Origin: a bacterium
Lineage (GTDB): Bacteria > Vulcanimicrobiota > Vulcanimicrobiia > Vulcanimicrobiales > SCRA01
Assembly (NCBI GenBank): GCA_004298675.1
Contig: SCRI01000047.1
Coordinates: forward strand, 1-64,000
DNA: 64,000 bases
Direction of reading: 5' to 3'
Part shown: one piece after another, positions 1 through 64,000 of the stretch
Layout of the letters: each line of letters begins with the position of its first letter
Numbering within the stretch: position 1 is the stretch's first letter
Made by a program: the position numbers and the translations under genes
Notes under the pieces: generated by a model
Database searches by the model: none
The model's input: the letters and a program-made list of their open reading frames with translations, nothing else
Told to the model about the DNA's origin: nothing

Positions 1-233
1 TCGAGTCGCGTGTCACACAGTTCGCCGAACAGGTCACGAAGAACGGCGGCGCGGTCGGCAACGTCGAACGCATGGGCAAACGCCGCCTCGCGTACGAGAT
101 CAACGATCTCCGCGAGGGGTACTACATCGTCATGAACTTCACGTCGGAGGCGGCCAACGCCAAGGAGTTGGAGCGCCAGATGAAGCTCTCCGAAGATGTC
201 ATGCGCTTGATGCTGGTTCGCACCGGCGCGTAG
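1..233 (+). CDS. rpsF: 30S ribosomal protein S6, C-terminal part
   Basis: Open at the window edge; the reading frame begins at base 3 and ends at a TAG at 231-233. About 76 C-terminal residues are visible, including GNVERMGKRRLAYEI and REGYYIVMNF, which are typical of the second half of bacterial S6. S6 binds 16S rRNA together with S18 in the small-subunit platform. ssb follows 77 bp downstream and rpsR about 3.4 kb downstream, so the usual rpsF-ssb-rpsR order is kept but interrupted. The identification rests on sequence and gene order. The start and N-terminus lie outside the window. Confidence 0.95.
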   Translation, partial: ESRVTQFAEQVTKNGGAVGNVERMGKRRLAYEINDLREGYYIVMNFTSEAANAKELERQMKLSEDVMRLMLVRTGA

Positions 234-310
234 CGCACACAGGCCCCGATCCTAAAGAGAGCCCAGCCGGAGGCGCGCAGCCGCCGCCGGCGCTCGAGGA
301 GAGGAGAGAA

Positions 311-748
311 ATGGCCGGTAGTTTCAATAAATTCATTTGCGTAGGGCGTCTGACGCGCGACCCGGAGTTGCGCGCGCTCTCCAGCGGCGCTAACGTGGCC
401 AAGTTCACGGTGGCGGTGGATCGCCGCGGGCGCGGCGCCAACCGGGAGAATCGTGAAGCCGACTTCTTCGACGTCACGGCCTGGGACCGCTTGGCCGAGA
501 CCTGCAATACCTACCTGAAGAAAGGCATGCTGGTTCTGGTGGAGGGTCGCATCCAGATCCGTACGTACGAGGACAAGGACGGCGTCAAACGCAAGGCGGT
601 CGATCTCATCGCTAACGACATGCAGATGTTGGATCGGCCCTCGGCCAACGCCGGAGACGACGGATACCGCGACGACAGCTACCGTGCTCCCGCGGGCGGC
701 GGTGGCGGCGCGGCCGACGATTCGGTCGACGACGAGATCCCGTTCTAA
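311..748 (+). CDS. ssb: Single-stranded DNA-binding protein
   Basis: A 145-aa protein that coats single-stranded DNA during replication, repair and recombination. The N-terminal OB fold (about 1-110) begins with FNKFICVGRLTRDPELR and contains VAKFTVAVDR and FFDVTAWDRLAE. A Gly/Asp-rich linker follows, and the protein ends in the acidic tip DDEIPF, which in this family recruits partner proteins. The ATG at 311 is preceded by GAGGAGAGGAGAG, a strong ribosome binding site. It lies directly after rpsF and is followed by a strong terminator, so rpsF-ssb appears to be a closed transcription unit. Confidence 0.97.
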   Translation: MAGSFNKFICVGRLTRDPELRALSSGANVAKFTVAVDRRGRGANRENREADFFDVTAWDRLAETCNTYLKKGMLVLVEGRIQIRTYEDKDGVKRKAVDLIANDMQMLDRPSANAGDDGYRDDSYRAPAGGGGGAADDSVDDEIPF

Positions 749-752
749 AGCG

Positions 753-790
753 CGAGGAGCCCCAGCCGGGGCTCCTCGTTTGTTCTTTTT
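753..790 (+). terminator. Rho-independent terminator after rpsF-ssb
   Basis: A perfect 11-bp stem (753-763 with 768-778) carries a four-base AGCC loop and is followed by the T-rich run TTTGTTCTTTTT. It starts 4 bp after the ssb stop codon. It separates rpsF-ssb from glnA downstream. The 160 bp between it and glnA hold a possible GC-rich hairpin near 855-888 but no clear promoter by eye. Confidence 0.92.
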
Positions 791-953
791 CGCAGCGGAC
801 CAGGCCTATACCGTGCCGGGCCGCCGGGTTCCTGCCTGCGCTTTCCCAAGTTTTTCCCCGGCCCGTCACACGCATGGATAGGGGCCGGCAACGCGCCACG
901 TGCGAAGCAAGTGGTAATTGTCACGGTCCGTCAAGGAGTGCGAAAAGACGTCT

Positions 954-2384
954 ATGTCTACCGAACTGCGCGACTTCCTCATGCTCTCGTACGGCGAGTT
1001 GGAAGAGCTGAACCTGGAGGCCAAGGAACAACGCATCGCTCACGTGCCGAGCGGCCAGCTTCAGGAGGAGCGGCTCAAGTATTTGAGCGACGAGAAGCGC
1101 ATCAAGGCGGTGACCGTCTTGTTCAGCGACCTCGAAGGCCGCCTGCACATGCTGGACTACGACAAGAAGTTCTTGCTGAAGGCCAGCGACAACCTCACCT
1201 TCGACGGCTCCTCTATCCGCGGCTTCACGGCCCAGCGCGAGAGCGATCTGCGCCTGGCGATCGATTGGAGCGCCTTCTACTGGGCTCCGGGCGACATCTT
1301 CGGGCCGGGTAAGGTCCTGGTCTTCGGGGAGGTGCTCGATCGTGACGGCGCGCCATTCGACGGCGACGTGCGCGGCAAGCTGCAGAAGCTCTCCAGCGAG
1401 TACTTCAAGCGTGAAGGCTATACGCTCAACGCCGCCAACGAGATCGAGGGCTTTCTCTTCAAAGGCTTGGATGCGGAGCGCCGCTTCCACGAGACCGGCA
1501 CGTTCGAATACGTCAGCACGGGCGGGTACTACCATTCGCTGCCGAGCGACCCGCTGCGCATGTTCATCGACACGGTGGCCGAGGTGCAGCGCGCGATGGG
1601 CTTCCAGAACGAGAAGGACCATCCCGAAGTCGCGCCCTCCCAGTTCGAGATCAACTACGGCTACGGTGAGGTCGTGGCCAGCGCGGATCGCATCCAGCTC
1701 TATAAATTGATCTGCCGCCAGGTGGCAACCAGGCTCGGTATGACGGTGAGCTTCCTGCCCAAGCCCGTGGTCGGCGTCAACGGCAGCGGCATGCACACCA
1801 ACGTCTCAGTCAGCAGAGACGGCAAGAATCTCTTCTGGGATCCAAGCGGCGAGGAGAAGATGAGCGCCTTGGCCTGGCAGTTCATCGACCGCATCTTGAC
1901 GCATGGCAGCGACACCTGTTTGATGCTCAATGCCAGCGTCAACGCGTACCGCCGGCTCGACCCGCATTTTGAGGCGCCCAATCAGATCAAGGCCTCGGCC
2001 GTCGATCGCGGCTCCATGGTCCGCATTCCGATCGGCAACGAGCGCAGTGCGCGCGTTGAGGTGCGCTCCGTCGGCCCCGACTCCAATCCGTACATGGTGA
2101 TGCTTGCGGTTTTCCAAACCGGGCTCGAAGCGGACATCAGCAGCATCGCCAATCTGCGTCAAGCCGACCGTTACTTGCCCGACAATATCTACGACGCCCT
2201 CGCGGACTTCCGTAACTCGGCGTGGACCACGAAGCTCCTAGGCGAGGACGTGAAACAGCGCTACGCCGAGCTGAAGCAGGCGAGCGCGGACCGGTGCCCG
2301 CGCCTGCTCGGCACGTTCGTGAAGGCACAGGAAGTTCAGTACCACCACGAAGTGTACAATCAATACCTCTGGAACTTGTTCTAG
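954..2384 (+). CDS. glnA: Glutamine synthetase family protein (type I-like)
   Basis: A 476-aa protein of the GS-I fold, which normally makes glutamine from glutamate, ammonia and ATP. Visible motifs are FDGSSIRGF (beta-grasp end), EVAPSQFEINY (metal-binding Glu region), NGSGMHTNVS (canonical NGSGMHxHxS, so the second His is replaced by Asn), NAYRRLDPHFEAP and RIPIGNERSARVEVR (ATP/glutamate-binding Arg). The usual NLYDLP adenylylation segment is not seen. The ATG at 954 is preferred over a TTG at 918; an AAGGAG lies 15 bp upstream. The altered active-site motifs mean it could be a GlnA-like amide ligase (GlnT or gamma-glutamylamine type) rather than the housekeeping GS. Its stop overlaps the stop of the convergent UDG gene inside CTAG. 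Confidence 0.85.
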   Translation: MSTELRDFLMLSYGELEELNLEAKEQRIAHVPSGQLQEERLKYLSDEKRIKAVTVLFSDLEGRLHMLDYDKKFLLKASDNLTFDGSSIRGFTAQRESDLRLAIDWSAFYWAPGDIFGPGKVLVFGEVLDRDGAPFDGDVRGKLQKLSSEYFKREGYTLNAANEIEGFLFKGLDAERRFHETGTFEYVSTGGYYHSLPSDPLRMFIDTVAEVQRAMGFQNEKDHPEVAPSQFEINYGYGEVVASADRIQLYKLICRQVATRLGMTVSFLPKPVVGVNGSGMHTNVSVSRDGKNLFWDPSGEEKMSALAWQFIDRILTHGSDTCLMLNASVNAYRRLDPHFEAPNQIKASAVDRGSMVRIPIGNERSARVEVRSVGPDSNPYMVMLAVFQTGLEADISSIANLRQADRYLPDNIYDALADFRNSAWTTKLLGEDVKQRYAELKQASADRCPRLLGTFVKAQEVQYHHEVYNQYLWNLF

Positions 2385-3040
2385 AGTCTCTCGCCGTCTA
2401 GGAGACCGTAGTCCCGCAGCAGGGTGTGCAACCCGGTGCGAAACACGGTTGCGCCGCCGTTGGCAGGGTGGCGCAGGACGGGAGAGGTTGCGCGCCCCAG
2501 GCGTTTGAGCGACCACTCCGCCACCCGCCCCAGCGTCGCCACGCGCGCGCCTTCGTAACGCTTCAGCGTCTCATCGAGGAACGGTAGCGCGAGCTCCAGC
2601 TCGCGCGCCGTGGGGCGGCGATTCGTGTGCTGCTCCGGCGCGCGGAAGGGGTGCCAGGGAAAGGCGCTCCAGAAAACGGTGCGCTCCGCGATGCCGAAGT
2701 CGTACAGTGCCTTCCACATGATGGTTGCAGTCAACTCGGCCAGGCTCTGCGGGAACGTTGTCAGGCGTGAGGCCGGCGCGGGCACCCGCGGAACGGCGCC
2801 GGCGAGCAGCTTGCGCTCATCAGTGAAGAAGATTCCGCTGTAGCGGCAGCCGCGATAGCCGGGGGCCTCACCGACGATCAGCAGCGCGGGTTGGGCGAGG
2901 CTGAGATGGGCGCGCAGGTGGCGGCGGCGGGCGGCGGGTCCCCCGGCAGCCGTGTCGCCGCGTGCGCGTTGGCCCCAGGGATTGAAGACGCCGGGGAGCC
3001 GCACGGCGGCGACACGCCCGATGAAACGCTCGATGGTCAT
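2381..3040 (-). CDS. Uracil-DNA glycosylase superfamily protein
   Basis: A 219-aa protein. The motif LLIVGEAPGYRGCRYSGIFF (about 52-71) matches the water-activating and uracil-pocket loop of the UDG superfamily (GEAPGxxGxxxSGxxF). RHPANGG near the C-terminus fits the His-containing loop that contacts the minor groove. By family it should excise uracil, or a related base, from DNA. The subfamily is not assigned; it is not classical Ung or the Fe-S family 4 enzyme, because no four-Cys cluster is seen. It converges on glnA with a 4-bp stop overlap. The N-terminal 50 residues are Arg-rich. Confidence 0.8.
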   Translation of the reverse strand: MTIERFIGRVAAVRLPGVFNPWGQRARGDTAAGGPAARRRHLRAHLSLAQPALLIVGEAPGYRGCRYSGIFFTDERKLLAGAVPRVPAPASRLTTFPQSLAELTATIMWKALYDFGIAERTVFWSAFPWHPFRAPEQHTNRRPTARELELALPFLDETLKRYEGARVATLGRVAEWSLKRLGRATSPVLRHPANGGATVFRTGLHTLLRDYGLLDGERL

Positions 3041-3107
3041 CTTCCTTGGCGCTTCCCAGTCCTTTCACGGTGGCGTTCGAGAATGAGGGTGCGCCGTTCA
3101 CCCTGGC

Positions 3108-3434
3108 ATGCTCACTGCGCTGCTACTCTTTGCAACCGTTGTAACCTCTGGTTCCTGCCCCATCGACATCCAGAGCGTTCACACGTATGGTTTGGTCACG
3201 ACCGTTACGTTTCTCAACCGCACGAACCGGCCGCTCTACGGGCTCGAGATCATCGCCAGTTTTGGAGACGGCCGCAAACAGTTCTATCAATACATCTATC
3301 GCGTGCCCGGTGCGTTCACGCCGCGCCAGAGCGTGCGGGTGGCCACGCCGCCGCTGTTTCGTGCCGCGGGCAGTTACGAGGCCTTTGAGATGGACTGCAG
3401 CGTGGGGGCGCCCGGCGTAAAGCGTTCGAAATAA
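3108..3434 (+). CDS. Small secreted hypothetical protein
   Basis: A 108-aa protein with a short hydrophobic N-terminus (MLTALLLFATVVTSGSC) that looks like a signal peptide. The Cys at position 17 could be a lipobox, although TSGSC is not a perfect one. The mature part is predicted beta-rich (VTTVTFLNRTNRPLYGLEII), with a second Cys near the C-terminus (MDCSVG). I do not recognise the family. It is divergent from the UDG gene and upstream of the rpsR leader. Coding status is likely but not certain. Confidence 0.55.
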   Translation: MLTALLLFATVVTSGSCPIDIQSVHTYGLVTTVTFLNRTNRPLYGLEIIASFGDGRKQFYQYIYRVPGAFTPRQSVRVATPPLFRAAGSYEAFEMDCSVGAPGVKRSK

Positions 3435-3470
3435 TGTACGATAGAACGCCACCGGCAGTCACAACGCCAG

Positions 3471-3500
3471 TTGCGATGATGGCAAGCGAAGTGATATACT
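3471..3500 (+). promoter_or_regulatory. Sigma-70-type promoter for rpsR-rplI-lonB-dnaB
   Basis: TTGCGA (3471-3476), an 18-bp spacer and TATACT (3495-3500). A TG one base before the -10 box makes it an extended -10 promoter. It lies about 185 bp upstream of rpsR, with no gene between, giving a long 5' leader. This would start the operon rpsR-rplI-lonB-dnaB independently of rpsF-ssb. Confidence 0.7.
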
Positions 3501-3502
3501 CC

Positions 3503-3582
3503 GTGGGTCCCTCTGCGGGGAACCCCACGCCGGCCGAGTATTTGGACGGGGTGGAGACTCTTGCCCGGCCTTTGCGGCCGGG
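3503..3582 (+). promoter_or_regulatory. Structured rpsR mRNA leader with two hairpins
   Basis: Two hairpins can be drawn in the untranslated region before rpsR. The first pairs GTGGG TCCC (3503-3511) with GGGA and CCCAC (3518-3528), leaving a 2-nt bulge. The second is a perfect 7-bp CCCGGCC/GGCCGGG stem (3564-3570 with 3576-3582). No T-run follows, so neither is an intrinsic terminator. S6:S18-binding leader RNAs are known upstream of rpsF in many bacteria. Whether this leader is a displaced version is inference; the conserved CCG-bulge motif could not be confirmed by eye. Confidence 0.4.
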
Positions 3583-3686
3583 TCGTCCGGGCCGCCTGGC
3601 TCGGCGTCCGAAGGAGTCACGCGTGCCTTCGAGCGTCGTCGACGTAACGGACTATTGCATCGAGCTGCGTTGAGATAGGAAAGAAG

Positions 3687-3935
3687 ATGGCTGCTCCCAA
3701 GAAGAAGGCCGCGAAAAAGGACCGCAAGCCGAAGCGGAAAGTTTGTTCGTTCTGCGTCGACAAGATCGTTGACGTCAACTACAAAGACGTCACGCGCCTG
3801 CGCCGGTTCATCTCTGAGCGCGGCAAGATTCTCCCGCGCCGCATCTCCGGCAACTGCGCCAAGCATCAGCGAGCTCTCACCGTGGCTGTGAAGCGCGCGC
3901 GCTTCGTCGCGTTCCTGCCGTTCGTCGCCGAGTAA
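3687..3935 (+). CDS. rpsR: 30S ribosomal protein S18
   Basis: An 82-aa protein of the small ribosomal subunit platform and the partner of S6. A Lys-rich N-terminus is followed by [36 protein letters not shown] and [20 protein letters not shown], all typical of S18. The CxxC plus NCAKH pattern (CSFC, NCAKHQ) is that of the zinc-type S18. The ATG at 3687 follows GGAAAG at good distance. It is separated from rpsF-ssb by three unrelated genes and has its own promoter and leader. rplI follows 75 bp downstream. Confidence 0.97.
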
Positions 3936-3958
3936 CGGGCCGGGCGATTCACCTGTTT

Positions 3959-3987
3959 GCGGGGCGGATGCGCGGCGTCCGCCCCGC
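3959..3987 (+). other. GC-rich hairpin between rpsR and rplI
   Basis: A perfect 10-bp inverted repeat GCGGGGCGGA (3959-3968) and TCCGCCCCGC (3978-3987) with a 9-nt loop. No T-run follows, so it is more likely an mRNA-processing or stability element, or a weak pause site, than a full terminator. It ends 23 bp before the rplI start codon. Confidence 0.5.
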
Positions 3988-4010
3988 TTGTGCGTCGAAA
4001 GGTTAAGGTC

Positions 4011-4457
4011 GTGAAGGTCATCCTGAAGCAGGATGTCAAGAGCCTGGGGCAGGCCGGACAAGTCGTCGAGGTCAGCGACGGTTATGCGCGCAATTTCCTG
4101 CTGCCGCGAAGCCTCGCTACCGAGGCGACGAAGGGGAGTCTGGCCGATCTCCAGCAGCAGAACGTGGCCAAAGCCAAGCGCGCCGCCGAGGCGCGTGCGG
4201 AGGCGGAGGAACTGGCACGGCGCTTGGTTGAGACCGCGGTGACCGTGCGGGTGAAAGCCGGCGAGAGCGGGAAACTCTTCGGCGCCGTGACCAACCAGCA
4301 GATCGCCGAGGCGATCAAGGCGGCGACTGGGATCGCCGTCGATCGCCACAAGATCGAGCTCACGGAGCCCGTCAAAGCCCTGGGCGGCTACGCGGTACCG
4401 GTGCGGCTCGGGAAGGATCTCGTAGCGCGAGTCAACGTGACGGTCGCGGCGCTCTAG
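4011..4457 (+). CDS. rplI: 50S ribosomal protein L9
   Basis: A 148-aa protein that binds 23S rRNA at the base of the L1 stalk. The GTG at 4011 gives the canonical start MKVILKQDVKSLGQAGQ; an in-frame ATG 18 codons upstream adds atypical residues and is rejected. AAAGGTTAAGG precedes the GTG. The N-terminal domain (VSDGYARNFLLPR), the central Ala/Glu/Lys-rich helix (about 45-78) and the C-terminal domain (ESGKLFGAVTNQQIAEAI) are all present. The length is usual for the family. lonB follows after 13 bp, so the two are probably co-transcribed. Confidence 0.97.
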   Translation: MKVILKQDVKSLGQAGQVVEVSDGYARNFLLPRSLATEATKGSLADLQQQNVAKAKRAAEARAEAEELARRLVETAVTVRVKAGESGKLFGAVTNQQIAEAIKAATGIAVDRHKIELTEPVKALGGYAVPVRLGKDLVARVNVTVAAL

Positions 4458-4470
4458 GGCGGCGGACAGC

Positions 4471-6420
4471 GTGGAGCGTGATACGGAGATGAGCTTTGTG
4501 GACGATCCCAACGTCCGCGCGTTTCGCCGCCGCCACGGCGGAGACGCCGACTTGCGCCGTCAGGTCGATGCGCTTTACGACGTGCTCACCGGCGTCCTTG
4601 GGGCCGACAAGCTGGTTCTCAAAGCCGGTAAGCTGGGAGCCCTCAAGCTCATGCGCTCGCGCCAGTTGTCCGAGCGTATCCTCGCGCTGCATAAGCTGGT
4701 CTTCGAAGACCCGACGTTGGAGAAGGCGCCTGGCCGCACGGAGTATCGCGAGGAACTGCGCGCGATCGAGGACGAGCTGGCCAATCTCATGGCACAGCGT
4801 ACGGTCGAGGATACGATCGAGCGCAAGATCAACGCCAAGATGATGGAGCGCCATCAGGATTATCTGCGGGACCTGCGTCTCGAAGCGCTCAAGGAGGATG
4901 CGGGGCCGGAGACGCCGGCAACGCAGAAGAAGCTGGAAGAGCTGCAGCACTTGGAGGCCACGGGCCTCGCTGCGTCGGCGCTACAGCTGCTGCGACCCTC
5001 CAGCCTCGGACAGGTGGTCGGGCAGGATGCCGCGATCGCCTCGCTGTTGGCTAAGATCGCGTCGCCCTATCCGCAGCACGTGATCCTTTACGGACCGCCG
5101 GGCGTCGGCAAGACGACCGTGGCGCGCCTGGCGCTCGAGAGCGCAAAACAAACCGCATTCACGCCGTTCAACGAGGATGCGCCGTTCGTGGAGGTGAGCG
5201 GCTCCACGCTGCGCTGGGATCCCCGCGAAACCACCAATCCGCTGCTGGGAAGCGTGCACGATCCCATCTACCAGGGCAGCCGCCGTGAGTTCGCCGAGGG
5301 CGGGGTACCCGAGCCGAAGTTGGGATTGGTCACGCGCGCCCATGGCGGCGTGCTCTTCATCGACGAGATCGGAGAGCTCGAGCCGACGCTGCAGGTCCGT
5401 CTGCTCAAAGTGCTGGAGGACAAGCGCGTCACGTTCGAGTCGTCGTACTACGATCCCAGCGATCCCAACGTTCCCGCCTACGTCAAACAGCTCTTCGAGC
5501 ACGGTGCGCCGGCGGATTTCATCTTGGTCGGCGCCACCACGCGCGACCCCGAGGAGATCGATCAGGCCATCCGTTCGCGTTGTGCCGAGGTCTATTTCGA
5601 GCCGTTGCGTCAGTCGGACGTCGAGCGCATCGTCGCGCAGGCCGCGGGGCGGCTGGGCGCCACGCTGGCACGCGGCGTCGCGGCTCTGGTGGCGGCCTAT
5701 ACGGTAGAGGGGCGCAAGGCGGTGCAGATGCTCGCGGACGCTTACGGTCACGCGCTGCAGCGCATGGGCGTCCCCGCGGGACGCGCGAAGGTGCGCATCG
5801 ATCAGGCGGATGTCGTGCGCGTGATCGAGGCTGGGCGGCTCTCGCGCCACACGCCGGTGCGCGCCTCCACGGCACGCGAAGTCGGCAAGACATTTGGTTT
5901 GGGCGTGGTGCGCTACATCGGCTCGCTGATCGAGATCGAGGCCACGGCGTTCGCCGCGCGCGAGGCTCGCAAGGGTGCGGTGCGCTTCAACGACACGGCC
6001 GGCTCGATGGCGAAAGACTCCGTGTTCAACGCTGCCAGCGTCGTGCGTGCCGTGGCCGGCATCGACCCTACGGATTTCGACCTCCACGTCAACGTGATCG
6101 GCGGCGGCAACATCGACGGACCCTCCGCGGGCTTGGCGATCTTTCTCGCGCTCTATAGCGCAATCACCGGGACACCGCTTCCGCAAGACGTGGCGGTGAC
6201 CGGCGAAGTCTCGATTCAAGGGCGTGTGCGGCCGGTTGGCGGGGTGAACGAGAAGATCTACGCCGCCCGCCAGGCCGGCATGCGCGCCGTCCTCCTGCCC
6301 AAGGAGAATGCGCGCGAGATCCACGTCAAGCAGCAGGGCATCGAGATCGTGCCGATTGCGCACGTGCGCGAGGCGCTCTCGTTCCTGCGGCCGCGCGCGC
6401 GCCGGAAGGCGGTGCGATGA
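4471..6420 (+). CDS. lonB: LonB-type ATP-dependent protease
   Basis: A 649-aa AAA+ protease that unfolds and degrades proteins. There is no classical Lon substrate-binding N-domain; instead the first ~165 residues form a charged helical region. The AAA+ core has Walker A YGPPGVGKTT (about 207-216) and Walker B GVLFIDEIGEL (about 290-300). The C-terminal Lon protease domain carries the catalytic dyad Ser552 (DGPSAG) and Lys595 (GVNEKIYAA). This layout fits the LonB branch. GTG 4471 and ATG 4489 are both possible starts; neither has a well-spaced ribosome binding site. It lies between rplI and dnaB and overlaps dnaB by ATGA. Confidence 0.9.
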   Translation: MERDTEMSFVDDPNVRAFRRRHGGDADLRRQVDALYDVLTGVLGADKLVLKAGKLGALKLMRSRQLSERILALHKLVFEDPTLEKAPGRTEYREELRAIEDELANLMAQRTVEDTIERKINAKMMERHQDYLRDLRLEALKEDAGPETPATQKKLEELQHLEATGLAASALQLLRPSSLGQVVGQDAAIASLLAKIASPYPQHVILYGPPGVGKTTVARLALESAKQTAFTPFNEDAPFVEVSGSTLRWDPRETTNPLLGSVHDPIYQGSRREFAEGGVPEPKLGLVTRAHGGVLFIDEIGELEPTLQVRLLKVLEDKRVTFESSYYDPSDPNVPAYVKQLFEHGAPADFILVGATTRDPEEIDQAIRSRCAEVYFEPLRQSDVERIVAQAAGRLGATLARGVAALVAAYTVEGRKAVQMLADAYGHALQRMGVPAGRAKVRIDQADVVRVIEAGRLSRHTPVRASTAREVGKTFGLGVVRYIGSLIEIEATAFAAREARKGAVRFNDTAGSMAKDSVFNAASVVRAVAGIDPTDFDLHVNVIGGGNIDGPSAGLAIFLALYSAITGTPLPQDVAVTGEVSIQGRVRPVGGVNEKIYAARQAGMRAVLLPKENAREIHVKQQGIEIVPIAHVREALSFLRPRARRKAVR

Positions 6421-7781
6421 CGGTCCAGCACTCGCTGCGCGCCTCCCCCGAGCGCGTCCCGCCGCAGAATCTCGAGGCGGAGATGGCGGTGCTCGGCAGC
6501 ATCCTAATCGACCGGGAGATTATGTCGGTCGTCGCGGAGATCGTACGCCCCGAGGATTTCTATGCCGTGGCGCACGAGGCGATCTATGCGTCACTCAAAG
6601 GACTGTTCGACCGTGGGGCGCCGCTAGACAAGATCTCGCTGGCCGATGAGCTGCGCGCGCAGGAGAAGCTGGAGTCGATCGGGGGACTAGCCTATCTGAC
6701 GGCGCTGCAAGACGTCGTGCCGACGTCGGCATCGGCGGAGTACTACGCGAAGATCGTGGCCGAAAAGGCCGTGCTGCGTCAACTGATCCACGCCGGCGGG
6801 CGCATCACGCAGATGGGCTTCGAGCAAGAAGACGACGTTGATGGAGCGCTCAACGCCTCCGAGGCGTTGATCTTCGAGATCGGGCAGCGCAATCGCAGCG
6901 GCGGCTTCACGCACGTGAGCGACCTGCTCCGGCAGACTTTCGAAACGCTCGATCAACGCTACCACCAGCACGGCAGCATCACCGGATTGCCGACCGGCTT
7001 TGCAGACTTCGACCACATGACCGCGGGGCTGCAGCCGGGCAATCTGATCATCTTGGCCGCGCGCCCCGCCATGGGCAAGACGTCGATGGCGTTGACGCTG
7101 GCGGCTAATGCGGCCACGCGCGTGGAGAAGCCGATCGCCATCTTCAGTCTGGAGATGTCGAACGACGAGCTGATTCAGCGCTTTCTCTCGCTGACGGCAC
7201 GGCTGGATGCCCACAAGATGCGCACCGGGAGACTGGAGAGCCGCGGTCCCGATGACGATTGGGAGAAACTCTCCCGCGCGATGAACGTCATCAGCGAGTG
7301 GCCCGTCTACCTCGACGATCAAGGCGGCTTGACCGTGGCCGACATCCGCAACCGCTGTCGCCGGCTGATGGCTGCGAAGGGGCTGGCGCTGGTGGTGATC
7401 GACTACTTGCAGCTGCTGGTCGGCACGTCCAAAGGCAACGTCAATCGTAACGAGGAGCTATCCACCATCTGCCGTCAGCTCAAGACGCTGGCTAAAGAGT
7501 TGGGCGTGCCGGTCGTGGCGCTGGCGCAGCTCAATCGCGGCGTGGAATCACGCAACGACAAGCGTCCGATGCTCTCCGATCTGCGGGACTCCGGCGCCAT
7601 CGAGCAAGAGGCGGACTTGGTCACGTTTCTCTACCGCGAGGGTTACTATAATCCGGATTTTGAAGACGAAAACTTAACCGAACTGATCGTTGCCAAACAC
7701 AGGAACGGGCCGGTAGGTACGGTCAAACTCAGGTTCTTCAAAGAATACACGCTATTCGTATCGGATGGAGAGCCTCGATGA
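6417..7781 (+). CDS. dnaB: Replicative DNA helicase DnaB
   Basis: A 454-aa hexameric helicase that unwinds the replication fork. The N-terminal primase-interacting domain begins with PPQNLEAEMAVLGSILID (about 15-32). The RecA-like C-terminal domain contains TGLPTGFADFD, Walker A ARPAMGKTS (about 215-223), FSLEMSNDELIQR, and LVVIDYLQLL with its Walker B Asp. NRNEELSTICRQLK, ALAQLNRGVE and LRDSGAIEQEAD follow as in DnaB. The length is normal and no intein is present. The start ATG overlaps the lonB stop (ATGA), and its own stop overlaps the next gene in the same way. Confidence 0.98.
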   Translation: MTVQHSLRASPERVPPQNLEAEMAVLGSILIDREIMSVVAEIVRPEDFYAVAHEAIYASLKGLFDRGAPLDKISLADELRAQEKLESIGGLAYLTALQDVVPTSASAEYYAKIVAEKAVLRQLIHAGGRITQMGFEQEDDVDGALNASEALIFEIGQRNRSGGFTHVSDLLRQTFETLDQRYHQHGSITGLPTGFADFDHMTAGLQPGNLIILAARPAMGKTSMALTLAANAATRVEKPIAIFSLEMSNDELIQRFLSLTARLDAHKMRTGRLESRGPDDDWEKLSRAMNVISEWPVYLDDQGGLTVADIRNRCRRLMAAKGLALVVIDYLQLLVGTSKGNVNRNEELSTICRQLKTLAKELGVPVVALAQLNRGVESRNDKRPMLSDLRDSGAIEQEADLVTFLYREGYYNPDFEDENLTELIVAKHRNGPVGTVKLRFFKEYTLFVSDGEPR

Positions 7782-8125
7782 GTACCACGCCACGCCTCGA
7801 CCGCATCGCGCTCGGAGTGACAGACCCCGAGGCGTCGTTGCGCTTCTATCGCGACGTGCTCGGCTTGGTGGTGCAGCAGGTGGGCGATGAACTGCATATC
7901 CCGCTGGGCGGGACGATGCTCGCGCTGATCCCCTCGGCGCCGTCGGAACGCGCGAAGCTGCAGATCACTTTCCGCATGGCTTCGCGCGAGCAGGTGAACG
8001 AGCTGGCCGTGGGCCTGCGCAAGGCCGGCGCGCACGTACTGAGCGGTCCAGCCGATCACCAGAGCCGTCGCGTTCTCTACGTCTCCGATCCGGACAACTA
8101 CGCGCTCGAACTCTATGGAGAGTGA
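7778..8125 (+). CDS. VOC (glyoxalase/bleomycin-resistance fold) protein
   Basis: A 115-aa single vicinal-oxygen-chelate domain. RIALGVTDPEASLRFYRDVLGLVVQQ at the start and VLYVSDPDNYALELY at the end are the two paired beta-alpha-beta-beta-beta halves. The terminal Glu (ALELY) is the usual metal ligand, but the usual first His after the initial strand is absent (RIALGV), so a metal-dependent activity is uncertain. The substrate is unknown. ATG overlaps the dnaB stop (ATGA), and the 3' end overlaps the next ORF by 11 bp. Confidence 0.8.
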   Translation: MSTTPRLDRIALGVTDPEASLRFYRDVLGLVVQQVGDELHIPLGGTMLALIPSAPSERAKLQITFRMASREQVNELAVGLRKAGAHVLSGPADHQSRRVLYVSDPDNYALELYGE

Positions 8126-8534
8126 CGCGCGGGCGGCAGGCACGAGAGATGTCTCACGCGTCGCGTCCCTGCTCCATACGGCGCATGCCGAGCGTACGCT
8201 GGAGGCTTACGAGCGTGCGGTCCGCGCCCGCATCGCCGAGGAGGATGGCGGGACGCTGGTTGCGGGGGAGGCCACGCTCTCTTGGGCGCTCGACGGCGGC
8301 GCGCTTTTTCTCTACGACTTGGTGGGCGAGGGCGATGCCCTTCGCGCCACGGTCGAGTTCGCCGAACGCTTGGCGAACCTGCGTTTCGCGGCGGTGCTTG
8401 CGGCCACGCTCTACGACGACGACCCGATGCTCGAGCGTCTCCGCGAGCTGGGGTTCCAGTCTGATTGGACGGAGCCTGAGGCCGCGGGTGGGCGTCTGCG
8501 CACGCTCGTCGGCCTCGTTCGCGCTGTCGCTTAA
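8115..8534 (+). CDS. Hypothetical protein, possible GNAT-like acyltransferase remnant
   Basis: A 139-aa acidic protein translationally coupled to the VOC gene. The pattern of an internal strand (GTLVAGEATLSWALDGG), a helix (AFAERLANLRF-like) and a final LRELGFQSDWTEPE segment recalls the end of GNAT N-acetyltransferases, where a C-terminal GF follows a helix. The acetyl-CoA loop (Q/RxxGxG/A) is not seen. The function is therefore not assigned. Its TAA shares a TTAA with the stop of the convergent gamma-carbonic-anhydrase-like gene. Confidence 0.6.
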   Translation: MESDARAAGTRDVSRVASLLHTAHAERTLEAYERAVRARIAEEDGGTLVAGEATLSWALDGGALFLYDLVGEGDALRATVEFAERLANLRFAAVLAATLYDDDPMLERLRELGFQSDWTEPEAAGGRLRTLVGLVRAVA

Positions 8535-9094
8535 GTTCCGGCCTCGGCCGGCGTCTCGATGATCTCGTGCATCTCGGGGTCACCGATGCCCTGCGAGAGG
8601 TAGGAGCGCGAGAGGTGCACGTACTCCGGAGCAGCTTTCTGCAGCCACTTGACGGATGTGCCGCCGAGCGGCTTCTTCACTGCGGCGGGAACGCCGGCCG
8701 CGACGACCTCGTCCGGTATCGCGACTCCGGAGCCGACCACGCTGCCCGCGCCCACCAACGAATGGGTTCCGACGCTGGCGTGGTTGAGCACCACCGAGTT
8801 GCTGCCGATCAGAGAGCCGTCTCCGATGGTGCAATCCTCCATATGCACGCAATGCCCGATCGTCACGTCGTTACCGATGATGGTCTGGCAGCCTTCGCTG
8901 ACGTGGATCACCGAGTTGTCTTGAATGGAGGTGCGCTCGCCCACGCGGATCGGACCGTTGTCGGCGCGGAGCACCGTGCCGAACCAAATGCTGGACTGCT
9001 CGCCGATCTCGACGTCACCGATCAGCACGGCCGTCGGGGCCACGAAGGCCGATCGGGCCACTCGCGGACGCTTCCCTCGGTATTCGATGTACAT
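8531..9094 (-). CDS. Gamma-class carbonic anhydrase / hexapeptide-repeat protein
   Basis: A 187-aa left-handed beta-helix protein. Repeated hexapeptides run from about residue 20 to 140 (VLIGDVEIGEQSSIWFG, IGDGSLIGSNSV, VGTHSLVGAGSVV). Candidate zinc ligands are the His in NSVIHV and the two His in TIGHCVHMEDC, which match the YrdA/PaaY/gamma-CA arrangement. Members are homotrimers with metal at subunit interfaces; many are carbonic anhydrase-like and some are acyl-CoA thioesterases or structural proteins. The C-terminal 40 residues form a helix. Activity cannot be decided from sequence alone. Confidence 0.88.
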   Translation of the reverse strand: MYIEYRGKRPRVARSAFVAPTAVLIGDVEIGEQSSIWFGTVLRADNGPIRVGERTSIQDNSVIHVSEGCQTIIGNDVTIGHCVHMEDCTIGDGSLIGSNSVVLNHASVGTHSLVGAGSVVGSGVAIPDEVVAAGVPAAVKKPLGGTSVKWLQKAAPEYVHLSRSYLSQGIGDPEMHEIIETPAEAGT

Positions 9095-9182
9095 CTACGT
9101 TCCCCACTGGACTGGAGCCGCGCTCCGGTCGGGCGGCGGCAGGGGCCACTCCTTCGCAGGATAGAATCTGACTCCCTACATC

Positions 9183-9410
9183 ATGGCCGACCACAAACAC
9201 AACTCGCCGCTGCGCGGGACGCGCGTGATCCCTCACCCGCGCGAAGACGATCCGCGCTATTCAGCCGTTAACTTCCGCTACGCGGGAGAGCAGGGACACA
9301 TTCACGAGGTCGTGCTCGCCGGCGGCCACGAGTTGGCCAAGGTCGGCTTCGCGGATAACCGGGTCGTCTACTACTTGTTGGAAGACCTGGAACTGCTGCC
9401 GCGCGACTAG
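9183..9410 (+). CDS. Hypothetical protein, 75 aa
   Basis: A small charged protein (His and Arg rich at the N-terminus, MADHKHNSPLRGTRVIPHPR) with a predicted beta-hairpin core ending LLEDLELLPRD. No signal peptide or membrane segment is seen. I do not recognise the family. It starts divergently 88 bp from the gamma-CA gene, and its TAG shares CTAG with the stop of the convergent nuclease gene. The tight stop overlap and good codon use favour it being real. Confidence 0.55.
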   Translation: MADHKHNSPLRGTRVIPHPREDDPRYSAVNFRYAGEQGHIHEVVLAGGHELAKVGFADNRVVYYLLEDLELLPRD

Positions 9411-10798
9411 AGCTCCAACGTCTCCGCGGGACCGGGCATCTCGACGCGCGCTCCGGTCAAGCGCGCTGCGAAGGCCCGCATGACCTGCTCGTCGCCGTGC
9501 ACCAGGATCGTTCGCGCGGGCTGCATGCGTTCACGCCAAGCGAGCAACTCACGCTGATCGGCATGTGCGGAGAAACCGTTGATCGTATGGATGCTTGCCT
9601 GCACGCGTACGTCGTCGCCGAAGAGACGGACGTGTTGCGCGCCGTCGATGATCAGGCGCGCCAGCGTGCCGGCGGCTGCATAACCGACGAAAGCCACGGC
9701 GCACTCGCGCCGCCAGAGATTGTGCTGAAGATGGCGGCGGATGCGGCCGCCGGTGGCCATGCCCGATCCGGCCAGAATGATGGCGCCGCTCTTGATGTCG
9801 TCGATGGCCTCCGATTCGGCGACTTCGCGCGTGATGTGCAAGCCCGGGACGGCGAAGGGATCGCTACCTTCACTGAATAGTTGCGCGGTCTCCGGCGCGA
9901 ACTCGTCTTCGTGGCGACGGTAGATCTCGGTGGCGCTGATCGCCATCGGCGAATCGAGGTAGACCTGCATCGCATTGGAGAGGCGTCGTTGCTGGATGCC
10001 CTGATGAAGAAAGTAGAGAATCTCCTGAGCCCGTTCGAGCGCGAAGGTAGGGATCAAGACGTTGCCGCCGCGCTCGAAGGTCTGTCCGATCACCGTGTAG
10101 AGCTCTTCGACGGAGGGCGCAATGGGTTTGTGGAGACGGTCGCCGTAGGTCGTCTCCATGACGACCGCGTCAATCGGAGGGTCGGGCGTGACGGGGGCGC
10201 GCAGCAACGGGCGCCCTGCGTTGCCGATATCTCCGGAGAAGACCACGCGCAAGGTTCGGTTGTTCTCGTTGGCTTCGAGGACAATGCTAGCCGAGCCGAG
10301 GATGTGACCGGCATCGAGGAACGTGGCGTGCAAGCCCTGCCCCAGCTCGATCGGTGCGCCGTATGCAGCCACGCGTCCGAAGCGCGCTAGTGCATCGAAG
10401 ACGTCCAATTCGCCGTAGAGCGGCTGCGGCGGTTGCTCGCCGTGACCGCGCCGCGCGGAGCGTTGGCCGCGGCGCTCCGCCTCCTCGCCTTGCAGATGGG
10501 CGGAGTCCAACAGGACCAGGCGCGCGAGATCGCGCGTGCCGGACGTGGCGATGATCTCGCCGTGGAAGCCGCGTTTGGTCAAGAGCGGCAGGCGGCCGCA
10601 GTGATCGAGATGGGCGTGCGTGAGGAGCACGATGTCGACGGCGGCGGGGTCGAAGCCGAAGTCGCCTGCGTTCTCCACCTCGAGCTCGCGTCCGCCCTGG
10701 AAGAGCCCGCAGTCGACGAGGATGCGCTTCCCGCCGGATTCGATCAGGTGGCAGGAGCCGGTGACACCGCGATCGGCTCCGTGGAAGGATAGCTTCAT
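9407..10798 (-). CDS. Beta-CASP metallo-beta-lactamase RNA nuclease
   Basis: A 463-aa protein. Motif 2 of the metallo-beta-lactamase fold is THAHLDHCG (HxHxDH). The Asp of FSGDIGN and the His of DAGHILGSAS are further metal ligands. The beta-CASP domain (METTYGDRLH, IPTFALERAQEILYFL, YLDSPMA) is followed by the C-terminal motif FSAHADQRELLAW and ILVHGDEQVM. This is the architecture of the CPSF73/YsH1-like RNA-processing exonucleases or endonucleases found in bacteria. It probably acts in RNA maturation or decay in the cytoplasm. Its start overlaps the stop of the LOG-family gene (ATGA), so the two form an operon. Confidence 0.9.
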   Translation of the reverse strand: MKLSFHGADRGVTGSCHLIESGGKRILVDCGLFQGGRELEVENAGDFGFDPAAVDIVLLTHAHLDHCGRLPLLTKRGFHGEIIATSGTRDLARLVLLDSAHLQGEEAERRGQRSARRGHGEQPPQPLYGELDVFDALARFGRVAAYGAPIELGQGLHATFLDAGHILGSASIVLEANENNRTLRVVFSGDIGNAGRPLLRAPVTPDPPIDAVVMETTYGDRLHKPIAPSVEELYTVIGQTFERGGNVLIPTFALERAQEILYFLHQGIQQRRLSNAMQVYLDSPMAISATEIYRRHEDEFAPETAQLFSEGSDPFAVPGLHITREVAESEAIDDIKSGAIILAGSGMATGGRIRRHLQHNLWRRECAVAFVGYAAAGTLARLIIDGAQHVRLFGDDVRVQASIHTINGFSAHADQRELLAWRERMQPARTILVHGDEQVMRAFAARLTGARVEMPGPAETLEL

Positions 10799-11754
10799 CG
10801 CGCCTCCAGCAAGGGTGTGCCGTTGTTCTCGTGCCAGCGCAGGATGCCGTTCCAGATCTCTTCTGCGCTCTCCGCGAACCAGAAGAGATCGCGGTCTTCC
10901 GCGTCGACGGTGCCTTCGCTAACGAGGAAATCGACGTCGAAGGCTCGGCGCCAGTATTCCTCGCCGACCAGGATGATCGGCAGTGGCGCCATCTTACGGG
11001 TCTGCACGAGCGTGAGCGTTTCGAAGAGTTCGTCGAAGGTGCCGTAGCCGCCGGGGAACGCCACCACGGCTTGCGCACGCAACATGAAGTGGAGTTTACG
11101 CAGCGCAAAGTAGTGGAAGCGAAAGCAGAGGTCCGGTGTGATGTACGGATTGGGAAACTGTTCGTGCGGGAGCGTGATGTTCAGACCGACGGAGCGCGCC
11201 CCGACATCGGATGCGCCGCGGTTCGCCGCCTCCATGATGCCTGGCCCGCCGCCGGTGACGACGACGAGGCGGCCGTCGCCGCGCCGTTCGCCCGCTTGCC
11301 CCACGAGCCGCCCCAGCTCGCGCGCGACGTCGTAATACCGGCTCTTCTCTTCGATGCGTACCGCAGCCGCCACGCGCTGGAGCAGTTCGGCGTTGCCGGG
11401 GTCGCGCGCGCTGGCGGCGCGCGCCTCTTGGAGGCGGTGCCGCGCTTGGACCGGCTCGGGCAGACGCGTGCTGCCTAGCACCACCACCGAACCGGAGATG
11501 CGGTGCTGCTGCAGCAGCAGCTCCGCCTTCCAGTAGTCGAGTTCGAGGCGCACCGAGCGCGTGTCGTCACGGTGCAGGAAGTCGACGTCTTGATCGGCTT
11601 GGCGGTAGTTCGGATTTGCGAGGATCTGGGCAAGCCGTTGCGGAGCCTCGGGATCCTCCTCGCCGGACTTAGGCCGCTGCCACGGCAGTGGCTCGCGGCG
11701 TTCGCGCGGATGCGCGGGCTTCGGAATGCGGCGACTGCCCCGGTGTTCCCCCAT
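10795..11754 (-). CDS. LOG family protein (TIGR00730-like nucleotide phosphoribohydrolase)
   Basis: A 319-aa Rossmann-fold protein. VVTGGGPGIMEAANRGA and FPGGYGTFDELFE (the PGGxGTxxE motif) mark the LOG / lysine-decarboxylase-like family, whose characterised members hydrolyse nucleoside 5'-monophosphates such as cytokinin riboside monophosphates. The N-terminal ~85 residues are an extension rich in charged residues. ATG 11754 is chosen because GGAGGG lies just upstream; a GTG at 11766 is also open. It precedes the beta-CASP nuclease with a 4-bp overlap. The biological substrate is unknown. Confidence 0.85.
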   Translation of the reverse strand: MGEHRGSRRIPKPAHPRERREPLPWQRPKSGEEDPEAPQRLAQILANPNYRQADQDVDFLHRDDTRSVRLELDYWKAELLLQQHRISGSVVVLGSTRLPEPVQARHRLQEARAASARDPGNAELLQRVAAAVRIEEKSRYYDVARELGRLVGQAGERRGDGRLVVVTGGGPGIMEAANRGASDVGARSVGLNITLPHEQFPNPYITPDLCFRFHYFALRKLHFMLRAQAVVAFPGGYGTFDELFETLTLVQTRKMAPLPIILVGEEYWRRAFDVDFLVSEGTVDAEDRDLFWFAESAEEIWNGILRWHENNGTPLLEAR

Positions 11755-11830
11755 CGCGCCCTCCACCAGACTGCCGGGATCGCCGGCTGATGCGGCGGTT
11801 CAGGGCGCGAAGAAGCAGCCCCTTCCTCTC

Positions 11831-11995
11831 TTACGGAACGTCGCAAGGAGGATGGCCGCAGGCGCAGGTCTCCTCTTCTTCGTCCGACTCTTCGCTGTCC
11901 CGGCAATAGTCGCTGCAGAACGCATTTTCATCCACTTGCGCCATGATGCGGCAAACGCATTTGGCGTGGCCACACTCCACGGTTTCCTGGCTCAT
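11831..11995 (-). CDS. Metallothionein-like protein, 54 aa
   Basis: A very small Cys/His-rich protein. The pattern is ECGHAKCVC (Cys 8, 13, 15), FCSDYC (Cys 27, 31), an acidic linker of Glu/Asp/Ser, then CACGHPPC (Cys 44, 46, 51): eight Cys plus His10 and His48. This matches the prokaryotic metallothionein family (SmtA/BmtA), whose zinc finger-like YCS..C centre and CxCGHxxC end chelate Zn, Cd or Cu. A perfect AAGGAGG (12004-12010 on this strand) stands 8 bp before the ATG, strongly supporting translation. It lies downstream of no obvious operon partner, between the LOG gene and a tRNA. Confidence 0.85.
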   Translation of the reverse strand: MSQETVECGHAKCVCRIMAQVDENAFCSDYCRDSEESDEEEETCACGHPPCDVP

Positions 11996-12146
11996 CGTCG
12001 GGTCCTCCTTGGAAGGATCATGTCAAAGGGGTGTGTATGCGATGCGATGGGTGCAAGAAGAAGTGGCTCTGGCGAGGCTAGCAGGGGCCTGCGTTCCGGC
12101 GTTGAACGAGGCCCGCTGCGCCTGCCGGAGCGCTGCGCTGTATGAC

Positions 12147-12222
12147 GCCGACGTAGCTCAGTTGGTAGAGCAGCTGATTCGTAATCAGCAGGCCGTCAGT
12201 TCGAGTCTGACCGTCGGCTCCA
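12147..12222 (+). tRNA. tRNA-Thr (anticodon CGT)
   Basis: A 76-nt cloverleaf. The 7-bp acceptor stem is GCCGACG/CGTCGGC, the D arm is GCTC..GAGC, the anticodon stem CTGAT/ATCAG carries the loop TTCGTAA with anticodon CGT at 12180-12182, and the T arm is GTCAG TTCGAGT CTGAC. The discriminator T and an encoded CCA (12220-12222) complete the 3' end. It reads ACG threonine codons, which are frequent in this GC-rich genome. Confidence 0.97.
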
Positions 12223-12251
12223 GCGCTTCGTGTCGGCGACCGCGCGCATCC

Positions 12252-13271
12252 TCAGGGTACTACGACGATACGGCCGCGAACGCTGCCGGAAGCCAGCGCT
12301 GCGTGTGCTTGAGCGGCTTCGGATAAACGGAAGACGGCGCCTACCCTCGCGTGCAGCCGTCCGGATGCCAAAAGGCGGTTGATCGTACGTGCAGCTCGCG
12401 CTAGATCGCGGATGGAAGCGTTGCTGATAGCAAACCCATGCAGCGTTAGATCGTTCGTGTACAGCGCACCAACCGGAAGAGTCGGATCAGACCCCCGCAA
12501 GCCGGACATGACGACGGCCCTGCCGCCCAAGCCAAGTAGCGGCAAACATTGCGCAACATCGTTGCGGCCGCTGGTATCCCACCACACGTCGATCGCACCG
12601 GCAGCGGCTACGCGCACCTGCGCATAGAGATCTCGCGAGTGGAAGTCTAACACGGTCTCGGCGCCGCAGCCTTTGACCCACGCATGGTCCGCCGGTGCCG
12701 CCGTTGCGATGACGCGAGCACCCATGGCGCTCGCCACCTGGACGACCGCACTGCCGACGCCGCCGCCCGCGCCTTCGACAAAGATGGTCTCGCCGGCTTG
12801 CAATCTGGCTTCGCGCTCGAGGCCGATGTGTGCTGTCGCGGCGGTATGCAGCAGCGCCGCAGCCTCTCTTACCTCGGCTCCGGCGGGCAACGCGTAAAGG
12901 CGATTCGCCGCAACCACGGCATATTCAGCGAAGGCCCCTTGACGGCCATGGTGCCCGAGACTGTTGCACCAGACACGATCGCCGGGCCTAAAGGCTGACA
13001 CGCCCGGGCCAAGCTCAACCACCGTTCCGATGAGGTCGCGGCCAATGACGAAAGGAAACGGGGTATGGGTGCGATAGGCTCCTGACCGCACGAAGAGGTC
13101 GACATGGTTGACGTCGCTGGCCTCCATGCGGACCAGCACGTCCGTCGGGCCTGGGCGCGGAAGCGGGAGCTCCCCCACCTGAATGTTGTCGACGCCACCC
13201 GTTTCGCGGATAAATGCTGCGCGCATGCTGCGCGGGATCGATATGGCAGCCGTCACTGGGAGCACTCCCAT
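12252..13271 (-). CDS. Quinone oxidoreductase-like NADPH-dependent MDR protein
   Basis: A 339-aa medium-chain dehydrogenase/reductase. The GroES-like N-domain contains VLVRMEASDVNHVDLFVRSG and GRDLIGTVVELGPGV; the zinc ligands of alcohol dehydrogenases are absent (the usual Cys is replaced and the GHE His is Arg-Asp), so it is of the zinc-free quinone oxidoreductase type. The Rossmann domain has EGAGGGVGSAVVQVA. It probably reduces quinones or enones with NADPH. The start could instead be the internal ATG giving MRAAFIRETGG (13226); no clear ribosome binding site distinguishes them. It stands alone between the tRNA and the dikinase operon. Confidence 0.85.
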   Translation of the reverse strand: MGVLPVTAAISIPRSMRAAFIRETGGVDNIQVGELPLPRPGPTDVLVRMEASDVNHVDLFVRSGAYRTHTPFPFVIGRDLIGTVVELGPGVSAFRPGDRVWCNSLGHHGRQGAFAEYAVVAANRLYALPAGAEVREAAALLHTAATAHIGLEREARLQAGETIFVEGAGGGVGSAVVQVASAMGARVIATAAPADHAWVKGCGAETVLDFHSRDLYAQVRVAAAGAIDVWWDTSGRNDVAQCLPLLGLGGRAVVMSGLRGSDPTLPVGALYTNDLTLHGFAISNASIRDLARAARTINRLLASGRLHARVGAVFRLSEAAQAHAALASGSVRGRIVVVP

Positions 13272-13310
13272 GGGCGCATTGCATGTCCTGATTGATGATG
13301 GCCGGTAACG

Positions 13311-15056
13311 TTATCCTGCCGGGAGCGCGTGTTCTGCGTGCAGCAGTGTAACGCGTCCGGCAGTGCCGTCGACGGCGGCAAGCAGCGGCCCGGTGAAATC
13401 GAACGCGGCTCCCGCGTCGCAGCCGACGACGGCGGGGACGGAAAGGGAGCGCGCTACCTCGATGAAATGGGCGCTGGGGCCGCCGCCGACGCTGATCAGC
13501 GCAGCGGCGTTCCAGAGCAGCGGCGCGTACCCCGGAAGTGGGTACGGCACCACCAACACCCCTCTGCGCGCCGGGCGCGGGCTATCGGGCCGCGCGGCAA
13601 ACCAGGCGCTGCCGGCACCGATACCCGGTGCCGCTGGCGTACCTGAGTACACGTTGCCGTTCGCCGCCACGGTTAGATAGACGAAGGGCTCCCAACCCTC
13701 GCGCGCGGCAGCCGTTCGCGATCGCGTGAGGTGCGGGCGCGCCAAGGCGCGCTCGAGGTCATTCACGCTCGTGCGCCAGACGTCGTCTATCTGCGCGAAC
13801 AATCCGGCCTCCACCAGCCCTTGACCGAGGCCGCGCAGCAATGCCACGAGGCGCACGCCTTGCGTGATGTTGGGCAGGTTCCCCGCGCCCAGCGTCCGCA
13901 GCGCCGCTTCCCGCAGTCCGTCGCGCAACACCGCGAGCGCCTCGGTTGCCTTCCGCGCGCGCTCAACACCGCGGTGACCGGAGTGGTCCCAGGTAGCTGC
14001 CGTTAGCCTGGCCGCAATGGCCTGTGCCTCTGCAAAGGCATCCGCTGGATCCGCGGTGGCTACGGGCGTCACCGCGGCAGGCGCGGGAAAGTCGGCCGCT
14101 CCCACTGCCCACGGGAGCACCAACGCATCGCCGAGCGGGCCACCGTACTGTGTTGCCAGACGAGCGATGCGCACCGCTACCGGCACGGCGAACGCGGGCG
14201 CGGATGCCGGGGTCTCGTTCCGGCGTTCCAACTTCGGAAGCGGTGCCGCAGGACGCGCTTGCAGGAGCAGTACGCCTCGCTCAGGCGCCCAGCCCCATTC
14301 GATCAAGTCGTCCTCGAAGGCAGCGTGTACTGCGTGCGCGATGCTCGCGACTTCCCGGAAGATCGACGCGTCCACATCGGCCAACTCGGCGGGTGCCTGT
14401 ACGGCACCGTCGGCCGTCACGACCACGCGGTATCCCGGCACCCAGCCGCCGAGGAGGTTCGCGGGCGAGCCGCGCGTCACCGTGACGATCGTGGTGCCGG
14501 CGCCGGCGAGCGCCGCCACTCCGGCTACGGCAAAGGATGCGGCGGGTTGGATCAGCACAGCTAGGCGCTGTCCTGCGGGGGTGATGCCGAGCTCCTCGCA
14601 GCGCTCGATGACGTCGCGCGAGAAGGCCGAGGCCCAGCAGCCGCGGATCGCCGTCCCAAGATCTGCCGGCGCCACGCCTACGTATGACGTGTAGGCCCCG
14701 GCCCACGCGGCATCGAGTTCTAGAGCGCTCGACGAGCGCACCACGAGCGACGCTCCCAAAGGCTGCGTCGCTGCATGCAATTCCATCATCAGGGCGGGAT
14801 CCAACTCTGCGCCCATGATGGCGAGCCTGGCTCCACCGCTGCCGCGTGTAACGGCCGCCGCCGCGCCGAGTGCCAGCGCGCCCTCCGCCTCGCAGGCCGG
14901 GATCACCACACCCTGCAACGCGGGCAACCCGAGTCTGCGCGCCTGCGCTAGACGTGCAGCCTTGGCTCCGACGGTGTCGGACGCCGGCACCTCCACCGCA
15001 TCGTCCAACACAACGACCCGGCGCGTGACTTGGCCGCGAGGACGGGGAGAAGCCAC
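13311..15056 (-). CDS. Compact PEP-synthase / rifampin-phosphotransferase-like dikinase
   Basis: A 581-aa protein. The N-terminal ATP-grasp part (about 10-290) has VGAKAARLAQARRLGLP, VRSSSALELDAAWAGAYTS, VLIQPAASF and a final LLQARPAAPL, as in PEP synthase and rifampin phosphotransferase. The C-terminal swivelling domain contains GGPSAHFIEVARSLSVPAVV, with the phospho-acceptor His in the expected place. The middle ~200 residues are divergent and the PEP-binding TIM barrel is missing. The order ATP-grasp, variable domain, His domain is that of rifampin phosphotransferase, but it is about 280 residues shorter. The GTG at 15056 lies 5 bp after the M24 gene stop, so it is co-transcribed with it. 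The small-molecule substrate is unknown. Confidence 0.75.
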   Translation of the reverse strand: MASPRPRGQVTRRVVVLDDAVEVPASDTVGAKAARLAQARRLGLPALQGVVIPACEAEGALALGAAAAVTRGSGGARLAIMGAELDPALMMELHAATQPLGASLVVRSSSALELDAAWAGAYTSYVGVAPADLGTAIRGCWASAFSRDVIERCEELGITPAGQRLAVLIQPAASFAVAGVAALAGAGTTIVTVTRGSPANLLGGWVPGYRVVVTADGAVQAPAELADVDASIFREVASIAHAVHAAFEDDLIEWGWAPERGVLLLQARPAAPLPKLERRNETPASAPAFAVPVAVRIARLATQYGGPLGDALVLPWAVGAADFPAPAAVTPVATADPADAFAEAQAIAARLTAATWDHSGHRGVERARKATEALAVLRDGLREAALRTLGAGNLPNITQGVRLVALLRGLGQGLVEAGLFAQIDDVWRTSVNDLERALARPHLTRSRTAAAREGWEPFVYLTVAANGNVYSGTPAAPGIGAGSAWFAARPDSPRPARRGVLVVPYPLPGYAPLLWNAAALISVGGGPSAHFIEVARSLSVPAVVGCDAGAAFDFTGPLLAAVDGTAGRVTLLHAEHALPAG

Positions 15057-15061
15057 GTGCT

Positions 15062-16297
15062 CTAGCCGCAGACGGTGATCTCTTTGACTGGGAACGTGGA
15101 GATCAGCTCGGTGCGGTCTTCGTGAACGATGAGCATCTCCTCGAGACGGACGCCGAAGTCGTGGACCTTGCCGTGTTGCGTCTCCAGCGCAAAGACCATT
15201 CCAGGCTCGATGACCTGAGGAAAGTCCAACGACCAGATGCGTGAGATCACCGGCATGTCGTATTGCGCCAAGCCCAAGCCATGACCCCAGAGATTCGCCG
15301 CGGCCTGATCCTCGTCTTCGTAGCCCCAGGTCTCCTGGGCGGAAGGCCACTTGGAGGCGATGTCGCGCGTGGTCGCGCCGGCTTTGACGGCGCCGATGGC
15401 GTCGTAGAGCCACTTGTAGGCGAGATCATAGTAGCGCTTGTGCTCGTCGGTAGGCTTCCCGCCCACGCAGTACGTGCGGTAGTAGCACGACTTGAAGCCG
15501 TTCCACGTGAGAGCGGCTAGATCGATGATCACCAACTCGCCTGGCCGGATGATGCGGTCGGAGAAGTTGCGCCAGTTCGGCCACGCGTTGGGACCGGAGG
15601 AGACGATGACGTCCTCCACGTCTTCCATGCCCGGAATGTTGTAGAGGTACTGCATCCCAAACGCCGTGACTTGATTCTCGGTCAGGCCGGGTTTGAGCAT
15701 CTTGGAGAATTCGTAGTGCAGCGCATCGCCGATGGCGCCGACGATACGCATCGCTTCGTGCTCGTCCTTATTCTTGACGGCGCGCGCCTGCATCATCGGC
15801 GTCATCCCGTCGGTCCACTTGATCCCGGCCTTCTCAAAGGCTCTAATCATGTTGATGTCGATGAAGTCGACGCCCAGGGGCTGGTCTTTTACACCCGCTT
15901 CCTCCAGTGCGTCGAGCAGCGCCTTGACGAACTTGTCGACTTGCGTGGCCGAGGCGGGACCGGCGGCCCCTTTGATCCAGGCAAACGAGTGCCGGATGTT
16001 CTCCGGCTTGAGCCAGGGAGAGTGACGTGCCACGTGGATGCCGATGTCGCCCTGCTCGAAGAGGATCGGCTCTTTGCCCTCCACCAGGACCGCATAACGC
16101 AGTCCCGGCTTGAGGCGATTCCAGCCCGGGGTGAGCGTCGAGGTGATGTACCTGACGTTCTCGTCGTACATGCACAGCATGGCGCCTAGGCCATGGGTGC
16201 GCATGGCCGCACGCGCGCGCTCCAAGCGGTGCTCGCGCATGCGCTGCCAGTTGATCCGCTCTTGCCAATCGGTACCGACACTACCGAACGAAGCCAT
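15062..16297 (-). CDS. M24 (pita-bread) metallopeptidase family protein, altered metal site
   Basis: A 411-aa protein of the Xaa-Pro aminopeptidase / creatinase / DddP fold. The N-domain (about 1-170) is followed by a catalytic-like domain with VSSGPNAWPNWRNFSDR, IIDLAALTWNGFKSCYYRTY, WGHGLGL, FALETQHG and GVRLEEMLIV. The first Asp, the GHG His and both Glu ligands are present, but the second Asp (normally GYxSDxTR) is Cys in GFKSCYYR. The domain arrangement recalls the DMSP lyase DddP as well as creatinase-type enzymes. The ATG has GAGGAG upstream. It is first in an operon with the dikinase, under a TetR-operator promoter. The substrate is unknown. Confidence 0.8.
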   Translation of the reverse strand: MASFGSVGTDWQERINWQRMREHRLERARAAMRTHGLGAMLCMYDENVRYITSTLTPGWNRLKPGLRYAVLVEGKEPILFEQGDIGIHVARHSPWLKPENIRHSFAWIKGAAGPASATQVDKFVKALLDALEEAGVKDQPLGVDFIDINMIRAFEKAGIKWTDGMTPMMQARAVKNKDEHEAMRIVGAIGDALHYEFSKMLKPGLTENQVTAFGMQYLYNIPGMEDVEDVIVSSGPNAWPNWRNFSDRIIRPGELVIIDLAALTWNGFKSCYYRTYCVGGKPTDEHKRYYDLAYKWLYDAIGAVKAGATTRDIASKWPSAQETWGYEDEDQAAANLWGHGLGLAQYDMPVISRIWSLDFPQVIEPGMVFALETQHGKVHDFGVRLEEMLIVHEDRTELISTFPVKEITVCG

Positions 16298-16339
16298 GGT
16301 ATATGCTCCTCAATCGAGCTGCGGATACCCGACACCTTA

Positions 16340-16355
16340 TTTATCTTTCGATAAA
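16340..16355. promoter_or_regulatory. TetR-type operator, copy 1
   Basis: The 16-bp palindrome TTTATC-TTTC-GATAAA overlaps the -10 box of the leftward promoter for the M24/dikinase operon. Its exact reverse complement occurs at 17219-17234 on the other side of the TetR gene. Perfect 6-bp half sites with a 4-bp centre suit a TetR dimer. That the neighbouring TetR binds it is inference from position and duplication. Confidence 0.8.
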
Positions 16356-16379
16356 ACAACATGCCGGCTGATCTGTCAA
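16351..16379 (-). promoter_or_regulatory. Promoter of the M24-dikinase operon
   Basis: On the minus strand: TTGACA (16379-16374), a 17-bp spacer, then TTTTAT (16356-16351). The operator palindrome runs over the -10 box and the start site. The M24 start codon lies about 54 bp downstream of the -10 box. Confidence 0.75.
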
Positions 16380-16445
16380 GAGTGGGCCTATGTCCGCTGC
16401 CGGCAACGCGAGGGAGCCGCGTTTTCTCGTCGCGAAGCCGTGGGC

Positions 16446-17198
16446 GTGAGCAAAGGAGCGTCGACCCGTCCCAAGAGCCGCCAACCAGGCACGGCCGCGC
16501 GTAAAGCCCCGGGTGCGCAGCCCAAGCCCAAGCGCCTGCCGCCGGACGAGCGTGAGCGTCTGATCGTGCGTGAGGCCGTGGCATTCTTTGCCGCGCGCGG
16601 CTTCGAGGGTCAGACCCGGGAGCTGGCGAGACGCTTAGGGATAACCCAGCCGTTGCTCTACCGGTACTTCCCGAGCAAGGAGGCACTCCTCGACCGGGTC
16701 TATCAAGAGGTGTACCTCAACCGCTGGAATCCACATTGGGAGGATATCCTCGAGGACCGTACGCGCCCGCTGGAGGATCGCATCGTCGAGTTCTACAGCG
16801 ACTATGCGCGTGCGGTACTGACGTACGAGTGGATCCGGATCTTCATGTTCTCGGGCCTGCGCGGTATGGATCTCAACGGGCGCTACCTCACCGTGGTCCG
16901 CGACCGCATCTTCGCGCGCGTCATCCGTGAGATCCGGTTCGAAAACGCGCTGCCCTCACCCGCGGAGGTACCGATCAGCGAGGCGGAGTTCGAGCTAGTC
17001 TGGTCATTGCATGCCAGCATATTCTATATCGGGATCCGGAAATGGATCTATGGCCTTACCATCCCTGACGACGTCTCGGCGGTGGTCGTGGCGTTGACGA
17101 CGGCATTCATCGAGGGCGTCCCGGCCGTCGTGGCACGGCTCACCGGCGCGACCGCTACGCCGCGCGCGAGGGCGGCGGCACGGCGCCGTACCCCTTGA
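16446..17198 (+). CDS. TetR family transcriptional regulator
   Basis: A 250-aa regulator. After a basic N-terminal tail, the helix-turn-helix is clear: IVREAVAFFAARGFEGQTRELARRLG is split across about residues 39-65, followed by ITQPLLYRYFPSKEALLDRVY. The C-terminal ligand domain is all-helical with aromatic residues (YEWIRIFMFSGLRG, FELVWSLHASIFYIGIRKW). GTG 16446 is the likely start; GTG 16440 is also possible and neither has a good ribosome binding site. It sits between two operons whose promoters carry an identical palindrome, so it probably represses both until an effector binds. Its TGA lies inside the -35 box of the downstream promoter. The effector is unknown but is likely the transported or degraded compound. 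Confidence 0.88.
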   Translation: MSKGASTRPKSRQPGTAARKAPGAQPKPKRLPPDERERLIVREAVAFFAARGFEGQTRELARRLGITQPLLYRYFPSKEALLDRVYQEVYLNRWNPHWEDILEDRTRPLEDRIVEFYSDYARAVLTYEWIRIFMFSGLRGMDLNGRYLTVVRDRIFARVIREIRFENALPSPAEVPISEAEFELVWSLHASIFYIGIRKWIYGLTIPDDVSAVVVALTTAFIEGVPAVVARLTGATATPRARAAARRRTP

Positions 17199-17223
17199 CA
17201 AGCGTCTGGACTTCATGTTTTAT
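17195..17223 (+). promoter_or_regulatory. Promoter of the SBP-ADH operon
   Basis: TTGACA (17195-17200), a 17-bp spacer, TTTTAT (17218-17223). The box order, spacer length and -10 sequence are the same as in the leftward promoter at 16351-16379. The -35 box overlaps the TetR stop codon. Confidence 0.78.
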
Positions 17224-17234
17224 CGAAAGATAAA
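17219..17234. promoter_or_regulatory. TetR-type operator, copy 2
   Basis: TTTATC-GAAA-GATAAA, the exact reverse complement of the palindrome at 16340-16355. It covers the -10 box of the rightward promoter, so bound repressor would block RNA polymerase. Both copies also share the following AATAA context. Confidence 0.8.
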
Positions 17235-17310
17235 TAACTGAATCGCAGGTGGTCATCCTCGCTGACGTGGACGCTGAAGAACACGAGCGCTTGAATCGAG
17301 GAGGCTGGAC

Positions 17311-18579
17311 GTGCACCATTCGCAACGCTCTCGGGCCACTCTGGTACGATCGTTCTCACTCGCGGCCGTCTTAGCGGCCAGTGTAGCGCTGGCCGGGACG
17401 ACGCCGGCGCTTGCCGCCGACCAGGCCCCGCTCAAGGTTGGCTTCATCTCATCGTTGAGCGGCTACTTCGCCGCTCCCGGCAAGTACATGGAGGAGGGCC
17501 TCAAGCTCTACCTCCAGGAGCACGACTACACGATCGCCGGACGCAAGATCGTGCTCGACATCGCGGACGACCAAGGGAACCCCGCGGTTGGCCTCACCCA
17601 GTTGCGCAGGCTCGTCGAACAAGATCACGTCGACGTGATCTTCGGCCCGCTCTCGGCCGCAGTAGGCTCGGCCATGGCGACCTATCTCGACGCCCACAAG
17701 ATGCCCGCGGTTTATCCGATCGTCTCCTCCGATGACCTCACCCAGCGCACGCCGGCGGCATATGTCGTGCGAACGGGCTGGACGAGCAGTCAGACCACAC
17801 AGCCGCTTGGCGACTATGCCTACAAGACGTTGAAATATCGCAAGGTAGCGACGATCGGATACGATTTCTCGTTCGGTTGGGAGAGCATCGGAGGCGCGGT
17901 CGCCACGTTCCAAGACGATGGCGGCAAGGTCGTCAAGCAGATCTGGACGCCGCTGTCCACGACCGACTTCTCACCGTATCTCTCGGAACTCCCTCGTGAC
18001 GTCGATGCGGTCTTCTGTAGCTATTCGGGCTCGCAGGCCGTCAACTTCATGAAACAGTACAAGGCCTTCGGCCTGAAGATACCGTTGGTCTGTCAGGGTA
18101 ACAGCACCGACGAGAGCACGCTCCAAGCCACCGGATCGGCTGCCCTTGGCACCGTCACGGCCTTGCAGTACAGTGCCGCGCTCGACACGACCACGAACAA
18201 GAAGTTCGTCGCCGCGTACACCAAGGCGTACGGACATGGGCCTTCATACTACGGCGAGGGCACCTACGTCGGGGCGATGGTGTTGGCCGGCGGAATCGAG
18301 GCGCTGCACGGCAACGTCTCGGATCCCGCCGCCTTCGTGAAGGCGCTGCGCAGCGTCAATCTCACCAATGCACCGCGTGGTTCCGTGACCTTTGATGCCT
18401 ACGGTAATCCGGTGGAAAACGTCTACATTCGCAAGGTCGAAGACGTTGGCGGCCAGCTCGCGAACGTCGTGATCAAGATCGATCGCAACGTGTCGCAGTT
18501 CTGGACGTACGACCCCGCCGCGTTCTTACGGCACCCGGTGTATTCGCGCAATTATCCGCCTTGCAACGATTGTAAGTAG
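17311..18579 (+). CDS. LIV-type ABC transporter substrate-binding protein (SBP1)
   Basis: A 422-aa exported protein. The Arg-rich start and hydrophobic stretch SFSLAAVLAASVALAGTTPALAA form a signal peptide. The mature part is a type I periplasmic binding fold (LivJ/Peripla_BP_6): PLKVGFISSLSGYFAAPGKY, RRLVEQDHVDVIFGPLSAAV, TIGYDFSFGWESIGG. It ends HPVYSRNYPPCNDCK, with a CxxC tail shared by SBP2. The GTG start follows GAGGAGG at proper distance. It has its own TetR-operator promoter. The nearest encoded permease is livFGMH at 24.6-27.9 kb. The ligand is not known; amino acids, amides and aromatic acids are all carried by this family. Confidence 0.9.
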   Translation: MHHSQRSRATLVRSFSLAAVLAASVALAGTTPALAADQAPLKVGFISSLSGYFAAPGKYMEEGLKLYLQEHDYTIAGRKIVLDIADDQGNPAVGLTQLRRLVEQDHVDVIFGPLSAAVGSAMATYLDAHKMPAVYPIVSSDDLTQRTPAAYVVRTGWTSSQTTQPLGDYAYKTLKYRKVATIGYDFSFGWESIGGAVATFQDDGGKVVKQIWTPLSTTDFSPYLSELPRDVDAVFCSYSGSQAVNFMKQYKAFGLKIPLVCQGNSTDESTLQATGSAALGTVTALQYSAALDTTTNKKFVAAYTKAYGHGPSYYGEGTYVGAMVLAGGIEALHGNVSDPAAFVKALRSVNLTNAPRGSVTFDAYGNPVENVYIRKVEDVGGQLANVVIKIDRNVSQFWTYDPAAFLRHPVYSRNYPPCNDCK

Positions 18580-18590
18580 CGGAGGCAGCG

Positions 18591-19595
18591 ATGCGCGCGA
18601 TGGTACTGGAGTCGTTCGGCGCGCCGCTGCAGTTGCGTGAGTTGCCGGACCCGGTGCCGGGTCCCGGCGAGGCGCTCGTACGGGTGCAGGCGTGCGGAGT
18701 CTGCGCCAGCGATCTCAAGCTCGTCTCGGGCGCGCTGGCTGGGACGCCGTTGCCGCACGTGCCCGGTCACGAGATCGCGGGCGTGGTGGCGGCGTTGGGC
18801 CCGGGCGTGTCGTCTCCCAGAGTGGGCGAACGCGTGGCGTGTTATTTCTATCTCTCGTGCGGCCAGTGCCGCAACTGCCGCGCGGGCCGCGGAACCGTAT
18901 GCTTGGCATCGGCTGGACGCATCGGATTCGAGCTGGACGGTGGCCTAGCGGAGCTGGTGCGCGTGCCGGCGGCGTTGTGTCTCCCCGTGCCCGAGGCCGT
19001 TATCCCGGAGGCGGCCGCCGTCGCCATGGATGCGATCGCCACGCCGTACCACGCTCTCGTGACGCGCGGCCGCCTCGCCGCCGCGGAGACGGTCGCCATC
19101 GTGGGCGTGGGTGGCCTAGGTCTTCATGGCGTCGAGCTCGCGCACTGCGCCGGTGCGCAGGTGATCGCCATCGACGTCGCCGAGGAGCGGCTCGCGCTGG
19201 CGCGCGAGTTGGGAGCCGACCTGACCGTGCGCGCCGGCTCCGCGCAGTGGCCGGCTCCTAGTCTCGTCGCCGATCTCGTGCTCGACACGGCGGTTAGCTC
19301 GCAGACGCTCGCGGGAGACCTGGCCCTGCTGCGCCCAGGGGGGCGTCTGGTGCTGGTTGGCTACAAGCCCGGATTGACGGCCGGCTGGGACACGGCTGCG
19401 CTGGTGCTGAACGAGATCACCGTGTTGCCTGCCCGCGCCGCGGGGCGCGACGAATGCGAGCGCGTGCTCGACCTGCTGGCGCGCAGGTGCATCCGCGCCG
19501 TGATCGATCGGCGGTATGAGCTCCAAGCCGCCAATCAGGCCTTCGAAGCATTACGCGGCGGCGCGCTCAACGGCCGCGCGGTCGTGGCAGCCTAG
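18591..19595 (+). CDS. Zinc-dependent alcohol dehydrogenase
   Basis: A 334-aa MDR enzyme. The catalytic zinc site is Cys38 (CGVCASD), His60-Glu61 (GHE) and a downstream acidic residue; the structural zinc site is CGQCRNCRAGRGTVC with four Cys. The Rossmann motif is VGVGGLGLHG. It oxidises an alcohol to an aldehyde, or the reverse, with NAD(P). It follows SBP1 after 11 bp and is probably in the same TetR-controlled transcript. An aldehyde dehydrogenase lies 1.7 kb downstream, which would complete oxidation to the acid. Its TAG overlaps the convergent stop in CTAG. Confidence 0.9.
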   Translation: MRAMVLESFGAPLQLRELPDPVPGPGEALVRVQACGVCASDLKLVSGALAGTPLPHVPGHEIAGVVAALGPGVSSPRVGERVACYFYLSCGQCRNCRAGRGTVCLASAGRIGFELDGGLAELVRVPAALCLPVPEAVIPEAAAVAMDAIATPYHALVTRGRLAAAETVAIVGVGGLGLHGVELAHCAGAQVIAIDVAEERLALARELGADLTVRAGSAQWPAPSLVADLVLDTAVSSQTLAGDLALLRPGGRLVLVGYKPGLTAGWDTAALVLNEITVLPARAAGRDECERVLDLLARRCIRAVIDRRYELQAANQAFEALRGGALNGRAVVAA

Positions 19596-20224
19596 CCGTG
19601 GGGAATTGGAGTGAGCTCGGCTGCGACCTCTTCCCAGCGCATAACCCGCCCGAGGCAGATCTGCATCAGCTTCAAGGCCATGGCATGGGCTTCGGGACCG
19701 TCCATCGTCTCCACGCATTCCTCGAGCAGCACCAGCTCGAGGTCGCGGTTCACGATCTCGAAGGCATTGCACAACACGCAGCTGTTCGTGTTGATGCCGG
19801 CCAACAGCACCGTGCGCGCTCCGTAGTCGCGCAGCACGAACTCGAGATCGGTATGCAAGAAGGCGCTATAGCGCTTCTTCGTGTTTACGACGGCGTCGCC
19901 GGGCCGGTACAACGCCGGGATGATCTGCGTGCCGGGCGAGTGCTCCAGATTGTGCTCCGCACTACGCGCTCGCGTGCCCGAGCGCTTGGAGGCCCAGAAG
20001 GGGTTGCTCTCGGCCTCGGACGAGCCCCGGTAAACGGTGACCACGTGCACCACGGGTATTCCGGCAGCCCTCGCACGGTCGAAGATGCGCGCGCTGCGCT
20101 CGACGACGGCGCGGGCACGCTCGGCAGCCACGGGCATCGTGGCAACGGCCGGGTCCAGATGACCTCGGTGCATATCGATCGCGACGAGAACCGGGCGTTC
20201 GAGCTTGCGTTCAATCGCGGCCAT
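19592..20224 (-). CDS. Isochorismatase-like cysteine hydrolase
   Basis: A 210-aa protein with the catalytic triad of the family: Asp17 (LVAIDMH), Lys116 (NTKKRYSAF) and Cys149 (INTNSCVLC), plus the usual cis-peptide region VLLAGINTNS. Relatives are amidases such as nicotinamidase, N-carbamoylsarcosine amidase and ureidoacrylate hydrolase. A hydrolase acting on an amide or carbamoyl group fits the nearby LIV transporters and amidohydrolase. It is divergent from the amidohydrolase gene with only 42 bp between. Confidence 0.85.
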   Translation of the reverse strand: MAAIERKLERPVLVAIDMHRGHLDPAVATMPVAAERARAVVERSARIFDRARAAGIPVVHVVTVYRGSSEAESNPFWASKRSGTRARSAEHNLEHSPGTQIIPALYRPGDAVVNTKKRYSAFLHTDLEFVLRDYGARTVLLAGINTNSCVLCNAFEIVNRDLELVLLEECVETMDGPEAHAMALKLMQICLGRVMRWEEVAAELTPIPHG

Positions 20225-20266
20225 GACAGCCGGCGCCTACGACGTGATGTATGAGGATTCCTAGCG

Positions 20267-21271
20267 ATGCGGTGTCTTGACGTTCATGCTCATCTCATTC
20301 CCGAGTCGGTCGTCGATCGGCTCCTGAAGGAGGGTGCCGCGCATACCAATCAGGCCGGCACGCTGATCTCCCTCCCGCCGTCGATCAGCGGCGTGCGCGA
20401 AGCCGTGGCAACGCCGTTCACGCGGGAGCTGCGCGACATCGAGGTGCGTCTCGCCGCCAACGACGAATACGGCATCGACCGTCAAATCATCTCGGTGCCG
20501 CCGTTCTATTTCGGCTATCGGCAGAGTCCCGAGGCCGGCCGTGCGTATGCGCGCGCCGCCAACGACGATCTAGCCAAGGCCGTAGCCGCCCACGCCGACC
20601 GTTTCTTTGCGTTCGCGACGGTGCCACTGCAGGATCCGCCGGGCGCTGTGCGCGAGTTGGAGCGTTGCCTGGGCGAACTTGGTTTCGTGGGCGTGGAGAT
20701 TGGCTCGAATATCGCCGGCACCGAGCTGGACGATCCTTCGCTCGAGCCGTTCTGGGCCGCCTGCGCGCGCCTGGGCGCGCTCATCTTCATCCATCCGCAT
20801 CACGTGGTGGGCGGTGACCGGCTCGGCGCCTATTACCTCTCGAACTTCTTTGGCAACCCCAGCGACACGGCTTTGGGCGCGGCGCGGCTGATCTTCGGCG
20901 GCGTGCTGGAGCGCCACGACCTCAAGATCGTGCTGGCTCATGCCGGCGGCGCGCTGCCGCAGTTGATCGGACGCTTCGATCACGGCTGGAGCGTGCGCCC
21001 GGAAGCCAAATCGCTGCCGCTGCCGCCGAGCACGTACTTCAAGCGGTTGTACTTCGACACGATCGCTCACGACGACGTCATTCTCACGGATTTGATCCAC
21101 CGGGTTGGCGCCGGACACGTGGTCGTCGGCACGGATGCACCGTATGACATGGGCATCCCGGACCCGCGCGCGCTGCTGACCCGGCTGCCGCTCGACGAGC
21201 GCGAGCATGCGGCGATCCTGGGGGGCAATCTCGCGGCGTTGCTGCGTCTCGAGACGGCGCGCAAAGGATAG
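20267..21271 (+). CDS. Amidohydrolase-2 family protein (ACMSD-like decarboxylase/hydrolase)
   Basis: A 334-aa TIM-barrel metal enzyme. The HxH motif is DVHAHLIP (His7, His9). Further ligands are the His in FIHPHHVVGGDRLG, the His in VLAHAGGALPQLIGRFD and the Asp in VVVGTDAPYDMG. This set matches the ACMSD / gamma-resorcylate decarboxylase group, which decarboxylate or hydrolyse carboxylated aromatic or muconate compounds. It stands 7 bp before the aldehyde dehydrogenase, so the pair likely converts an acid to a semialdehyde and on to an acid. A weak GAGGA ribosome site precedes the ATG. Confidence 0.85.
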   Translation: MRCLDVHAHLIPESVVDRLLKEGAAHTNQAGTLISLPPSISGVREAVATPFTRELRDIEVRLAANDEYGIDRQIISVPPFYFGYRQSPEAGRAYARAANDDLAKAVAAHADRFFAFATVPLQDPPGAVRELERCLGELGFVGVEIGSNIAGTELDDPSLEPFWAACARLGALIFIHPHHVVGGDRLGAYYLSNFFGNPSDTALGAARLIFGGVLERHDLKIVLAHAGGALPQLIGRFDHGWSVRPEAKSLPLPPSTYFKRLYFDTIAHDDVILTDLIHRVGAGHVVVGTDAPYDMGIPDPRALLTRLPLDEREHAAILGGNLAALLRLETARKG

Positions 21272-21278
21272 GGTAGTC

Positions 21279-22787
21279 ATGGAGATCGCAGGAGAGCTCG
21301 AGGTTCACCAGCATTTCATCGACGGGGCGCCCTCGCCCGGTGCGGGTGGCAGGACGTACGATCTCGTCGATCCAGCAACGGGCGAGGCCGCCGGAAGGGC
21401 CGCTCGCGGCGATGCCGACGACGTCGCCCGCGCCATCGCCGCGGCGCGTCGCGCGTTCCAGGATGGGCGTTGGTCGGGATTGGGAGTGGCGCGGCGCGCG
21501 CGCATACTCAATGCCTTCGCGGACGCCATCGAAGCGGCGCTTCCGCACTTGAGCGACGTGGAGACGCGCTATACCGGCCGCCCCATCCGCGAGATGCGCG
21601 CGCAGCTCTCGCGTCTACCGGAGTGGTACCGCTACTTTGCAGCGGTCGCGCGCTCGCGGGATGATACCGTCACGCCGTTCGAAGGCCCCTACCACAACTA
21701 TGCGCGGCGCGTGCCCATTGGCGTGGTCGCGCAAGTGACGCCGTGGAACCACCCGCTGCTGATCCTCGCCAAGAAGCTGGCACCAGCCTTGGCGGCCGGT
21801 AACTGCGTGGTCATCAAACCCTCGGAGTTCACCCCGGTCACCACGCTGATGCTCGCGCAGATCGCGAAGGATGCCGGCGTGCCCGACGGCGTGATGAACG
21901 TGGTGACGGGCTATGGCTCCGAAGCGGGAGCCGCGCTCACGCACTCCAAAGGCATCGACAAGATTGACCTCACCGGCGGAACGGAGACCGGGCGTGCCGT
22001 GGCTCAGGCCGCGGGTGCCAACCTCATCCTGTGCTCGTGCGAGTTGGGTGGCAAGGCGCCCATGCTCGTCCTGCCCGGCGCCGATCTCGACGCGGCGGCC
22101 GCGGGCGCGGTATTCGCCGCATTCATTGCCGCCGGCCAGACCTGCATCGCGGGTACGCGCATCCTCGTGCAGGAGCGGATGATCGAGCCCTTCCTGCAGC
22201 GCTTCCTTCCACGTGTGCGGTCGCTGCGTCTGGGTCTGCCGCAAGCGCTGGAGACGCAGTTGGGTCCGCTGGTAGCGGAGCGCCAACTGGCGCGCACGCA
22301 GGAGTACGTGGGGATCGCCATTGCTGAGGGCGCCACGGTTGCCTGCGGCGGCAAACGCCCCGACGATCCGGTGCTGGCAGGCGGCTTCTTCTACGAACCG
22401 ACCGTGCTGACCGGGGTCACCAACGACATGCGCGTGGCGCAGGACGAGATCTTTGGGCCGGTGACGTGCGTGATCGGGTACCGCGATGAAGATCATGCCG
22501 TATCCATCGCCAACGACATTCGCTACGGTTTGGGTGCCTCGGTGTGGACCTCCGATGCCGCCCAGGGCATGCGCGTCGCCCATCGTCTGGAGTGCGGCAT
22601 CGTGTGGATCAACGATCATCACCGCATCGATCCGTCTTCGGTGTGGGGCGGCTTCAAAGCGTCGGGGATCGGTCACGAGAACGGCCACGAGGCGTATCGC
22701 GAGTACACCAAGATACAGAGCATCGTCGTCAATCTCGGCGCGCCGCCCGACTGGTACGGCACGACCGACGTCGTTCGCTTGAGCTGA
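21279..22787 (+). CDS. NAD(P)-dependent aldehyde dehydrogenase
   Basis: A 502-aa ALDH-superfamily enzyme. Landmarks are VTPWNHPLLILAKKLAPALA, the substrate Asn region (TPWNHP), CELGGKAPMLV with the general-base Glu, GQTCIAGTRILVQ with the nucleophile Cys, and DEIFGPVTCV. It oxidises an aldehyde to its acid. The ATG at 21279 has no strong ribosome site; it is coupled to the amidohydrolase 7 bp upstream. A paralogue at 31251-32816 shares most motifs, so two related aldehydes may be handled in this region. Confidence 0.93.
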   Translation: MEIAGELEVHQHFIDGAPSPGAGGRTYDLVDPATGEAAGRAARGDADDVARAIAAARRAFQDGRWSGLGVARRARILNAFADAIEAALPHLSDVETRYTGRPIREMRAQLSRLPEWYRYFAAVARSRDDTVTPFEGPYHNYARRVPIGVVAQVTPWNHPLLILAKKLAPALAAGNCVVIKPSEFTPVTTLMLAQIAKDAGVPDGVMNVVTGYGSEAGAALTHSKGIDKIDLTGGTETGRAVAQAAGANLILCSCELGGKAPMLVLPGADLDAAAAGAVFAAFIAAGQTCIAGTRILVQERMIEPFLQRFLPRVRSLRLGLPQALETQLGPLVAERQLARTQEYVGIAIAEGATVACGGKRPDDPVLAGGFFYEPTVLTGVTNDMRVAQDEIFGPVTCVIGYRDEDHAVSIANDIRYGLGASVWTSDAAQGMRVAHRLECGIVWINDHHRIDPSSVWGGFKASGIGHENGHEAYREYTKIQSIVVNLGAPPDWYGTTDVVRLS

Positions 22788-22812
22788 CGTCCGGCGAACG
22801 CTAAGGAGTTCG

Positions 22813-24555
22813 ATGATGCAAGAGACGAGCACGCTGCGCGCCGGTATGCGTATCGACTGGGACGTTCCCATCACGATGGACGACGGCATCGTATTGCGTG
22901 CCGACGTGTTCCGGCCGGCTGCCGCCGGACGCTACCCGGTCATCCTTTCCTATGGACCCTACGGGAAGTGGCTCATCTTCCAAGACGGTTACGCGACTGC
23001 TTGGGAGAAGATGGTCACCAACTATCCCGATGTTGCCATGGGTTCGAGCAATCGTTATCAGAGCTGGGAGATCGCCGATCCCGAGAAGTGGGTGCCGGAC
23101 GGGTATGCGTGTCTGCGAATAGATTCGCGCGGCGCCGGACGCTCGCCGGGCTTTCTCGAATGCTGGTCGCCGCGTGAGACGCAAGATCTCCATGACTGCG
23201 TCGAGTGGGCCGCGGCCCAGGCCTGGAGCAACGGAAAAGTCGGGATCAGCGGCATCTCGTACTACGCGATGAATCAGTGGCAGGTGGCGTCGAATGCGCC
23301 GCCGCACCTGGCCGCGCTGTGCGCGTGGGAAGGGGCGGCCGATTTCTACCGCGACCTGGGACACCACGGTGGTATCTTTTGCACGTTCTCACCCAACTGG
23401 TACGACATGCAGGTCAAGTCCGTGCAGCATGGCCTGGGGACGCGCGGTTACCGCAGCGGCATGACCGGAGATTGGGTCTCCGGTCCGGCGACGCTGACTT
23501 CCGAGGAGCTTGCGGCAAGCCGTTCCGACTTAGGCGGTGACATGCGCAGCCACGTGCTGGACGACGATTACTGGCACGCGCGCTCCGCGGATTGGTCGAA
23601 GGTGACCGTGCCGTTCCTCTCCGCGGGGAACTGGGGCGGCCAAGGGCTGCATCCGCGCGGCAACACCGAGGCGTTCATGCGGGCGGCCTCGTCGCAGAAG
23701 TGGCTCGAGATGCATGGTGGTGAGCACTGGACGTCGTTTTACACCGACTACGGCATCGCGCTCCAGAAGCGCTTCTTCGGCCATTTCCTCAAAGGCGAAG
23801 ACAACGGCTGGAGCGCGCAACCGCGTGTTGTGCTGAACGTGCGTCACGTCGATCGCTTCGTGGAGCGGGCCGAGGAAGACTGGCCGATCCCGCGCACGCA
23901 GTGGCAGCGCCTCTATCTGCGGCCGGATGCGTTGGCGCTGCAGGCGCAGCCGCCCGCTGAAGGCTCCACGGTCTCGTTCGACGCTCTTGGCGACGGCGTC
24001 ACGTTTCTAACCACGCCGTTCGAGTCGGAGACGGAAATCACGGGGCCGCTGGCGGCGAAGCTCTGGGTCTCCTCTTCCACCGTGGACGCCGATCTGTTTC
24101 TGGTGGTGCGCGTCTTTGCTCCCGATCTCACGGAAGTGGTCTTTCAAGGTGCGCTCGATCCGCATACTCCGGTGGCCCAAGGTTGGCTGCGTGCTTCGCA
24201 TCGTAAGCTCGACCCGCTCCTCTCGCTGCCCTACCGCCCTTATCACGCGCACGACGAACTGCAGCCACTCACACCCGGCGAGAGCGTGGAAGTCGACGTC
24301 GAGATCTGGCCTACCAGTATCGTGATACTGGCAGGCTGCCGGCTGGGCCTCAGCGTGCGCGGGCGCGACTACGTGTATTCCGGCGGCAGCGGCGGTAGGC
24401 TCTCCAACATGAAGAACGAGTTCACCGGCGTGGGCCCGTTCTTGCACGACGATGCACTCAACCGTCCCGCTGCCGTGTTCGGCGGAACGACGACGCTGCA
24501 CGTGACTGCGGGGCACGCAGCCTACCTGCTGCTGCCGGTGATTCCAACGCGCTGA
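22813..24555 (+). CDS. CocE/NonD family (S15) acyl hydrolase
   Basis: A 580-aa alpha/beta hydrolase. The nucleophile elbow is GISGISYYAMNQWQ (GxSYxxxxQW as in cocaine esterase), the RIDSRGAGRSPG loop gives the oxyanion region, and the His is near HWTSFY. The C-terminal ~220 residues form the jelly-roll typical of the PepX/CocE family (RVFAPDLTEVVFQGALDP, SVRGRDYVY). It would hydrolyse an ester or amide. AAGGAG precedes the ATG-ATG pair at 22813. It closes a rightward group (amidohydrolase, ALDH, CocE) and converges on livF with a 28-bp gap. Confidence 0.88.
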   Translation: MMQETSTLRAGMRIDWDVPITMDDGIVLRADVFRPAAAGRYPVILSYGPYGKWLIFQDGYATAWEKMVTNYPDVAMGSSNRYQSWEIADPEKWVPDGYACLRIDSRGAGRSPGFLECWSPRETQDLHDCVEWAAAQAWSNGKVGISGISYYAMNQWQVASNAPPHLAALCAWEGAADFYRDLGHHGGIFCTFSPNWYDMQVKSVQHGLGTRGYRSGMTGDWVSGPATLTSEELAASRSDLGGDMRSHVLDDDYWHARSADWSKVTVPFLSAGNWGGQGLHPRGNTEAFMRAASSQKWLEMHGGEHWTSFYTDYGIALQKRFFGHFLKGEDNGWSAQPRVVLNVRHVDRFVERAEEDWPIPRTQWQRLYLRPDALALQAQPPAEGSTVSFDALGDGVTFLTTPFESETEITGPLAAKLWVSSSTVDADLFLVVRVFAPDLTEVVFQGALDPHTPVAQGWLRASHRKLDPLLSLPYRPYHAHDELQPLTPGESVEVDVEIWPTSIVILAGCRLGLSVRGRDYVYSGGSGGRLSNMKNEFTGVGPFLHDDALNRPAAVFGGTTTLHVTAGHAAYLLLPVIPTR

Positions 24556-24583
24556 GTGCGGCGGTGCGCGCCGGTCGCTGCCG

Positions 24584-25291
24584 TTACACGCCCAGGTAGT
24601 CGGCGCGCACGCGCTCGTTCTGTGCCAGGTCGCCGGGGGGACCGTGATAGACCACGGTCCCCTTGCTGATGACGTAGGTGGTATCGGCCATGGCGAGCGC
24701 CAGCGGCAAGTTCTGCTCCACCAGCAGCACGGCGATGCCGGTGGCCTTGAGCTCCGCGAGTTTCTCGTGGATCACGCGCACGATCATCGGCGCCAAGCCT
24801 TCGGACGGTTCGTCCATGAGCAAGAGTGTGGGGTTGGACATCAGGGCACGCCCCACGGCCACCATCTGCTGTTCGCCGCCACTGAGCTGCGAACCGAAGT
24901 GCTGGCTGCGCTCCTTCAGCCGAGGCATGAAGTCGTACACCGTTTCCAGGTTCCAGCGATTGCCGTTGGCTGCACGGGCCCCGATCAGCAGGTTCTCCTC
25001 GACGGTGAGTGAGGGGAAGACACGCCGGCCCTGCGGCACCAAACCGATTCCGCGTTGCGCGATGAGGTATGAAGGCAAGCGCTGGATCTCGCTATCGCGG
25101 AAGCGTACCGTGCCTCTTGCCGGCGGACTGAAGCCGATGATCGAGCGAATGGTCGTGGTCTTGCCTACGCCGTTGCGGCCCAGCAGCGCAGTCACGGTGC
25201 CCTGTTCGACTTGCAGTGAGACACCCTGGAGGATGTGCTTGTCGCCGTAGTAGGTGTGGATGTCCTGGACCTCGAGGAGCGGCGAGCTCAC
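24584..25291 (-). CDS. livF: LIV-type ABC transporter ATP-binding protein LivF
   Basis: A 235-aa ATPase. Walker A is LLGRNGVGKTTT, the Q-loop is LVPQGRRVFPSLTVEENL, the signature is QLSGGEQQMVAVGRAL and Walker B is LLLMDEPSEGLAP. SLTVEENL and the EPSEGLAP Walker B are typical of LivF rather than LivG. GTG 25291 overlaps the livG stop as GTGA. It is last in the leftward livH-livM-livG-livF series. The importer moves a branched-chain amino acid, amide or aromatic-like solute across the cytoplasmic membrane. Confidence 0.95.
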   Translation of the reverse strand: MSSPLLEVQDIHTYYGDKHILQGVSLQVEQGTVTALLGRNGVGKTTTIRSIIGFSPPARGTVRFRDSEIQRLPSYLIAQRGIGLVPQGRRVFPSLTVEENLLIGARAANGNRWNLETVYDFMPRLKERSQHFGSQLSGGEQQMVAVGRALMSNPTLLLMDEPSEGLAPMIVRVIHEKLAELKATGIAVLLVEQNLPLALAMADTTYVISKGTVVYHGPPGDLAQNERVRADYLGV

Positions 25292-26070
25292 AGCTTCCCT
25301 CCAAGGTAGATCTCCTGGACCACCGGGTTGCCATGGATACTCTCCACCGATTCCTCCGCCACCACTCGTCCGTAGTGCAGGACCGTGATGCGCTCCACCA
25401 CGTTGAAGACGACGCTGAGATCGTGCTCGATCAGGATCATCGCCACGTCGCGGTGATACGCGCGCAGCATGTCCGTGACCAGCACGGCATCCGCGGCGGA
25501 AAGGCCCGCCGTGGGTTCGTCGAGCAGCAGCAGCTTGGGGCGTTGTGCCAGTGCCATCAGGATCTCGACTTGGCGTTGCTCGCCGTGCCCCAGCGCCCGC
25601 ACCAGCCAGTCCGCGCAATGGTCGAGTTGCACCTGCCGCAGCAGACGCAACGCCTCCTCGCGGAAGCCGCGATAGTGCGTTCGAGGCACGAAGCATTGGA
25701 AAGGCGTCGACGTAAGCGCCTGCAGGGAGAGCACCAAGTTCTCCACCACGGTCAAGCCGGGCAGCAAGGTGGTGGTTTGGAACGTGCGGGCTAGGCCGAG
25801 CCTGGCCCGGGCGTGCGGCGGCAGACGCGTGATCTCGCGTCCGTACAAGTGCACGTTTCCGGACGTGGGTGCAAGCTCGCCGGCGATCACGTTGAAAAGC
25901 GTGGTCTTGCCTGCGCCGTTGGGACCGATGATCCCGCGCCGCTCGCCATGACGCACGCAGAGTGCGACGTCGTCGAGCACGTGCAGGTTGCCGAAGCGCT
26001 TGGAGACGCCGCTGAGCTGCAGGCAAACCTCTATGCTAGACCTGGGATCAGGCACGGCAGCCACGCTCAT
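25288..26070 (-). CDS. livG: LIV-type ABC transporter ATP-binding protein LivG
   Basis: A 260-aa ATPase. Walker A is IIGPNGAGKTTLFNVIAG, followed by ARLGLARTFQTTTLLPGLTV as in LivG. The signature is ALGHGEQRQVEILMAL (a divergent LSxGEQ form) and Walker B is LLLLDEPTAGLSAAD. The internal ATG MSVAAVPDP overlaps the livM stop as ATGA. The much longer open frame upstream is an out-of-frame read-through of livM. Confidence 0.94.
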   Translation of the reverse strand: MSVAAVPDPRSSIEVCLQLSGVSKRFGNLHVLDDVALCVRHGERRGIIGPNGAGKTTLFNVIAGELAPTSGNVHLYGREITRLPPHARARLGLARTFQTTTLLPGLTVVENLVLSLQALTSTPFQCFVPRTHYRGFREEALRLLRQVQLDHCADWLVRALGHGEQRQVEILMALAQRPKLLLLDEPTAGLSAADAVLVTDMLRAYHRDVAMILIEHDLSVVFNVVERITVLHYGRVVAEESVESIHGNPVVQEIYLGGKL

Positions 26071-27089
26071 CGCTCTGGTCCTTCGCGCGGATTGAGTGCG
26101 GCGCTCGGCATGCTGCCGGCAGCCGGCGCCAAGGCGTGCCGGCTGCGCGCGCGTGCAGCCAGTTGTTTGACCAGGCCCACGATGCCATCCGGCGCGTACA
26201 TGACCGTCACGACGTAGACGGCTCCTAAGATGAGCACCCAGCGCTGGGTGATGTCGCTCAAGGCATTGCTGAGGAACACCAGGATGCCGGCTCCCAGCAG
26301 TGGGCCGATCAGCGTGCCCGTGCCGCCCAGGATCACCATGATGAGTATCTGGACCGTGGTGTCGAGACTTAGGCTGCCCGGCCCCACGAACTCGTTGTAG
26401 TAGGCGAAGAGTACGCCCGCCACCGCTGCGAACATCGCCGCGACGATCAGCGCCAAATACCGGAAGAGCCAGACGTTGTAGCCCAGAGCCGCCATGCGCC
26501 GCGGGCGCTCTCTTGCTCCCACCAGCACCAGACCGAACGGCGAGCGCACGATGAGTGTCAGCAAGGTGAGGCAGACGATCAGCGCGGTTAGGGAGAGGTA
26601 GTAGAAGCCGGCGTTGCCGGTGGTGTGGAACGGCCCCACGTCCACGCGCAGAAAACCCGTGATGCCGTTGTCGCCGCCGCTCATGGAAACCCATTGGTAA
26701 GCCAGTCCCCAAATGATCTCGTTGAGCGCCAGGGTGATGATGATAAAGCCCACGTCCTCGGCGCGCAGGGCGAGTGCGGCGAAGGCCGCGGCCGTGACCG
26801 CCGCCACCAGGATGGCGATCAGCAACGTCAGCCAGAAGTCCGTGAAATGGTAGCGCGTGGCGGCGATCGCTACCACGTAGGCTCCGATCCCGAAGAATGC
26901 CGCCTGCATGAAGCTGACGAGGCCGGTGAAGCCGACCAGTAAGTCGAGGCTCATGGCCAGGATGCCGTAGATCCACGTTTGAGTGAGCAGCGAGACGTAG
27001 AATGCCGGCAGCCCCAAACGTGGAATGGCGATCGCCAACAGCAGCAGGGCGCCGATGATCGCGACGTTGCTCCAAGGCCGGCCGGTCAA
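26067..27089 (-). CDS. livM: LIV-type ABC transporter permease LivM
   Basis: A 340-aa membrane protein with about nine hydrophobic segments, beginning VAIIGALLLLAIAIPRLGLP. SLDLLVGFTGLVSFMQAAFFGIGAY and LALRAEDVGFIIITLALNEI are LivM landmarks, and a cytoplasmic EAA-like loop is seen in LVGARERPRRMAALGYN. The start is TTG 27089, overlapping the livH stop as TTGA. The C-terminal ~30 residues are a polar tail. Confidence 0.93.
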   Translation of the reverse strand: MTGRPWSNVAIIGALLLLAIAIPRLGLPAFYVSLLTQTWIYGILAMSLDLLVGFTGLVSFMQAAFFGIGAYVVAIAATRYHFTDFWLTLLIAILVAAVTAAAFAALALRAEDVGFIIITLALNEIIWGLAYQWVSMSGGDNGITGFLRVDVGPFHTTGNAGFYYLSLTALIVCLTLLTLIVRSPFGLVLVGARERPRRMAALGYNVWLFRYLALIVAAMFAAVAGVLFAYYNEFVGPGSLSLDTTVQILIMVILGGTGTLIGPLLGAGILVFLSNALSDITQRWVLILGAVYVVTVMYAPDGIVGLVKQLAARARSRHALAPAAGSMPSAALNPREGPER

Positions 27090-27949
27090 GTCTTCCTCCC
27101 AAACAGACCTTGCGGGCGGATCGCCATGATGATGGCCACCGGCAAGAAGATGGTGAAGTAGGAGAGCTCGGGGAAGAGTGCCCGGCCAAACGTGTTGACC
27201 AGCCCGATGAGCATGCTGGCGATAAACGCGCCCTCCAGGCTTCCCATGCCGCCGATGATCACGATGGCAAAAGCCAACGGCAGCAACTCGCCGTCTAGCC
27301 CTGGATACGCGCTGGTGATGGGGCCGCCCAAATAGCCGCCGAGCCCGGCCAGAAACGCACCCAGTGCGAAAACGAAATAGAAGGCGCGGTTGACGTTGAT
27401 GCCCAGGCCGCGGGTCATCTCCTCGTCGTCGACGGCGGCACGGATGATGGCGCCGAACTTCGTTCTCCGCTGAAAGAGGAGCAGGCCCGCGGCGATGACC
27501 GTGCTGACCACGACGAGCGCCAGCCAGTACTCGGGGAAGACGAGGTTGCCGAAATGGATCGACGCGGCAAAGACTTTCGGCGGGGCGATCGACTGCGGAT
27601 CGCCTCCCCAGATCGCTAGCGAGCCGTCGTCGATGATCAGTGCGAAGCCCAGGGAGAGCAAGAGCGCCGTCAGCGGATTGGCATGATAGCGATGGAGGAA
27701 GATGCCGTAGATCGCCAGGCCCACGACCGTCGCCACGATGCCGCCGGCTAGTCCGGAGACCCAGAAGTTCACGCCGTGAAGCCCGAGCGAGAGCCCGACG
27801 TAGGCTCCCAGCAGATAGAATGCCGTCTGCGCGAGGTTGATGATCCGCATCAGGCCGAAAATCAGCGTGAAGCCAGCCGCGATGAGGAACAGGAGACTGC
27901 CGTGCGCAAGCCCGCCGAGGACGTTTTGCAGGTAGAATGCGTTGCCCAA
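27086..27949 (-). CDS. livH: LIV-type ABC transporter permease LivH
   Basis: A 287-aa membrane protein. LIAAGFTLIFGLMRIINLAQ at the N-terminus is the LivH hallmark (GLxLIxGxMxxINxAHG-like), and AAVDDEEMTRGLGINVNR is the cytoplasmic ATPase-contact loop. About eight membrane segments are visible. TTG 27949 is the start. It follows the 2-hydroxyacid dehydrogenase gene by 18 bp in the same direction, so the transporter is probably co-transcribed with SBP3 and that enzyme. Confidence 0.93.
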   Translation of the reverse strand: MGNAFYLQNVLGGLAHGSLLFLIAAGFTLIFGLMRIINLAQTAFYLLGAYVGLSLGLHGVNFWVSGLAGGIVATVVGLAIYGIFLHRYHANPLTALLLSLGFALIIDDGSLAIWGGDPQSIAPPKVFAASIHFGNLVFPEYWLALVVVSTVIAAGLLLFQRRTKFGAIIRAAVDDEEMTRGLGINVNRAFYFVFALGAFLAGLGGYLGGPITSAYPGLDGELLPLAFAIVIIGGMGSLEGAFIASMLIGLVNTFGRALFPELSYFTIFLPVAIIMAIRPQGLFGRKT

Positions 27950-27967
27950 GACTCTGCCGCTCCCGTG

Positions 27968-28957
27968 TTAGGATGACGCCGACCCGAACGCCTCCGGGTT
28001 GACGAGGTGGGGTGGGCGCTCGCCCCGCAGGAAGGCCGTCACGTTGTCGACGATGGCGGCAGCGATCGCCTCGCGTGTCTCGAGCGTCGCGCTGCCCACG
28101 TGCGGCGTCAGCACGACGTTGTCGAGGCCGAGCAGGCCGGCGTGGACTTCGGGCTCGCGTTCGTAGACATCCAGTGCCGCGCCGGCGATGCTGCGCGTGC
28201 GTAGCGCCTCCACCAGCGCCGCCTCGTCAACGATGGGTCCGCGGGCGGTGTTGACCACGTAGGAAGTCGGCTGCATGAGGGCGAGTTGCGCGGGGCCGAT
28301 CAAGTGATGCGTGCCGGGATGGTAGCTTGCGTGCAGCGAGACGAAATCGCTCTCGCGCAGCAACGCCTCGAGAGCGCGGTATTCGACCTGCAGTTCGGTC
28401 TCCTCGGAGGGCGCAAGCGCCTGGCGTTTGTTGTAGAGGACGCGCATCCCAAAGCCGTGTGCCCGGCGCGCCACCGCGCGCCCGATGTCGCCGAAACCCA
28501 CGATGCCGATGGTCTTGCCCGCCACCATGCGCCCCGCGAAGTGGAGCGATTGCGAGCCGGGGAATGTGCCCGCGCGGATGCCGCGGTCGGCTTCCGGTAT
28601 GCGTCGCGCCACGGCCATGAGAATCGCCCAATGGAGGTCGGCCGTGGCTTCGGTCACGATGCTGGGGATCGTGGTGACGGCAATGCCGCGAGCGGTGGCG
28701 CGGGCGACGTCGATATTCGCGGGGTGGATGGCTCCGTTGGCGATGAGGCGCAGGCTAGTACCGGCGTCCACCACCTCGGCATCGATCCGGTCGTGCAGCA
28801 GGCAGCAGAGCACGTCGGCGCGTGCCGCCTCCTGCAGCAGCCGATCGCGTGGGAGGATCCGGCTGGAGTCGGGGTTGACGGCAACCTCGACTCCAGGGAG
28901 GGCGCGCAGGCGCCGGAGTGGAGCCTCGACGACCGGCTGCGTGACGAAGATGCGCAT
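27968..28957 (-). CDS. D-isomer-specific 2-hydroxyacid dehydrogenase
   Basis: A 329-aa NAD(P)-dependent enzyme that reduces 2-keto acids or oxidises D-2-hydroxyacids (glyoxylate/hydroxypyruvate reductase type). The Rossmann motif is IVGFGDIGRAVARR. The catalytic residues are Arg in NTARGPIVDE, Glu in DVYEREPE and His in TPHVGSAT. The ATG at 28957 lies 8 bp after the SBP3 stop; a longer upstream frame is an artefact of overlap with SBP3. Its place between SBP3 and livH suggests a role on the imported compound. Confidence 0.9.
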   Translation of the reverse strand: MRIFVTQPVVEAPLRRLRALPGVEVAVNPDSSRILPRDRLLQEAARADVLCCLLHDRIDAEVVDAGTSLRLIANGAIHPANIDVARATARGIAVTTIPSIVTEATADLHWAILMAVARRIPEADRGIRAGTFPGSQSLHFAGRMVAGKTIGIVGFGDIGRAVARRAHGFGMRVLYNKRQALAPSEETELQVEYRALEALLRESDFVSLHASYHPGTHHLIGPAQLALMQPTSYVVNTARGPIVDEAALVEALRTRSIAGAALDVYEREPEVHAGLLGLDNVVLTPHVGSATLETREAIAAAIVDNVTAFLRGERPPHLVNPEAFGSASS

Positions 28958-28965
28958 GGGGCCTC

Positions 28966-30255
28966 TTAGGGCGCCTTGACGCCTTGGAACGTCGGCGAAT
29001 AGACAGGCTGCTTGAGATACTCCTGCGGCGCCAGGTTCCAGAACTGCGAGACGTTCGGATAGGCCTTGACCACGACGTTCCAGGTCTTGCCGTACTTCGC
29101 TAGCGGACCGCTCACGGTCTCCACGCGCCGCACGTAGACGTTCTCGACGGGGTTGTTGTACGTATCCAGTTTCATCGGACCGAACGCCGAATCCGCGAGA
29201 CGTACCGAGCGCACGGCGGCGAGAAAGGCGTCGGTGTCCTCGACGTTTCCGTGCACCTTGAGCATCGCGCTGTCGATCCACTGCGCCGCCGTGAAGAAGG
29301 CTGCCGCCATGTACGATGGCAGCTTGCCCGTCTTGGCCGCGAAGTTCGTGTCGAACTCTTGGGTGGCAGCGGCATCGCGGCCCTCGGCGAAGTGGCCGAA
29401 GCTGACGATCCCGTCAACCACGTCCGCCGGCAGCGTGCGGATGTTCGACTGATCGGTGGTAGTCTCGTTGGCGATCAGCGGAATCTTGTCTTTGAGTCCG
29501 AACGCGTGCCACTGCTGCAGGAAGTGCACGGCATCAGCGCCCACCATCTCGACGAAAACGGCGTCCGGCTTCGCCGCCTCGATCTGTGAGAGGTAGGGAC
29601 TGTAGTCGGTGTTTCCCAGCGGAGCCCAGATCTGCTTGAGTACTTTGCCGCCTCTAGCGGTGAAGGTCTGGTTGAAACCGCCGACGTTCTCATAGCCGAA
29701 GGCATAGGCATCGGCGATGGTCACCACCGTGCGATAGCCCTTGTCGTAGGCCCAATCGCCGGCCGGATGCGTGGGCTGGCTGCTGGTCCAGCCGGCCACG
29801 CGGATCACGTAGGGATTGGCTTTGCGCTGCGTCAAGTCGTCCGCGGAGACCGTCGGCTCCAGGAACGGAATCTTGTGCTGAATGGCGTACGGCGCCACCG
29901 CCAGGCCCTCGTTGGCCAGGTAAGGTCCAACGATCATCTGGACGTGGTCCTGCTCCACGGCTTGCCGCGCCACGGTGAGCGCACGCGCCGGATTCGAGCC
30001 GGTATCGTAGAAGGTGGACTCGATCCTGCGCCCATCCACACGCTCGCCGTGCTCCGCCCAGTAGAGCTTCCAGGCGGTGACCATGTCGTGACCGGCGGCG
30101 GCGGCGGTGCCCGACTCTGAAGCCAGGACACCGATGCGGATCGGGGGCTGCTCCGCGCCGCGCGCGGAGGGCGCGGTCAGCGCGAGTACGGCGGCGCAGA
30201 CGGAAACGTACGCGGCGGTGCGGTGATGACGAAGAAAAACGAAAACCCGTCTCAT
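28966..30255 (-). CDS. LIV-type ABC transporter substrate-binding protein (SBP3)
   Basis: A 429-aa exported protein with a signal peptide (VSVCAAVLALTAPSARGAE). It shares the type I binding fold with SBP1 and SBP2 (IRIGVLASESGTAAAAGHD, RQAVEQDHVQMIVGPYLANE, VTIADAYAFGYENVGGFNQ, PVENVYVRRVE) but is more distant and lacks their CxxC tail. GGAGG precedes the ATG. It is directly upstream of the 2-hydroxyacid dehydrogenase and livHMGF, so it is the most likely cognate binding protein of that importer. Confidence 0.92.
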   Translation of the reverse strand: MRRVFVFLRHHRTAAYVSVCAAVLALTAPSARGAEQPPIRIGVLASESGTAAAAGHDMVTAWKLYWAEHGERVDGRRIESTFYDTGSNPARALTVARQAVEQDHVQMIVGPYLANEGLAVAPYAIQHKIPFLEPTVSADDLTQRKANPYVIRVAGWTSSQPTHPAGDWAYDKGYRTVVTIADAYAFGYENVGGFNQTFTARGGKVLKQIWAPLGNTDYSPYLSQIEAAKPDAVFVEMVGADAVHFLQQWHAFGLKDKIPLIANETTTDQSNIRTLPADVVDGIVSFGHFAEGRDAAATQEFDTNFAAKTGKLPSYMAAAFFTAAQWIDSAMLKVHGNVEDTDAFLAAVRSVRLADSAFGPMKLDTYNNPVENVYVRRVETVSGPLAKYGKTWNVVVKAYPNVSQFWNLAPQEYLKQPVYSPTFQGVKAP

Positions 30256-30322
30256 GCGGTCCTCCCAGCGTGCAAGCCTGCACAGGCGAGTAGCAATCAG
30301 CGGCCTCGGATATCGTCCCGCC

Positions 30323-30342
30323 TTTATTGTTCGATTGATAAA
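30323..30342. promoter_or_regulatory. AT-rich imperfect palindrome upstream of SBP3
   Basis: TTTATT and GATAAA half sites with an 8-bp centre (GTTCGATT) lie 70 bp upstream of the SBP3 start. The half sites resemble the TetR operator (TTTATC/GATAAA) but the spacing differs by 4 bp and one half is imperfect. It is an AT-rich island in GC-rich DNA and so may be a promoter or operator. Binding by the same TetR is uncertain. Confidence 0.35.
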
Positions 30343-30365
30343 TACCGGAGTCCCTGCGCGCCCTT

Positions 30366-31241
30366 TCAGCCGCGCTGCGAGCGATACCAGTCCAGGATCT
30401 GCCCCGCCTTCATGAAGGTAACCCCCGCGTGCCCGGCCATGTACGCCAGCAGCCGCTCGAGACTCGCGATGCGGTGCGGCACGCCGCTGACGTACGGATG
30501 GATGGCAATGGACATGACGCGTACGTTCTCGGCGCTCTCCTGGTAGAGCCAGTCGAACTGGCGGCGCCCGCGCTCGTAGAGCTCGTCAGATGCATGGCGA
30601 TCCATCACGTAGATGACGATGTCGTTCATTTCGAGCGGGTACGGCACGGCCACCAGCGGGCCGTGCTGGGTGGCGATATCCACGGGCTGGTCGTCCATCG
30701 GGCCCCAGTCGCAGACATATTCGAGGCCTTCGGCTGCGAGATGATCCGGGGTATCGAACGTCTCGCCCAAGCCCGGGCCCAACCAGCCCCGCGGGCGCTG
30801 TCCCGTCTTCTCTTGGATGATGTCCAGCGTCGCGCGGATCGTCGCGCGCTCGTCTGGCTCCAGCATCAGCGGCCGCTGATAGATACCGTGCCCCATCATC
30901 TCCCAATCCGCGCCGACGCAGGCCTGCACGATTTGCGGATAGACGTTGCAGACGTTGGCGTTGATGCTCAGCGTGCACTTGACGCCGTGCGCGTTCAAGA
31001 TGTCGAGGAAGCGCCAGAAGCCTACCCGCATGCCGTATTCGCCCCAGGCCCAGTTCGGCACGTCGGGGACGTAGGCGCCGCCTTGCGGCGGTGAGATAGC
31101 CGTGCGCGGCATGGGCTGATCGAAGCGCCATTCCTCGACGTTGACGATGACGTGAACGATGATCCGCGTACCCGCGGGCGGTTGTAGCCGCGGGCGCTCG
31201 ACGATCGGCGAATATATGGTGCGGAGTATCGGAGCGGACAC
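30366..31241 (-). CDS. PuuE-like polysaccharide deacetylase family protein
   Basis: A 291-aa NodB-fold protein. VNVEEWRFDQPMP, WGEYGMRVGFWRFLDIL, CTLSINANVC, WEMMGHGIYQ and GWLGPGLGETFDTPDHLA resemble the PuuE allantoinase-like group, which hydrolyses small cyclic amides rather than polysaccharides. MSIAIHPYVSGVPHR carries the late His. No signal peptide is present, in keeping with a cytoplasmic small-molecule amidohydrolase. GTG 31241 lies 9 bp after the ALDH stop, in the same operon. The substrate is unknown. Confidence 0.8.
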   Translation of the reverse strand: MSAPILRTIYSPIVERPRLQPPAGTRIIVHVIVNVEEWRFDQPMPRTAISPPQGGAYVPDVPNWAWGEYGMRVGFWRFLDILNAHGVKCTLSINANVCNVYPQIVQACVGADWEMMGHGIYQRPLMLEPDERATIRATLDIIQEKTGQRPRGWLGPGLGETFDTPDHLAAEGLEYVCDWGPMDDQPVDIATQHGPLVAVPYPLEMNDIVIYVMDRHASDELYERGRRQFDWLYQESAENVRVMSIAIHPYVSGVPHRIASLERLLAYMAGHAGVTFMKAGQILDWYRSQRG

Positions 31242-31250
31242 GTTTCACCT

Positions 31251-32816
31251 CTAGTTCAGGCGCTTCGCCGTACCATCGGCCGCGTACCAATCGACGGTAC
31301 GCCCTGTCGTGTTTACGGTCACGACGCGTGGCTCGGTAAAATGATCGAACGATTCACTACCCGTCTCCCGGCCCACCCCACTCTCCTTGAAGCCGCCCCA
31401 AGGGGAGGCAGGGTCGAGACGGTGGTGATCGTTGATCCACACCATGCCGAACAGGAGCTTGTTTGCGACGCGGTGTGCGCGCGCCACGTCGTTCGTCCAG
31501 AGGGAGGCGCCCAGACCGAAGCGCGTTCCGTTGGCGATGCGCAGCGCCTCTGCCTCATCCTCGAACGGAATGACGACCGTGACGGGACCGAAGATCTCGT
31601 CTTGCGCGATCTCTGAGTGCGGGTCCACGTCGTACAGCACGGTTGGCTCCAGAAAGAAGCCGCCGTCCGGCACGCCTGACGGGATGCCGCCGCCCGTGAG
31701 CACCTGCGCGCCGTCGCGCTTGGCGCGCTCCAACAGCGCGAGAATACGCCGGCGCGAGCGCTCCGAGATGACCGGGCCCAGTTGCGTGCGCGGATTGCTT
31801 GGATCCCCCACGTGGATCGCTGCGATCTTGGGTCCGAACGCTGCGAGAAATTCGTGATACCGTGAGCGCTGCACCAGGATACGTGAGCCGCAGATGCAGG
31901 TTTGCCCCGCGGCGATGAAGGCCGCGAACGCCGTCCCGTTGACGGCGCGCTCGATCTCCATGTCTTCGAAGACGATGGCGGCGCCCTTACCGCCGAGCTC
32001 CAGCGTCACCGCGGCGAAGTTCTGCGCGGCTGCGGCGCCGATCTTGCGGCCGATGTCGCTGCCCCCGGTGAAGACGACCTTGCGTATGCCGCGGTGGGCC
32101 ACGAGCGGCGCGGCCACGTCCGCGCCGGCTCCGTTGACGATGTTGATCACGCCCGCGGGCACGCCGGCCGCAGTCAGCAGCTCTACCAGGCGCACCGAGG
32201 TATAGGGCGTCTGCTCCGAGGGTTTGATGACCACGCTGTTCCCCGTTGCCAGCGCCGGCGCGAGACTCTTCGAGAGAATCATCAAGGGATGGTTGAACGA
32301 GGAGACCAGTGCCGCCACGCCCAGCGGCACGCGTTGCGTGTAGTTGAGGTACGGCCCTTCGACGGGGATCACGTCACTGCGGCGCGTCAGCGCCAGTGCC
32401 GCGAAGTAGCGGTAGAACTGCCCCAGACGGCCGATCTGAGCCCGCGTCTCGACGATGGGTCGTCCGTTGTTCAGCGTTTCAAGCCGGAAGAATGCTTCGA
32501 GCTCGGCTTCGAAGAGATCCGCGAAACGGTTGAGGACGCGGGCGCGCTCTTGGACCGGTGCGTCACGCCAGAGGCCGCGCTCGAAGGCGCTGTTTGCCGC
32601 CGCTACGGCGCGGTCCACGTCTTCCGCGCCGGCGGCGGCCAGGGTTCCAAGGGGCTGGCCGGTGGTCGGGTTGATCACGGCTAGCGTCGCGCCGCTGCTG
32701 GCATCACACCACGTTCCGTCGATGAAGAGCGGCGCGTGATACGGTGCGCTCGCACCCAGCACGCTAGCCTGCGTGCCGCTGCCGGGCACTGAGGGAGAAG
32801 GCGTACGCATGACCAT
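31251..32816 (-). CDS. NAD(P)-dependent aldehyde dehydrogenase (second paralogue)
   Basis: A 521-aa ALDH. Landmarks are VSSFNHPLMILSKSLAPALA, IKPSEQTPYTSV, LELGGKGAAIVF with the general-base Glu, GQTCICGSRILVQ with the nucleophile Cys, and DEIFGPVTVVIPF. The N-terminal ~25 residues are an unstructured extension. It is paralogous to the ALDH at 21279-22787 (shared YRYFAA, GPY.NY..RVP.GV and WINDHHR segments). It sits between an enoyl-CoA hydratase and the PuuE-like enzyme in one leftward operon. Confidence 0.93.
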   Translation of the reverse strand: MVMRTPSPSVPGSGTQASVLGASAPYHAPLFIDGTWCDASSGATLAVINPTTGQPLGTLAAAGAEDVDRAVAAANSAFERGLWRDAPVQERARVLNRFADLFEAELEAFFRLETLNNGRPIVETRAQIGRLGQFYRYFAALALTRRSDVIPVEGPYLNYTQRVPLGVAALVSSFNHPLMILSKSLAPALATGNSVVIKPSEQTPYTSVRLVELLTAAGVPAGVINIVNGAGADVAAPLVAHRGIRKVVFTGGSDIGRKIGAAAAQNFAAVTLELGGKGAAIVFEDMEIERAVNGTAFAAFIAAGQTCICGSRILVQRSRYHEFLAAFGPKIAAIHVGDPSNPRTQLGPVISERSRRRILALLERAKRDGAQVLTGGGIPSGVPDGGFFLEPTVLYDVDPHSEIAQDEIFGPVTVVIPFEDEAEALRIANGTRFGLGASLWTNDVARAHRVANKLLFGMVWINDHHRLDPASPWGGFKESGVGRETGSESFDHFTEPRVVTVNTTGRTVDWYAADGTAKRLN

Positions 32817-32861
32817 GGCAACCAGCCTTTCGCTACGAGCGGTGGCGTCGCAATGCCGGCG

Positions 32862-33611
32862 TTAACGCTGCAGCATGGTGGCGCTGCAGATGGTAAGCGC
32901 TTCAACGGCGAGGCGGCAGTTGCTCTCGAACGAGTTCTGCAGCATCGTCTGAAAGAGGTCCTTGCAGGCTCGCGTCGAGGCCGGATCGAGTTGTAGAATC
33001 CGCTGCGTCAACGTGTCGGCGGCGGCAACCACGTGTGCAGCGTCGGCTACGACCTCCGAGACGAGACCGATCTCCAATGCGCGCCGCGCGCTAAACGGCT
33101 CACCGAAGAGAACCAGCGGGAAGGCGTGCCGGGGCAGGACGTACTCGCCCAGGTACGCCATGATCGCGGCGGGTGGGAGACCCGCCCGCATCTCAGGGAA
33201 CGCGAGCAACGCGTGTTCGGCGGCCAACGCAAAATCGCACAGGATCGCAAGGCCGCAGCCGAAGCCGAATGCGTCGCCCTGGATCTCGGCGATGCTGATG
33301 AGCGGCGTGGCGCGCAGCATCTGTTTGAAGCCGACCAGTCGCGCGGCCTCGGTGCGTATCGCTGCGACTCCTTGCCCGGCACGCTCGCGCCCCACGCAGA
33401 ACGCGCGCCCCCGCGCGCGCAGGCGCAGGACGCGAGCGCGTGGCGCGGCTGCCTCCTCGCGCAGGACGGCCAGCATGGCCTCGAACATCGCGCCGGTGAT
33501 CTCGTTGTCCCGTTCCGGATTGTCGAGCGTGAAGGTGAGCACTTCGCCGGCGCGGTCGATATGCACCGCGCCGGATCCGTGGGAAGAGGCTGGACCCTGT
33601 TGCACGGACAT
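32862..33611 (-). CDS. Enoyl-CoA hydratase/isomerase family protein
   Basis: A 249-aa crotonase-fold protein. GEVLTFTLDNPERDNEITGA is the typical N-terminal strand-turn; the oxyanion-hole region is EIQGDAFGFGCGLAILCDFA. One of the two catalytic Glu of true hydratases is not obvious (FPEMRAGLPP gives one), so isomerase or thioesterase-like roles are also possible. The ATG at 33611 has no ribosome binding site and lies 1 bp from the GntR operator palindrome, which suggests a leaderless or very short-leader mRNA. It heads the operon continuing into ALDH and PuuE-like genes. Confidence 0.82.
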   Translation of the reverse strand: MSVQQGPASSHGSGAVHIDRAGEVLTFTLDNPERDNEITGAMFEAMLAVLREEAAAPRARVLRLRARGRAFCVGRERAGQGVAAIRTEAARLVGFKQMLRATPLISIAEIQGDAFGFGCGLAILCDFALAAEHALLAFPEMRAGLPPAAIMAYLGEYVLPRHAFPLVLFGEPFSARRALEIGLVSEVVADAAHVVAAADTLTQRILQLDPASTRACKDLFQTMLQNSFESNCRLAVEALTICSATMLQR

Positions 33612-33619
33612 TGTATACT
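33591..33619 (+). promoter_or_regulatory. Probable promoter of gntR-SBP2
   Basis: TGGACC (33591-33596), a 17-bp spacer and TATACT (33614-33619). The -10 box lies within the GntR-type palindrome, so autorepression is expected. The gntR start codon is about 83 bp downstream of the -10 box. Confidence 0.5.
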
Positions 33620-33627
33620 CGGTATAC
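33613..33627. promoter_or_regulatory. GntR-family operator palindrome
   Basis: GTATAC-TCG-GTATAC, a perfect 15-bp two-arm palindrome apart from the central base. It lies between the divergent enoyl-CoA hydratase and gntR genes. FadR-subfamily regulators commonly bind sites of the form TNGTnnnACNA, and TTGTATAC fits. It would control both directions. Confidence 0.75.
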
Positions 33628-33701
33628 GATTTGCTACGGCGTACTCCTTTCCCGGAATATGAAAGGCTGCGGTCATCGACTTCCATGCAGGGCCAGCGTA
33701 C

Positions 33702-34445
33702 GTGACCCGGCCGCGCAACGGCGCGGCAAGTGCCGCTCTCGCTCCGCTCGCCGAGCGCCGCCGCACCTTGCGCCCCGAGGGCTTGGCGGCTCACTCGCTG
33801 AGCAGCGCCGTGGTCGTTCCACCGCTGCGCGAGGCGATTATCGAGGGGCAGCTGCCGCCCGGCACGCGCCTATCCGAAAGCGAGCTCGCTCAAGAGCTCG
33901 GGGTGAGCCGCACCCCCGTGCGCGAGGCGCTCGCCCAGCTCGAGCGTGACGGGTTGGTAACGATCGTCGCGCGGGCCGGCGCCTTCGTCAGGACCGTGAC
34001 GATCGACGATCTCAACGAGATCTACGAGACGCGCATCGCCCTCGAGACGTTTGCCGTGCAGCTGGTGGCGCAGCGCCTGACTCCGGTTGGCCGTGCTCGC
34101 CTCGAGGAGGTGTTGGCGCGCATGCGCGAGCGTGTTGCGGGCGACGATCACGCCGGCTACACCGCGGAACTGGACCGCTACTATGCGGTCGTCATGGAGC
34201 TTGCCGGCAATGCGACCTTGGCGCGCATTCACGAGGCCGTCCTCGTGCCCGTGCGCAGGCTCCGCCGGATCGCCATGAGTCATGAGAATCGTATGGCCGA
34301 GTCGCTGCTGCACGCCGAGAAAATCGCCGCCGCGATGCTGGCTGGTGACAGCGCCGGCGCCGCGGCCGAGATGCGCGAGCAACTCGTCACCGCCTGTCAG
34401 GCCGCGCAGGACGTCCTGCTGCACGCACCACCAAGAAAGGGGTAG
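33702..34445 (+). CDS. GntR family (FadR/FCD) transcriptional regulator
   Basis: A 247-aa regulator. The winged HTH is PLREAIIEGQLPPGTRLSES followed by ELAQELGVSRTPVREALAQL (about 44-82). The all-helical FCD ligand domain follows, with the metal-site residues plausibly in ELDRYYAVVMELAGN and MSHENRM (Asp/His pattern). GTG 33702 is the start; SBP2 begins 4 bp after its stop. The divergent palindrome at 33613-33627 is the likely operator. Effectors of this subfamily are usually small organic acids. Confidence 0.9.
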   Translation: MTRPRNGAASAALAPLAERRRTLRPEGLAAHSLSSAVVVPPLREAIIEGQLPPGTRLSESELAQELGVSRTPVREALAQLERDGLVTIVARAGAFVRTVTIDDLNEIYETRIALETFAVQLVAQRLTPVGRARLEEVLARMRERVAGDDHAGYTAELDRYYAVVMELAGNATLARIHEAVLVPVRRLRRIAMSHENRMAESLLHAEKIAAAMLAGDSAGAAAEMREQLVTACQAAQDVLLHAPPRKG

Positions 34446-34449
34446 CCCG

Positions 34450-35709
34450 ATGCGCGTTCCCATATCCGCTTCGCTCCGTGCTCTCTCGTTCGTCGCGGCG
34501 GCCACGCTCGCCGCCGCTACGCAGGGCACGGCAGCCGCAGCACCCGTGGAACAGCAGCCGCTCACGGTCGGTCTGTTGATTCCAACCAGCGGCAACTTCG
34601 CGGCGCCGGGCCGCTACATGAAGGAAGGCTTTGAGCTGTATCTCCAGCAGCACGCCGACACGCTGGGTGGGCGCAAGGTCGTCGTGATCCAAGCCGACAG
34701 CGCCGGCAACCCGGCCGTTGGATTGACGCAGGCGCGCCGGCTCGTCGAGCAAGACCATGTCAACATCATCGTTGGACCGCTCTCCACGGCCGTGGATCAG
34801 GCCATCATTCCCTACATCACCGCGCACAAGGTACCGGCCATCTTCCCGGTGCTCTCGCCGGACGACATCACGCAACGCATGCCGGCCGCATACGTCGTGC
34901 GCACGAGCGCGGCGAGCAGCCAAACGACCCAGCCGCTGGGCGACTACGCCTACAAGACGCTGAAGTACCGCAAGGTGGCCACGATCGCTTACGACTTCTC
35001 CTTCGGCTGGGAGAGCATCGGCGGCTTCGTGCAGGTCTTTCAAGACGAGGGTGGGAGCGTGCTCAAACAGCTCTGGACGCCCGTTGCCACCGCTGACTAC
35101 GGGCCGTATCTCTCCGAGCTGCCGCGTAACGTCGATGCGATCGTGTGCAGTTTCTCCGGCGCCGCGGCGATCAACTTCATCAAGCAGTACAAGGCTTTCG
35201 GTCTCAAGACGCCGCTGATCTGTCAAGGGAATACGACCGATGAAAGCACCTTGCCGGCAACGGGCGCTGCGGCGCTCGGGATACTGACGGCGCTGCACTA
35301 TAGCACCGCGCTCGGGCGGCCGCAGAACGAGAGCTTCGTGGCCGCCTACACCAAGGCGTACGGCCATCAGCCCTCGTACTACGGCGAGGGGACGTACGAT
35401 GCGGCGCTCGTCCTCGACCAAGCGGTCAGCAAGCTCCATGGCGATATCTCCGATACGCAGAAGTTCGTCGCGGCGATGCGCTCCGAGCACGTGACGGAGG
35501 CGCCGCGCGGCCCGCTGGTGTTCGACCGCTACGGCAACCCGGATCAAAACGTCTATATCCGCAAGGTCGAGATGCGTGCTGGAAAGCTCGAAAACGTCGT
35601 GACCACGACCATTCCAAACGTCTCTCAATTCTGGACGTTCGATCCCGCGGCGGTCCTGCGGCACCCGGTGTATTCGCGGAGTTATCCGGTCTGTAACGCC
35701 TGCAAGTAG
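34450..35709 (+). CDS. LIV-type ABC transporter substrate-binding protein (SBP2)
   Basis: A 419-aa exported protein closely related to SBP1 (shared RRLVEQDHVNIIVGPLS-type, YAYKTLKYRKVATI and DFSFGWESIGG segments), ending HPVYSRSYPVCNACK. The signal peptide is ASLRALSFVAAATLAAATQG with a following TAAAA region. ATG 34450 is 4 bp after gntR, so it is co-expressed with its regulator. It is not next to a permease, so it may share livFGMH with SBP3. The family ligand is uncertain. Confidence 0.9.
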   Translation: MRVPISASLRALSFVAAATLAAATQGTAAAAPVEQQPLTVGLLIPTSGNFAAPGRYMKEGFELYLQQHADTLGGRKVVVIQADSAGNPAVGLTQARRLVEQDHVNIIVGPLSTAVDQAIIPYITAHKVPAIFPVLSPDDITQRMPAAYVVRTSAASSQTTQPLGDYAYKTLKYRKVATIAYDFSFGWESIGGFVQVFQDEGGSVLKQLWTPVATADYGPYLSELPRNVDAIVCSFSGAAAINFIKQYKAFGLKTPLICQGNTTDESTLPATGAAALGILTALHYSTALGRPQNESFVAAYTKAYGHQPSYYGEGTYDAALVLDQAVSKLHGDISDTQKFVAAMRSEHVTEAPRGPLVFDRYGNPDQNVYIRKVEMRAGKLENVVTTTIPNVSQFWTFDPAAVLRHPVYSRSYPVCNACK

Positions 35710-35787
35710 GCGCATAGGAACGACGCCGGCTCTTATGGTAGGCTCGGTTGCGGCTCTCGCTAGCGCGAGAGGGCGGAGGGACTACCG

Positions 35788-36204
35788 GTGCCGGCTCGTT
35801 CTGGATCTCGAACAAAACTCGTCCTACGGCTGTCGATCGCGCTCGCCGTCGCGGTCGCTCTGGCCGCCGGCATCGTGGTGCTTGGCGGGCACCAGCGGCG
35901 TGCTGCGGTGGCGGATCAACAGCTGGGCGTGACGATTGTGTCGCCGGCGTCCGGTTCGGTCGTGACCAACCCGGTGCGCTTCACGTTCGAGGTTCGCGGC
36001 GCCCAGCTCGGCTCGCCGGAGGCGGGCCTCGACCACCTGCACGTCTCGATCGACGGCAGTCAGCCCGGCGGCGTGGAGACGAACTCGGTCACCGCCGTCA
36101 TCCCGCCGGGCCGGCATTTCCTGCACGTAGAGCTTGCCGACGCCGCGCATGACTCGCTCGGCGTGAGCGCCGACGAAACGTTCACCGTCGCCGCTTCGCG
36201 TTAA
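35788..36204 (+). CDS. Membrane-anchored DUF4399-like protein
   Basis: A 138-aa protein with an N-terminal membrane anchor (LVLRLSIALAVAVALAAGIVVL). The outer domain contains PASGSVVTNPVRFTFEVRG, DHLHVSIDGSQPGG, IPPGRHFLHVEL and DAAHDSLGVSA, the repeated His pattern of DUF4399-like beta-sandwich proteins. The role is unknown, possibly copper or other metal handling outside the cell. GTG 35788 follows GGAGGG at good distance. A 7-bp hairpin (35754-35771, CTCTCGC/GCGAGAG) without T-run lies just upstream. The cytochrome b-like gene follows after 8 bp. Confidence 0.65.
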   Translation: MPARSGSRTKLVLRLSIALAVAVALAAGIVVLGGHQRRAAVADQQLGVTIVSPASGSVVTNPVRFTFEVRGAQLGSPEAGLDHLHVSIDGSQPGGVETNSVTAVIPPGRHFLHVELADAAHDSLGVSADETFTVAASR

Positions 36205-36212
36205 CGTTCGCC

Positions 36213-36896
36213 GTGAGCACACGCGCCGGCACACCGATGATCCGCCGTCACAGCTCGCTGACGGTGGGCACGCACGCCACCGTCGGCTTGCTCGTCATCG
36301 TGGTAGCGGTCACGGGCCTCGGTCTACTAGGGGTACTTCCTACTCCGCTGCTGCGCGCGTTCGGCGGTCACGCCGGCGTCCGCGCATGGCACTACTGGAC
36401 CGGGATCGCGCTGACGTGCGTCTTCGTCGTCATTCCGATTGCCGCACCGCAGCAGGCCTGGCAGTTCGTGCGTGACGTGAGCCGCTACCGGGTGTCGGAT
36501 CTTGCGTGGCTGCTCAACTTCATGCGCTTTTCGGTAGCACAGGCCCGGCGTCCGGTGCCCGCGCACGCTGGCCGCTTCGATCCGGTGCAGCGCGCGATCT
36601 TCGCGCTGATGACGATCGCGCTGGCTGTGCTCGCCGTGACGGGGGTAGCGCTGCCGCTCATCCCGCCCTCCGCGCGCGCCTTGGTAGGCGCGTGCGTGCG
36701 CATTCACGATGCGACGGGCTGGGCGTTCATCGGTCTGCTCGGTCTACATATCGTGGCCGGGAGCGGGGTGCTGCCGACGCACCGCGGCGTTGCCCTGGCT
36801 ATGGCGACAGGGCGCGTCTCGCTGCGGGTTGCGCAGCGGCTTTGGCCCGGCTGGACCGCGCGGCAGCCGGACGAGCACGCGCCCAGGTCCGATTAG
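36213..36896 (+). CDS. Cytochrome b/b561-type membrane protein
   Basis: A 227-aa protein with four to five membrane segments (VGLLVIVVAVTGLGLLGVL, YWTGIALTCVFVVIPIAA, FALMTIALAVLAVTGVALPL, WAFIGLLGLHIVAGSG). His residues in SLTVGTHATVG, WHYWTG and HDATGWAFIGLLGLH (H-x11-H) fit haem ligation as in the Fdh-gamma / cytochrome b561 group. It would carry electrons within the membrane. The partner redox subunit is not encoded nearby. Coupled to the DUF4399-like gene; start GTG 36213, no good ribosome site. Confidence 0.72.
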   Translation: MSTRAGTPMIRRHSSLTVGTHATVGLLVIVVAVTGLGLLGVLPTPLLRAFGGHAGVRAWHYWTGIALTCVFVVIPIAAPQQAWQFVRDVSRYRVSDLAWLLNFMRFSVAQARRPVPAHAGRFDPVQRAIFALMTIALAVLAVTGVALPLIPPSARALVGACVRIHDATGWAFIGLLGLHIVAGSGVLPTHRGVALAMATGRVSLRVAQRLWPGWTARQPDEHAPRSD

Positions 36897-36905
36897 GCGA
36901 CCGTC

Positions 36906-38549
36906 TTACGCTTGCACGGGCTGGCGTGCGCGCAGTTCGTTCTCGCGCTCGCGCAGCAGGTGGCGTTTGGTCTTCCCGGTCGACGTCTTGGGCAGCTCCT
37001 TCACGAACTCGATCCAGCGCGGATACTTATACGGCGCCAGCTGCGATTTCACGAAGAGCTTGAGTTCACTCGCGAGCTCGGGATGCTCAGCGACACCGGG
37101 CTTGAGCACGATAAAAGCCTTGGGCTTGACCATGCCGTTGTCGTCGGTCACGCCGATGACGGCGGCCTCGAGCACCGCTTCATGTTTCTGCAGCGTGCCC
37201 TCAACTTCGACCGGCGAGACCCAGATGCCGCCCACCTTCAGCATGTCGTCGGCGCGTCCGCAATGAACGAGATCGCCATCCGCGGTCATGCGGAACTTGT
37301 CGCCGGTGCGCAGCCATTCGCCTAAGAACGTCGCACGCGTCTTCTCCCGGTTGTTCCAGTAGAACGCCGCGGCACTGGGGCCGCGAACCTCCAGCTCACC
37401 GATCTCCCCCGCTTCCACGGGCTTGCGATCGGCGTCGACCAGGCGCACCTGGTAACCGGGTACCGCCCGTCCGGTGGTACCGTAACGTACCGCACCGGGC
37501 CGGTTCGAGACGAAGATGTGCAGCATCTCCGTGGAGCCGATGCCGTCGATGATCTCCACGCCCGTGCGCGCGGTCCAGGTGCGGCCGATCTCCTCGGGCA
37601 GCGCCTCGCCGGCGGAGGTGCAGAGCCGCAGCGCCAAGTCAGCACGCGCCGGCAGGCCGTCATGTGCCAGCATATTGCTGAACAGCGTCGGCACGCCGCA
37701 GAAGATCGTGGGTTTGCGGTCGCGCAGGACGGCGTTGACGTTGTCGGGCGTGGGGCGGCCCGCGAACAGCACGCTCGTTGCGCCTACCGCCAGCGGAAAC
37801 GTGAGCGCGTTGCCCAAGCCGTAGGCGAAGAAGAGTTTGGCCGCCGAGTAAACGACGTCGTTGTCCGTGAATCCGAGCACGTGTTGGGCGAAGAGCTCCG
37901 CCGTCTGCGTGAGGCTCGTCTGAACGTGAACCGTGCCTTTGGGTGCGCCGGTCGAGCCCGAAGAGTAGAGCCAAAAACAGATGTCGTCGCGGCGCGTGGG
38001 AGCCGTGGGGGCGTCGGGCTCGGCGCGCTTCAGCAACTGCGCAAACGTGGGCGTGGCGTTAGCCGAGAGGCGTCCGTTGGGATCGGAGACGATGATGCGC
38101 CCCTGCCACTGCGCCAGCTCCGCCGCCTCGCGGAACTGCGGCAGCAACTCGGCGGAGACGATCGCTGCGCGCGCGCGGCTGTCGGCGAGGATGTAGGCAT
38201 AATCGGTTGGCGTCAGCAGTGTATTGGTGGGAATGGGCACGATGCCGGCCTTGATCGCGCCGAGGAACGCGACGGGAAAGTCGATGCCGTCGAGCACGCA
38301 GACCACCACGCGGTGCTCGATCTCGATACCCTGTGCGCGTAACGCATTGGAGCAGCGCCCAACGCGCTGCGCTAGTTCGCCGTACGTGTACGTGCCGGCG
38401 TCATCGACGAAAGCGATCTTCTGCGCGCGGGCCGGGAGATTTCGATCGATGAGATCGGCTGCGGCGTTGTACAGCGATGCCGCGATCTTTGCTTGCGCGC
38501 TTGCTCCGGAGCCGGCAGGGACGGCGGGCGTGTCAACGGTGGATGTCAT
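36906..38549 (-). CDS. Benzoate-CoA ligase family protein
   Basis: A 547-aa ANL-superfamily enzyme that activates benzoate with ATP and CoA. The P-loop is LYSSGSTGAPKGTVHVQ; further motifs are SAAKLFFAYGLGNALTFPL, LCTSAGEALPEE, GIGSTEMLHIFVSN, RTGDKFRMTADGD and the hinge GRADDMLKVGG, ending PKTSTGKTKRH with the catalytic Lys. The FAYGLGN and GSTEMLHIFVSN segments are characteristic of benzoate/hydroxybenzoate-CoA ligases. Its ATG overlaps the flavodoxin stop (ATGA), and the pair is divergent from boxR. It supplies benzoyl-CoA for BoxB. Confidence 0.93.
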   Translation of the reverse strand: MTSTVDTPAVPAGSGASAQAKIAASLYNAAADLIDRNLPARAQKIAFVDDAGTYTYGELAQRVGRCSNALRAQGIEIEHRVVVCVLDGIDFPVAFLGAIKAGIVPIPTNTLLTPTDYAYILADSRARAAIVSAELLPQFREAAELAQWQGRIIVSDPNGRLSANATPTFAQLLKRAEPDAPTAPTRRDDICFWLYSSGSTGAPKGTVHVQTSLTQTAELFAQHVLGFTDNDVVYSAAKLFFAYGLGNALTFPLAVGATSVLFAGRPTPDNVNAVLRDRKPTIFCGVPTLFSNMLAHDGLPARADLALRLCTSAGEALPEEIGRTWTARTGVEIIDGIGSTEMLHIFVSNRPGAVRYGTTGRAVPGYQVRLVDADRKPVEAGEIGELEVRGPSAAAFYWNNREKTRATFLGEWLRTGDKFRMTADGDLVHCGRADDMLKVGGIWVSPVEVEGTLQKHEAVLEAAVIGVTDDNGMVKPKAFIVLKPGVAEHPELASELKLFVKSQLAPYKYPRWIEFVKELPKTSTGKTKRHLLRERENELRARQPVQA

Positions 38550-39022
38550 GCGACTTCAGCCTCACGATCGAGCCAAGTATTGGCCCAGGAGCGCACCCAC
38601 TCGACGGCGATGTCCTCCGGCAAGGTTCCGGAGCTTGCGTCGTGCATGAGCGGCTCGCCCAGGCGCGTAGCGCCCAGCTCGCTCAGCAGTGCGTCGAAGC
38701 GTCGTCCGCCTCCGCAGAAAGTCGTCTTATACGTGCGATCGCCCAGTGCGATTAGACCGTACTGGACGTGCGAGAGATCCGGGCGGGCTTGCTCGAGGCA
38801 CGAGAAGAATGCCTGCGCGTTGTCGGGAACATCACCCTGACCGTAGGTCGACGTGCAGATGAGGAACGTCGAATGGGTCTCGAAGATGCTTTCAGTGAGG
38901 TCGTCCATGGGCTCGACGGTTACCCGGTGCCCCGCCGCTTCCAGCGTCGCCTTGACCTCATCGGCAACGAACTCCGACGTGCCCGTCATCGTCCCGATGA
39001 GAACTGTGATCTTCTGCCCCAT
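38546..39022 (-). CDS. Flavodoxin (MioC-like) of the box cluster
   Basis: A 158-aa FMN protein. The phosphate loop is IGTMTGTSEFVADEV, and the flavin-stacking loops are TSTYGQGDVPDNAQAFF and LIALGDRTYKTTFCGGG. These are those of MioC and the flavodoxin domain of diflavin reductases. ATG 39022 follows GGAGGGGTGAGG. It is first in the transcript with the benzoate-CoA ligase and is under the BoxR-type operator. In described box systems BoxB receives electrons from the FAD/ferredoxin protein BoxA; no boxA is in this window, so this flavodoxin is a candidate electron carrier for BoxB. That role is inference. Confidence 0.88.
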   Translation of the reverse strand: MGQKITVLIGTMTGTSEFVADEVKATLEAAGHRVTVEPMDDLTESIFETHSTFLICTSTYGQGDVPDNAQAFFSCLEQARPDLSHVQYGLIALGDRTYKTTFCGGGRRFDALLSELGATRLGEPLMHDASSGTLPEDIAVEWVRSWANTWLDREAEVA

Positions 39023-39083
39023 CCTCACCCCTCCATACCTGGGTTTTGGCGTCGCGTTTGCAACCACGCTCTCGGATGAGGGT

Positions 39084-39112
39084 ATTATAGTGCATAATAT
39101 GGGTGAAAACAA
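39084..39112 (-). promoter_or_regulatory. Promoter of flavodoxin-benzoate-CoA ligase
   Basis: On the minus strand: TTGTTT (39112-39107), a 17-bp spacer and a perfect TATAAT (39089-39084). The -10 box is inside one arm of the BoxR-type inverted repeat. The flavodoxin start codon is 62 bp downstream. Confidence 0.7.
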
Positions 39113-39125
39113 GCACTATAATGCA
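39084..39125. promoter_or_regulatory. BoxR-type operator in the divergent promoter
   Basis: Perfect 10-bp inverted repeat ATTATAGTGC (39084-39093) and GCACTATAAT (39113-39122), 19 bp apart. Each arm runs into a TGCA (39091-39094 and 39122-39125), the tetranucleotide known in operators of the related regulator BzdR. Each arm also contains a TATAAT -10 box, one per direction, so a bound dimer or dimers would shut off both promoters. Confidence 0.75.
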
Positions 39126-39145
39126 TCGTTCTGGAGGGGAGTCCT

Positions 39146-40027
39146 GTGACTGAGACCACCGGCTTGCTTCCCGTCGACGAGTCGGGTCCGTTCCTGCGCC
39201 TGCTTGGTGACCGCGTGCGCGAGGCCCGGGCCCGCCGCGGCATGACCCGCCGCATTCTGGCGCGTCAATCGGAGGTCTCCGAACGCTACCTTGCTCAGCT
39301 GGAATCCGGTCAAGGCAACGTTTCGATCCTGCTCCTGCGCCAGGTGGCACGCGCCCTGGGCATGCCCCTCAGCACCCTGGTCAACGATGAGCCGGAACCG
39401 CCGGTCGAGCTCACCCGCACGGTGGAGCTGCTGCGGCGTCTCACGCCGGATCAGCTTGCTCAGGCGCGCGAGCACATGGTGCGCTCCCTGGGCGCGGTGG
39501 ATACCGGTGAGCGCCAAGGGCGCATCGCGCTGATCGGCCTGCGCGGTGCAGGGAAGACCACGCTGGGCGCGCTGTTGGCCCAGCGTCTCGATATTCCGTT
39601 CATGGAGTTGGATCGCGAGATCGAGCAGGAGAGCGGCCTCTCGCTGGGTGCCATCTTCGATATTTACGGCCAGGCGGGGTTCCGGCGCCTGGAGCGGCTC
39701 TGCCTCGACCGGATCATCGAACGGCACCACCGCTTTGTGCTGGCCACCGGGGGCAGCATCGTCTCTGAGGCAGCCACCTTCGCACGCCTCCTCTCCGCCT
39801 GCTACACGGTTTGGCTGCACGCCTCCCCGGACGAGCACATGGATCGGGTCATCGCTCAGGGTGATTTGCGTCCGATGGCGGGCAACTCCCAAGCGATGGG
39901 GGATCTCCAGCGCATCCTGCGCGGGCGGGAGTCCCTGTATAAAGGAGCCGACGCCGAGATCGACACCAGCGGACGCAGCCTGACGGAGAGCCTTGACGAT
40001 CTGCTGGAAATTCTCCCACATGCATAA
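39146..40027 (+). CDS. boxR: BoxR/BzdR-type regulator (XRE HTH + shikimate kinase-like domain)
   Basis: A 293-aa fusion. The N-terminal XRE helix-turn-helix (about 20-78) contains RRILARQSEVSERYLAQLE and SGQGNVSILLLRQVARALG. The C-terminal shikimate kinase-like domain (about 125-290) has Walker A LIGLRGAGKTTLGALLA and MELDREIEQESG. This two-domain layout is known from BzdR and BoxR, where the kinase-like domain binds benzoyl-CoA and releases repression. GTG 39146 follows GGAGGGGA. It lies between the flavodoxin-ligase and boxC-boxB transcripts and has inverted-repeat sites on both sides. Confidence 0.93.
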   Translation: MTETTGLLPVDESGPFLRLLGDRVREARARRGMTRRILARQSEVSERYLAQLESGQGNVSILLLRQVARALGMPLSTLVNDEPEPPVELTRTVELLRRLTPDQLAQAREHMVRSLGAVDTGERQGRIALIGLRGAGKTTLGALLAQRLDIPFMELDREIEQESGLSLGAIFDIYGQAGFRRLERLCLDRIIERHHRFVLATGGSIVSEAATFARLLSACYTVWLHASPDEHMDRVIAQGDLRPMAGNSQAMGDLQRILRGRESLYKGADAEIDTSGRSLTESLDDLLEILPHA

Positions 40028-40033
40028 TAATGC

Positions 40034-40062
40034 TTGTCATCGAGACTCAGATGCAGTATAAT
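40034..40062 (+). promoter_or_regulatory. boxC-boxB promoter with overlapping BoxR-like site
   Basis: TTGTCA (40034-40039), a 17-bp spacer and TATAAT (40057-40062). The -10 box lies in GCAGTATAAT (40053-40062), one mismatch from the operator arm GCACTATAAT upstream of boxR. A TGCA (40052-40055) abuts it and another TGCA (40021-40024) lies just upstream within the boxR stop region. Confidence 0.72.
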
Positions 40063-40103
40063 ACACCTTAGCAGTACTTCGATCAGCCAGTACGAGGCAT
40101 CCG

Positions 40104-41783
40104 ATGGTTACGGCAGAGCTCCCGATCGCTTCCCAGCCGCTTGTCACCTTTGACACCAGCCCCGAACGCTATCGGCACTGGCGGCTCAGCGTGGACGGTC
40201 GCGTGGCGACGCTCACGCTCGACGTCGACGAGGACGGCGGAATCCGCCCCGGCTATGCGCTGAAGCTCAACTCCTACGACCTGGGCGTCGACATCGAGTT
40301 CCACGATGCTCTCCAGCGCATCCGCTTCGAGCATCCCGGCGTGGCCTGCGTCGTCATCACCAGCGCCAAGGACCGTATGTTCTGTGCCGGCGCCAACATC
40401 TACATGTTGGGCGCCTCCACCCATGCCTGGAAAGTGAACTTCTGCAAGTTCACCAACGAGACGCGCAACGGCATGGAAGACTCCAGCCGTAACGACGGTC
40501 TGCGCTTCGTGGCCGCGCTCAACGGCACCACCGCCGGCGGCGGCTACGAGATCGCGCTCGCCTGCGACGAGATCGTGATGGTGGACGACCGCTCCAGCGC
40601 CGTCAGCCTCCCGGAGGTGCCCCTGTTGGGCGTGCTGCCGGGCACGGGCGGCCTCACGCGCGTGGTCGACAAGCGCAAGGTGCGCCGCGACATCGCCGAT
40701 CTGTTCTGCACCAATCCGGACGGGGTGCGCGCCGAGCGCGCCAAGAGCTGGAACTTGGTGGACCACATCGCGCCGCCGGCGCAGTTCGCTGCGCTGGTCG
40801 CGGAGCGCGCGCAGGCTCTCTGCACGTCGTCGCCACGCCCGGCCGTTGAGCGCGGTATCGAGTTGCGTCCGTTGGAGCGGGTCATCGACGCCGCCGGCTA
40901 CCACTATCGCCACGTCGACGTGCGCTTCGATCATCTCCGCCGCTTGGTAACGCTCGTGGTGCGCGCGCCGCGCGAAGCGCAGCCGCAGGGCGTGGAGGGG
41001 ATCGTTGCCGCCGGCGACGCGTGGTGGCCGCTCGCGCTAGCTCGTGAGCTGGACGACGCGCTGCTGCTGCTGCGTACGAACGAGGCCCAGCTGGGACTCC
41101 TGGTGATACGCACCGAGGGCGATCCGGAGGCCGTGCTCGCCGCCGACCAGACGCTGCTACGCCACCGCGACCATTGGCTGGTGCGCGAGACGATCGGTAT
41201 GTTGCGGCGCACGTTTGCCCGCATCGACGTCACCTCGCGCAGCGCCTACGCCATCGTCGACGCCAACTCGTGCTTCGCGGGTCTGCTCTACGAGCTGGCG
41301 CTCGCGGCCGACCGTTCCTACATGCTCGATCTGACGGACGGCGACGAGAACGCACCGGAGATCGCGCTCGACGAGTTCAATTTCGGCTTGCTGCCGATGG
41401 TCAACGGGCGCAGCCGTCTCGAGACCCATTTCCTGGGAACTCCCACCGCGGTTGCGGCGCTTAGCGCTGAAGCCGGCCGCCGCTATCGCGCGGCGGAGGC
41501 GCTGGCGCAGGGGTTGATCACGCTCGCCCCCGACGATCTCGATTGGGAAGACGAACTACGCATGGCATTCGAGGAGCGCACGGCGCTCTCACCCGACGCG
41601 TTGACGGCCATGGAGGCGAACCTGCGCTTCGCCGGGTCCGAGACGCTGGAAGCCAAGGTTTTCGGTCGCCTCTCCGCCTGGCAGAATTGGGTCTTCATCC
41701 GCCCCAACGCCACCGGGGAACGCGGCGCGCTCAATGTCTTTGGAACAGGCTCCAGACCACAGTTCGACTGGAAGAGGGTTTAA
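40104..41783 (+). CDS. boxC: Benzoyl-CoA-dihydrodiol lyase BoxC
   Basis: A 559-aa double-crotonase-fold enzyme that opens the ring of 2,3-epoxybenzoyl-CoA in the aerobic hybrid pathway, giving 3,4-dehydroadipyl-CoA semialdehyde and formate. The N-terminal half has ITSAKDRMFCAGANIYMLG, NGTTAGGGYEIALACDEI and LPEVPLLGVLPGTGG. The C-terminal half has AIVDANSCFAGLLYELALAA and ends RGALNVFGTGSRPQFDWKRV. The length is usual for BoxC. boxB begins 3 bp after the stop. GAGG lies about 10 bp before the ATG. Confidence 0.95.
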   Translation: MVTAELPIASQPLVTFDTSPERYRHWRLSVDGRVATLTLDVDEDGGIRPGYALKLNSYDLGVDIEFHDALQRIRFEHPGVACVVITSAKDRMFCAGANIYMLGASTHAWKVNFCKFTNETRNGMEDSSRNDGLRFVAALNGTTAGGGYEIALACDEIVMVDDRSSAVSLPEVPLLGVLPGTGGLTRVVDKRKVRRDIADLFCTNPDGVRAERAKSWNLVDHIAPPAQFAALVAERAQALCTSSPRPAVERGIELRPLERVIDAAGYHYRHVDVRFDHLRRLVTLVVRAPREAQPQGVEGIVAAGDAWWPLALARELDDALLLLRTNEAQLGLLVIRTEGDPEAVLAADQTLLRHRDHWLVRETIGMLRRTFARIDVTSRSAYAIVDANSCFAGLLYELALAADRSYMLDLTDGDENAPEIALDEFNFGLLPMVNGRSRLETHFLGTPTAVAALSAEAGRRYRAAEALAQGLITLAPDDLDWEDELRMAFEERTALSPDALTAMEANLRFAGSETLEAKVFGRLSAWQNWVFIRPNATGERGALNVFGTGSRPQFDWKRV

Positions 41784-41786
41784 TAC

Positions 41787-43211
41787 ATGGACATCAACTA
41801 CTCGGAGCGCATCCCGAATAACGTCGATCTCGCGTCCGATCGTACGCTGCAGCGAGCGCTCGAGCATTGGCAGCCGGGTTTTCTCAACTGGTGGAAGGAT
41901 CTCGGGCCGAGCGACTTCCAGGCGAACGACGTGTATCTGCGCACGGCGACGTCCGTCGATGCCAAGGGCTGGGCTACCTACGGTTTCGTGCGCATGCCGG
42001 AGTATCGCTGGGGCATCTTTCTGGCCGATCGCGACCCCGATCGCCGCATCGGCTTCGGTGACCACCTCGGTAGCCCGGTGTGGCAGCAGGTCCCGGGCGA
42101 GTATCGCTCCACGCTGCGCCGGCTAATCGTCACGCAGGGCGACACGGAGCCGGCATCGGTGGAGCAGCAGCGTCTGCTGGGACACACCGCGCCCTCCATC
42201 TACGATCTGCGCAATCTCTTCCAAGTGAACGTGGAAGAGGGGCGCCACCTGTGGGCGATGGTCTACCTGCTGCACGCGTACTTTGGACGCGACGGACGCG
42301 AAGAGGCTGAGGAGTTGCTGGAGCGCCACTCCGGCGACAACAACAAACCACGCATCCTGACCACGTTCAACGAGCCTATCAGCGACTGGCTCAGCTTCTA
42401 CATGTTCACGTACTTCACGGATCGTGACGGCAAGTTTCAGTTGAAGTCGCTGGCGGAGTCCAGCTTCGATCCGCTCTCCCGCACCTGTCAGTTCATGCTT
42501 ACCGAAGAGGCGCACCACATGTTCGTGGGCGACACCGGTATCGCGCGCGTCACCAAGCGCACGCTGGAGGTGATGAAGGAGCTAGGGACGGACGACCCCG
42601 AGGCGATCCGCCACGCCGGCGCCATCGATCTACCCACGCTGCAGAAGTATTTGAACTTCTGGTTCACCGCCTCGCTCGATCTCTTCGGCGTGGAGACCTC
42701 GTCGAATGCGGCGTCGTACTTCGCTACGGGCCTCAAGGGGCGTCCGGACGAGTGGAAGTTCGAAGACCACGCGGCCGTCAATCAGGTCTTTGCGCTGGAG
42801 TCGCCGGGCGAGAGCGGGAGCGTGAAGTCCGAAGAGATTCCGATGCGCAATGCGATGAACGAAGTCACGCGCGCGGAGTACGTCAAGGATTGCGAGGTCG
42901 GCGTCGCGCGCTGGAACCGTCTCATCCAAAAGCACGGTTACGACTTCCGGCTCGCATTGCCAAGCACGCGCTTCCACCGCAAGATCGGTGTTTGGGCCGG
43001 TATTGCCACGGACGAGCACGGCCACATCATCTCGCGTGAGGAGTACGACGCCAAGCAGGGTCAGTGGCTGCCCACGCAGAGCGACCGCGCCTACGTCGCG
43101 AGCTTGATGCAAAACGTGACGGAGCCGGGAAAGATCGCCGCGTGGATCGCGCCCCCGGACCGCGGCATCAACAATCAGCCCGTCGACTACGAGTACGTAC
43201 GTCTGAAGTAG
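41787..43211 (+). CDS. boxB: Benzoyl-CoA 2,3-epoxidase subunit BoxB
   Basis: A 474-aa diiron oxygenase that epoxidises benzoyl-CoA. It begins MDINYSERIPNNVDLASD, typical of BoxB. The carboxylate/His metal ligands are visible as two ExxH motifs: VEEGRHLWAMVYLLHAYF and LTEEAHHMFVGDTG. The region DWLSFYMFTYFTDRDGKFQL is also family-specific. The length matches BoxB. Translationally coupled to boxC. A strong terminator follows 22 bp after the stop. It needs an electron donor; BoxA is not encoded in the window. Confidence 0.96.
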   Translation: MDINYSERIPNNVDLASDRTLQRALEHWQPGFLNWWKDLGPSDFQANDVYLRTATSVDAKGWATYGFVRMPEYRWGIFLADRDPDRRIGFGDHLGSPVWQQVPGEYRSTLRRLIVTQGDTEPASVEQQRLLGHTAPSIYDLRNLFQVNVEEGRHLWAMVYLLHAYFGRDGREEAEELLERHSGDNNKPRILTTFNEPISDWLSFYMFTYFTDRDGKFQLKSLAESSFDPLSRTCQFMLTEEAHHMFVGDTGIARVTKRTLEVMKELGTDDPEAIRHAGAIDLPTLQKYLNFWFTASLDLFGVETSSNAASYFATGLKGRPDEWKFEDHAAVNQVFALESPGESGSVKSEEIPMRNAMNEVTRAEYVKDCEVGVARWNRLIQKHGYDFRLALPSTRFHRKIGVWAGIATDEHGHIISREEYDAKQGQWLPTQSDRAYVASLMQNVTEPGKIAAWIAPPDRGINNQPVDYEYVRLK

Positions 43212-43232
43212 TCTTCGCCACCGGCGATGCGC

Positions 43233-43270
43233 ACGCTGCCGAGCAGTTCTCCGCTGCTCGGCAGCGTTTT
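43233..43270 (+). terminator. Rho-independent terminator after boxB
   Basis: A perfect 13-bp stem (43234-43246 with 43254-43266, extendable by one A-T pair) carries a 7-nt loop TTCTCCG and is followed by TTTTGT. It closes the boxC-boxB unit. The ~150 bp to the next gene hold a TACAAT (43393-43398) that could be the -10 of the glycan operon, without a clear -35. Confidence 0.93.
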
Positions 43271-43422
43271 GTATTGGGGGCCGGCCGGCTCTGCTGCGGT
43301 GCGCCAAACGTCCCGCCGCGCCCGGGTAGCGGGGGACATTCAGGGCTCGCCAGAGGGGCTCCGTGACTCTGTGGCGCGGCGGTGGTGCTTCCTACAATCA
43401 GGGCGTGCAGAGGTTGAGGGGA

Positions 43423-44367
43423 ATGCGCGTGCTTTCCGTCGTGATCCCCGCGTACCAGGAGGGCCGCACGATCGCGGCGGCTCTCGGCGCGGTGGACGAG
43501 GGAATCGAGCCGCTGAGGGCGCGCTATGAGGTAGAGCTGATCGTCGTCGACGACGGCAGCACCGATCAGACGTACGCGCTCGCCACCGGGTTCGCCCGCG
43601 GGCGCGCCGACGTTCGCGTCCTGCGCCACCCCTGCAATCGCGGCCTCGGCGCGGCGCTGCGTACGGCGTTCGCGCAGGCGCGCGGGGACTTCATCGTGAC
43701 GCTCGACGCGGACCTGAGCTACGGGCCCGAATACGCGGAGCGCCTAATGTGCGTGCTCGAGCGCAGCGGAGCCGATCTCGTCTTGGCCTCCGCGTATATG
43801 CGTGGCGGAACCGTCGAAAACGTTCCCTGGGGGCGCCGCCTGCTCAGCCGGGAGGCCAATCGTTTCCTCTCGCTCGCCACCGGCGCGCGGCTGCGCACGC
43901 TCACGTGCATGGTGCGCGCCTACCGTGCCCGCTTGCTGGCCCGGCTGAGCACCGTCTGCGACGGAATGGAGATCAATCACGAGCTCGTCTTCGCAGCGCT
44001 GCGCCTGGGCGCCAAGGTGATCGAGATCCCGGCCCGGCTGGCATGGAGCGACGAGCGAGTGCGGGCCGCTCGCCCGCTCAGGCTTGCGCGCACCGCGGTG
44101 CAGATCGGCGGCGTCATCCGCAGCGGACTCGCTCATCGCCCCGCCCTGCTGCTGGCGCTGCCCGGCTTGCTGCCAGGGCTGTTGCCGATCGTGGCGGTGC
44201 TGCTCTATCTCCTGCACGCCCCCGCCAGAACGATCGCGCTGGGCCTGGTCCTTGTCGCGGTCGTGCAGTATGCCGCTCTCGCCGTTCTGGCCGGGCAGCT
44301 CGCGGCGTTCTGCGCCCGCGGCACGCTCGCGCGACGGTCGAGCGCCGCGCAGATGCAACCTCGATAA
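43423..44367 (+). CDS. Family 2 glycosyltransferase (DPM1-like) with membrane anchor
   Basis: A 314-aa enzyme. The GT-A fold has VVIPAYQEGRTIAAALGAV, LIVVDDGSTDQTYALA with the DDGS sugar-nucleotide motif, and TLDADLSYGPEYAE with the metal-binding DxD-like Asp. The C-terminal part has two membrane helices (LLALPGLLPGLLPIVAVLLY, TIALGLVLVAVVQYAALAVL), suggesting transfer to a polyprenyl carrier at the membrane. ATG 43423 or the GTG two codons later are both possible, given GAGGGGA just upstream. It heads a six-gene glycan operon. Confidence 0.88.
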   Translation: MRVLSVVIPAYQEGRTIAAALGAVDEGIEPLRARYEVELIVVDDGSTDQTYALATGFARGRADVRVLRHPCNRGLGAALRTAFAQARGDFIVTLDADLSYGPEYAERLMCVLERSGADLVLASAYMRGGTVENVPWGRRLLSREANRFLSLATGARLRTLTCMVRAYRARLLARLSTVCDGMEINHELVFAALRLGAKVIEIPARLAWSDERVRAARPLRLARTAVQIGGVIRSGLAHRPALLLALPGLLPGLLPIVAVLLYLLHAPARTIALGLVLVAVVQYAALAVLAGQLAAFCARGTLARRSSAAQMQPR

Positions 44368-44381
44368 GGAGTCTAGACCGG

Positions 44382-45608
44382 ATGGATATCCTGCTTCAGA
44401 AAGTTGCTCTACCCTCGGACCAAGACGCCAGTGGGCGCAATCTCGGCGCGGAGGAGATCGCCGCCGTTGCGGAGGCGATTCGCAGCGGCACGCTGACCAG
44501 TACCAAGGGGCGTTTCGTGAAGACGCTGGAGGAGCGCTTTGCCGCCCGCCTGGGTGTGAAGCACGCCTTTGCTTGCGCCTCCGGCTCCGCGGCCGTGCAC
44601 TGTGCCGTGGCCGCCATCGATCCCGAGCCCGGCGACGAGATCGTCACGACGCCCATCACCGACATGGGGGCGCTGGCGCCGATCTTGTACCAGGGTGCGA
44701 TCCCGGTCTTCGCCGACGTCGACCCGCGCACGTGCAACGTGACCGCCGCGACGATTGCCGCGGCGCTGAGCGAACGCACCAAGGCCATCATCGTCACCCA
44801 CCTCTTCGGCAACCCGTGCGCGATGGAGGAGATCGTCGCGCTGGCCGCGGAGCGCAACATCCCGCTGATCGAGGATTGCGCCCAGGCTTTCGGCGCGACC
44901 CACCACGGCCGTCACGTGGGCACGCTGGGCCGCATCGGAACCTTTAGCCTGCAGCAGGGGAAGCACATCACCACCGGCGAGGGTGGGCTCGTGGTCACCG
45001 ACGACGATGCGCTGGCGCGCCGCATGTATCTGTTCATCAACAAAGCCTGGGGCTACGGTGATCCCAAGCCAGACCACTACTTCTTGGCGCTCAACTACCG
45101 TATGTCGGAGCTGTGCGGAGCCGTCGCCGTGGCGCAGCTCGAGAAGCTGGACGCGGTGGTTGCGCGCCGCATCGAGCTGGCCGGCCGTTTGACGGAACAG
45201 TTGAGCGACGTGCTCGGCGTCAGCGTGCCCTACGTGGCACCGCGTGCCGTCCACACCTATTGGAAATACTGCATTCGCGTGAACCCCGCGATCGTCCCGG
45301 AGGGCGTGGGCGGTATCGCGCGCCTGCTGCGCGAGTATGACATCTTCACGGCACCGCGCTACATCCAGAAACCCGCGTTCATGTGCGAGATCTTCCAGAA
45401 GCGGCGTACCTTCGGGAAGAGCGAGTTCCCCTTCGTGTTGGCCCGCCCGGAGGCGCTGGACTATCGCCTGGAGCGCTTCCCCGGTACCGTCGAGGCCCTG
45501 GAGCATATCTTGGTGATCCCCTGGAACGATCGCCTGAGCGAGCGGGACGTACAGTACATCGGCGAGGCGATCCGCGCCTCGGTCGCGGTGCTGCGCGGCG
45601 AGCGGTAG
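44382..45608 (+). CDS. DegT/DnrJ/EryC1 family sugar aminotransferase
   Basis: A 408-aa PLP enzyme that aminates keto-sugar nucleotides. LGVKHAFACASGSAAVHCAV is the cofactor phosphate-binding region, LIEDCAQAFGATHHGRHVG has the Asp that contacts the pyridine N, and FSLQQGKHITTGEGGLVV carries the Schiff-base Lys. The ATG at 44382 follows AAGGAG in the GT stop region. The next genes (Gfo/Idh and acetyltransferase) make the oxidise-aminate-acetylate trio known from WlbA/WbpB, WbpE and WbpD. Product is likely a 3-acetamido-3-deoxy sugar nucleotide; this is inference from gene set. Confidence 0.9.
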   Translation: MDILLQKVALPSDQDASGRNLGAEEIAAVAEAIRSGTLTSTKGRFVKTLEERFAARLGVKHAFACASGSAAVHCAVAAIDPEPGDEIVTTPITDMGALAPILYQGAIPVFADVDPRTCNVTAATIAAALSERTKAIIVTHLFGNPCAMEEIVALAAERNIPLIEDCAQAFGATHHGRHVGTLGRIGTFSLQQGKHITTGEGGLVVTDDDALARRMYLFINKAWGYGDPKPDHYFLALNYRMSELCGAVAVAQLEKLDAVVARRIELAGRLTEQLSDVLGVSVPYVAPRAVHTYWKYCIRVNPAIVPEGVGGIARLLREYDIFTAPRYIQKPAFMCEIFQKRRTFGKSEFPFVLARPEALDYRLERFPGTVEALEHILVIPWNDRLSERDVQYIGEAIRASVAVLRGER

Positions 45609-45610
45609 CC

Positions 45611-46651
45611 ATGGAGCGGGTGTTACGGTTCGGGATCGTCGGCACGGGGGCGATCGCGAAAGCCTATGAGTCCGCCTTCGCCGGATTGGAGTGTGCGCGC
45701 ATCGTCGCCGCCTGCGACGCCGATGCCGCGGCGGTGGAAGAGTTCGCGCGGCGTCTGGGCTGCGCAGCCTACACGTCGTACGAGCACATGGCCGAAGACG
45801 GTGCACTCGACGCGGTGGTTGTCTGCACGCCGCCGTGGACGCATGAAGCCGTCTCCACGTACTTCTTGCGGCGCGGCAGCGCGGTGCTGTGCGAGAAGCC
45901 GTTGGCCACCAGCGTCTCCAGCGCGCTGCGCATGCTTCAAGCTGCGGAGTGGAACGGTTCGCTCTTCACGATGGCCTCGAAGTTCCGTTACGTCGACGAC
46001 GTGCGCCGCGCCCGCGAGCTGGCGCTGGACGGCACGATCGGCGAGGTCGTGTTGATCGAGAACGCGTTCACCGGCCGCGTCGACATGTCGTCGCGCTGGA
46101 ACTCGGACCCTGCGCGCAGCGGCGGCGGGGTGCTGATCGACAACGGCACGCACGCCGTCGACATCCTGCGTTACTTCCTGGGCGCGCTCTCGGACGTGCA
46201 GGCCTTCGAGTCCAAGCGCATCCAGGGGCTGCGCGTCGAGGACACCGTGCGGCTGTTCGTGCGCAGCGAGGGCGGGGTGACGGGAACCTCCGACCTCTCC
46301 TGGAGTATCGACAACGAGCTCGACACCTATCTGCGCATCTACGGTAGCCGTGGAACGATCTTGGTGGGCTGGCAGGAGTCGCGCTACCGCTGCTCGCGGC
46401 AGAGTGAGTGGCGCGTCTTCGGCCACGGCTACGACAAGGTGCGTGCGTTCCGCGGCCAAATTCAGAACTTCTGCAACGCGCTCCTGGGCCACGAGGCCCT
46501 GGTCATCACCCCGCTGGATGCCTTGGCCTCGGTCGAGGTGATCGAGACGGCCTACGCTGCCTTGGAGCGTAGTCATTGGGAGAAGATTCACCGCTCGGCG
46601 GCGCGCGGCGTCCACCCCTTTCCCGGCCTTCCGGAGCGGCGTGTTTCATGA
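45611..46651 (+). CDS. Gfo/Idh/MocA family oxidoreductase
   Basis: A 346-aa NAD(P)-dependent sugar oxidoreductase. The Rossmann motif is FGIVGTGAIAKAYESAF, and the conserved EKP motif is VLCEKPLATS. The C-terminal beta-sheet domain has GGGVLIDNGTHAVDIL with the catalytic His region. The ATG lies 2 bp after the DegT stop. In WlbA/WbpB-type pathways this enzyme makes the 3-keto sugar for the aminotransferase. Its TGA overlaps the next ATG. Confidence 0.9.
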   Translation: MERVLRFGIVGTGAIAKAYESAFAGLECARIVAACDADAAAVEEFARRLGCAAYTSYEHMAEDGALDAVVVCTPPWTHEAVSTYFLRRGSAVLCEKPLATSVSSALRMLQAAEWNGSLFTMASKFRYVDDVRRARELALDGTIGEVVLIENAFTGRVDMSSRWNSDPARSGGGVLIDNGTHAVDILRYFLGALSDVQAFESKRIQGLRVEDTVRLFVRSEGGVTGTSDLSWSIDNELDTYLRIYGSRGTILVGWQESRYRCSRQSEWRVFGHGYDKVRAFRGQIQNFCNALLGHEALVITPLDALASVEVIETAYAALERSHWEKIHRSAARGVHPFPGLPERRVS

Positions 46652-47265
46652 GCGCCAAAATTCACCCCACCGCCATCATCGAGCCTGGCGTCGAGATCGG
46701 CGACCGCACCGCGATCTGGGATAGCGTGCACGTGCGCCGTTCCGCCGTCATCGGCGCGGACTGCATCATCGGTGAGAAGAGCTACATCGCCTACGGCGTG
46801 AAGATCGCCGCGCTGGTCAAGATCAACGCCTTCGTCTACATCTGCGCGGCCGTGACCATCGAGCGCGGTGTGATGATCAGCGCGGGCACCGTCTTCACCA
46901 ACGATCGCTTTCCGCGCGCGGCGACGCGCGACCTCACGGCGCTGCGGTCCTCCGACCCCGACGAAACGACGCTGCCGACGCTCGTGCGCGAAGGGGCTAC
47001 GATCGGTGCCAACTGCACGATCGGCTGCGGTTTGGAGATTGGGCGCTATGCCATGGTCGGCATGGGCTCCGTGGTGACCAAGCCGGTGCCAGACTACCAT
47101 CTGGTGGTCGGCAACCCGGCCCGCTCGGTCGGCATCGTCTGCGCCTGCGGGCAGATTCTCGCGCGTTTGCGCGAGGGCGCGCCGGAGGCTCGCGTGTCCT
47201 GCCCAGCCTGCGGCGAGGCGTACGAGATCAACAGGGGCCGCGTCGCACCGCTGGCGACGGCATGA
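46648..47265 (+). CDS. Hexapeptide-repeat sugar N-acetyltransferase with zinc-ribbon tail
   Basis: A 205-aa left-handed beta-helix protein. Repeats begin IHPTAIIEPGVEIGDRT and continue IGANCTIGCGLEIGRYAMV with the usual VVTKPVPDYHLVVGNPA end (WbpD/WlbB type). The C-terminal ~45 residues form a CxC...CxxC arrangement (VCACGQ, SCPACGEAY), probably a small zinc ribbon. It would acetylate the amino sugar made by the DegT enzyme using acetyl-CoA. Start and stop overlap its neighbours as ATGA. Confidence 0.88.
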   Translation: MSAKIHPTAIIEPGVEIGDRTAIWDSVHVRRSAVIGADCIIGEKSYIAYGVKIAALVKINAFVYICAAVTIERGVMISAGTVFTNDRFPRAATRDLTALRSSDPDETTLPTLVREGATIGANCTIGCGLEIGRYAMVGMGSVVTKPVPDYHLVVGNPARSVGIVCACGQILARLREGAPEARVSCPACGEAYEINRGRVAPLATA

Positions 47266-48605
47266 GCGATCCCGAGCGCTGGTGCGTGGTGGGCGGCGGT
47301 CTGCTCGGCATGACCCTCGCCTTACGCCTCGCGCAGCATGGCCGCCAAGTCACCGTGTGGGAGGGCGCGCCAACGTTGGGGGGCTTGGCGGCGCCCTGGC
47401 ACCTGGGTGAGGTGATCTGGGACCGTCACTACCACGTGACGCTGGCCTCCGACACCTGCTTGCGTAACCTGCTGCGTGAGCTGGGACTCGAGCGCGAGCT
47501 GACCTGGGTCACCACGCGCACCGGTTTCTATGCCGGCGGACGCATGCTCTCGCTCTCGAGCCTCGCGGATTACGCCGCATTCCCGCTGCTCTCGCCGCTG
47601 GAGAAAGTGCGCTTGGCGGCGACGATCCTGATAGCCTCGCGCATCCGTGACGCGCGCGCGCTGGAGCGTATCACGGCCGTCGACTGGCTGCGCCGGCACT
47701 CCGGTCAGCACACGTTGGAGCGCATCTGGTATCCGCTGCTGCGTGCCAAGCTCGGCGCCAACGCCGAGCGCGTCTCCGCTGCGTTCATTTGGGCCATCAT
47801 CGCGCGCATGTATGCGGCGCGCCGCAGCGGCGCCAAGCGCGAGCTGTTCGGCTACGTCCCCGGCGGTTACGCGCGCATTCTCGAGCGCTTTGCCGGGCAT
47901 CTGACGGCGCACGGCGTGCGCGCGGTCGTGGGGCAGCGGGTGGAGAGCGTGACGCGCGCCACCGGCGGCGCGCTGACCGTCAGATCCGCCGCCGGCACGG
48001 AGAGCTTCGACCGTGTGGTCGTGACGGCGGCCTCGCCGCTGGCGGCGCGCCTGTGCCCCGAGCTCACGGCCTCCGAGCGCCTGCTTCACGAGGGTGTGGA
48101 GTATCAAGGCATCGTCTGCGCCTCCGCGCTGCTGGAGCGCCCGCTCACTCCCTACTACATCACCAACATCGTCGACGCGTGGGTACCCTTCACCGCGGTC
48201 ATCGAGATGACGGCCTTGGTGGACCGGGCGGCCTTTGGCGGCCGTGCCTTGATCTATCTGCCGAAGTACGTCACCGCAAGCGATCCCGTGCTGGCGCGCG
48301 ACGACGCGGCGATCGAGCAGGAGTTTCTCGCCGCCCTGGAACGGATGCATCCCGGCTTCCAGCGCGGCGCGGTGCAGAGCTTCCGCATCTCGCGCGTGCG
48401 CTACGTGCTGCCGCTAGCCACGCTGGGCTACTCCGATCGCCTGCCTGCCATGCGCACGTCGATCCCCGGGCTCTTCATCGTCAACAGCGCGCAGATCGTC
48501 AACGGCACGCTCAACGTCAACGAAACCGTGGCACTGGCGGAGCGGGCGTATCCGCAGCTGCTGGCCGGCGCGAGTGCCTCCGCGCCACGAGCGCTGAGCG
48601 TATGA
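47262..48605 (+). CDS. FAD-dependent amine oxidase/UGM-like oxidoreductase
   Basis: A 447-aa protein. The dinucleotide-binding start is VVGGGLLGMTLALRLAQHG with a ribose-binding Glu soon after (TVWEGAPTLGGLAAPW). The fold is that of protoporphyrinogen oxidase / UDP-galactopyranose mutase-like enzymes. The C-terminal FAD segment is MRTSIPGLFIVNSAQIV. Similar genes are common in polysaccharide clusters, with function rarely shown. Coupled by ATGA to both neighbours. Confidence 0.8.
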   Translation: MSDPERWCVVGGGLLGMTLALRLAQHGRQVTVWEGAPTLGGLAAPWHLGEVIWDRHYHVTLASDTCLRNLLRELGLERELTWVTTRTGFYAGGRMLSLSSLADYAAFPLLSPLEKVRLAATILIASRIRDARALERITAVDWLRRHSGQHTLERIWYPLLRAKLGANAERVSAAFIWAIIARMYAARRSGAKRELFGYVPGGYARILERFAGHLTAHGVRAVVGQRVESVTRATGGALTVRSAAGTESFDRVVVTAASPLAARLCPELTASERLLHEGVEYQGIVCASALLERPLTPYYITNIVDAWVPFTAVIEMTALVDRAAFGGRALIYLPKYVTASDPVLARDDAAIEQEFLAALERMHPGFQRGAVQSFRISRVRYVLPLATLGYSDRLPAMRTSIPGLFIVNSAQIVNGTLNVNETVALAERAYPQLLAGASASAPRALSV

Positions 48606-49594
48606 GGCGCGCGACGCTCTCGCTCGACCTCGACAACCGCTGGTCCTACATGAAGACGCACGGCGACGCGGGCTGGGAGACCTTTCCGTCGTACCTGGAG
48701 ACGCTCGTGCCGCGCGCCCTGGAACTGCTCGCGCGGCAGCGCGTGCGTATCACCGTCTTCGTGGTGGGGCAGGATGCCGCGCTCGACCGCAACGCGGCAC
48801 CGCTGCGCGCGTTGGCGCTGGCCGGACACGAGATCGGCAACCACTCGTTCCATCACGAGCCCTGGCTCCATCTACGCCGCGAGGACGAGATCGAGCGCGA
48901 GCTGGCCAGGGCGGAGGCAGCCATCGAGCACGCTACCGGCGTGCGCCCGCAAGGGTTCCGCGGACCGGGCTTTACGCGCTCGCATACCATCCTGCGGGTC
49001 TTGGCGCGCCGCGGCTACCGTTACGATGCCTCGACTCTAGCCACCTGGATCGGACCGTTGGCGCGGGCCTACTACTTTCGCTCGATGCGCCTGCAGGAGC
49101 GCGAGAAGCGGGAACGCGCGGCCCTCTTCGGCCGTTGGAGCGACGGACTTCAGCCCAATCGCTGCCACTTCGAGCGCACCGCGGCGGGGGACATCGCCGT
49201 AGTGCCCGTGACGGTGATGCCGCTCCTGCGCGTGCCGATTCACGTCAGCTACCTGCTGTATCTCGCGGTTGTCGACCCAGCGCTGGCGCGCGCCTATTTC
49301 GACGCCGCGCTCGCGCTGTGCCGCTTGACCGGAACGGAGCCGTCGATCCTGCTCCATCCGCTGGACTTCCTGGACGCCGGCGACGCACCGGAGCTGATGT
49401 TCTTCCCCGCGCTGCAGCTCCCACTCGCGACGAAGCTGGGGATCGTTTCCTACGTCTGCGAGCGGCTTACCGCCGCCTACCGCGTCGGACCAATCCTGGA
49501 CTACGTGCGCCTGCGCGAGGCGCGCCCAGCTATGCCGGCTGCGCCACGCCCTCCGGAATACCGTTCGCCATCACGCGCAGATCCGCATCCGTGA
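48602..49594 (+). CDS. Polysaccharide deacetylase (NodB domain)
   Basis: A 330-aa NodB-fold protein. The catalytic Asp and metal Asp lie in LSLDLDNRWSY, the metal His pair in IGNHSFHHEPWLH, and the RGPGFTRSH motif matches MT3. It lacks a signal peptide, so it acts in the cytoplasm, perhaps on a lipid-linked glycan precursor. ATG 48602 overlaps the FAD gene. Its 3' end overlaps the convergent leuA by 65 bp, an unusually long overlap for this window. The C-terminal 30 residues are Pro/Arg-rich. Confidence 0.85.
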   Translation: MRRATLSLDLDNRWSYMKTHGDAGWETFPSYLETLVPRALELLARQRVRITVFVVGQDAALDRNAAPLRALALAGHEIGNHSFHHEPWLHLRREDEIERELARAEAAIEHATGVRPQGFRGPGFTRSHTILRVLARRGYRYDASTLATWIGPLARAYYFRSMRLQEREKRERAALFGRWSDGLQPNRCHFERTAAGDIAVVPVTVMPLLRVPIHVSYLLYLAVVDPALARAYFDAALALCRLTGTEPSILLHPLDFLDAGDAPELMFFPALQLPLATKLGIVSYVCERLTAAYRVGPILDYVRLREARPAMPAAPRPPEYRSPSRADPHP

Positions 49595-50696
49595 TCTCGC
49601 GTTTGGTGTTGGCCAGCTCCAGGAACGACTGGTAGAAGCGCTCCATCTCGCTCTGTTCGAAGGCGTAGCCGAGCTGTTCCAGACGTACGCGAATAGCGTG
49701 GCGCCCGGATTGACGCCCCAAATGCAGGCGCGCCGCCTGCCGCCCCAGCAGTTCCGCTGGGAGCACTTCGTAGGTGGCGCGATGCTTGAGGACTCCATCC
49801 TGATGGATGCCGGACTCGTGCGCGAAGGCGTTGGCGCCCACGACGGCCTTGTGCTTCTGTACCGGCATATGCGTGGCACGCGCCACCATGCGGGAGAGCG
49901 CAGGGATGGCCGCCATGTCGAAGTCCACCTCGGCGCCGTAGACGTCCTGGCGCACCCGCATCGCGGCCAGCGTCTCCTCCAGCGCGCAGTTTCCGGCGCG
50001 TTCACCGATGCCGTTCACGGTGCACTCGATCTGGCGCGCCCCGGCGCGCACGGCCGCCAAGGTGTTGGCCACGGCCAGGCCTAGATCGTCGTGGCAGTGC
50101 ACGGAGAAGATCGCGCGCTCGCTCCCCCGCACGTGCTCGCGCAGGTACGAGATCAACGCGGCGTACTCGTGCGGCTGCGTGTAGCCCACGGTATCAGGGA
50201 CGTTGAGCGTGAGGGCCCCGGCATCGAGCGCCGTTTGGAAGACCTCGACCAGGAAGTCGCGCTCGCTGCGGGTGGCATCCTCGGCTGAGAACTCCACGTC
50301 CGGACAGAGCGTGTGCGCGCTGCGCACCGAGCGCTCCACGGCCGCCAAGACCTGGCGCGGAGTCATGCGCAGCTTGTGCTCCATGTGGATGGGGCTGGTG
50401 GCGATGAAGACGTGGATGCGCGGCGCGCGGGCGTGGCGCAGTGACTCCCACGCGGCATGAATGTCGCCGTCGACGGCGCGGGCGAGGGAGGCGACCGTGC
50501 TGTGCGTCACGCTCGCGGCGATCTCCGCCACCGACGCCGCGACGGCGGGCGAGGCCGCCGAGAAGCCGGCCTCGATCACGTCGGTGCCGGCGCGATCGAG
50601 CGCGCGGGCGATGCGCAGCCGGTCGGCGGCGCGCATGGCAGCGCCCGGAGATTGCTCCCCGTCGCGCAACGTGGTATCGAAGACGCGGACCTTCAT
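49530..50696 (-). CDS. leuA: 2-isopropylmalate synthase, short form lacking the regulatory domain
   Basis: A 388-aa DRE-TIM metallolyase that condenses acetyl-CoA with 2-ketoisovalerate. It begins [20 protein letters not shown]; further motifs are [61 protein letters not shown] and [15 protein letters not shown]. Full-length LeuA is about 510 aa; the C-terminal leucine-binding regulatory domain is absent. Homocitrate or citramalate synthase could look similar, but the setting opposite ilvBNC-leuCD supports LeuA. ATG 50696 is right for the family; a longer upstream frame would run through the attenuator. Expression is preceded by a Leu-rich leader and terminator. Confidence 0.88.
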
Positions 50697-50710
50697 CGTT
50701 TGTACCTCGT

Positions 50711-50750
50711 GAAAAAAGCGAAACGCGCCCCCGCCGAAGCGGGGGCGCGT
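50711..50750 (-). terminator. Attenuator terminator upstream of leuA
   Basis: A perfect 12-bp GC-rich stem (50750-50739 with 50734-50723) and a 4-base loop, followed on the minus strand by TTCGCTTTTTTC. It ends just 15 bp before the leuA start codon, so in the absence of antitermination it would stop transcription before leuA. Located 28 bp after the stop codon of the Leu-rich leader ORF. Confidence 0.93.
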
Positions 50751-50778
50751 CTCATACTGTCTTATGGGTGCGCAAACC

Positions 50779-50841
50779 TCAGCCGCTTCGTCGTATGACG
50801 CCGTCCGTAAGGAGAAGTCGGCCAAGGAGCTGCATGCGCAT
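50779..50841 (-). CDS. Leucine-rich leader peptide (leuA attenuator)
   Basis: A 20-codon ORF, ATG to TGA, with five Leu codons clustered as LLGRLLL (CTC CTT ... CTT CTC CTT), then Thr-Asp-Gly-Val-Ile. Its position, size and Leu run upstream of a terminator and leuA are those of a leu operon leader peptide: scarce leucine would stall the ribosome on the Leu codons and favour antitermination. No clear ribosome binding site is seen; a TG-extended -10 TACACT on the minus strand (50857-50852) would start the RNA very close to the ATG. The antiterminator pairing could not be drawn with confidence. Confidence 0.75.
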   Translation of the reverse strand: MRMQLLGRLLLTDGVIRRSG

Positions 50842-50913
50842 CTTATGGTGGAGTGTAGCACGCAACGTCAAGCACGGCGACGCCGCGCTCGAAATATCCC
50901 TCGCGCGAGGAGG

Positions 50914-50943
50914 TTGACATGTCGAACGCATGGGCAGTACCAT
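50914..50943 (+). promoter_or_regulatory. Candidate promoter of the ilvB leader
   Basis: TTGACA (50914-50919), an 18-bp spacer, TACCAT (50938-50943). If used, transcription would begin near 50950, just before the second in-frame ATG (50954) of the leader peptide. The -35 is strong; the -10 is weak. Confidence 0.45.
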
Positions 50944-51019
50944 GGCTTCAACAATGTCGTCGCAAATTCTCGTCGTTAGCCTTATTCTTGTCCGCCTCGA
51001 AGGGGGTCGGTGGGGATAG
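50942..51019 (+). CDS. Ile/Leu/Val-rich leader peptide (ilvB attenuator)
   Basis: A 25-codon ORF ending in TAG. Its core is ILVVSLILVRL, eleven residues of which nine are branched-chain. ATG 50942 and ATG 50954 are both in frame; the second fits better if the promoter at 50914 is used. It lies 31 bp upstream of an intrinsic terminator and 82 bp upstream of the ilvB start. This is the classical layout of an ilv leader peptide (as in enteric ilvBN or ilvGMEDA), where shortage of Ile, Leu or Val stalls the ribosome and lets transcription proceed. A 5-bp hairpin CTGTC/GACAG (51023-51036) lies between leader and terminator. Confidence 0.8.
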   Translation: MASTMSSQILVVSLILVRLEGGRWG

Positions 51020-51050
51020 GCACTGTCTGACGACAGAATACGAAAGTAGA

Positions 51051-51088
51051 AGCCGCCTCGCCGACCAAGCGAGGCGGCTTTCTTTTTT
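51051..51088 (+). terminator. Attenuator terminator upstream of ilvB
   Basis: A perfect 11-bp stem AGCCGCCTCGC (51051-51061) with GCGAGGCGGCT (51069-51079), a 7-nt loop, then TTTCTTTTTT. It ends 13 bp before the ilvB start codon, directly before its ribosome binding site. Confidence 0.94.
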
Positions 51089-51101
51089 CACTGGAGGTAT
51101 C

Positions 51102-52796
51102 GTGGAGATCACCGGTTCGCGTCTCTTGCTTGCGGTACTCGAGGCCCATGGGATCGACTCCGTCTTCGGCTATCCCGGGGGCGCCATCATGCCGTTTTAC
51201 GATGCGCTACTGCACGGCGGTCTCACGCACTATCTCGTCCGCCACGAGCAGGGGGCGGCCTTTGCCGCCGGCGCCTACGCCCGGACGACGGGGCGTTTGG
51301 GCGTCTGCGTCTCGACCAGCGGTCCCGGTGCCACCAACCTCGTGACCGGGTTGCTGGACGCGATGATGGACAGTGCACCGGTCTTGGCTATTACGGGCCA
51401 AGTGCGCTCGGCGCTCATGGGCAGCGATGGGTTTCAAGAGGCCGATGTGGTCGGCATCACCAGCCCTTGTACGAAGTTCAACGCGCTGGTGACGCGCGCG
51501 GCCGACATCCCCGCCACCGTGGAGAAGGCGATCCGTATCGCCACGTCTGGGCGCCCGGGTCCGGTGCTCGTCGACGTCACCACCGACGCGCTCAAGGAGC
51601 GGCTGACCTGGGATGCTCCGTTGACGCGCTCCGCCGAGCGTAGCGGCTACGGCGAGGGCGGGCGTGCGCCGGAGCTCAACATCGCGGCCACGGAGGCGAT
51701 CGCGGCGCTGGCGCGCGCCGAGCGCCCCGTCATCATCGTGGGCGGCGGCACCCGCATCGCGGGCGTCGTGCAGGAGTTCCGGCGCCTGGCGGCACTGATC
51801 GGCGCCCCGGTCGTGGCGACGCTCAACGGTCTGGGAACGGCCGATCCGAGTGACGCGCGCTATCTCGGCATGTTCGGTATGCATGGCCACAAAGGTGCCA
51901 ACCTCGCCGTCACGCGTGCCGACTGCATGCTGGCGCTGGGCGTGCGCTTCGACGACCGCGTCACCGGCGACGTCTCGAAGTTCGGACGCAATGCCACGGT
52001 CATTCACTGCGACATCGATCCCTCCGAGATCGGTAAGATCATCCACGTGGACGTCCCCGTGGTGGGCGATCTGCGCGAGACGATCGCGGTGCTGACGGAG
52101 GTGGCTCAGGTTGCGACGATGCCGTCCTACGAGCCGTGGTTGGCCGAGGTAGCAGCGCTGAAGCGGCCGCTGCCGCCGGCGCGCCACGAGAACGGCGAAC
52201 TCTCGGCCACCGACGTACTGGACGCGCTGGCGGCACTGATGGAGCCCGGCACCGTCGTCACGACCGACGTCGGGCAGCACCAGATGTGGGCGGCACAGCG
52301 CGTGCGCTTGGAGAGCAGCCGTGACTTCCTGACCTCCGCCGGTCTGGGGGCGATGGGCTTCGGCCTGCCCGCGGCGGTGGGGGCGCAGGTGGCCCGCCCG
52401 GGCGATACCGTGGTCGCCATTCTCGGCGACGGCGGTTTCCAGATGACGATGCACGAGCTGGCGACGATTCGCCGCTACGAGTTGCCCATCAAGATCGTGG
52501 TGATGGACAACCGTCATCTCGGCATGGTGCGGCAGTGGCAAGAGCTCTTCTACGAGCGCCGCATCGTGGCCACCGATCTCTACGACAATCCGGAGTTCTG
52601 TACGCTGGCGTCGGCGTACGGTATCGCCTCCACGCGCGTTGACCGCCCGGAGGACCTCCATCGCGCCTTGCGCGAGATGCTCGACTCGAGCGGCGCCTTT
52701 CTACTGCACTGCGCCTGCTTTCCCACGGAGAACTGCTTTCCGATGGTACCGGCGGGGCGCCACATCGACGAGATGCTGGAGAGAACATCGGCATGA
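51102..52796 (+). CDS. ilvB: Acetolactate synthase large subunit
   Basis: A 564-aa ThDP enzyme, the first common step of valine, leucine and isoleucine synthesis. GYPGGAIMPFYDALLHGG and VRHEQGAAFAAGAYAR carry the catalytic Glu; STSGPGATNLVTGL and ITGQV follow. The ThDP motif is ILGDGGFQMTMHELATI (GDGx with downstream Asn in VVMDNRHLGMVRQWQ). The start GTG 51102 is preceded by GGAGG; the longer upstream frame would read through the attenuator. Stop overlaps ilvN by ATGA. Start of the ilvB-ilvN-ilvC-leuC-leuD operon. Confidence 0.96.
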   Translation: MEITGSRLLLAVLEAHGIDSVFGYPGGAIMPFYDALLHGGLTHYLVRHEQGAAFAAGAYARTTGRLGVCVSTSGPGATNLVTGLLDAMMDSAPVLAITGQVRSALMGSDGFQEADVVGITSPCTKFNALVTRAADIPATVEKAIRIATSGRPGPVLVDVTTDALKERLTWDAPLTRSAERSGYGEGGRAPELNIAATEAIAALARAERPVIIVGGGTRIAGVVQEFRRLAALIGAPVVATLNGLGTADPSDARYLGMFGMHGHKGANLAVTRADCMLALGVRFDDRVTGDVSKFGRNATVIHCDIDPSEIGKIIHVDVPVVGDLRETIAVLTEVAQVATMPSYEPWLAEVAALKRPLPPARHENGELSATDVLDALAALMEPGTVVTTDVGQHQMWAAQRVRLESSRDFLTSAGLGAMGFGLPAAVGAQVARPGDTVVAILGDGGFQMTMHELATIRRYELPIKIVVMDNRHLGMVRQWQELFYERRIVATDLYDNPEFCTLASAYGIASTRVDRPEDLHRALREMLDSSGAFLLHCACFPTENCFPMVPAGRHIDEMLERTSA

Positions 52797-53011
52797 GCGA
52801 ACGACTCGAACTCCCATTGCGCGACCAACGCGCGCTCGCCAAGGTATTGGCGGCGCTGACGCGCACGGGCTGCACCGCCACCAGCGTGCGCGCTAGTTTC
52901 GGCGATAGTTACTCCGCCGTCATCACGATCGAGGGGCCCGCGCTCAACCTGCGGCGCCTGTCAGCACTAATCACGCGTCTTCTTTCAACCCACCAAGAGG
53001 AGTACCGATGA
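52793..53011 (+). CDS. ilvN: Small acetolactate synthase regulatory-type subunit (IlvM/IlvN-like)
   Basis: A 72-aa protein lodged between ilvB and ilvC with ATGA overlaps on both sides. [20 protein letters not shown] followed by [20 protein letters not shown] fits a single ACT-like beta-alpha-beta unit. It is much shorter than IlvN/IlvH (~160 aa) and closer to IlvM (~85 aa). By position it should stabilise or regulate IlvB. Sequence similarity to known small subunits is weak by eye. Confidence 0.65.
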
Positions 53012-54078
53012 ACGTCCAACACGCCCAAACCACCGACCCGGGGAGCCTGCGCGGAAAACGCATCGGCATCATTGGATACGGCAGTCAAGGCCGCGCGCAC
53101 GCGCTCAACCTCCGGGACTCCGGTTGCGACGTCGTCGTCGGACTTCGCACCGGAGGCGCCTCCTACGTCAAAGCGATCGCCGACGGCTGGAGCCCCGTCA
53201 CGCCGGCCGACGCCGCCACGCGCGACGTCGTCATGATGCTCACCCCCGACGAAGAGACACCGCGTATTTACCGCGAGCAGATCGGCCCCAACTTGCGCCC
53301 CGGCGCCGCGTTGGGCTTTGCGCACGGGTTCTCCATCCATTTCAACTACGTGCAGGCACCGCCGGCCGTGAGCGTTTTCATGGTGGCGCCGAAGGCCCCC
53401 GGACGCTTGGTGCGCAGCGAGTACGAAGCCGGGCGCGGCGTCCCGTGCTTGATCGCGGTGGCGCAAGACCCGCACGGTGATGCGCTCGAGATCGCGCGCA
53501 ACTGGGCGATCGGCATCGGTGCCGGCCGGGCCGCGATCATCCAGACCAACTTCCGCGAGGAGACGGAGACCGATCTCTTTGGCGAGCAAGCCGTGCTCTG
53601 CGGCGGACTCTCGGCGTTGGTCACCGCCGGCTTCGAGACGCTCGTGAGTGCCGGCTACGCGCCGGAGATGGCTTACTTCGAGTGCTGCCATGAGTTGAAG
53701 CTCATCGTCGATCTGGTCTACGAGCGCGGCATCACGGGCATGCGCGACGGTATCTCGAATACGGCCAAGTATGGTGACTACACGCGCGGCAGCCGTATCG
53801 TCACCGAGCAGACGCGCCAGGCCATGCGCCAGATCCTGGGTGAGATCACCTCCGGTGCCTTCGCCAAGGAGTGGATGGCCGAGTGTGAGGCTGGCAAGCC
53901 GCGCTTCCAGCGCTTCCGCGAGGAGGGCCACCGCCATCAGATCGAGGGTGTGGGTGCGGAGTTGCGCAGCTTCATGCCCTGGATGGCGGCTCCCGAGCCG
54001 CCGCGTTCCGAGACGCCGGCGCCCGCGCTCGATGCGAGCCATGCGATGCCGGAAGTCGGCGCTTTTATGAACGAGTAG
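53008..54078 (+). CDS. ilvC: Ketol-acid reductoisomerase (class I)
   Basis: A 356-aa enzyme that isomerises and reduces acetolactate or acetohydroxybutyrate. The Rossmann motif is [20 protein letters not shown]; the cofactor loop reads [12 protein letters not shown], where the first Ser of the usual NADPH-type loop is Gly, so NADH use is possible. The Mg2+ site lies in [20 protein letters not shown] and [19 protein letters not shown]-terminal extra tail of ~25 residues is Pro/Ala-rich. An 82-bp gap with no strong terminator separates it from leuC. Confidence 0.96.
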
Positions 54079-54160
54079 GGACTGCTGGCATACGTCGCCT
54101 TCCGGCGCCTCGGCCTGACGAAAAAATAAGGCCCTACTGACACTGAACGGAGATATCGGC

Positions 54161-55528
54161 GTGCGAACGCTTTTCGAGAAGATCTGGGATAGCCACGTGG
54201 TCGAGGAGCTGCCGGGCGGTAACGCACTGGTGTTCATCGACCGCGTCGTTGCCCACGAGATCACCACCCCTACCGGGGCACTCGAGATCGAGCAGAATTT
54301 CGGTGACCGCATCTACGATCCGGCACGTATCGTGGCCCTCAACGATCACGTGTCGCCCGCCAAGGACACCGAGACGGCGATCCAGGCACAGGTGCTGCGC
54401 ACGTGGGCGAAACGTCACGGCATCAAGCTCTACGACATCGGCGATAACGGCATCTGCCACGTGGTGGTGCCCGAGCGCGGCTTGGTCGAGCCCGGAATGA
54501 CGCTCTGCTGCGGTGACAGCCACACCTGCACGCTGGGCGCGTTCGGAGCCTTTGGGCTAGGCATCGGCAGCACCGCCCAAGGCGGGGCGATGCTCGCCGG
54601 CTGCTTGATCTTGCAGCGGCCGAAAGTCTACGGCATCGAGCTGCGCGGCAGTCTCGGCCACGGTGCGACGGCGAAGGATCTCGCGCTGACGGTCGTCGCG
54701 CGTTTGGGCTTCCGCGGAGCGACCGGTTACGTCATCGAGTATTTCGGCGCGGGGGTGGCCTCGCTCTCGATGGAGGAGCGCATGACGCTCTGCAACATGG
54801 CCATCGAAGCCGGTGCCACTTCCGGTCTCTGCCCGGTCGACGAGACGACGTTCTCGTATCTGGCGCAGACCGAATACCAGCGCGGCGTGCCCGATTGGGA
54901 GAGCCGCGTCGAGCGTTGGCGGGCCCTGCGCGCCGACGACGACGCCGAGTACGACGCCGTCGCGCGTATCGATCTCTCGGAGCTGCGTCCGCTGGTCTCG
55001 TGGGGGACCAACCCCGGCGAGTGTTCACCGATCGACGGCGCCGTGCCGGCCGATGCACCCCAGGCTTCGCTCGAGTACATGGGGCTCACGCCTGGACAGA
55101 CGCTGGACGGGCTCGCCATCGATCAAGCCTTCATCGGCTCCTGTACCAACGCGCGCCTCTCCGATCTGCGTGCCGCCGCTGCGGTGCTGCGCGGCCGCCA
55201 CGTGACCGTGCCCACGATCGTCACCCCAGGCTCGCAGGCGGTGCGCCGGGCCGCCGAACGTGAGGGTCTCCACGATATCTTTCAAGACGCCGGGGCGCTC
55301 TGGACGCACTCCTCGTGCGGGCCGTGCCTGGGAATGTCGATGGGTGTCCTGGCTCCAAAGATGCGCTGCGTCTCGTCGTCGAACCGCAATTTCCCGGGGC
55401 GCATGGGAGCGGGCGGACGCGTGCACTTGGCCTCGCCGACGGTAGTCGCCGCGAGCGCCGTAGCCGGATGCATCACCGCACCCGATCGACTCGCCGCACG
55501 GCATGCCGTGGCCGGTGGTGCCGCATGA
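54161..55528 (+). CDS. leuC: 3-isopropylmalate dehydratase large subunit
   Basis: A 455-aa aconitase-family Fe-S enzyme. The cluster Cys residues are in GSCTNARLSDLRAA and SSCGPCLGMSMGVL; the third is in CCGDSHTCTLGAFGAFGLGI with the catalytic His. It ends NRNFPGRMGAGGRVHLASP, typical of LeuC. The GTG start follows CGGAGAT. leuD overlaps by ATGA. Together with LeuD it isomerises 2-isopropylmalate. Confidence 0.95.
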   Translation: MRTLFEKIWDSHVVEELPGGNALVFIDRVVAHEITTPTGALEIEQNFGDRIYDPARIVALNDHVSPAKDTETAIQAQVLRTWAKRHGIKLYDIGDNGICHVVVPERGLVEPGMTLCCGDSHTCTLGAFGAFGLGIGSTAQGGAMLAGCLILQRPKVYGIELRGSLGHGATAKDLALTVVARLGFRGATGYVIEYFGAGVASLSMEERMTLCNMAIEAGATSGLCPVDETTFSYLAQTEYQRGVPDWESRVERWRALRADDDAEYDAVARIDLSELRPLVSWGTNPGECSPIDGAVPADAPQASLEYMGLTPGQTLDGLAIDQAFIGSCTNARLSDLRAAAAVLRGRHVTVPTIVTPGSQAVRRAAEREGLHDIFQDAGALWTHSSCGPCLGMSMGVLAPKMRCVSSSNRNFPGRMGAGGRVHLASPTVVAASAVAGCITAPDRLAARHAVAGGAA

Positions 55529-56052
55529 ACTTCGAAGGCGAGATTCTCCTCGTCGACCGCGCCAACGTCGATACCGACCAGATCATCCCTGCGCGCTACC
55601 TCACCGGCATCACGAAGAGCGGCTACGGACAACACCTCTTCACGGGCATGCCGGGCGGTACGGAGTTGCTCCAAAGCAAGCCCGCCGCCACCATTCTGGT
55701 CGCGCGCGAGAATTTCGGCTGCGGAAGCTCGCGCGAGCACGCCGCGTGGGCGATCGCCGATCGCGGCTTCCGGGCGGTGATCGCGGAGAGCTTCGCGCGC
55801 ATCTTCCTCGAGAACGCCTACACCAACGGGGTGGTGCCTATCGTGCTGCCCAAGGCCGAGGTGGAGGCGTTGGCGGCGTGCGGACGCGCGCGCATCGACG
55901 TCGCCGGGCAGTTCGTCGAGGCGTTGGGGCGGCGCATCCCCTTCGATCTCGATCCGCTGCGTAAGTCCTTCGTGCTCGAAGGCGGCTTCATGGAGTTCTT
56001 AGCCAAGAAAGTCGAGCTAGTGCGCGCGTGGGAGCGCGCCGCGGCCTCCTAA
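55525..56052 (+). CDS. leuD: 3-isopropylmalate dehydratase small subunit
   Basis: A 175-aa swivelling subunit. [32 protein letters not shown] and [20 protein letters not shown] are diagnostic of LeuD. ATG 55525 overlaps the leuC stop. Its TAA overlaps the stop of the convergent GGDEF gene. leuB is not in the window. Confidence 0.96.
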
Positions 56053-56969
56053 GCGGTACCCGTCTCGTGGCGGCGCTTCGCCTCGTACATCAAGGCATCA
56101 GCCTCCTCCCACGTACGCCGCAGCGTGGCGCCGGCGCGGCGCCGCGCGACGCCGATCGAAGCGGCGATACCGCGTTCGCGAAAGGCGTCCAGCAGTCGCC
56201 GGCGCAGGTGTTCCGCCTGCGCCGGTTCGCTCTCCACGGCGAGGATGGCGAACTCGTCACCACCGATGCGGGCCATGCTGTCGTGGCCGCGTAGGACGCG
56301 CGTAATCGTCCGCGCGGCATGGCGCAACATGCGGTCGCCACGGGCATGGCCGTAGGTATCGTTGGTGTGCTTGAACTCGTCGAGATCGAGCATGAAGATG
56401 TGCGCGGAGCAGTCGTAGCGGCGGCAGCGCTCCTCCTCGCCTGCAAGCAGGCGGTCCCAGCCACGGCGATTGAAGACGCCGGTCAGCGGATCGAGCAGCG
56501 CGTCGGCCTCGGCACGCTCGGCACGGCGCTCGGCCTCGTCCACCTCGCGCTGGCGATCCACCAACGAGCCCAGCAGGCGTCCGAAGAGGAGCAGTACCGC
56601 GGCGGCCTCGTCGTGATCGATCTCCTGTGCCTGCGTGCATAGGCCGCAGATCGTGCCGAACAGTCTCCCGTCACTGCCGAGAATGGGCACGCCCGCGCAG
56701 GCGCCGGCACCTCCGCCTGCAAGGACGAGTGGACCCTCGCCGCGCAGCAGGCGGGCGTGCAGCCGTTCCGAGCGCGCCAGCGTCTTACCGCACTCGTACG
56801 CTGCCTTCGGCTGATGGGCGGCGACGCGTACCGGCAGGTCCTTGTCGACGTGCGTAAAGAGGCAGTGTTGAAAGCCGAGGGTGCGCTGGAGGTGGGCCAG
56901 AGCCGCTTGGATGGCGGCGCCGAGGTCGTTGAACGGGAGGAGGTCGGGTGGGGGAACCGAGACGGTCAT
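56049..56969 (-). CDS. GAF-GGDEF diguanylate cyclase
   Basis: A 306-aa cytoplasmic protein that makes c-di-GMP. The N-terminal ~140 residues are a GAF-like sensor (LGFQHCLFTHVDKDLPVRV, GVPILGSDGRLFGTICGL). A helical linker (VDRQREVDEAERRAERAEAD) leads to the GGDEF domain with DPLTGVFNRRGWDRLL, FMLDLDEFKHTNDTYGH and ARIGGDEFAIL. The inhibitory RxxD site (RGHD) lies five residues before GGDEF, so product inhibition is expected. The sensed signal is unknown. Confidence 0.93.
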   Translation of the reverse strand: MTVSVPPPDLLPFNDLGAAIQAALAHLQRTLGFQHCLFTHVDKDLPVRVAAHQPKAAYECGKTLARSERLHARLLRGEGPLVLAGGGAGACAGVPILGSDGRLFGTICGLCTQAQEIDHDEAAAVLLLFGRLLGSLVDRQREVDEAERRAERAEADALLDPLTGVFNRRGWDRLLAGEEERCRRYDCSAHIFMLDLDEFKHTNDTYGHARGDRMLRHAARTITRVLRGHDSMARIGGDEFAILAVESEPAQAEHLRRRLLDAFRERGIAASIGVARRRAGATLRRTWEEADALMYEAKRRHETGTA

Positions 56970-57059
56970 GACTCAGCGGCGCTTCGCCGGACCGCTGGCG
57001 CTTTCGTGCGGACGTGCGTTAAGGTTTAGCCTAAAATCGCACAAGAAACGGCGAAGCTG

Positions 57060-57407
57060 CTACCGGCTCTCGCTGGCGCGAATTTCGTCGATGCGCTCGA
57101 CGGCACGCCGCAGATGCGGGATCACGATGGAGCCGCCCACCACCAGCCCGACGTTGAGCGCTTCGTAGAACTGTTCGTCGGTGACTCCCAGCGCGATGCA
57201 CTGACCGAGGTGATAGGTCACGCAGTCGTCGCAGCGCAGCACGAGCGAGGCCACGAGCCCCATCAGCTCCTTGATGACGGCGGTGAGCGCCCCTTCGTCG
57301 TACGCGCGCGTATCGAGGTTGAAGAAGCGCTGGATACCCAGGTGCCCGGACGCTAGGATGCGTTCGTTTGCGTGCGCGCGATGGGCGTTGAAGGCGTCGA
57401 TATCCAT
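57060..57407 (-). CDS. Carboxymuconolactone decarboxylase/AhpD-like protein
   Basis: A 115-aa all-helical protein. The motif LVLRCDDCVTYHLGQCIALG contains the CxxC and downstream His of the AhpD-like family, suggesting a thiol redox role rather than decarboxylation. ATG 57407 gives a normal family length; a longer frame upstream is an artefact. It is followed upstream in the same orientation by the hydroxypyruvate-isomerase-like gene, 44 bp away. Confidence 0.88.
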   Translation of the reverse strand: MDIDAFNAHRAHANERILASGHLGIQRFFNLDTRAYDEGALTAVIKELMGLVASLVLRCDDCVTYHLGQCIALGVTDEQFYEALNVGLVVGGSIVIPHLRRAVERIDEIRASESR

Positions 57408-57451
57408 GGTGGCGGCGTCATTCGCGAGAGGAGTGCCCCGTACCCCGGGGT

Positions 57452-58240
57452 TCACGCGCCGGCAGTGAAGCCGTACTCCTCGATCCAGCTCAGGCTCTCC
57501 CGCGTTGAGCCGGACGGACGGTACTCCAAACCCACCCAGCCTGCGTAGCCGGCAGTGTCGATGGCGCGCAGGATGCGCTCGTAGGCTAGCTCGCCCGTGC
57601 CGGGCTGATGGCGCTCCGGGGAGTCGGCGATCTGAACGTGGCCCACGCGCGCGACGCAACGCGCGAACCTCGCGGTGACGTTGCCCTCACCGCGCTGCAC
57701 GTGGTAGCAGTCGAACTGCAGGCGCGCGTTCTCGGCGCCAACGTCGTCCAACAGCCGCAGCGCGCGTGCCGTCGTCTCGATGAAGAAACCGGGCGTGTCG
57801 AGAGCGTTGAGCGGCTCGACCAGCAGCGTGATGCCGCTTTCCCGCAGGCGTGCCGCTGCGTAGCGCAGGTTCTCGACGGCGGTCTCCCACAGCGTGCGTT
57901 CGTCGAGCTCCGCCTTGCGGATGCCCACCAGCGCGTTGATGCGCGTGCAGCGCAGGCGCCGTGCCGCCTCCAGTGCGCGCTCGATGCCCGCGTGGAACTC
58001 CTCACGCCGCGTGGGGTCGAGCGCGAACCCGCGCTCGCCCGCCGCAAAGTCGCCCATCGGCAAGTTGAAGAGAATCAGTTGCAGGCCGTGCTCGCGCAGC
58101 AGACCGGCGTACTCTTCGACGTGTCCGTATGGATCGGGCAGCTCGACGGCGCGGAAGCCGCTGGCGGCGGCCGCCGCGAAACGTTGCTCCAGCGGTACTT
58201 CGGTGAAGAGGAAGGAGAGGTTGGCGCAGAGCTTGGGCAT
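57452..58240 (-). CDS. Hydroxypyruvate isomerase-like TIM-barrel protein
   Basis: A 262-aa sugar-phosphate isomerase/epimerase. LCANLSFLFTEVP at the start, INALVGIRKAE, LLVEPLNALDTPGFF with a metal Glu, LQFDCYHVQRGEGN with Asp/His and IADSPERHQPGTGELAYERI with late metal ligands are those of Hyi/OtnI. It would interconvert hydroxypyruvate with tartronate semialdehyde or a related 2-oxo sugar acid. The gene is 9 bp after the aldolase/SDR fusion, in the same operon. The in vivo substrate is inferred. Confidence 0.85.
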   Translation of the reverse strand: MPKLCANLSFLFTEVPLEQRFAAAAASGFRAVELPDPYGHVEEYAGLLREHGLQLILFNLPMGDFAAGERGFALDPTRREEFHAGIERALEAARRLRCTRINALVGIRKAELDERTLWETAVENLRYAAARLRESGITLLVEPLNALDTPGFFIETTARALRLLDDVGAENARLQFDCYHVQRGEGNVTARFARCVARVGHVQIADSPERHQPGTGELAYERILRAIDTAGYAGWVGLEYRPSGSTRESLSWIEEYGFTAGA

Positions 58241-58249
58241 CGTCGATCC

Positions 58250-60283
58250 TCAGCGTGGGAAAGCGGCGGGGACGCCGCCGTCAACGGTGAGCACGCAGCC
58301 GGTGGTGGCACGAGCCGTGGCGAGATAGCGGAATGCCTGTGCGACGTCTTCCGCCTGCACCTCCCGGTGCAGCAGGTTGCCACGGAAGTACTCCGCGCTG
58401 GTGACGCCGTGCGCGGCGGCGCGCTGCGCGACGAGCTCCGGCGTGAAGAGCCCGGTGCGGACGCGATCGGCATTGACGGCATTGGCGCGGATGCCGTAGC
58501 GCCCACCGTCGAGCGCATATTGGCGCATCAAAGCCAACGCCGCGGTCTTCGCGACGCCGTACGGGCCGAAGCCGGCGCTCTGCGCGAAGGCCTGCTTGGA
58601 AAGATTGAAGAGCAGCGTGCCGCCGCAGCCCTGGGTCAGGAACGCTTCGAAGGCCGCGCGCGCCAGGCGCCGGTGCGCGTGAAAGTTCACGTCCAGCGAC
58701 CGCGTCAGCGCCGCCTCACCCTCGTCGGTGTCCAGGAAGCCTGCCGGCGCGATGCCGGCGTTGCTGACCACGACGTCGATGCCGCCGAACGCATCGCAGC
58801 ACGCGTTCACCACCGTCTCGCCGGCGTCTGCCGCCGTCACGTCGCAGCGCGCGGAGGCGATACGGGTGCCGTAGCGCTCTAAGTGCGCAGCCGCGCGCTC
58901 GAGCGCCTCGCCGTCGCGGTCGGCGATCAGTACGTGCGCGTCGTGGCGTGCGTACTCTTCGGCGACGGCTAGGCCGATGCCGCTGGCGCCGCCGGTCACG
59001 GCGGCGATGCTGCCCGTCAGCGGCGCGGGAGCGCGCGCAGCGCCGTCCACCTTGGCGCGCTCCAGCGGCCAGTATTCCATCTCGAAGAGCTGGAGCTCGG
59101 AGATGGGCTGGTAGCGCCCCAGGGCCTCGGCCTGCAAGATCGTGTGCGCGCTGTGCGCGGCGATGTCGCAGGCTGCACGGGCCGCGCCGGCGGTCTCACC
59201 AAAGGCGCAGATGCCGAGTCCTGGCAGCACCACCACGCGCGGCAGGGGATCCAGCGGCGCGCGGGCGCCCAAGCGCGCCGATCCTTGTTCGACGTAATGC
59301 TCGTAGCGCGCGGCGTACGCATCGAGCGCGGCGTCGATCCGCGCGCGCTCCGTTGCCGCGGCATCCGGTGCGAGGACCAGCGGCCACGGCCGCGTGCGCA
59401 GCACGTGGTCCGGCGTGATCGGCCCGCGCGCGCACAGTTGCTCCGCGTCCTCGCGCAGCGAGAGCGCCAGTGCCGCCCCATCGTCGCTCCAGCAGCCCAG
59501 CCAGCGTGAGCCCCGCTCGGCCAGCGCCCCGCGCAGTGCCAGCATGGCGTTGCGCCGCCGCGTGTGATCGGGCGCGAAGGCCGGGAGGGAGAAGGCGCAT
59601 GCGCGCCCCAGCTCGCGCTCGGCTTCGTCGACGGCCTCCACCATGCGTTCGTAGGATTGGCGCGCGTTCTCCCCTGCCGTAAAGAGGCCGTGTTTTGCCA
59701 AGATGATCAGGGACGGGTTGGAGTGCTCGCGCAGCGCCGCTTGCGCGCGTTTGGCCAGCGTGAAGCCGGGCATCCCGTATTCCAGCACGAGCGCCCGCGG
59801 CCCGAACAGCGCGCGGGCGCGCGCCACGCCGTCGGGCTGATCGGTGAGCGCGAGGATAGCGTCGGCGTGCGTGTGATCCACGAAGCGCTGCGGCAGCAGC
59901 GCATGCAGCAGCGCTTCGACGGAGGGGTTGGGGGAGCGGAAGTCCAGCAGGTGCGTGCGCTGCTGATTGACCATCTCCTCGTCGCTCAGGTGCTCCTGTT
60001 CGAGCATGCGGTGCAGATGGTCTAAGCGTAGCGCGGGGAAGCCCTGCGGCTCGATGGTGGCGAGGTCCCAGCCGCTGCCTTTGACGTAGAGTACGTCTAC
60101 CTCGCCGTCGACGGCAGCGCGCGCTTGGGTCTTCACCGAGGTGTTGCCCCCGCCGTGGAGGACGAGCGAGGGATCGCCTCCGATCAGGCGCGAGGTATAG
60201 ATGCGCAGCGCCAGATCGTCACCCCACGCACGATAGCGCTCGAGAAAGCGCGCGGCTTCGCGCTCGTCGTACCGGCTGATCAT
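58250..60283 (-). CDS. Bifunctional class II aldolase / short-chain dehydrogenase
   Basis: A 677-aa fusion. The aldolase part (about 1-430) has LVLHGGGNTSVKTQAR, RFVDHTHADAILALTD with metal His, and LIILAKHGLFTAGEN. The SDR part (about 440-677) has VTGGASGIGLAVAEEYA, VVSNAGIAPAG and the YxxxK pair in FGPYGVAKTAALALMR. Such fusions are known as rhamnulose-phosphate aldolase/lactaldehyde dehydrogenase-type enzymes. Together with the neighbouring Hyi-like gene this suggests deoxy-sugar breakdown. ATG 60283 chosen; divergent from folP with ~60 bp between. Confidence 0.92.
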   Translation of the reverse strand: MISRYDEREAARFLERYRAWGDDLALRIYTSRLIGGDPSLVLHGGGNTSVKTQARAAVDGEVDVLYVKGSGWDLATIEPQGFPALRLDHLHRMLEQEHLSDEEMVNQQRTHLLDFRSPNPSVEALLHALLPQRFVDHTHADAILALTDQPDGVARARALFGPRALVLEYGMPGFTLAKRAQAALREHSNPSLIILAKHGLFTAGENARQSYERMVEAVDEAERELGRACAFSLPAFAPDHTRRRNAMLALRGALAERGSRWLGCWSDDGAALALSLREDAEQLCARGPITPDHVLRTRPWPLVLAPDAAATERARIDAALDAYAARYEHYVEQGSARLGARAPLDPLPRVVVLPGLGICAFGETAGAARAACDIAAHSAHTILQAEALGRYQPISELQLFEMEYWPLERAKVDGAARAPAPLTGSIAAVTGGASGIGLAVAEEYARHDAHVLIADRDGEALERAAAHLERYGTRIASARCDVTAADAGETVVNACCDAFGGIDVVVSNAGIAPAGFLDTDEGEAALTRSLDVNFHAHRRLARAAFEAFLTQGCGGTLLFNLSKQAFAQSAGFGPYGVAKTAALALMRQYALDGGRYGIRANAVNADRVRTGLFTPELVAQRAAAHGVTSAEYFRGNLLHREVQAEDVAQAFRYLATARATTGCVLTVDGGVPAAFPR

Positions 60284-60343
60284 GAGCCGCGGCTTCGCCG
60301 CTCCAGGGGGGCTTATCCGCCCCACCGAATAACCAGGCCTCCC

Positions 60344-61480
60344 ATGTTCGTCCGCACGCTCTCACCCGCGCGCATGCGCGGCGGTCCACTTGCCTCCGCC
60401 GCCACCGCCCGTGCCGTGGCGCTCGACGCCTTGGGCGAGGAGCTGGCCGCGCGCGTTGCCGCGAGAGCCTGCGCAAGCGGTCTCGCCGTGCTGGCGGCGG
60501 CAGGCTCGCTGCAGCTAGCCGGTACGTTGGCGCAGTACGACGCCGCCGCGGCCGCGGCGGAGGGTGACGTGGGGACGGCGCTGGCAGGCGCGGCTCAGGC
60601 CGTGCGCAACGCCATGGATACGCCTGCGCGGTTGCAGGTGGGGCGCTTCAGCCTGGGCTTGGAGCGGGCGCTCGTGATGGGCATCCTCAACGTGGCCAAG
60701 GAGTCGTTTTACGACGGCGGGCGCTATCGCGGCGTGGACGGCGCGCTCGAGCGCGCCGGGCAGATGCTGGCCGAAGGCGCCGACATCGTCGACGTCGGCG
60801 GACAGTCCTATAATGCCGTGACGCCTCCGGTGAGCCAGGAAGAAGAGCGGGGGCGCGTGGTACCGGTGGTGGAGGCGCTGGTGCGCGCCTTTCCCGGCGT
60901 GGTGATCTCGGTGGACACCGTCCGTTCCGCCGTGGCACGCGCGGCGCTGGAAGCGGGCGCCGCGATCATCAACGATTGTAGCGGCAACGCCGATCCCGGC
61001 ATGGCGGCCGTGTGCGCGGCTTACGGCGCGGGCGACGTGATCGTCCATTTGAAGGGCCGCCTCAAAGTACGCGAACCGGAGCAGTACGTCTACGGCGACG
61101 TCACCGCCGAGATCGTGCGCGTGCTCGAGGAGCGCTGCGGCGCGGCGCTCGCGGCCGGCGTGCGCGCGCAATCGCTGATCGTCGATCCCGGCCTGGAGTT
61201 CGGGAAGGAGCCGTACGACGATCTCACGATCGTCGAGCGTCTGGAAGAGTTCATGGCGCTGGGGTATCCGGTGCTCGTTGCGGCTTCGCGCAAGAGTTTC
61301 ATGGGGCGGCTCTTTGCGTTGCCGGCAGCGGAGTTGTTGGCTCCCAGTGCCGCCGTCGCCGCCTATAGCGTTCTCGCCGGTGCGCGCATCATTCGCGCCC
61401 ACGACATCCAATTCACGGTCCGGCTCGTCAAGATGCTGGAGGCGATCTCCTCGGACCGCAAGCGTGAGCTCGTCCCATAG
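60344..61480 (+). CDS. folP: Dihydropteroate synthase, divergent, with N-terminal extension
   Basis: A 378-aa protein. The TIM barrel starts at about residue 112 with VMGILNVAKESFYDGG (usual form ILNVTPDSFSDGG); GADIVDVGGQSYN (usual IGGESTRP), ISVDTVRSAVA, AAIINDCSGN, IVDPGLEFGK, ASRKSFMGRLF and IIRAHDIQ follow. The pABA/pterin loops are altered: no Thr-Arg-Pro in loop 2. The ~110-residue N-terminal Ala-rich extension is not in standard FolP. It joins pterin pyrophosphate to pABA. ATG 60344; the folK-folE2 gene starts 9 bp after the stop, supporting a folate role. Confidence 0.85.
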   Translation: MFVRTLSPARMRGGPLASAATARAVALDALGEELAARVAARACASGLAVLAAAGSLQLAGTLAQYDAAAAAAEGDVGTALAGAAQAVRNAMDTPARLQVGRFSLGLERALVMGILNVAKESFYDGGRYRGVDGALERAGQMLAEGADIVDVGGQSYNAVTPPVSQEEERGRVVPVVEALVRAFPGVVISVDTVRSAVARAALEAGAAIINDCSGNADPGMAAVCAAYGAGDVIVHLKGRLKVREPEQYVYGDVTAEIVRVLEERCGAALAAGVRAQSLIVDPGLEFGKEPYDDLTIVERLEEFMALGYPVLVAASRKSFMGRLFALPAAELLAPSAAVAAYSVLAGARIIRAHDIQFTVRLVKMLEAISSDRKRELVP

Positions 61481-61489
61481 GAATGGACC

Positions 61490-63007
61490 ATGGGTGAAAC
61501 GGTTTATCTCGGCTTAGGCTCCAATCTCGGGGACCGGCAGGCCAACCTGCTGCAGGCCCTGCAGAAGCTGCGCGTGCACGCTCGCATCGTGCGGGTCAGC
61601 GCTACCTATCGTACGCGGCCTTTCGGCGCGGTGAGCGGGCCCGAATTCCTCAATGCGGCCGTGGCCGTGGAGACCGAGCTCGAGCCGCCTGCGTTCGAGC
61701 GCGCGCTGCGCCGCGTGGAGGAGGCGGTGGGCCGTCAGCGCGGCGATCTCGGCGTGGGCGTCAAGGCGCCGACGGCGGCGCGCTGCATCGACATCGACAT
61801 CCTGCTGTGGGGCGAGCGCTGCGCCGACTTCGGCCGTTTCTCCGTGCCCCATCCCTACCTTGCGCAACGCCCTTACAACCTGGTGCCGTTAGCGGAGATC
61901 GCCGCCGACGTTTGCGAGCCGCGCAGCGGCCACACCATCGGCGCATTGGCCGCGGCCGTCAACGTCAGCGGCATCGAGCGGCAACGGCGCGGACTGCACT
62001 TCCAGACCGACCGTCAGGAGCAGGAGCCGGAAGTGCACCTCGCGCTGGATCGCGTGGGCGTCTCGGGCGTGCGGCGGATGCTGCGGCTGGATCTAGGCGG
62101 CCGTGAGCAGACGCTCGTCGGCGAGTTCTCGATGTTGGCGGACTTGCGCCCCGAGCAGTCCGGCGTCCACATGTCACGTTTCTCGGAGCTGCTCGAAGAG
62201 GCGCTGCTCGACGTATTGGAGGAGAGCGAGCCTTTGCGCGCCGAGGAGCTGAGCGCGCGGGTGGCGCGTGCGATCGTGGTCTCTCAGCGTGCCTCGCGCG
62301 CCGAGGTGCGTCTGCGCGCGGATTTCGGCCTCGAGCGCTGGACGCCGGTCTCCGGTAAGCGCGGCGAGGAGATGTACGCGCTGATCGGTTTAGCCTGCGC
62401 CGACGCGCGTTCGAACGGCGGCCACGAGCCCGTGCTGCGCCGCGCCGTGGGCGTGGAGGCCGAGGGCATGACGGCCTGTCCCTGCGCGCAGGCGATGGTG
62501 CGCGAGCACTCGCTGCGCGCATTGATAGATGCGGGCTTCGACGAGGCTGCGGCGCAGCGCGCACTCGATGCGCTGCCGGTCGCGACGCACAATCAACGCG
62601 GTCGCGGCACGCTGCTGGTCGGCTTGGTCGAAGAGTCTCCCGAGAGCGTGCAACCGGAGACGCTGGTGGAGATCGTCGAGAACGCGATGTCCAGTGAGAC
62701 CTACGGTCTGCTCAAGCGTCCCGATGAGTTCTTCGTCGTGAACAAAGCGCACCAGAACCCCAAGTTCGTGGAGGACGTGGTGCGCGGAATCCTCGCACGC
62801 GCCCTCGACGTCTACGCGGACTTTCCGGACCAGACGTTTCTCGCCGCCACGCAGATCAACTACGAGTCGATTCACAAGCACGATGCGCTGGCCGAGGCGT
62901 ACGGGACGTTCGGCGAGCTGCGCCGCGAGCTTGGCGGTGAGCGCGTCCCCTGCAAGACGGATCTCCAGAGCTGGCTCGCGGCCTATCCCACGCGAGCGCT
63001 GCGGTGA
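61490..63007 (+). CDS. FolK-FolE2 fusion: HPPK plus type IB GTP cyclohydrolase
   Basis: A 505-aa two-domain folate enzyme. Residues 1-160 are 6-hydroxymethyl-dihydropterin pyrophosphokinase: YLGLGSNLGDRQANL, YRTRPFG, FLNAAVAVET, CIDIDILLWG and VPHPYLAQRPYNLVPL. Residues about 175-485 are FolE2/MptA-type GTP cyclohydrolase: GVHMSRFSELLEE, GMTACPCAQAM with zinc Cys330/Cys332, THNQRGRGTL and SSETYGLLKRPDEFFVV. THNQR and ACPCAQ look closer to archaeal MptA than to bacterial FolE2 (AHNQRS). The first and third-to-last steps of pterin synthesis are thus in one chain, next to folP. No FolB is seen. GTGA overlap with the next gene. Confidence 0.88.
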   Translation: MGETVYLGLGSNLGDRQANLLQALQKLRVHARIVRVSATYRTRPFGAVSGPEFLNAAVAVETELEPPAFERALRRVEEAVGRQRGDLGVGVKAPTAARCIDIDILLWGERCADFGRFSVPHPYLAQRPYNLVPLAEIAADVCEPRSGHTIGALAAAVNVSGIERQRRGLHFQTDRQEQEPEVHLALDRVGVSGVRRMLRLDLGGREQTLVGEFSMLADLRPEQSGVHMSRFSELLEEALLDVLEESEPLRAEELSARVARAIVVSQRASRAEVRLRADFGLERWTPVSGKRGEEMYALIGLACADARSNGGHEPVLRRAVGVEAEGMTACPCAQAMVREHSLRALIDAGFDEAAAQRALDALPVATHNQRGRGTLLVGLVEESPESVQPETLVEIVENAMSSETYGLLKRPDEFFVVNKAHQNPKFVEDVVRGILARALDVYADFPDQTFLAATQINYESIHKHDALAEAYGTFGELRRELGGERVPCKTDLQSWLAAYPTRALR

Positions 63008-64000
63008 TCCCTGCGCTGGAGATCTGGGCCTCCCCCGAGCCCACGGCGGCGCGAATAGACGAGCACAACCGCCGCGATCAATTGCGCGAGACGGGCCATG
63101 CGGAGCGCTTCGGCGACGTCGAGCTGCTGGCGAGTCTGGGCGTCAGCCACGTGCGCTATCCGGTGCTGTGGGAGCAGGGAGAGCGCGGCCTGGCATGGGC
63201 GGCCCCACGCCTCGCGTACTTGCGGGCGCGCGGCATCTCGCCCATCGTCACGCTGCTGCATCACGGCAGCGGCCCCGATGACAGCTCGCTGATCGATCCC
63301 GCCTTTCCCGAGCGTTTCGCGCGTCATGCTCGTGCGGTCGCACAGCGTTTTCCTTGGGTCGAGCGCTGGACGCCGGTCAACGAGCCCTTGACCACGGCGC
63401 GCTTCTCCACGCTCTACGGCCACTGGTATCCCAACCTCGTCGACGACCATGCCGCGTTCGGACGGGCGCTGACGCTCCAGGCGCGCGCGATCATCCTGGC
63501 CATGGCGCAGATCCGCTGCGTCAACCCGGCGGCGCGCTTGATGTTGACGGAGGATCTGCAAGGCTTTCACGCCGATGCGGCGCACGCGGTCTACGCCCAG
63601 CATCTGCGCGAGCGCTCCTTTCTCTCCGCCGAGATCCTCATGGGGCGGATCGTGCCGGGGCACCCGTTGTGGCGTTACTTGACGCTGCGCTGCGCGGTTC
63701 CGCCGGGGGAGCTGGCGTGGCTGGCACGCCATTCCACGCCGCCGGACCTGATGGGCTGGAACTACTATCCGCACTCCGAGCGCGCACTGTTGGATCGCGG
63801 CGGTGCGCTGCGGGACGTGTCGGCCGCCTTGGCGTGCCGCGAGGTCATCTCGCCGCTGCCGTTGCTGCGCGCGGCTTACGCACGGCTGGGCCTGCCGCTG
63901 GCGCTCTCGGAGGTACACCTCGACGGCAGCGCGGAGGAGCGTTGCCGCTGGCTGGAGCTGCGCTGGCGCGAGGCGATGGCGCTGCGCGCGGAGGGCGTGC
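63004..64000 (+). CDS. Family 1 glycoside hydrolase-like protein, 5' part
   Basis: About 332 residues are visible; the gene runs off the window. VSHVRYPVLWEQ, WTPVNEPLTTARF (NEP acid/base Glu) and LALSEVHLDGS (nucleophile-type Glu) match the GH1-like module that in many bacteria is fused to an RmlD-type dTDP-4-dehydrorhamnose reductase. GTG 63004 overlaps the folK-folE2 stop. Whether the reductase domain follows cannot be seen. The link to folate genes is probably only genomic packing. Confidence 0.78.
   Translation, partial: MIPALEIWASPEPTAARIDEHNRRDQLRETGHAERFGDVELLASLGVSHVRYPVLWEQGERGLAWAAPRLAYLRARGISPIVTLLHHGSGPDDSSLIDPAFPERFARHARAVAQRFPWVERWTPVNEPLTTARFSTLYGHWYPNLVDDHAAFGRALTLQARAIILAMAQIRCVNPAARLMLTEDLQGFHADAAHAVYAQHLRERSFLSAEILMGRIVPGHPLWRYLTLRCAVPPGELAWLARHSTPPDLMGWNYYPHSERALLDRGGALRDVSAALACREVISPLPLLRAAYARLGLPLALSEVHLDGSAEERCRWLELRWREAMALRAEGV

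Follow-up and report, generated by a model that had tools for sequence, protein, structure and literature searches.

A putative small-molecule dikinase encoded beside an M24-fold protein in several phyla

A protein of 581 amino acids from a member of the Vulcanimicrobiota (GenBank assembly GCA_004298675.1) is read here as a previously undescribed variant of the small-molecule dikinases, enzymes reported in connection with antibiotic resistance and, more recently, with the breakdown of phenolics. It is encoded within the first 64,000 nucleotides of contig SCRI01000047.1, hereafter the window, directly downstream of a gene for an M24-fold protein, and the data collected below point to the two proteins forming an undescribed catabolic module. 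From gene context and by analogy with characterised enzymes, we consider it probable, with a fair margin for error, that the dikinase acts on a small molecule in a pathway shared with the M24-fold protein, under TetR control shared with an importer. A literature search, conducted largely outside subscription journals, found no published description of the M24-dikinase pair.

Gene and predicted fold of the dikinase

The open reading frame (13311..15056, minus strand) starts with GTG at position 15056. Its product comprises an ATP-grasp domain (residues 11-276, approximately), a helical centre (277-466) and a swivelling phospho-histidine domain (467-573) carrying His530. Pfam models were matched by residues 27-182 (PPDK_N, E 2.8e-13) and 499-567 (PEP-utilizers mobile domain PF00391, E 6.5e-10), and no Pfam model of a TIM barrel matched the 581-aa chain, which stops after the swivelling domain. 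Structure prediction with AlphaFold using 11 homologues gave a model of mean pLDDT 78.1 and pTM 0.55, for which rifampin phosphotransferase (RPH) was the top match in a Foldseek search of the PDB (E 6e-19). Superposition with VIA-align covered 360 of the 581 residues with RPH entry 5hv1 (Z 24.7, rmsd 14.0) and 369 residues with 5hv3 (Z 24.5, rmsd 6.0). The isolated ATP domain of RPH aligned tightly with the model (Z 22.5, 2.7 Å over 256 residues), and it is therefore mainly in the two outer domains that the model and RPH agree. The domain order proposed in the first-pass annotation, with ATP-grasp, central and swivelling domains following one another as in RPH, is thus supported by Pfam and by the AlphaFold, Foldseek and VIA-align results, and the length of 581 aa and the absence of a PEP TIM barrel by the reading frame and Pfam; the structural comparison that it had suggested returned RPH as the best PDB match, in the outer domains only.

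RPH (PDB 5HV1; PMC4844700) shares with the window dikinase the succession of ATP-grasp domain, putative acceptor region and C-terminal swivelling domain, as well as the Lys, Arg and His of the first phosphoryl transfer. It differs in size, with approximately 865 aa against 581, and in its genomic partner.

The central region, of about 190 aa, was also modelled alone and was predicted to be helical (pLDDT 85.7, pTM 0.81). RPH again ranked first when this model was compared with the PDB in Foldseek, at E 3.4 and with nothing passing E 0.001, and a second look with VIA placed RPH entries at the top with a Z of 3.5. Profile alignment of the region with three RPH-like SAR202 proteins in hhalign covered 38 columns a little before the swivelling domain (E 0.007). 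For this centre, which looked unrelated in the first-pass annotation, the model and profile comparisons give only a hint that it may resemble the RPH domain that binds RIF, and the want of a confident fold match is compatible with such kinship. Conservation within the protein was lowest in the centre, with mean pairwise identity of 33% against 45% in the ATP-grasp and 47% in the swivelling domain.

The M24-fold partner and its pairing with two classes of dikinase

The M24-fold protein (15062..16297, minus strand; 411 aa) is DddP-like and the constant genomic partner of the dikinase. A gap of 5 nt separates its stop codon (15062-15064) from the start of the dikinase at 15056, and in several loci the two genes share 4-nt start/stop overlaps. 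Residues D259, C271, H339, E372 and E387 were invariant in 82 of 82 sequences, the window protein included, and occupy presumed metal-ligand positions of the M24 fold. Specific Asp residues of DddP are metal-binding. The best PDB match of the M24 protein, over its full length, was the DMSP lyase DddP (PDB 4RZY/4S00; E 1.6e-20); DddP has Asp where the window protein has Cys271, a Cys in 82/82 sequences, and another Asp of DddP stands opposite Ala261. With 94.9 bits of the 600 required, the protein falls below the cut-off of the NCBIfam DddP model. DMSP was considered as a substrate from the likeness to DddP and was set aside as unsupported. A partner so conserved probably handles one specific metabolite.

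A DddP-related branch of M24 proteins with a CYYR motif, in which Cys takes the place of a conserved Asp, includes the window protein (15062-16297), L117:8551-9783 and L123-L126. The L117 paralogue is encoded in the vicinity of a long-class dikinase. CYYR-motif paralogues also occur on plasmids of haloarchaea, Phaeobacter, Rhodococcus and Paenarthrobacter. All 37 plasmid records with M24 relatives were below 60% identity.

The recurrence of the pair was assessed by scanning genome contigs with the M24 alignment and using the 80 best loci out of 126 relatives, with adjacency judged by HMM matches across all ORFs and taxa taken from record titles; two loci duplicating G015 and G016 were omitted from pair counts, leaving 78. 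Within this best 80 of 126, a dikinase ORF on the same strand followed M24 in 62 of the 78 loci, and in 58 of the 64 where the contig continued for 1500 bases or more past M24. Phytoactinopolyspora halophila and Qaidamihabitans albus, both cultured, are among the carriers of the pair. M24 was the sole constant partner of the dikinase among the same best 80 of 126 loci. The first-pass annotation had asked whether the pair is conserved in other genomes, and at 58 of 64 roomy loci (best 80 of 126) it is kept, also in distant ones. Six roomy loci of the best 80 of 126 carried M24 with no adjoining dikinase, four actinobacterial and two from SAR202. All six actinobacterial genomes in which no dikinase was seen beside M24 (four roomy, two at contig ends) encode a long-class dikinase elsewhere. 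Genes for a zinc alcohol dehydrogenase and a D-2-hydroxyacid dehydrogenase precede these unlinked dikinases in 6/7 stretches from the six genomes, and an Amidohydrolase_2 gene does so in 5/7, stretch L120 beginning at the dikinase. At the two SAR202 loci there was ample room, and neither dikinase class adjoined M24; only PEP-synthase/RPH-like matches were found elsewhere.

Co-occurrence was also evident at the genome level. In a sample of 198 genomes from the family of G159, with thresholds of E <=1e-120 for M24 (26 genomes) and E <=1e-80 for the short dikinase (29 genomes), both genes were present in 25 genomes, M24 only in 1, the dikinase only in 4 and neither in 168 (Fisher p 1.7e-26, phylogeny being ignored). 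Across 149 genomes of the phylum of the window, the dikinase occurred in four, three of them from one genus, and the same four have a close M24 (82-100%). Seven further genomes of this phylum, with only an M24 paralogue of 36-39% identity, gave no dikinase match.

The dikinases fall into two classes. Long-class proteins were found in the window, G015, G016, G062 and Actinobacteria, and short-class ones in Proteobacteria, Rokubacteria, one Terriglobia and one SAR324 record. Most M24 relatives among the best 80 of 126 loci are paired with a short dikinase that has no central domain. Short-class proteins measure 423-456 aa (50 complete proteins; lengths depend on the start codons chosen) and consist of a full PPDK_N (2-313) and a swivelling domain, with about 18 residues between them and no acceptor domain. 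At 75-80% M24 identity, mean dikinase identity was 57% within the short class, 38% within the long class and 25% across classes; at equal M24 divergence the long class thus diverges much faster. Long-class pairs averaged 78.8% identity in M24 against 41.3% in the dikinase. An unrooted tree of the ATP-grasp and swivelling domains (33 sequences, 406 columns) resolved long, short and PEP-synthase/RPH-like groups with 100% support each, and hhalign matched the long class to the short at E 4e-29 versus E 9e-19 to RPH-like proteins. The hhalign values only lean towards the long and short classes being sisters.

As PMC12167813 describes them, the two-component phenolic dikinases HpeHI, PpsAB and CreHI have the same two catalytic domains and a catabolic setting, with the ATP-grasp domain separate and the swivelling domain fused to the acceptor domain. 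Unlike HpeHI/PpsAB, both classes described here carry ATP-grasp and swivelling domains in one chain. The 25-hydroxysteroid kinase was considered as a further relative and rejected, terms for a phosphohistidine-type kinase being absent from the accessible text of PMC8449060.

An alternative to the preferred reading, in which two enzymes share a pathway, is that of a split dikinase, whose phospho-His domain would dock on the M24 pocket and phosphorylate the substrate there, so that M24 would take over in trans the role that the TIM barrel has in PEP synthase or the RIF-binding domain in RPH. The short class, with its brief linker and no evident acceptor site, the constancy of M24 as partner in the best 80 of 126 loci, its far better conservation than that of the long-class dikinase, the low conservation of the central region and the 4-nt gene overlaps would all be in keeping with it. 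We nevertheless hold it to be unlikely. In several actinobacterial genomes the two genes lie apart, the central region of the long class could itself bind the acceptor, and the two SAR202 loci have M24 with no adjoining dikinase. Moreover, in four plasmid stretches (Rhodococcus, Phaeobacter, Halorussus and Paenarthrobacter) no annotated neighbour of the M24 paralogues, which are about 35-37% identical and have the same Cys, is a dikinase. Since both the SAR202 proteins and the plasmid paralogues occur in this way, the M24 fold probably works alone. It should be mentioned that the Halorussus stretch encodes an ATP-grasp-domain protein approximately 2.8 kb from the M24 paralogue.

Catalytic residues

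Residue counts were made on 15 long-class proteins (ten adjoining M24 and five unlinked) and, like the identities, on the 50 complete proteins of 55 short-class loci. Prior to these counts, L015, L057, L067, L068, L072 (masked N over the His) and L081 were omitted as incomplete, and L001-L005, L009 and L010 as duplicates of the G000, G015, G016 and G062 stretches. With residue roles taken from PMC4844700, equivalents of RPH Lys22, Arg117, Glu297 and His825 were present in 15/15 long-class dikinases, and that of Thr136 was Ser in all of them; the residues matching Lys22, Arg117 and Thr136 in the window protein are K32, R107 and S124, kept throughout the class. The acceptor histidine (H530) is preceded by Ala in all 15 proteins. 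Variant C580A of HpeH, with Ala before the catalytic His, was active with raised turnover, as stated in the Discussion of PMC12167813. A conserved Gln was also invariant throughout the long class; two positions past it, the Arg was found in 10/15 and is gone in 5/15. All 50 short-class proteins have the Lys, Arg, Glu, Gln, Arg and His. In the long class the nucleotide-lid motif is degenerate, with another sequence standing where the short class has GLG..GE..PD. Relatives devoid of the acceptor His, named beforehand as an observation that would speak against a dikinase, were encountered in neither class (His in 15/15 long and 50/50 short proteins).

The degenerate lid, the loss of Arg in five proteins and the fast divergence mean that the long class might have weak or altered activity. 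Taken further, the same features would suit a long class that has lost kinase activity and serves the M24 pathway as a phosphate-carrying or regulatory protein; we find this improbable, given that none of the 15 proteins departs from the Lys, Arg, Ser, Glu, Gln or acceptor His, a pattern that relaxed selection would not keep.

As regards PEP synthase and PPDK, the short class aligns with residues 5-460 of PEP synthase, spanning both catalytic domains, and the C-terminal PEP/pyruvate TIM barrel of these enzymes is missing. An RPH family search (101 relatives, E limit 1e-120) gave no matches, and when plasmids were searched with the short dikinase all matches were under 60% identity, mostly labelled PEP synthase among the matches listed. 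A frame homologous to the window dikinase is 73-74% identical in two congeneric genomes and 43% identical in another family, and because such frames occur in other genomes the gene is no assembly artefact; the suspicion of a PEP synthase truncated by assembly error gives way before the intact relatives seen in many genomes. A reading of the protein as a common RPH that inactivates antibiotics, or as a PEP synthase cut short, which its RPH domain order and its matches to NCBIfam PEP synthase and RPH models might suggest, is very improbable, because those matches are far under the cut-offs (33.3 of 999 bits for RPH model NF041857, 69.9 of 883 for the best PEP synthase model), the TIM barrel is absent, and intact relatives in other phyla stand in catabolic neighbourhoods.

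Regulation, neighbourhood and proposed pathway

A TetR-family regulator (16446..17198, plus strand; start codon inferred) is flanked on either side by identical palindromes. The first, TTTATCGAAAGATAAA, a putative TetR operator (16340..16355, minus strand), lies upstream of the M24-dikinase operon, and the second (17219..17234, plus strand) upstream of the transporter and dehydrogenase genes; shuffles of the window gave an expectation of 0. In the whole genome TTTATC-N4-GATAAA occurs in exactly two copies (16340 and 17219), and a one-mismatch copy once more. Two congeners (L006 and L007) retain both palindromes, which differ from the window sequence by a single mismatch at the most; the first palindrome has one mismatch in both congeners. 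The arrangement fits a TetR repressor that would control both divergent transcription units through the palindromes. For the proposal that dikinase and M24 are co-transcribed under TetR, the window offers the 5-nt gap and the flanking palindromes; in several actinobacterial genomes the two genes are unlinked.

Downstream of the second palindrome are genes for the periplasmic substrate-binding protein of an ABC importer (Peripla_BP_6; 17311..18579, plus), a zinc alcohol dehydrogenase of cluster 3, recurrent with the pair (18591..19595, plus), an isochorismatase-fold hydrolase (19592..20224, minus), an Amidohydrolase_2 family protein, also recurrent (20267..21271, plus), an aldehyde dehydrogenase (21276..22787, plus) and a recurrent CocE/NonD-family hydrolase (22813..24555, plus). 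Two branched-chain-type ABC permeases (26067..27949, minus) and a D-2-hydroxyacid dehydrogenase (27968..29281, minus), the commonest further partner family, follow. The catabolic region has a second Peripla_BP_6 binding protein (28966-30255) besides that at 17311-18579. A polysaccharide-deacetylase-fold gene is located at 30366-31241, and the same Pfam family occurs upstream of M24 in L064, L066 and L070.

Among the 46 loci of at least 12 kb, D-2-hydroxyacid dehydrogenase was found in 34, zinc alcohol dehydrogenase in 21, a 3-hydroxyisobutyrate-dehydrogenase-like protein in 18 and CocE in 14; the first, second and last of these families are represented in the window. FAA hydrolase, HisD-like, TctC, TauE and hydantoinase families also recur. 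Importers vary by locus, with a Liv-type ABC system in the window and TctC or TRAP elsewhere. CoA-transferase III and hydantoinase A/B genes directly follow the M24-dikinase pair in L028, L032 and L060, all gammaproteobacterial records. TauE/SafE exporter, short redoxin and HMGL-like genes stand upstream of actinobacterial M24 in L013, L016 and L011, which hints at sulfur chemistry. Hardly any neighbour gene scored above a cut-off by which a pathway could be named, and the recurrent families fit several possible substrates, so that no single substrate is named. Our best guess, from the nearby transporter types (Liv-type ABC, TctC and TRAP), is that the acceptor would be a small carboxylate.

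Returning to the preferred reading of a shared pathway, the chemistry may be outlined by analogy with RPH, PEP synthase and HpeHI. The ATP-grasp domain would bind Mg-ATP, and His530 of the swivelling domain would take the beta-phosphoryl group, forming pyrophospho-His that subsequently loses the gamma-phosphate. His530 would then hand its phosphoryl to a small organic acceptor, the products being AMP, Pi and the phosphorylated acceptor. The M24-fold protein presumably has this metabolite as its substrate too, whether ahead of phosphorylation or following it, and the D-2-hydroxyacid dehydrogenase, zinc alcohol dehydrogenase and hydrolases would carry the product on. TetR would control this set together with the importer, perhaps with induction by the substrate.

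By record titles, the M24-dikinase pair recurs in Actinobacteria, Proteobacteria, Rokubacteria and others. A dikinase of 425 aa with no acceptor domain raises the structural question of where the acceptor binds. Should the split reading be true, it would represent a third way of completing a dikinase, with the acceptor held in a separate M24 pita-bread protein, and an M24 protein with a D/C/H/E/E site would be used in several phyla to open a catabolic pathway.

Follow-up and report, generated by a model that had tools for sequence, protein, structure and literature searches.

The stretch of DNA that we analysed, referred to here as the window, is 64,000 nucleotides long and belongs to a genome from the little-studied order of Vulcanimicrobium, in the phylum Eremiobacterota, to which Vulcanimicrobium alpinus WC8-2 is assigned (PMC9758169). 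It carries an operon of branched-chain amino acid genes headed by ilvB, with ilvC, leuC and leuD downstream, and a leuA-like gene that diverges from it on the opposite strand (Table 1). The slot for a regulatory subunit between ilvB and ilvC holds just one ORF of 72 amino acids, which is of IlvM-like length. The ilvB-leuA intergenic region contains a leader ORF and a set of alternative hairpins on either side.

Table 1. Features of the ilvB-leuA region, with positions in the window and the basis on which each was assigned.
Feature	Position	Strand	Details and basis
Promoter-like site	50914-50943	+	TTGACA (50914-50919), 18-nt spacer, TACCAT (50938-50943); motif search
ilvB leader peptide ORF, MSSQILVVSLILVRLEGGRWG	50954-51019	+	21 codons; ATG 50954, TAG 51017-51019; read directly
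Control codons, ILVVSLILVRL	50966-50998	+	Read directly
Element 1 (approximate), possible protector with element 2	50992-50998	+	Predicted folds
Element 2, antiterminator 5' arm, GGTCGGTGGGG	51005-51015	+	Helix search, covariation, re-read
Element 3, antiterminator 3' arm, CCTCGCCGACC	51056-51066	+	Overlaps terminator 5' arm and loop
Intrinsic terminator, 11-bp stem and T-rich tail	51050-51088	+	51050-51060 x 51070-51080; read directly; covariation
ilvB, acetolactate synthase large subunit	51102-52796	+	GTG start; GGAGG at 51093-51097; domain search
72-aa ORF, probably a short IlvM/N-like regulatory subunit	52793-53011	+	Position and sequence only
ilvC	53008-54078	+	Domain search
leuC and leuD	54161-56052	+	leuC 54161-55528, leuD to 56052; domain search
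Divergent leucine leader before leuA, MRMQLLGRLLLTDGVIRRSG	50779-50841	-	Read directly; relatives compared
leuA antiterminator, CGAAGCGG x CCGCTTCG	50735-50790	-	50790-50783 x 50742-50735, 8 bp; re-read
leuA leader terminator, then T-run	50719-50754	-	Terminator search
leuA-like gene, 2-isopropylmalate synthase family	49530-50696	-	HMGL-like and homocitrate-synthase-type C domain

The core of the ilvB leader peptide was read directly at the place where a sequence-only reading of the window had put an Ile/Leu/Val leader, and nine of its eleven residues are indeed I, L or V. The window has 352 short ATG ORFs of 12-45 amino acids, counting both strands, and of these the leader alone has eight or more I/L/V per 11 residues. 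Its start is kept within the genus, and every ilvB leader found among the relatives compared encodes an I/L/V-rich peptide. Judged by codon content, it is fair to suppose that all three amino acids would control the operon. Synonymous codon use sets the 22 ilvB leaders of the order apart from the ilvB genes: GTG supplies 0 of 72 Val codons in the leaders (against 334/949 in the genes), CTG 4 of 93 Leu codons (against 339/995), and ATT 32 of 40 Ile codons (against 91/595). Across ilvB leaders L001-L023 and L111-L117, GTG and CTG are shunned while ATT and CTT are preferred, the opposite of the trend in ilvB genes. This bias may reflect a choice of isoacceptors at control codons, the theory of which has been discussed (PMC1183508), or a constraint imposed by RNA folding.

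A search of positions 50400-51400 found a single promoter-like site, the TTGACA/TACCAT pair, whose -10 element lies 10 nt upstream of the leader ATG. Base 50914, with which the element as noted earlier began, is the first base of the -35 hexamer and falls outside the leader ORF. The spacing of the site predicts a transcription start approximately 0-6 nt before the leader ATG, and on that ground the leader mRNA is probably leaderless. In all 22 ilvB leaders of the order, TTGAC is placed 36-43 nt upstream of the leader ATG and the -10 element ends 7-13 nt upstream of it; TTGAC occurs only once more in the 6,374 upstream bases of these ilvB-first cases. A count of TTGACA at 70 of 93 loci of the wider family described below was left out of the independent evidence, since start codons had been picked by a script that favoured this motif.

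The perfect 11-bp terminator and T-run claimed to lie just before the ilvB ribosome binding site were also read in position (AAGCCGCCTCG / loop CCGACCAAG / CGAGGCGGCTT at 51050-51080, then TCTTTTTT). In the 64 kb just six terminator-like sites are strong (stem of 11 or more); three of them lie within the ilvB-leuA intergenic region, one of these three being the ilvB hairpin seen from the opposite strand. Elements 2 and 3 can pair over 11 bp, including two G-U pairs, with a duplex energy of -27.6 kcal/mol, and the possible protector formed by elements 1 and 2, for which bases immediately past the control codons could pair with element 2, appears in most predicted folds. The layout is that of a classical attenuator (1:2 / 2:3 / 3:4), the leader stop codon adjoins element 2, and the fold of the leader RNA beats 200 of 200 shuffles (z -4.4).

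Covariation was assessed in an alignment of 20 ilvB leaders, in which the top-ranking helix of an unbiased search was the terminator, followed by the 2:3 antiterminator. In the nine-pair core of the antiterminator 87% of cells are paired and the covariation is 0.311, compared with at most 0.147 when slid, and the terminator reaches 0.407, compared with at most 0.173. Both values exceed those of all 500 shuffles, a control that leaves relatedness in and overstates covariation because the sequences are related. In 15 of 22 genomes the duplex energy of the antiterminator is better than that of most shuffles; in the other seven (G007, G052, G046, G044, G047, G021 and G101) it is unremarkable. Four of the 22 terminators (G007, G052, G046 and G026) are imperfect; the script missed them, and they were picked out by eye.

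IlvB was surveyed at E <= 1e-130 in 149 genomes of the phylum and found in 34, of which 33 belong to the order. The attenuator layout is present in 32 of these 33 order members, the remaining one being a case of a contig edge. In 22 of the 33 the leader stands directly before ilvB; in the other 11, the operon is led by ilvC or lies on a short contig. Where the operon is headed by ilvC, the leader precedes ilvC and not ilvB: nine of the 11 have an I/L/V leader with TTGAC and a terminator before ilvC (in G115 with a GTG start codon). The leader before ilvC in G116 is on a separate contig, and in G128 the contig stops too early for a leader to be judged. No leader precedes the one IlvB locus of the phylum set that falls outside the order (G139), and leaders before ilvD and trpE, sought in the genus, were not found. 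Comparison of the regions upstream of ilvB within the phylum showed that the genus and the wider order retain both the I/L/V run and the terminator, which bears out the attenuator interpretation. That interpretation, as made from the sequence-only reading, comprised the leader and the terminator; the antiterminator, the promoter, the leaderless start, the divergent leuA leader and the order-wide family were absent from it and are described here.

On the minus strand, the leuA leader, antiterminator and terminator (50719-50841) mirror the ilvB attenuator across a single intergenic region. The leuA leaders are leucine-biased; leader and terminator are both kept in G002 and G003, and in G001 the leader is present and the contig stops within the terminator. 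The leaders that G044 has before ilvB (MLLTALLIVVLVLISRSSPNRLGLTTA) and before leuA (MLVTSLLLLALALVGRSASNRLGLTTA) are close paralogues that differ mainly in their control codons, which suggests duplication.

A covariance model built solely from the 20 ilvB leaders (R1) recovered held-out ilvC leaders, with E values of 6e-11 to 8e-7, as well as leuA leaders, and in many of 61 relatives it matched over its full length at loci other than ilvB. A second model (R2), made from 48 leaders, had matches at E <= 1e-4 in 75 of 148 phylum genomes and none at that threshold in 12 out-of-phylum genomes (best E 0.0014), the comparison loci for which came from the IlvB contig scan and included none assignable to the phylum. 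R2 also matches, less strongly (E 3e-7 to 7e-5), in four genomes of the phylum outside the order (G083, G134, G135 and G137). The window's own genome has four R2 matches at E <= 1e-4, before ilvB, leuA, ilvE (L189, G000:C18:24995-25131, with VIILL) and DAHP synthase (L192, G000:C74:25768-25905, with YFAYWYF), and 11 model matches fall in the genome presumed to be that of Vulcanimicrobium alpinus.

Across these genomes, the family element precedes leuA, ilvE, ilvA, hom, trpD, pheA/DAHP synthase and aroA, together with methionine, cysteine and sulfonate genes, and the residues of the leader change with the gene behind it. The leaders read VIILL before ilvE, SIIIASRIII before an ilvA-like gene, TTTITTTTT before homoserine dehydrogenase, FWYRRYY before EPSP synthase, HWCVHWC before trpD, MAIMAMC before a Cys/Met-metabolism PLP enzyme, CCCPC before PAPS reductase, MMMCC before sulfite reductase and MCICC before sulfonate transport, with YYYYF and YFAYWYF before prephenate dehydratase with DAHP synthase or DAHP synthase alone. 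Downstream genes were identified from cluster representatives by Pfam and NCBIfam and otherwise by blastp cluster, a few being named by eye (for example the G015, G033, G022 and G127 loci). The 104 family loci fetched comprise 84 in four pathway classes, nine before an uncharacterised gene, and 11 that were excluded for want of a clear, intact downstream gene within the four classes as drawn. The top enriched residue class equals the pathway class in 78 of the 84, a match that was not blind, as the classes were drawn after the leaders had been seen and R2 was trained on 48 sequences of which 31 belong to the same loci. None of 20,000 label permutations equalled this match, although permutation overstates the number of independent cases because many loci are orthologues. 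The codon-pathway effect is large and visible by eye, and the permutation p-value is not to be taken literally.

Nine Tyr leaders (L196, L197, L200, L208, L217, L219, L245, L173 and L266), with up to six consecutive Tyr codons, precede a gene of approximately 250 amino acids whose product has a weak, below-cutoff likeness to haem-oxygenase-like iron enzymes (Pfam E 2e-4); a PDB sequence search with this protein gave no match. A Cys leader, MCCCLC, lies before a peroxiredoxin gene (L222, G030:C19), which is not a gene of amino acid biosynthesis.

Considered together, sequence and comparison give an ORF with its control codons, a promoter-like site, two mutually exclusive and covarying hairpins and a position at the head of an operon, from which we infer the start site, leaderless translation, ribosome stalling and read-through on starvation. 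We put at roughly 0.9 the probability that the element is a ribosome-mediated transcription attenuator of ilvB-ilvM/N-ilvC-leuCD, acting on a probably leaderless leader mRNA and belonging to an order-wide family fitted to pathway. The transcript would begin a few bases from the leader AUG, and the ribosome would initiate without a Shine-Dalgarno sequence. With ample charged Ile-, Leu- and Val-tRNA, it would reach the stop codon at 51017 and mask element 2, allowing the 3:4 terminator to form and ending transcription before ilvB. When charged tRNA is scarce, the ribosome would stall in the I/L/V run and mask element 1; elements 2 and 3 would then pair, no terminator would form and the operon would be transcribed. 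In short, the I/L/V-rich peptide and the switchable hairpins very probably turn on the branched-chain genes when the branched-chain amino acids are low.

The origin of the family is a separate matter. One ancestral leaderless cassette may have been duplicated and re-coded within the order to detect Ile/Leu/Val, Leu, Ile, Thr, Met, Cys, Trp and Phe/Tyr, and may work as a general sensor of amino acids, a proposition that we regard as evenly balanced; the alternative is that the copies converged onto a constrained fold. The family alignment has common bases around the leader stop codon beyond what pairing demands.

For the ilvB element itself, a non-classical response, for instance a start-codon-dependent or peptide-specific stall in place of a codon-specific one, is very unlikely. 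It has a precedent in the ilvB leader of S. coelicolor, which resembles that of the window in appearance and in which codon mutation was without effect, regulation being independent of the candidate codons (PMC1262725); against it, relatives of the window's leader vary the peptide sequence yet keep the residue class, and that class shifts with the downstream pathway. Control of the terminator by a metabolite- or tRNA-binding RNA (a ppGpp riboswitch or T-box), with the ORF as a by-product, we consider extremely improbable. A terminator with an alternative fold does precede a biosynthetic operon here, and ppGpp riboswitches regulate ilv genes in other organisms (PMC10272879), but in a search of Rfam (ilvB-associated motifs, T-box and ppGpp riboswitch) no family reached its gathering score either in the window or at the loci of 14 relatives; a permissive scan gave no credible match either, and riboswitch and T-box were rejected on these grounds. 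Codon identity, furthermore, follows the pathway, a match that a ligand-binding RNA does not need. Hardly credible at all is translation of IlvB from 50919 with a 61-residue N-terminal extension, leader ORF and hairpin being incidental: the open frame from 50919 to 52796, within which the sequence-only reading had placed the whole element, does exist, but it is open that far only in the window's genome (645 codons from stop to stop, compared with 581-585 in three congeners) and was rejected as not conserved among these congeners, while 50919 falls within the promoter-like site, GTG 51102 is preceded by its own GGAGG, and the Pfam domain starts at residue 4 of the 51102 product.

The mechanism of the single element, ribosome-mediated attenuation, is of the textbook kind and already known for ilvB. 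The ilvGMEDA, thr, leu, trp and pheA attenuators of E. coli follow the same logic, with leader codons matched to pathway; these attenuators are not known to have sequence in common across pathways within one order, as the present family does. TTGAC at near-leaderless distance was found in none of the gammaproteobacterial ilv leaders (ilvL-like) recovered. The C. glutamicum ilvBNC attenuator works in the same mode, and its transcription start 1 nt from the leader codon (PMC11857589) resembles the near-leaderless start predicted in the window. This attenuator, or ilvB-II motif, has a short leader rich in branched-chain codons and a terminator with an overlapping antiterminator (PMC11857589, PMC10272879), but differs from the window's element in sequence and phylum, and ilvB-II occurs once per genome, whereas elements of the Vulcanimicrobium order precede many operons. 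The experimentally supported ilvB1NC attenuator of M. tuberculosis also combines a branched-chain uORF with exclusive terminator and antiterminator before ilvB, but has just four control codons (LVVI) and another sequence and phylum (PMC13236596). The predicted uORF attenuators uORFC-8-2 (cysS) and uORFC-13-1 (aroF) likewise join Cys codons or aroF to terminators (PMC8632094), each for one gene in one clade (Rhodobacterales and Acholeplasma respectively), unlike the multi-gene, order-wide family described here.

The order-wide family is of more consequence than the single element. It has no Rfam match, and a literature search, outside which most subscription journals lay, found no paper on attenuators in Eremiobacterota. 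The evidence for family and attenuator is wholly comparative, and V. alpinus WC8-2, a cultivated member of the order, makes the predictions testable. The family suggests that leaderless initiation commonly feeds into attenuation in this order, and it allows gene function to be predicted from the amino acid that a leader encodes, as for the haem-oxygenase-like gene behind the Tyr leaders. As a family captured by one model, with sensor codons that depend on pathway, it amounts to a natural codon-swap experiment in the retuning of attenuators.
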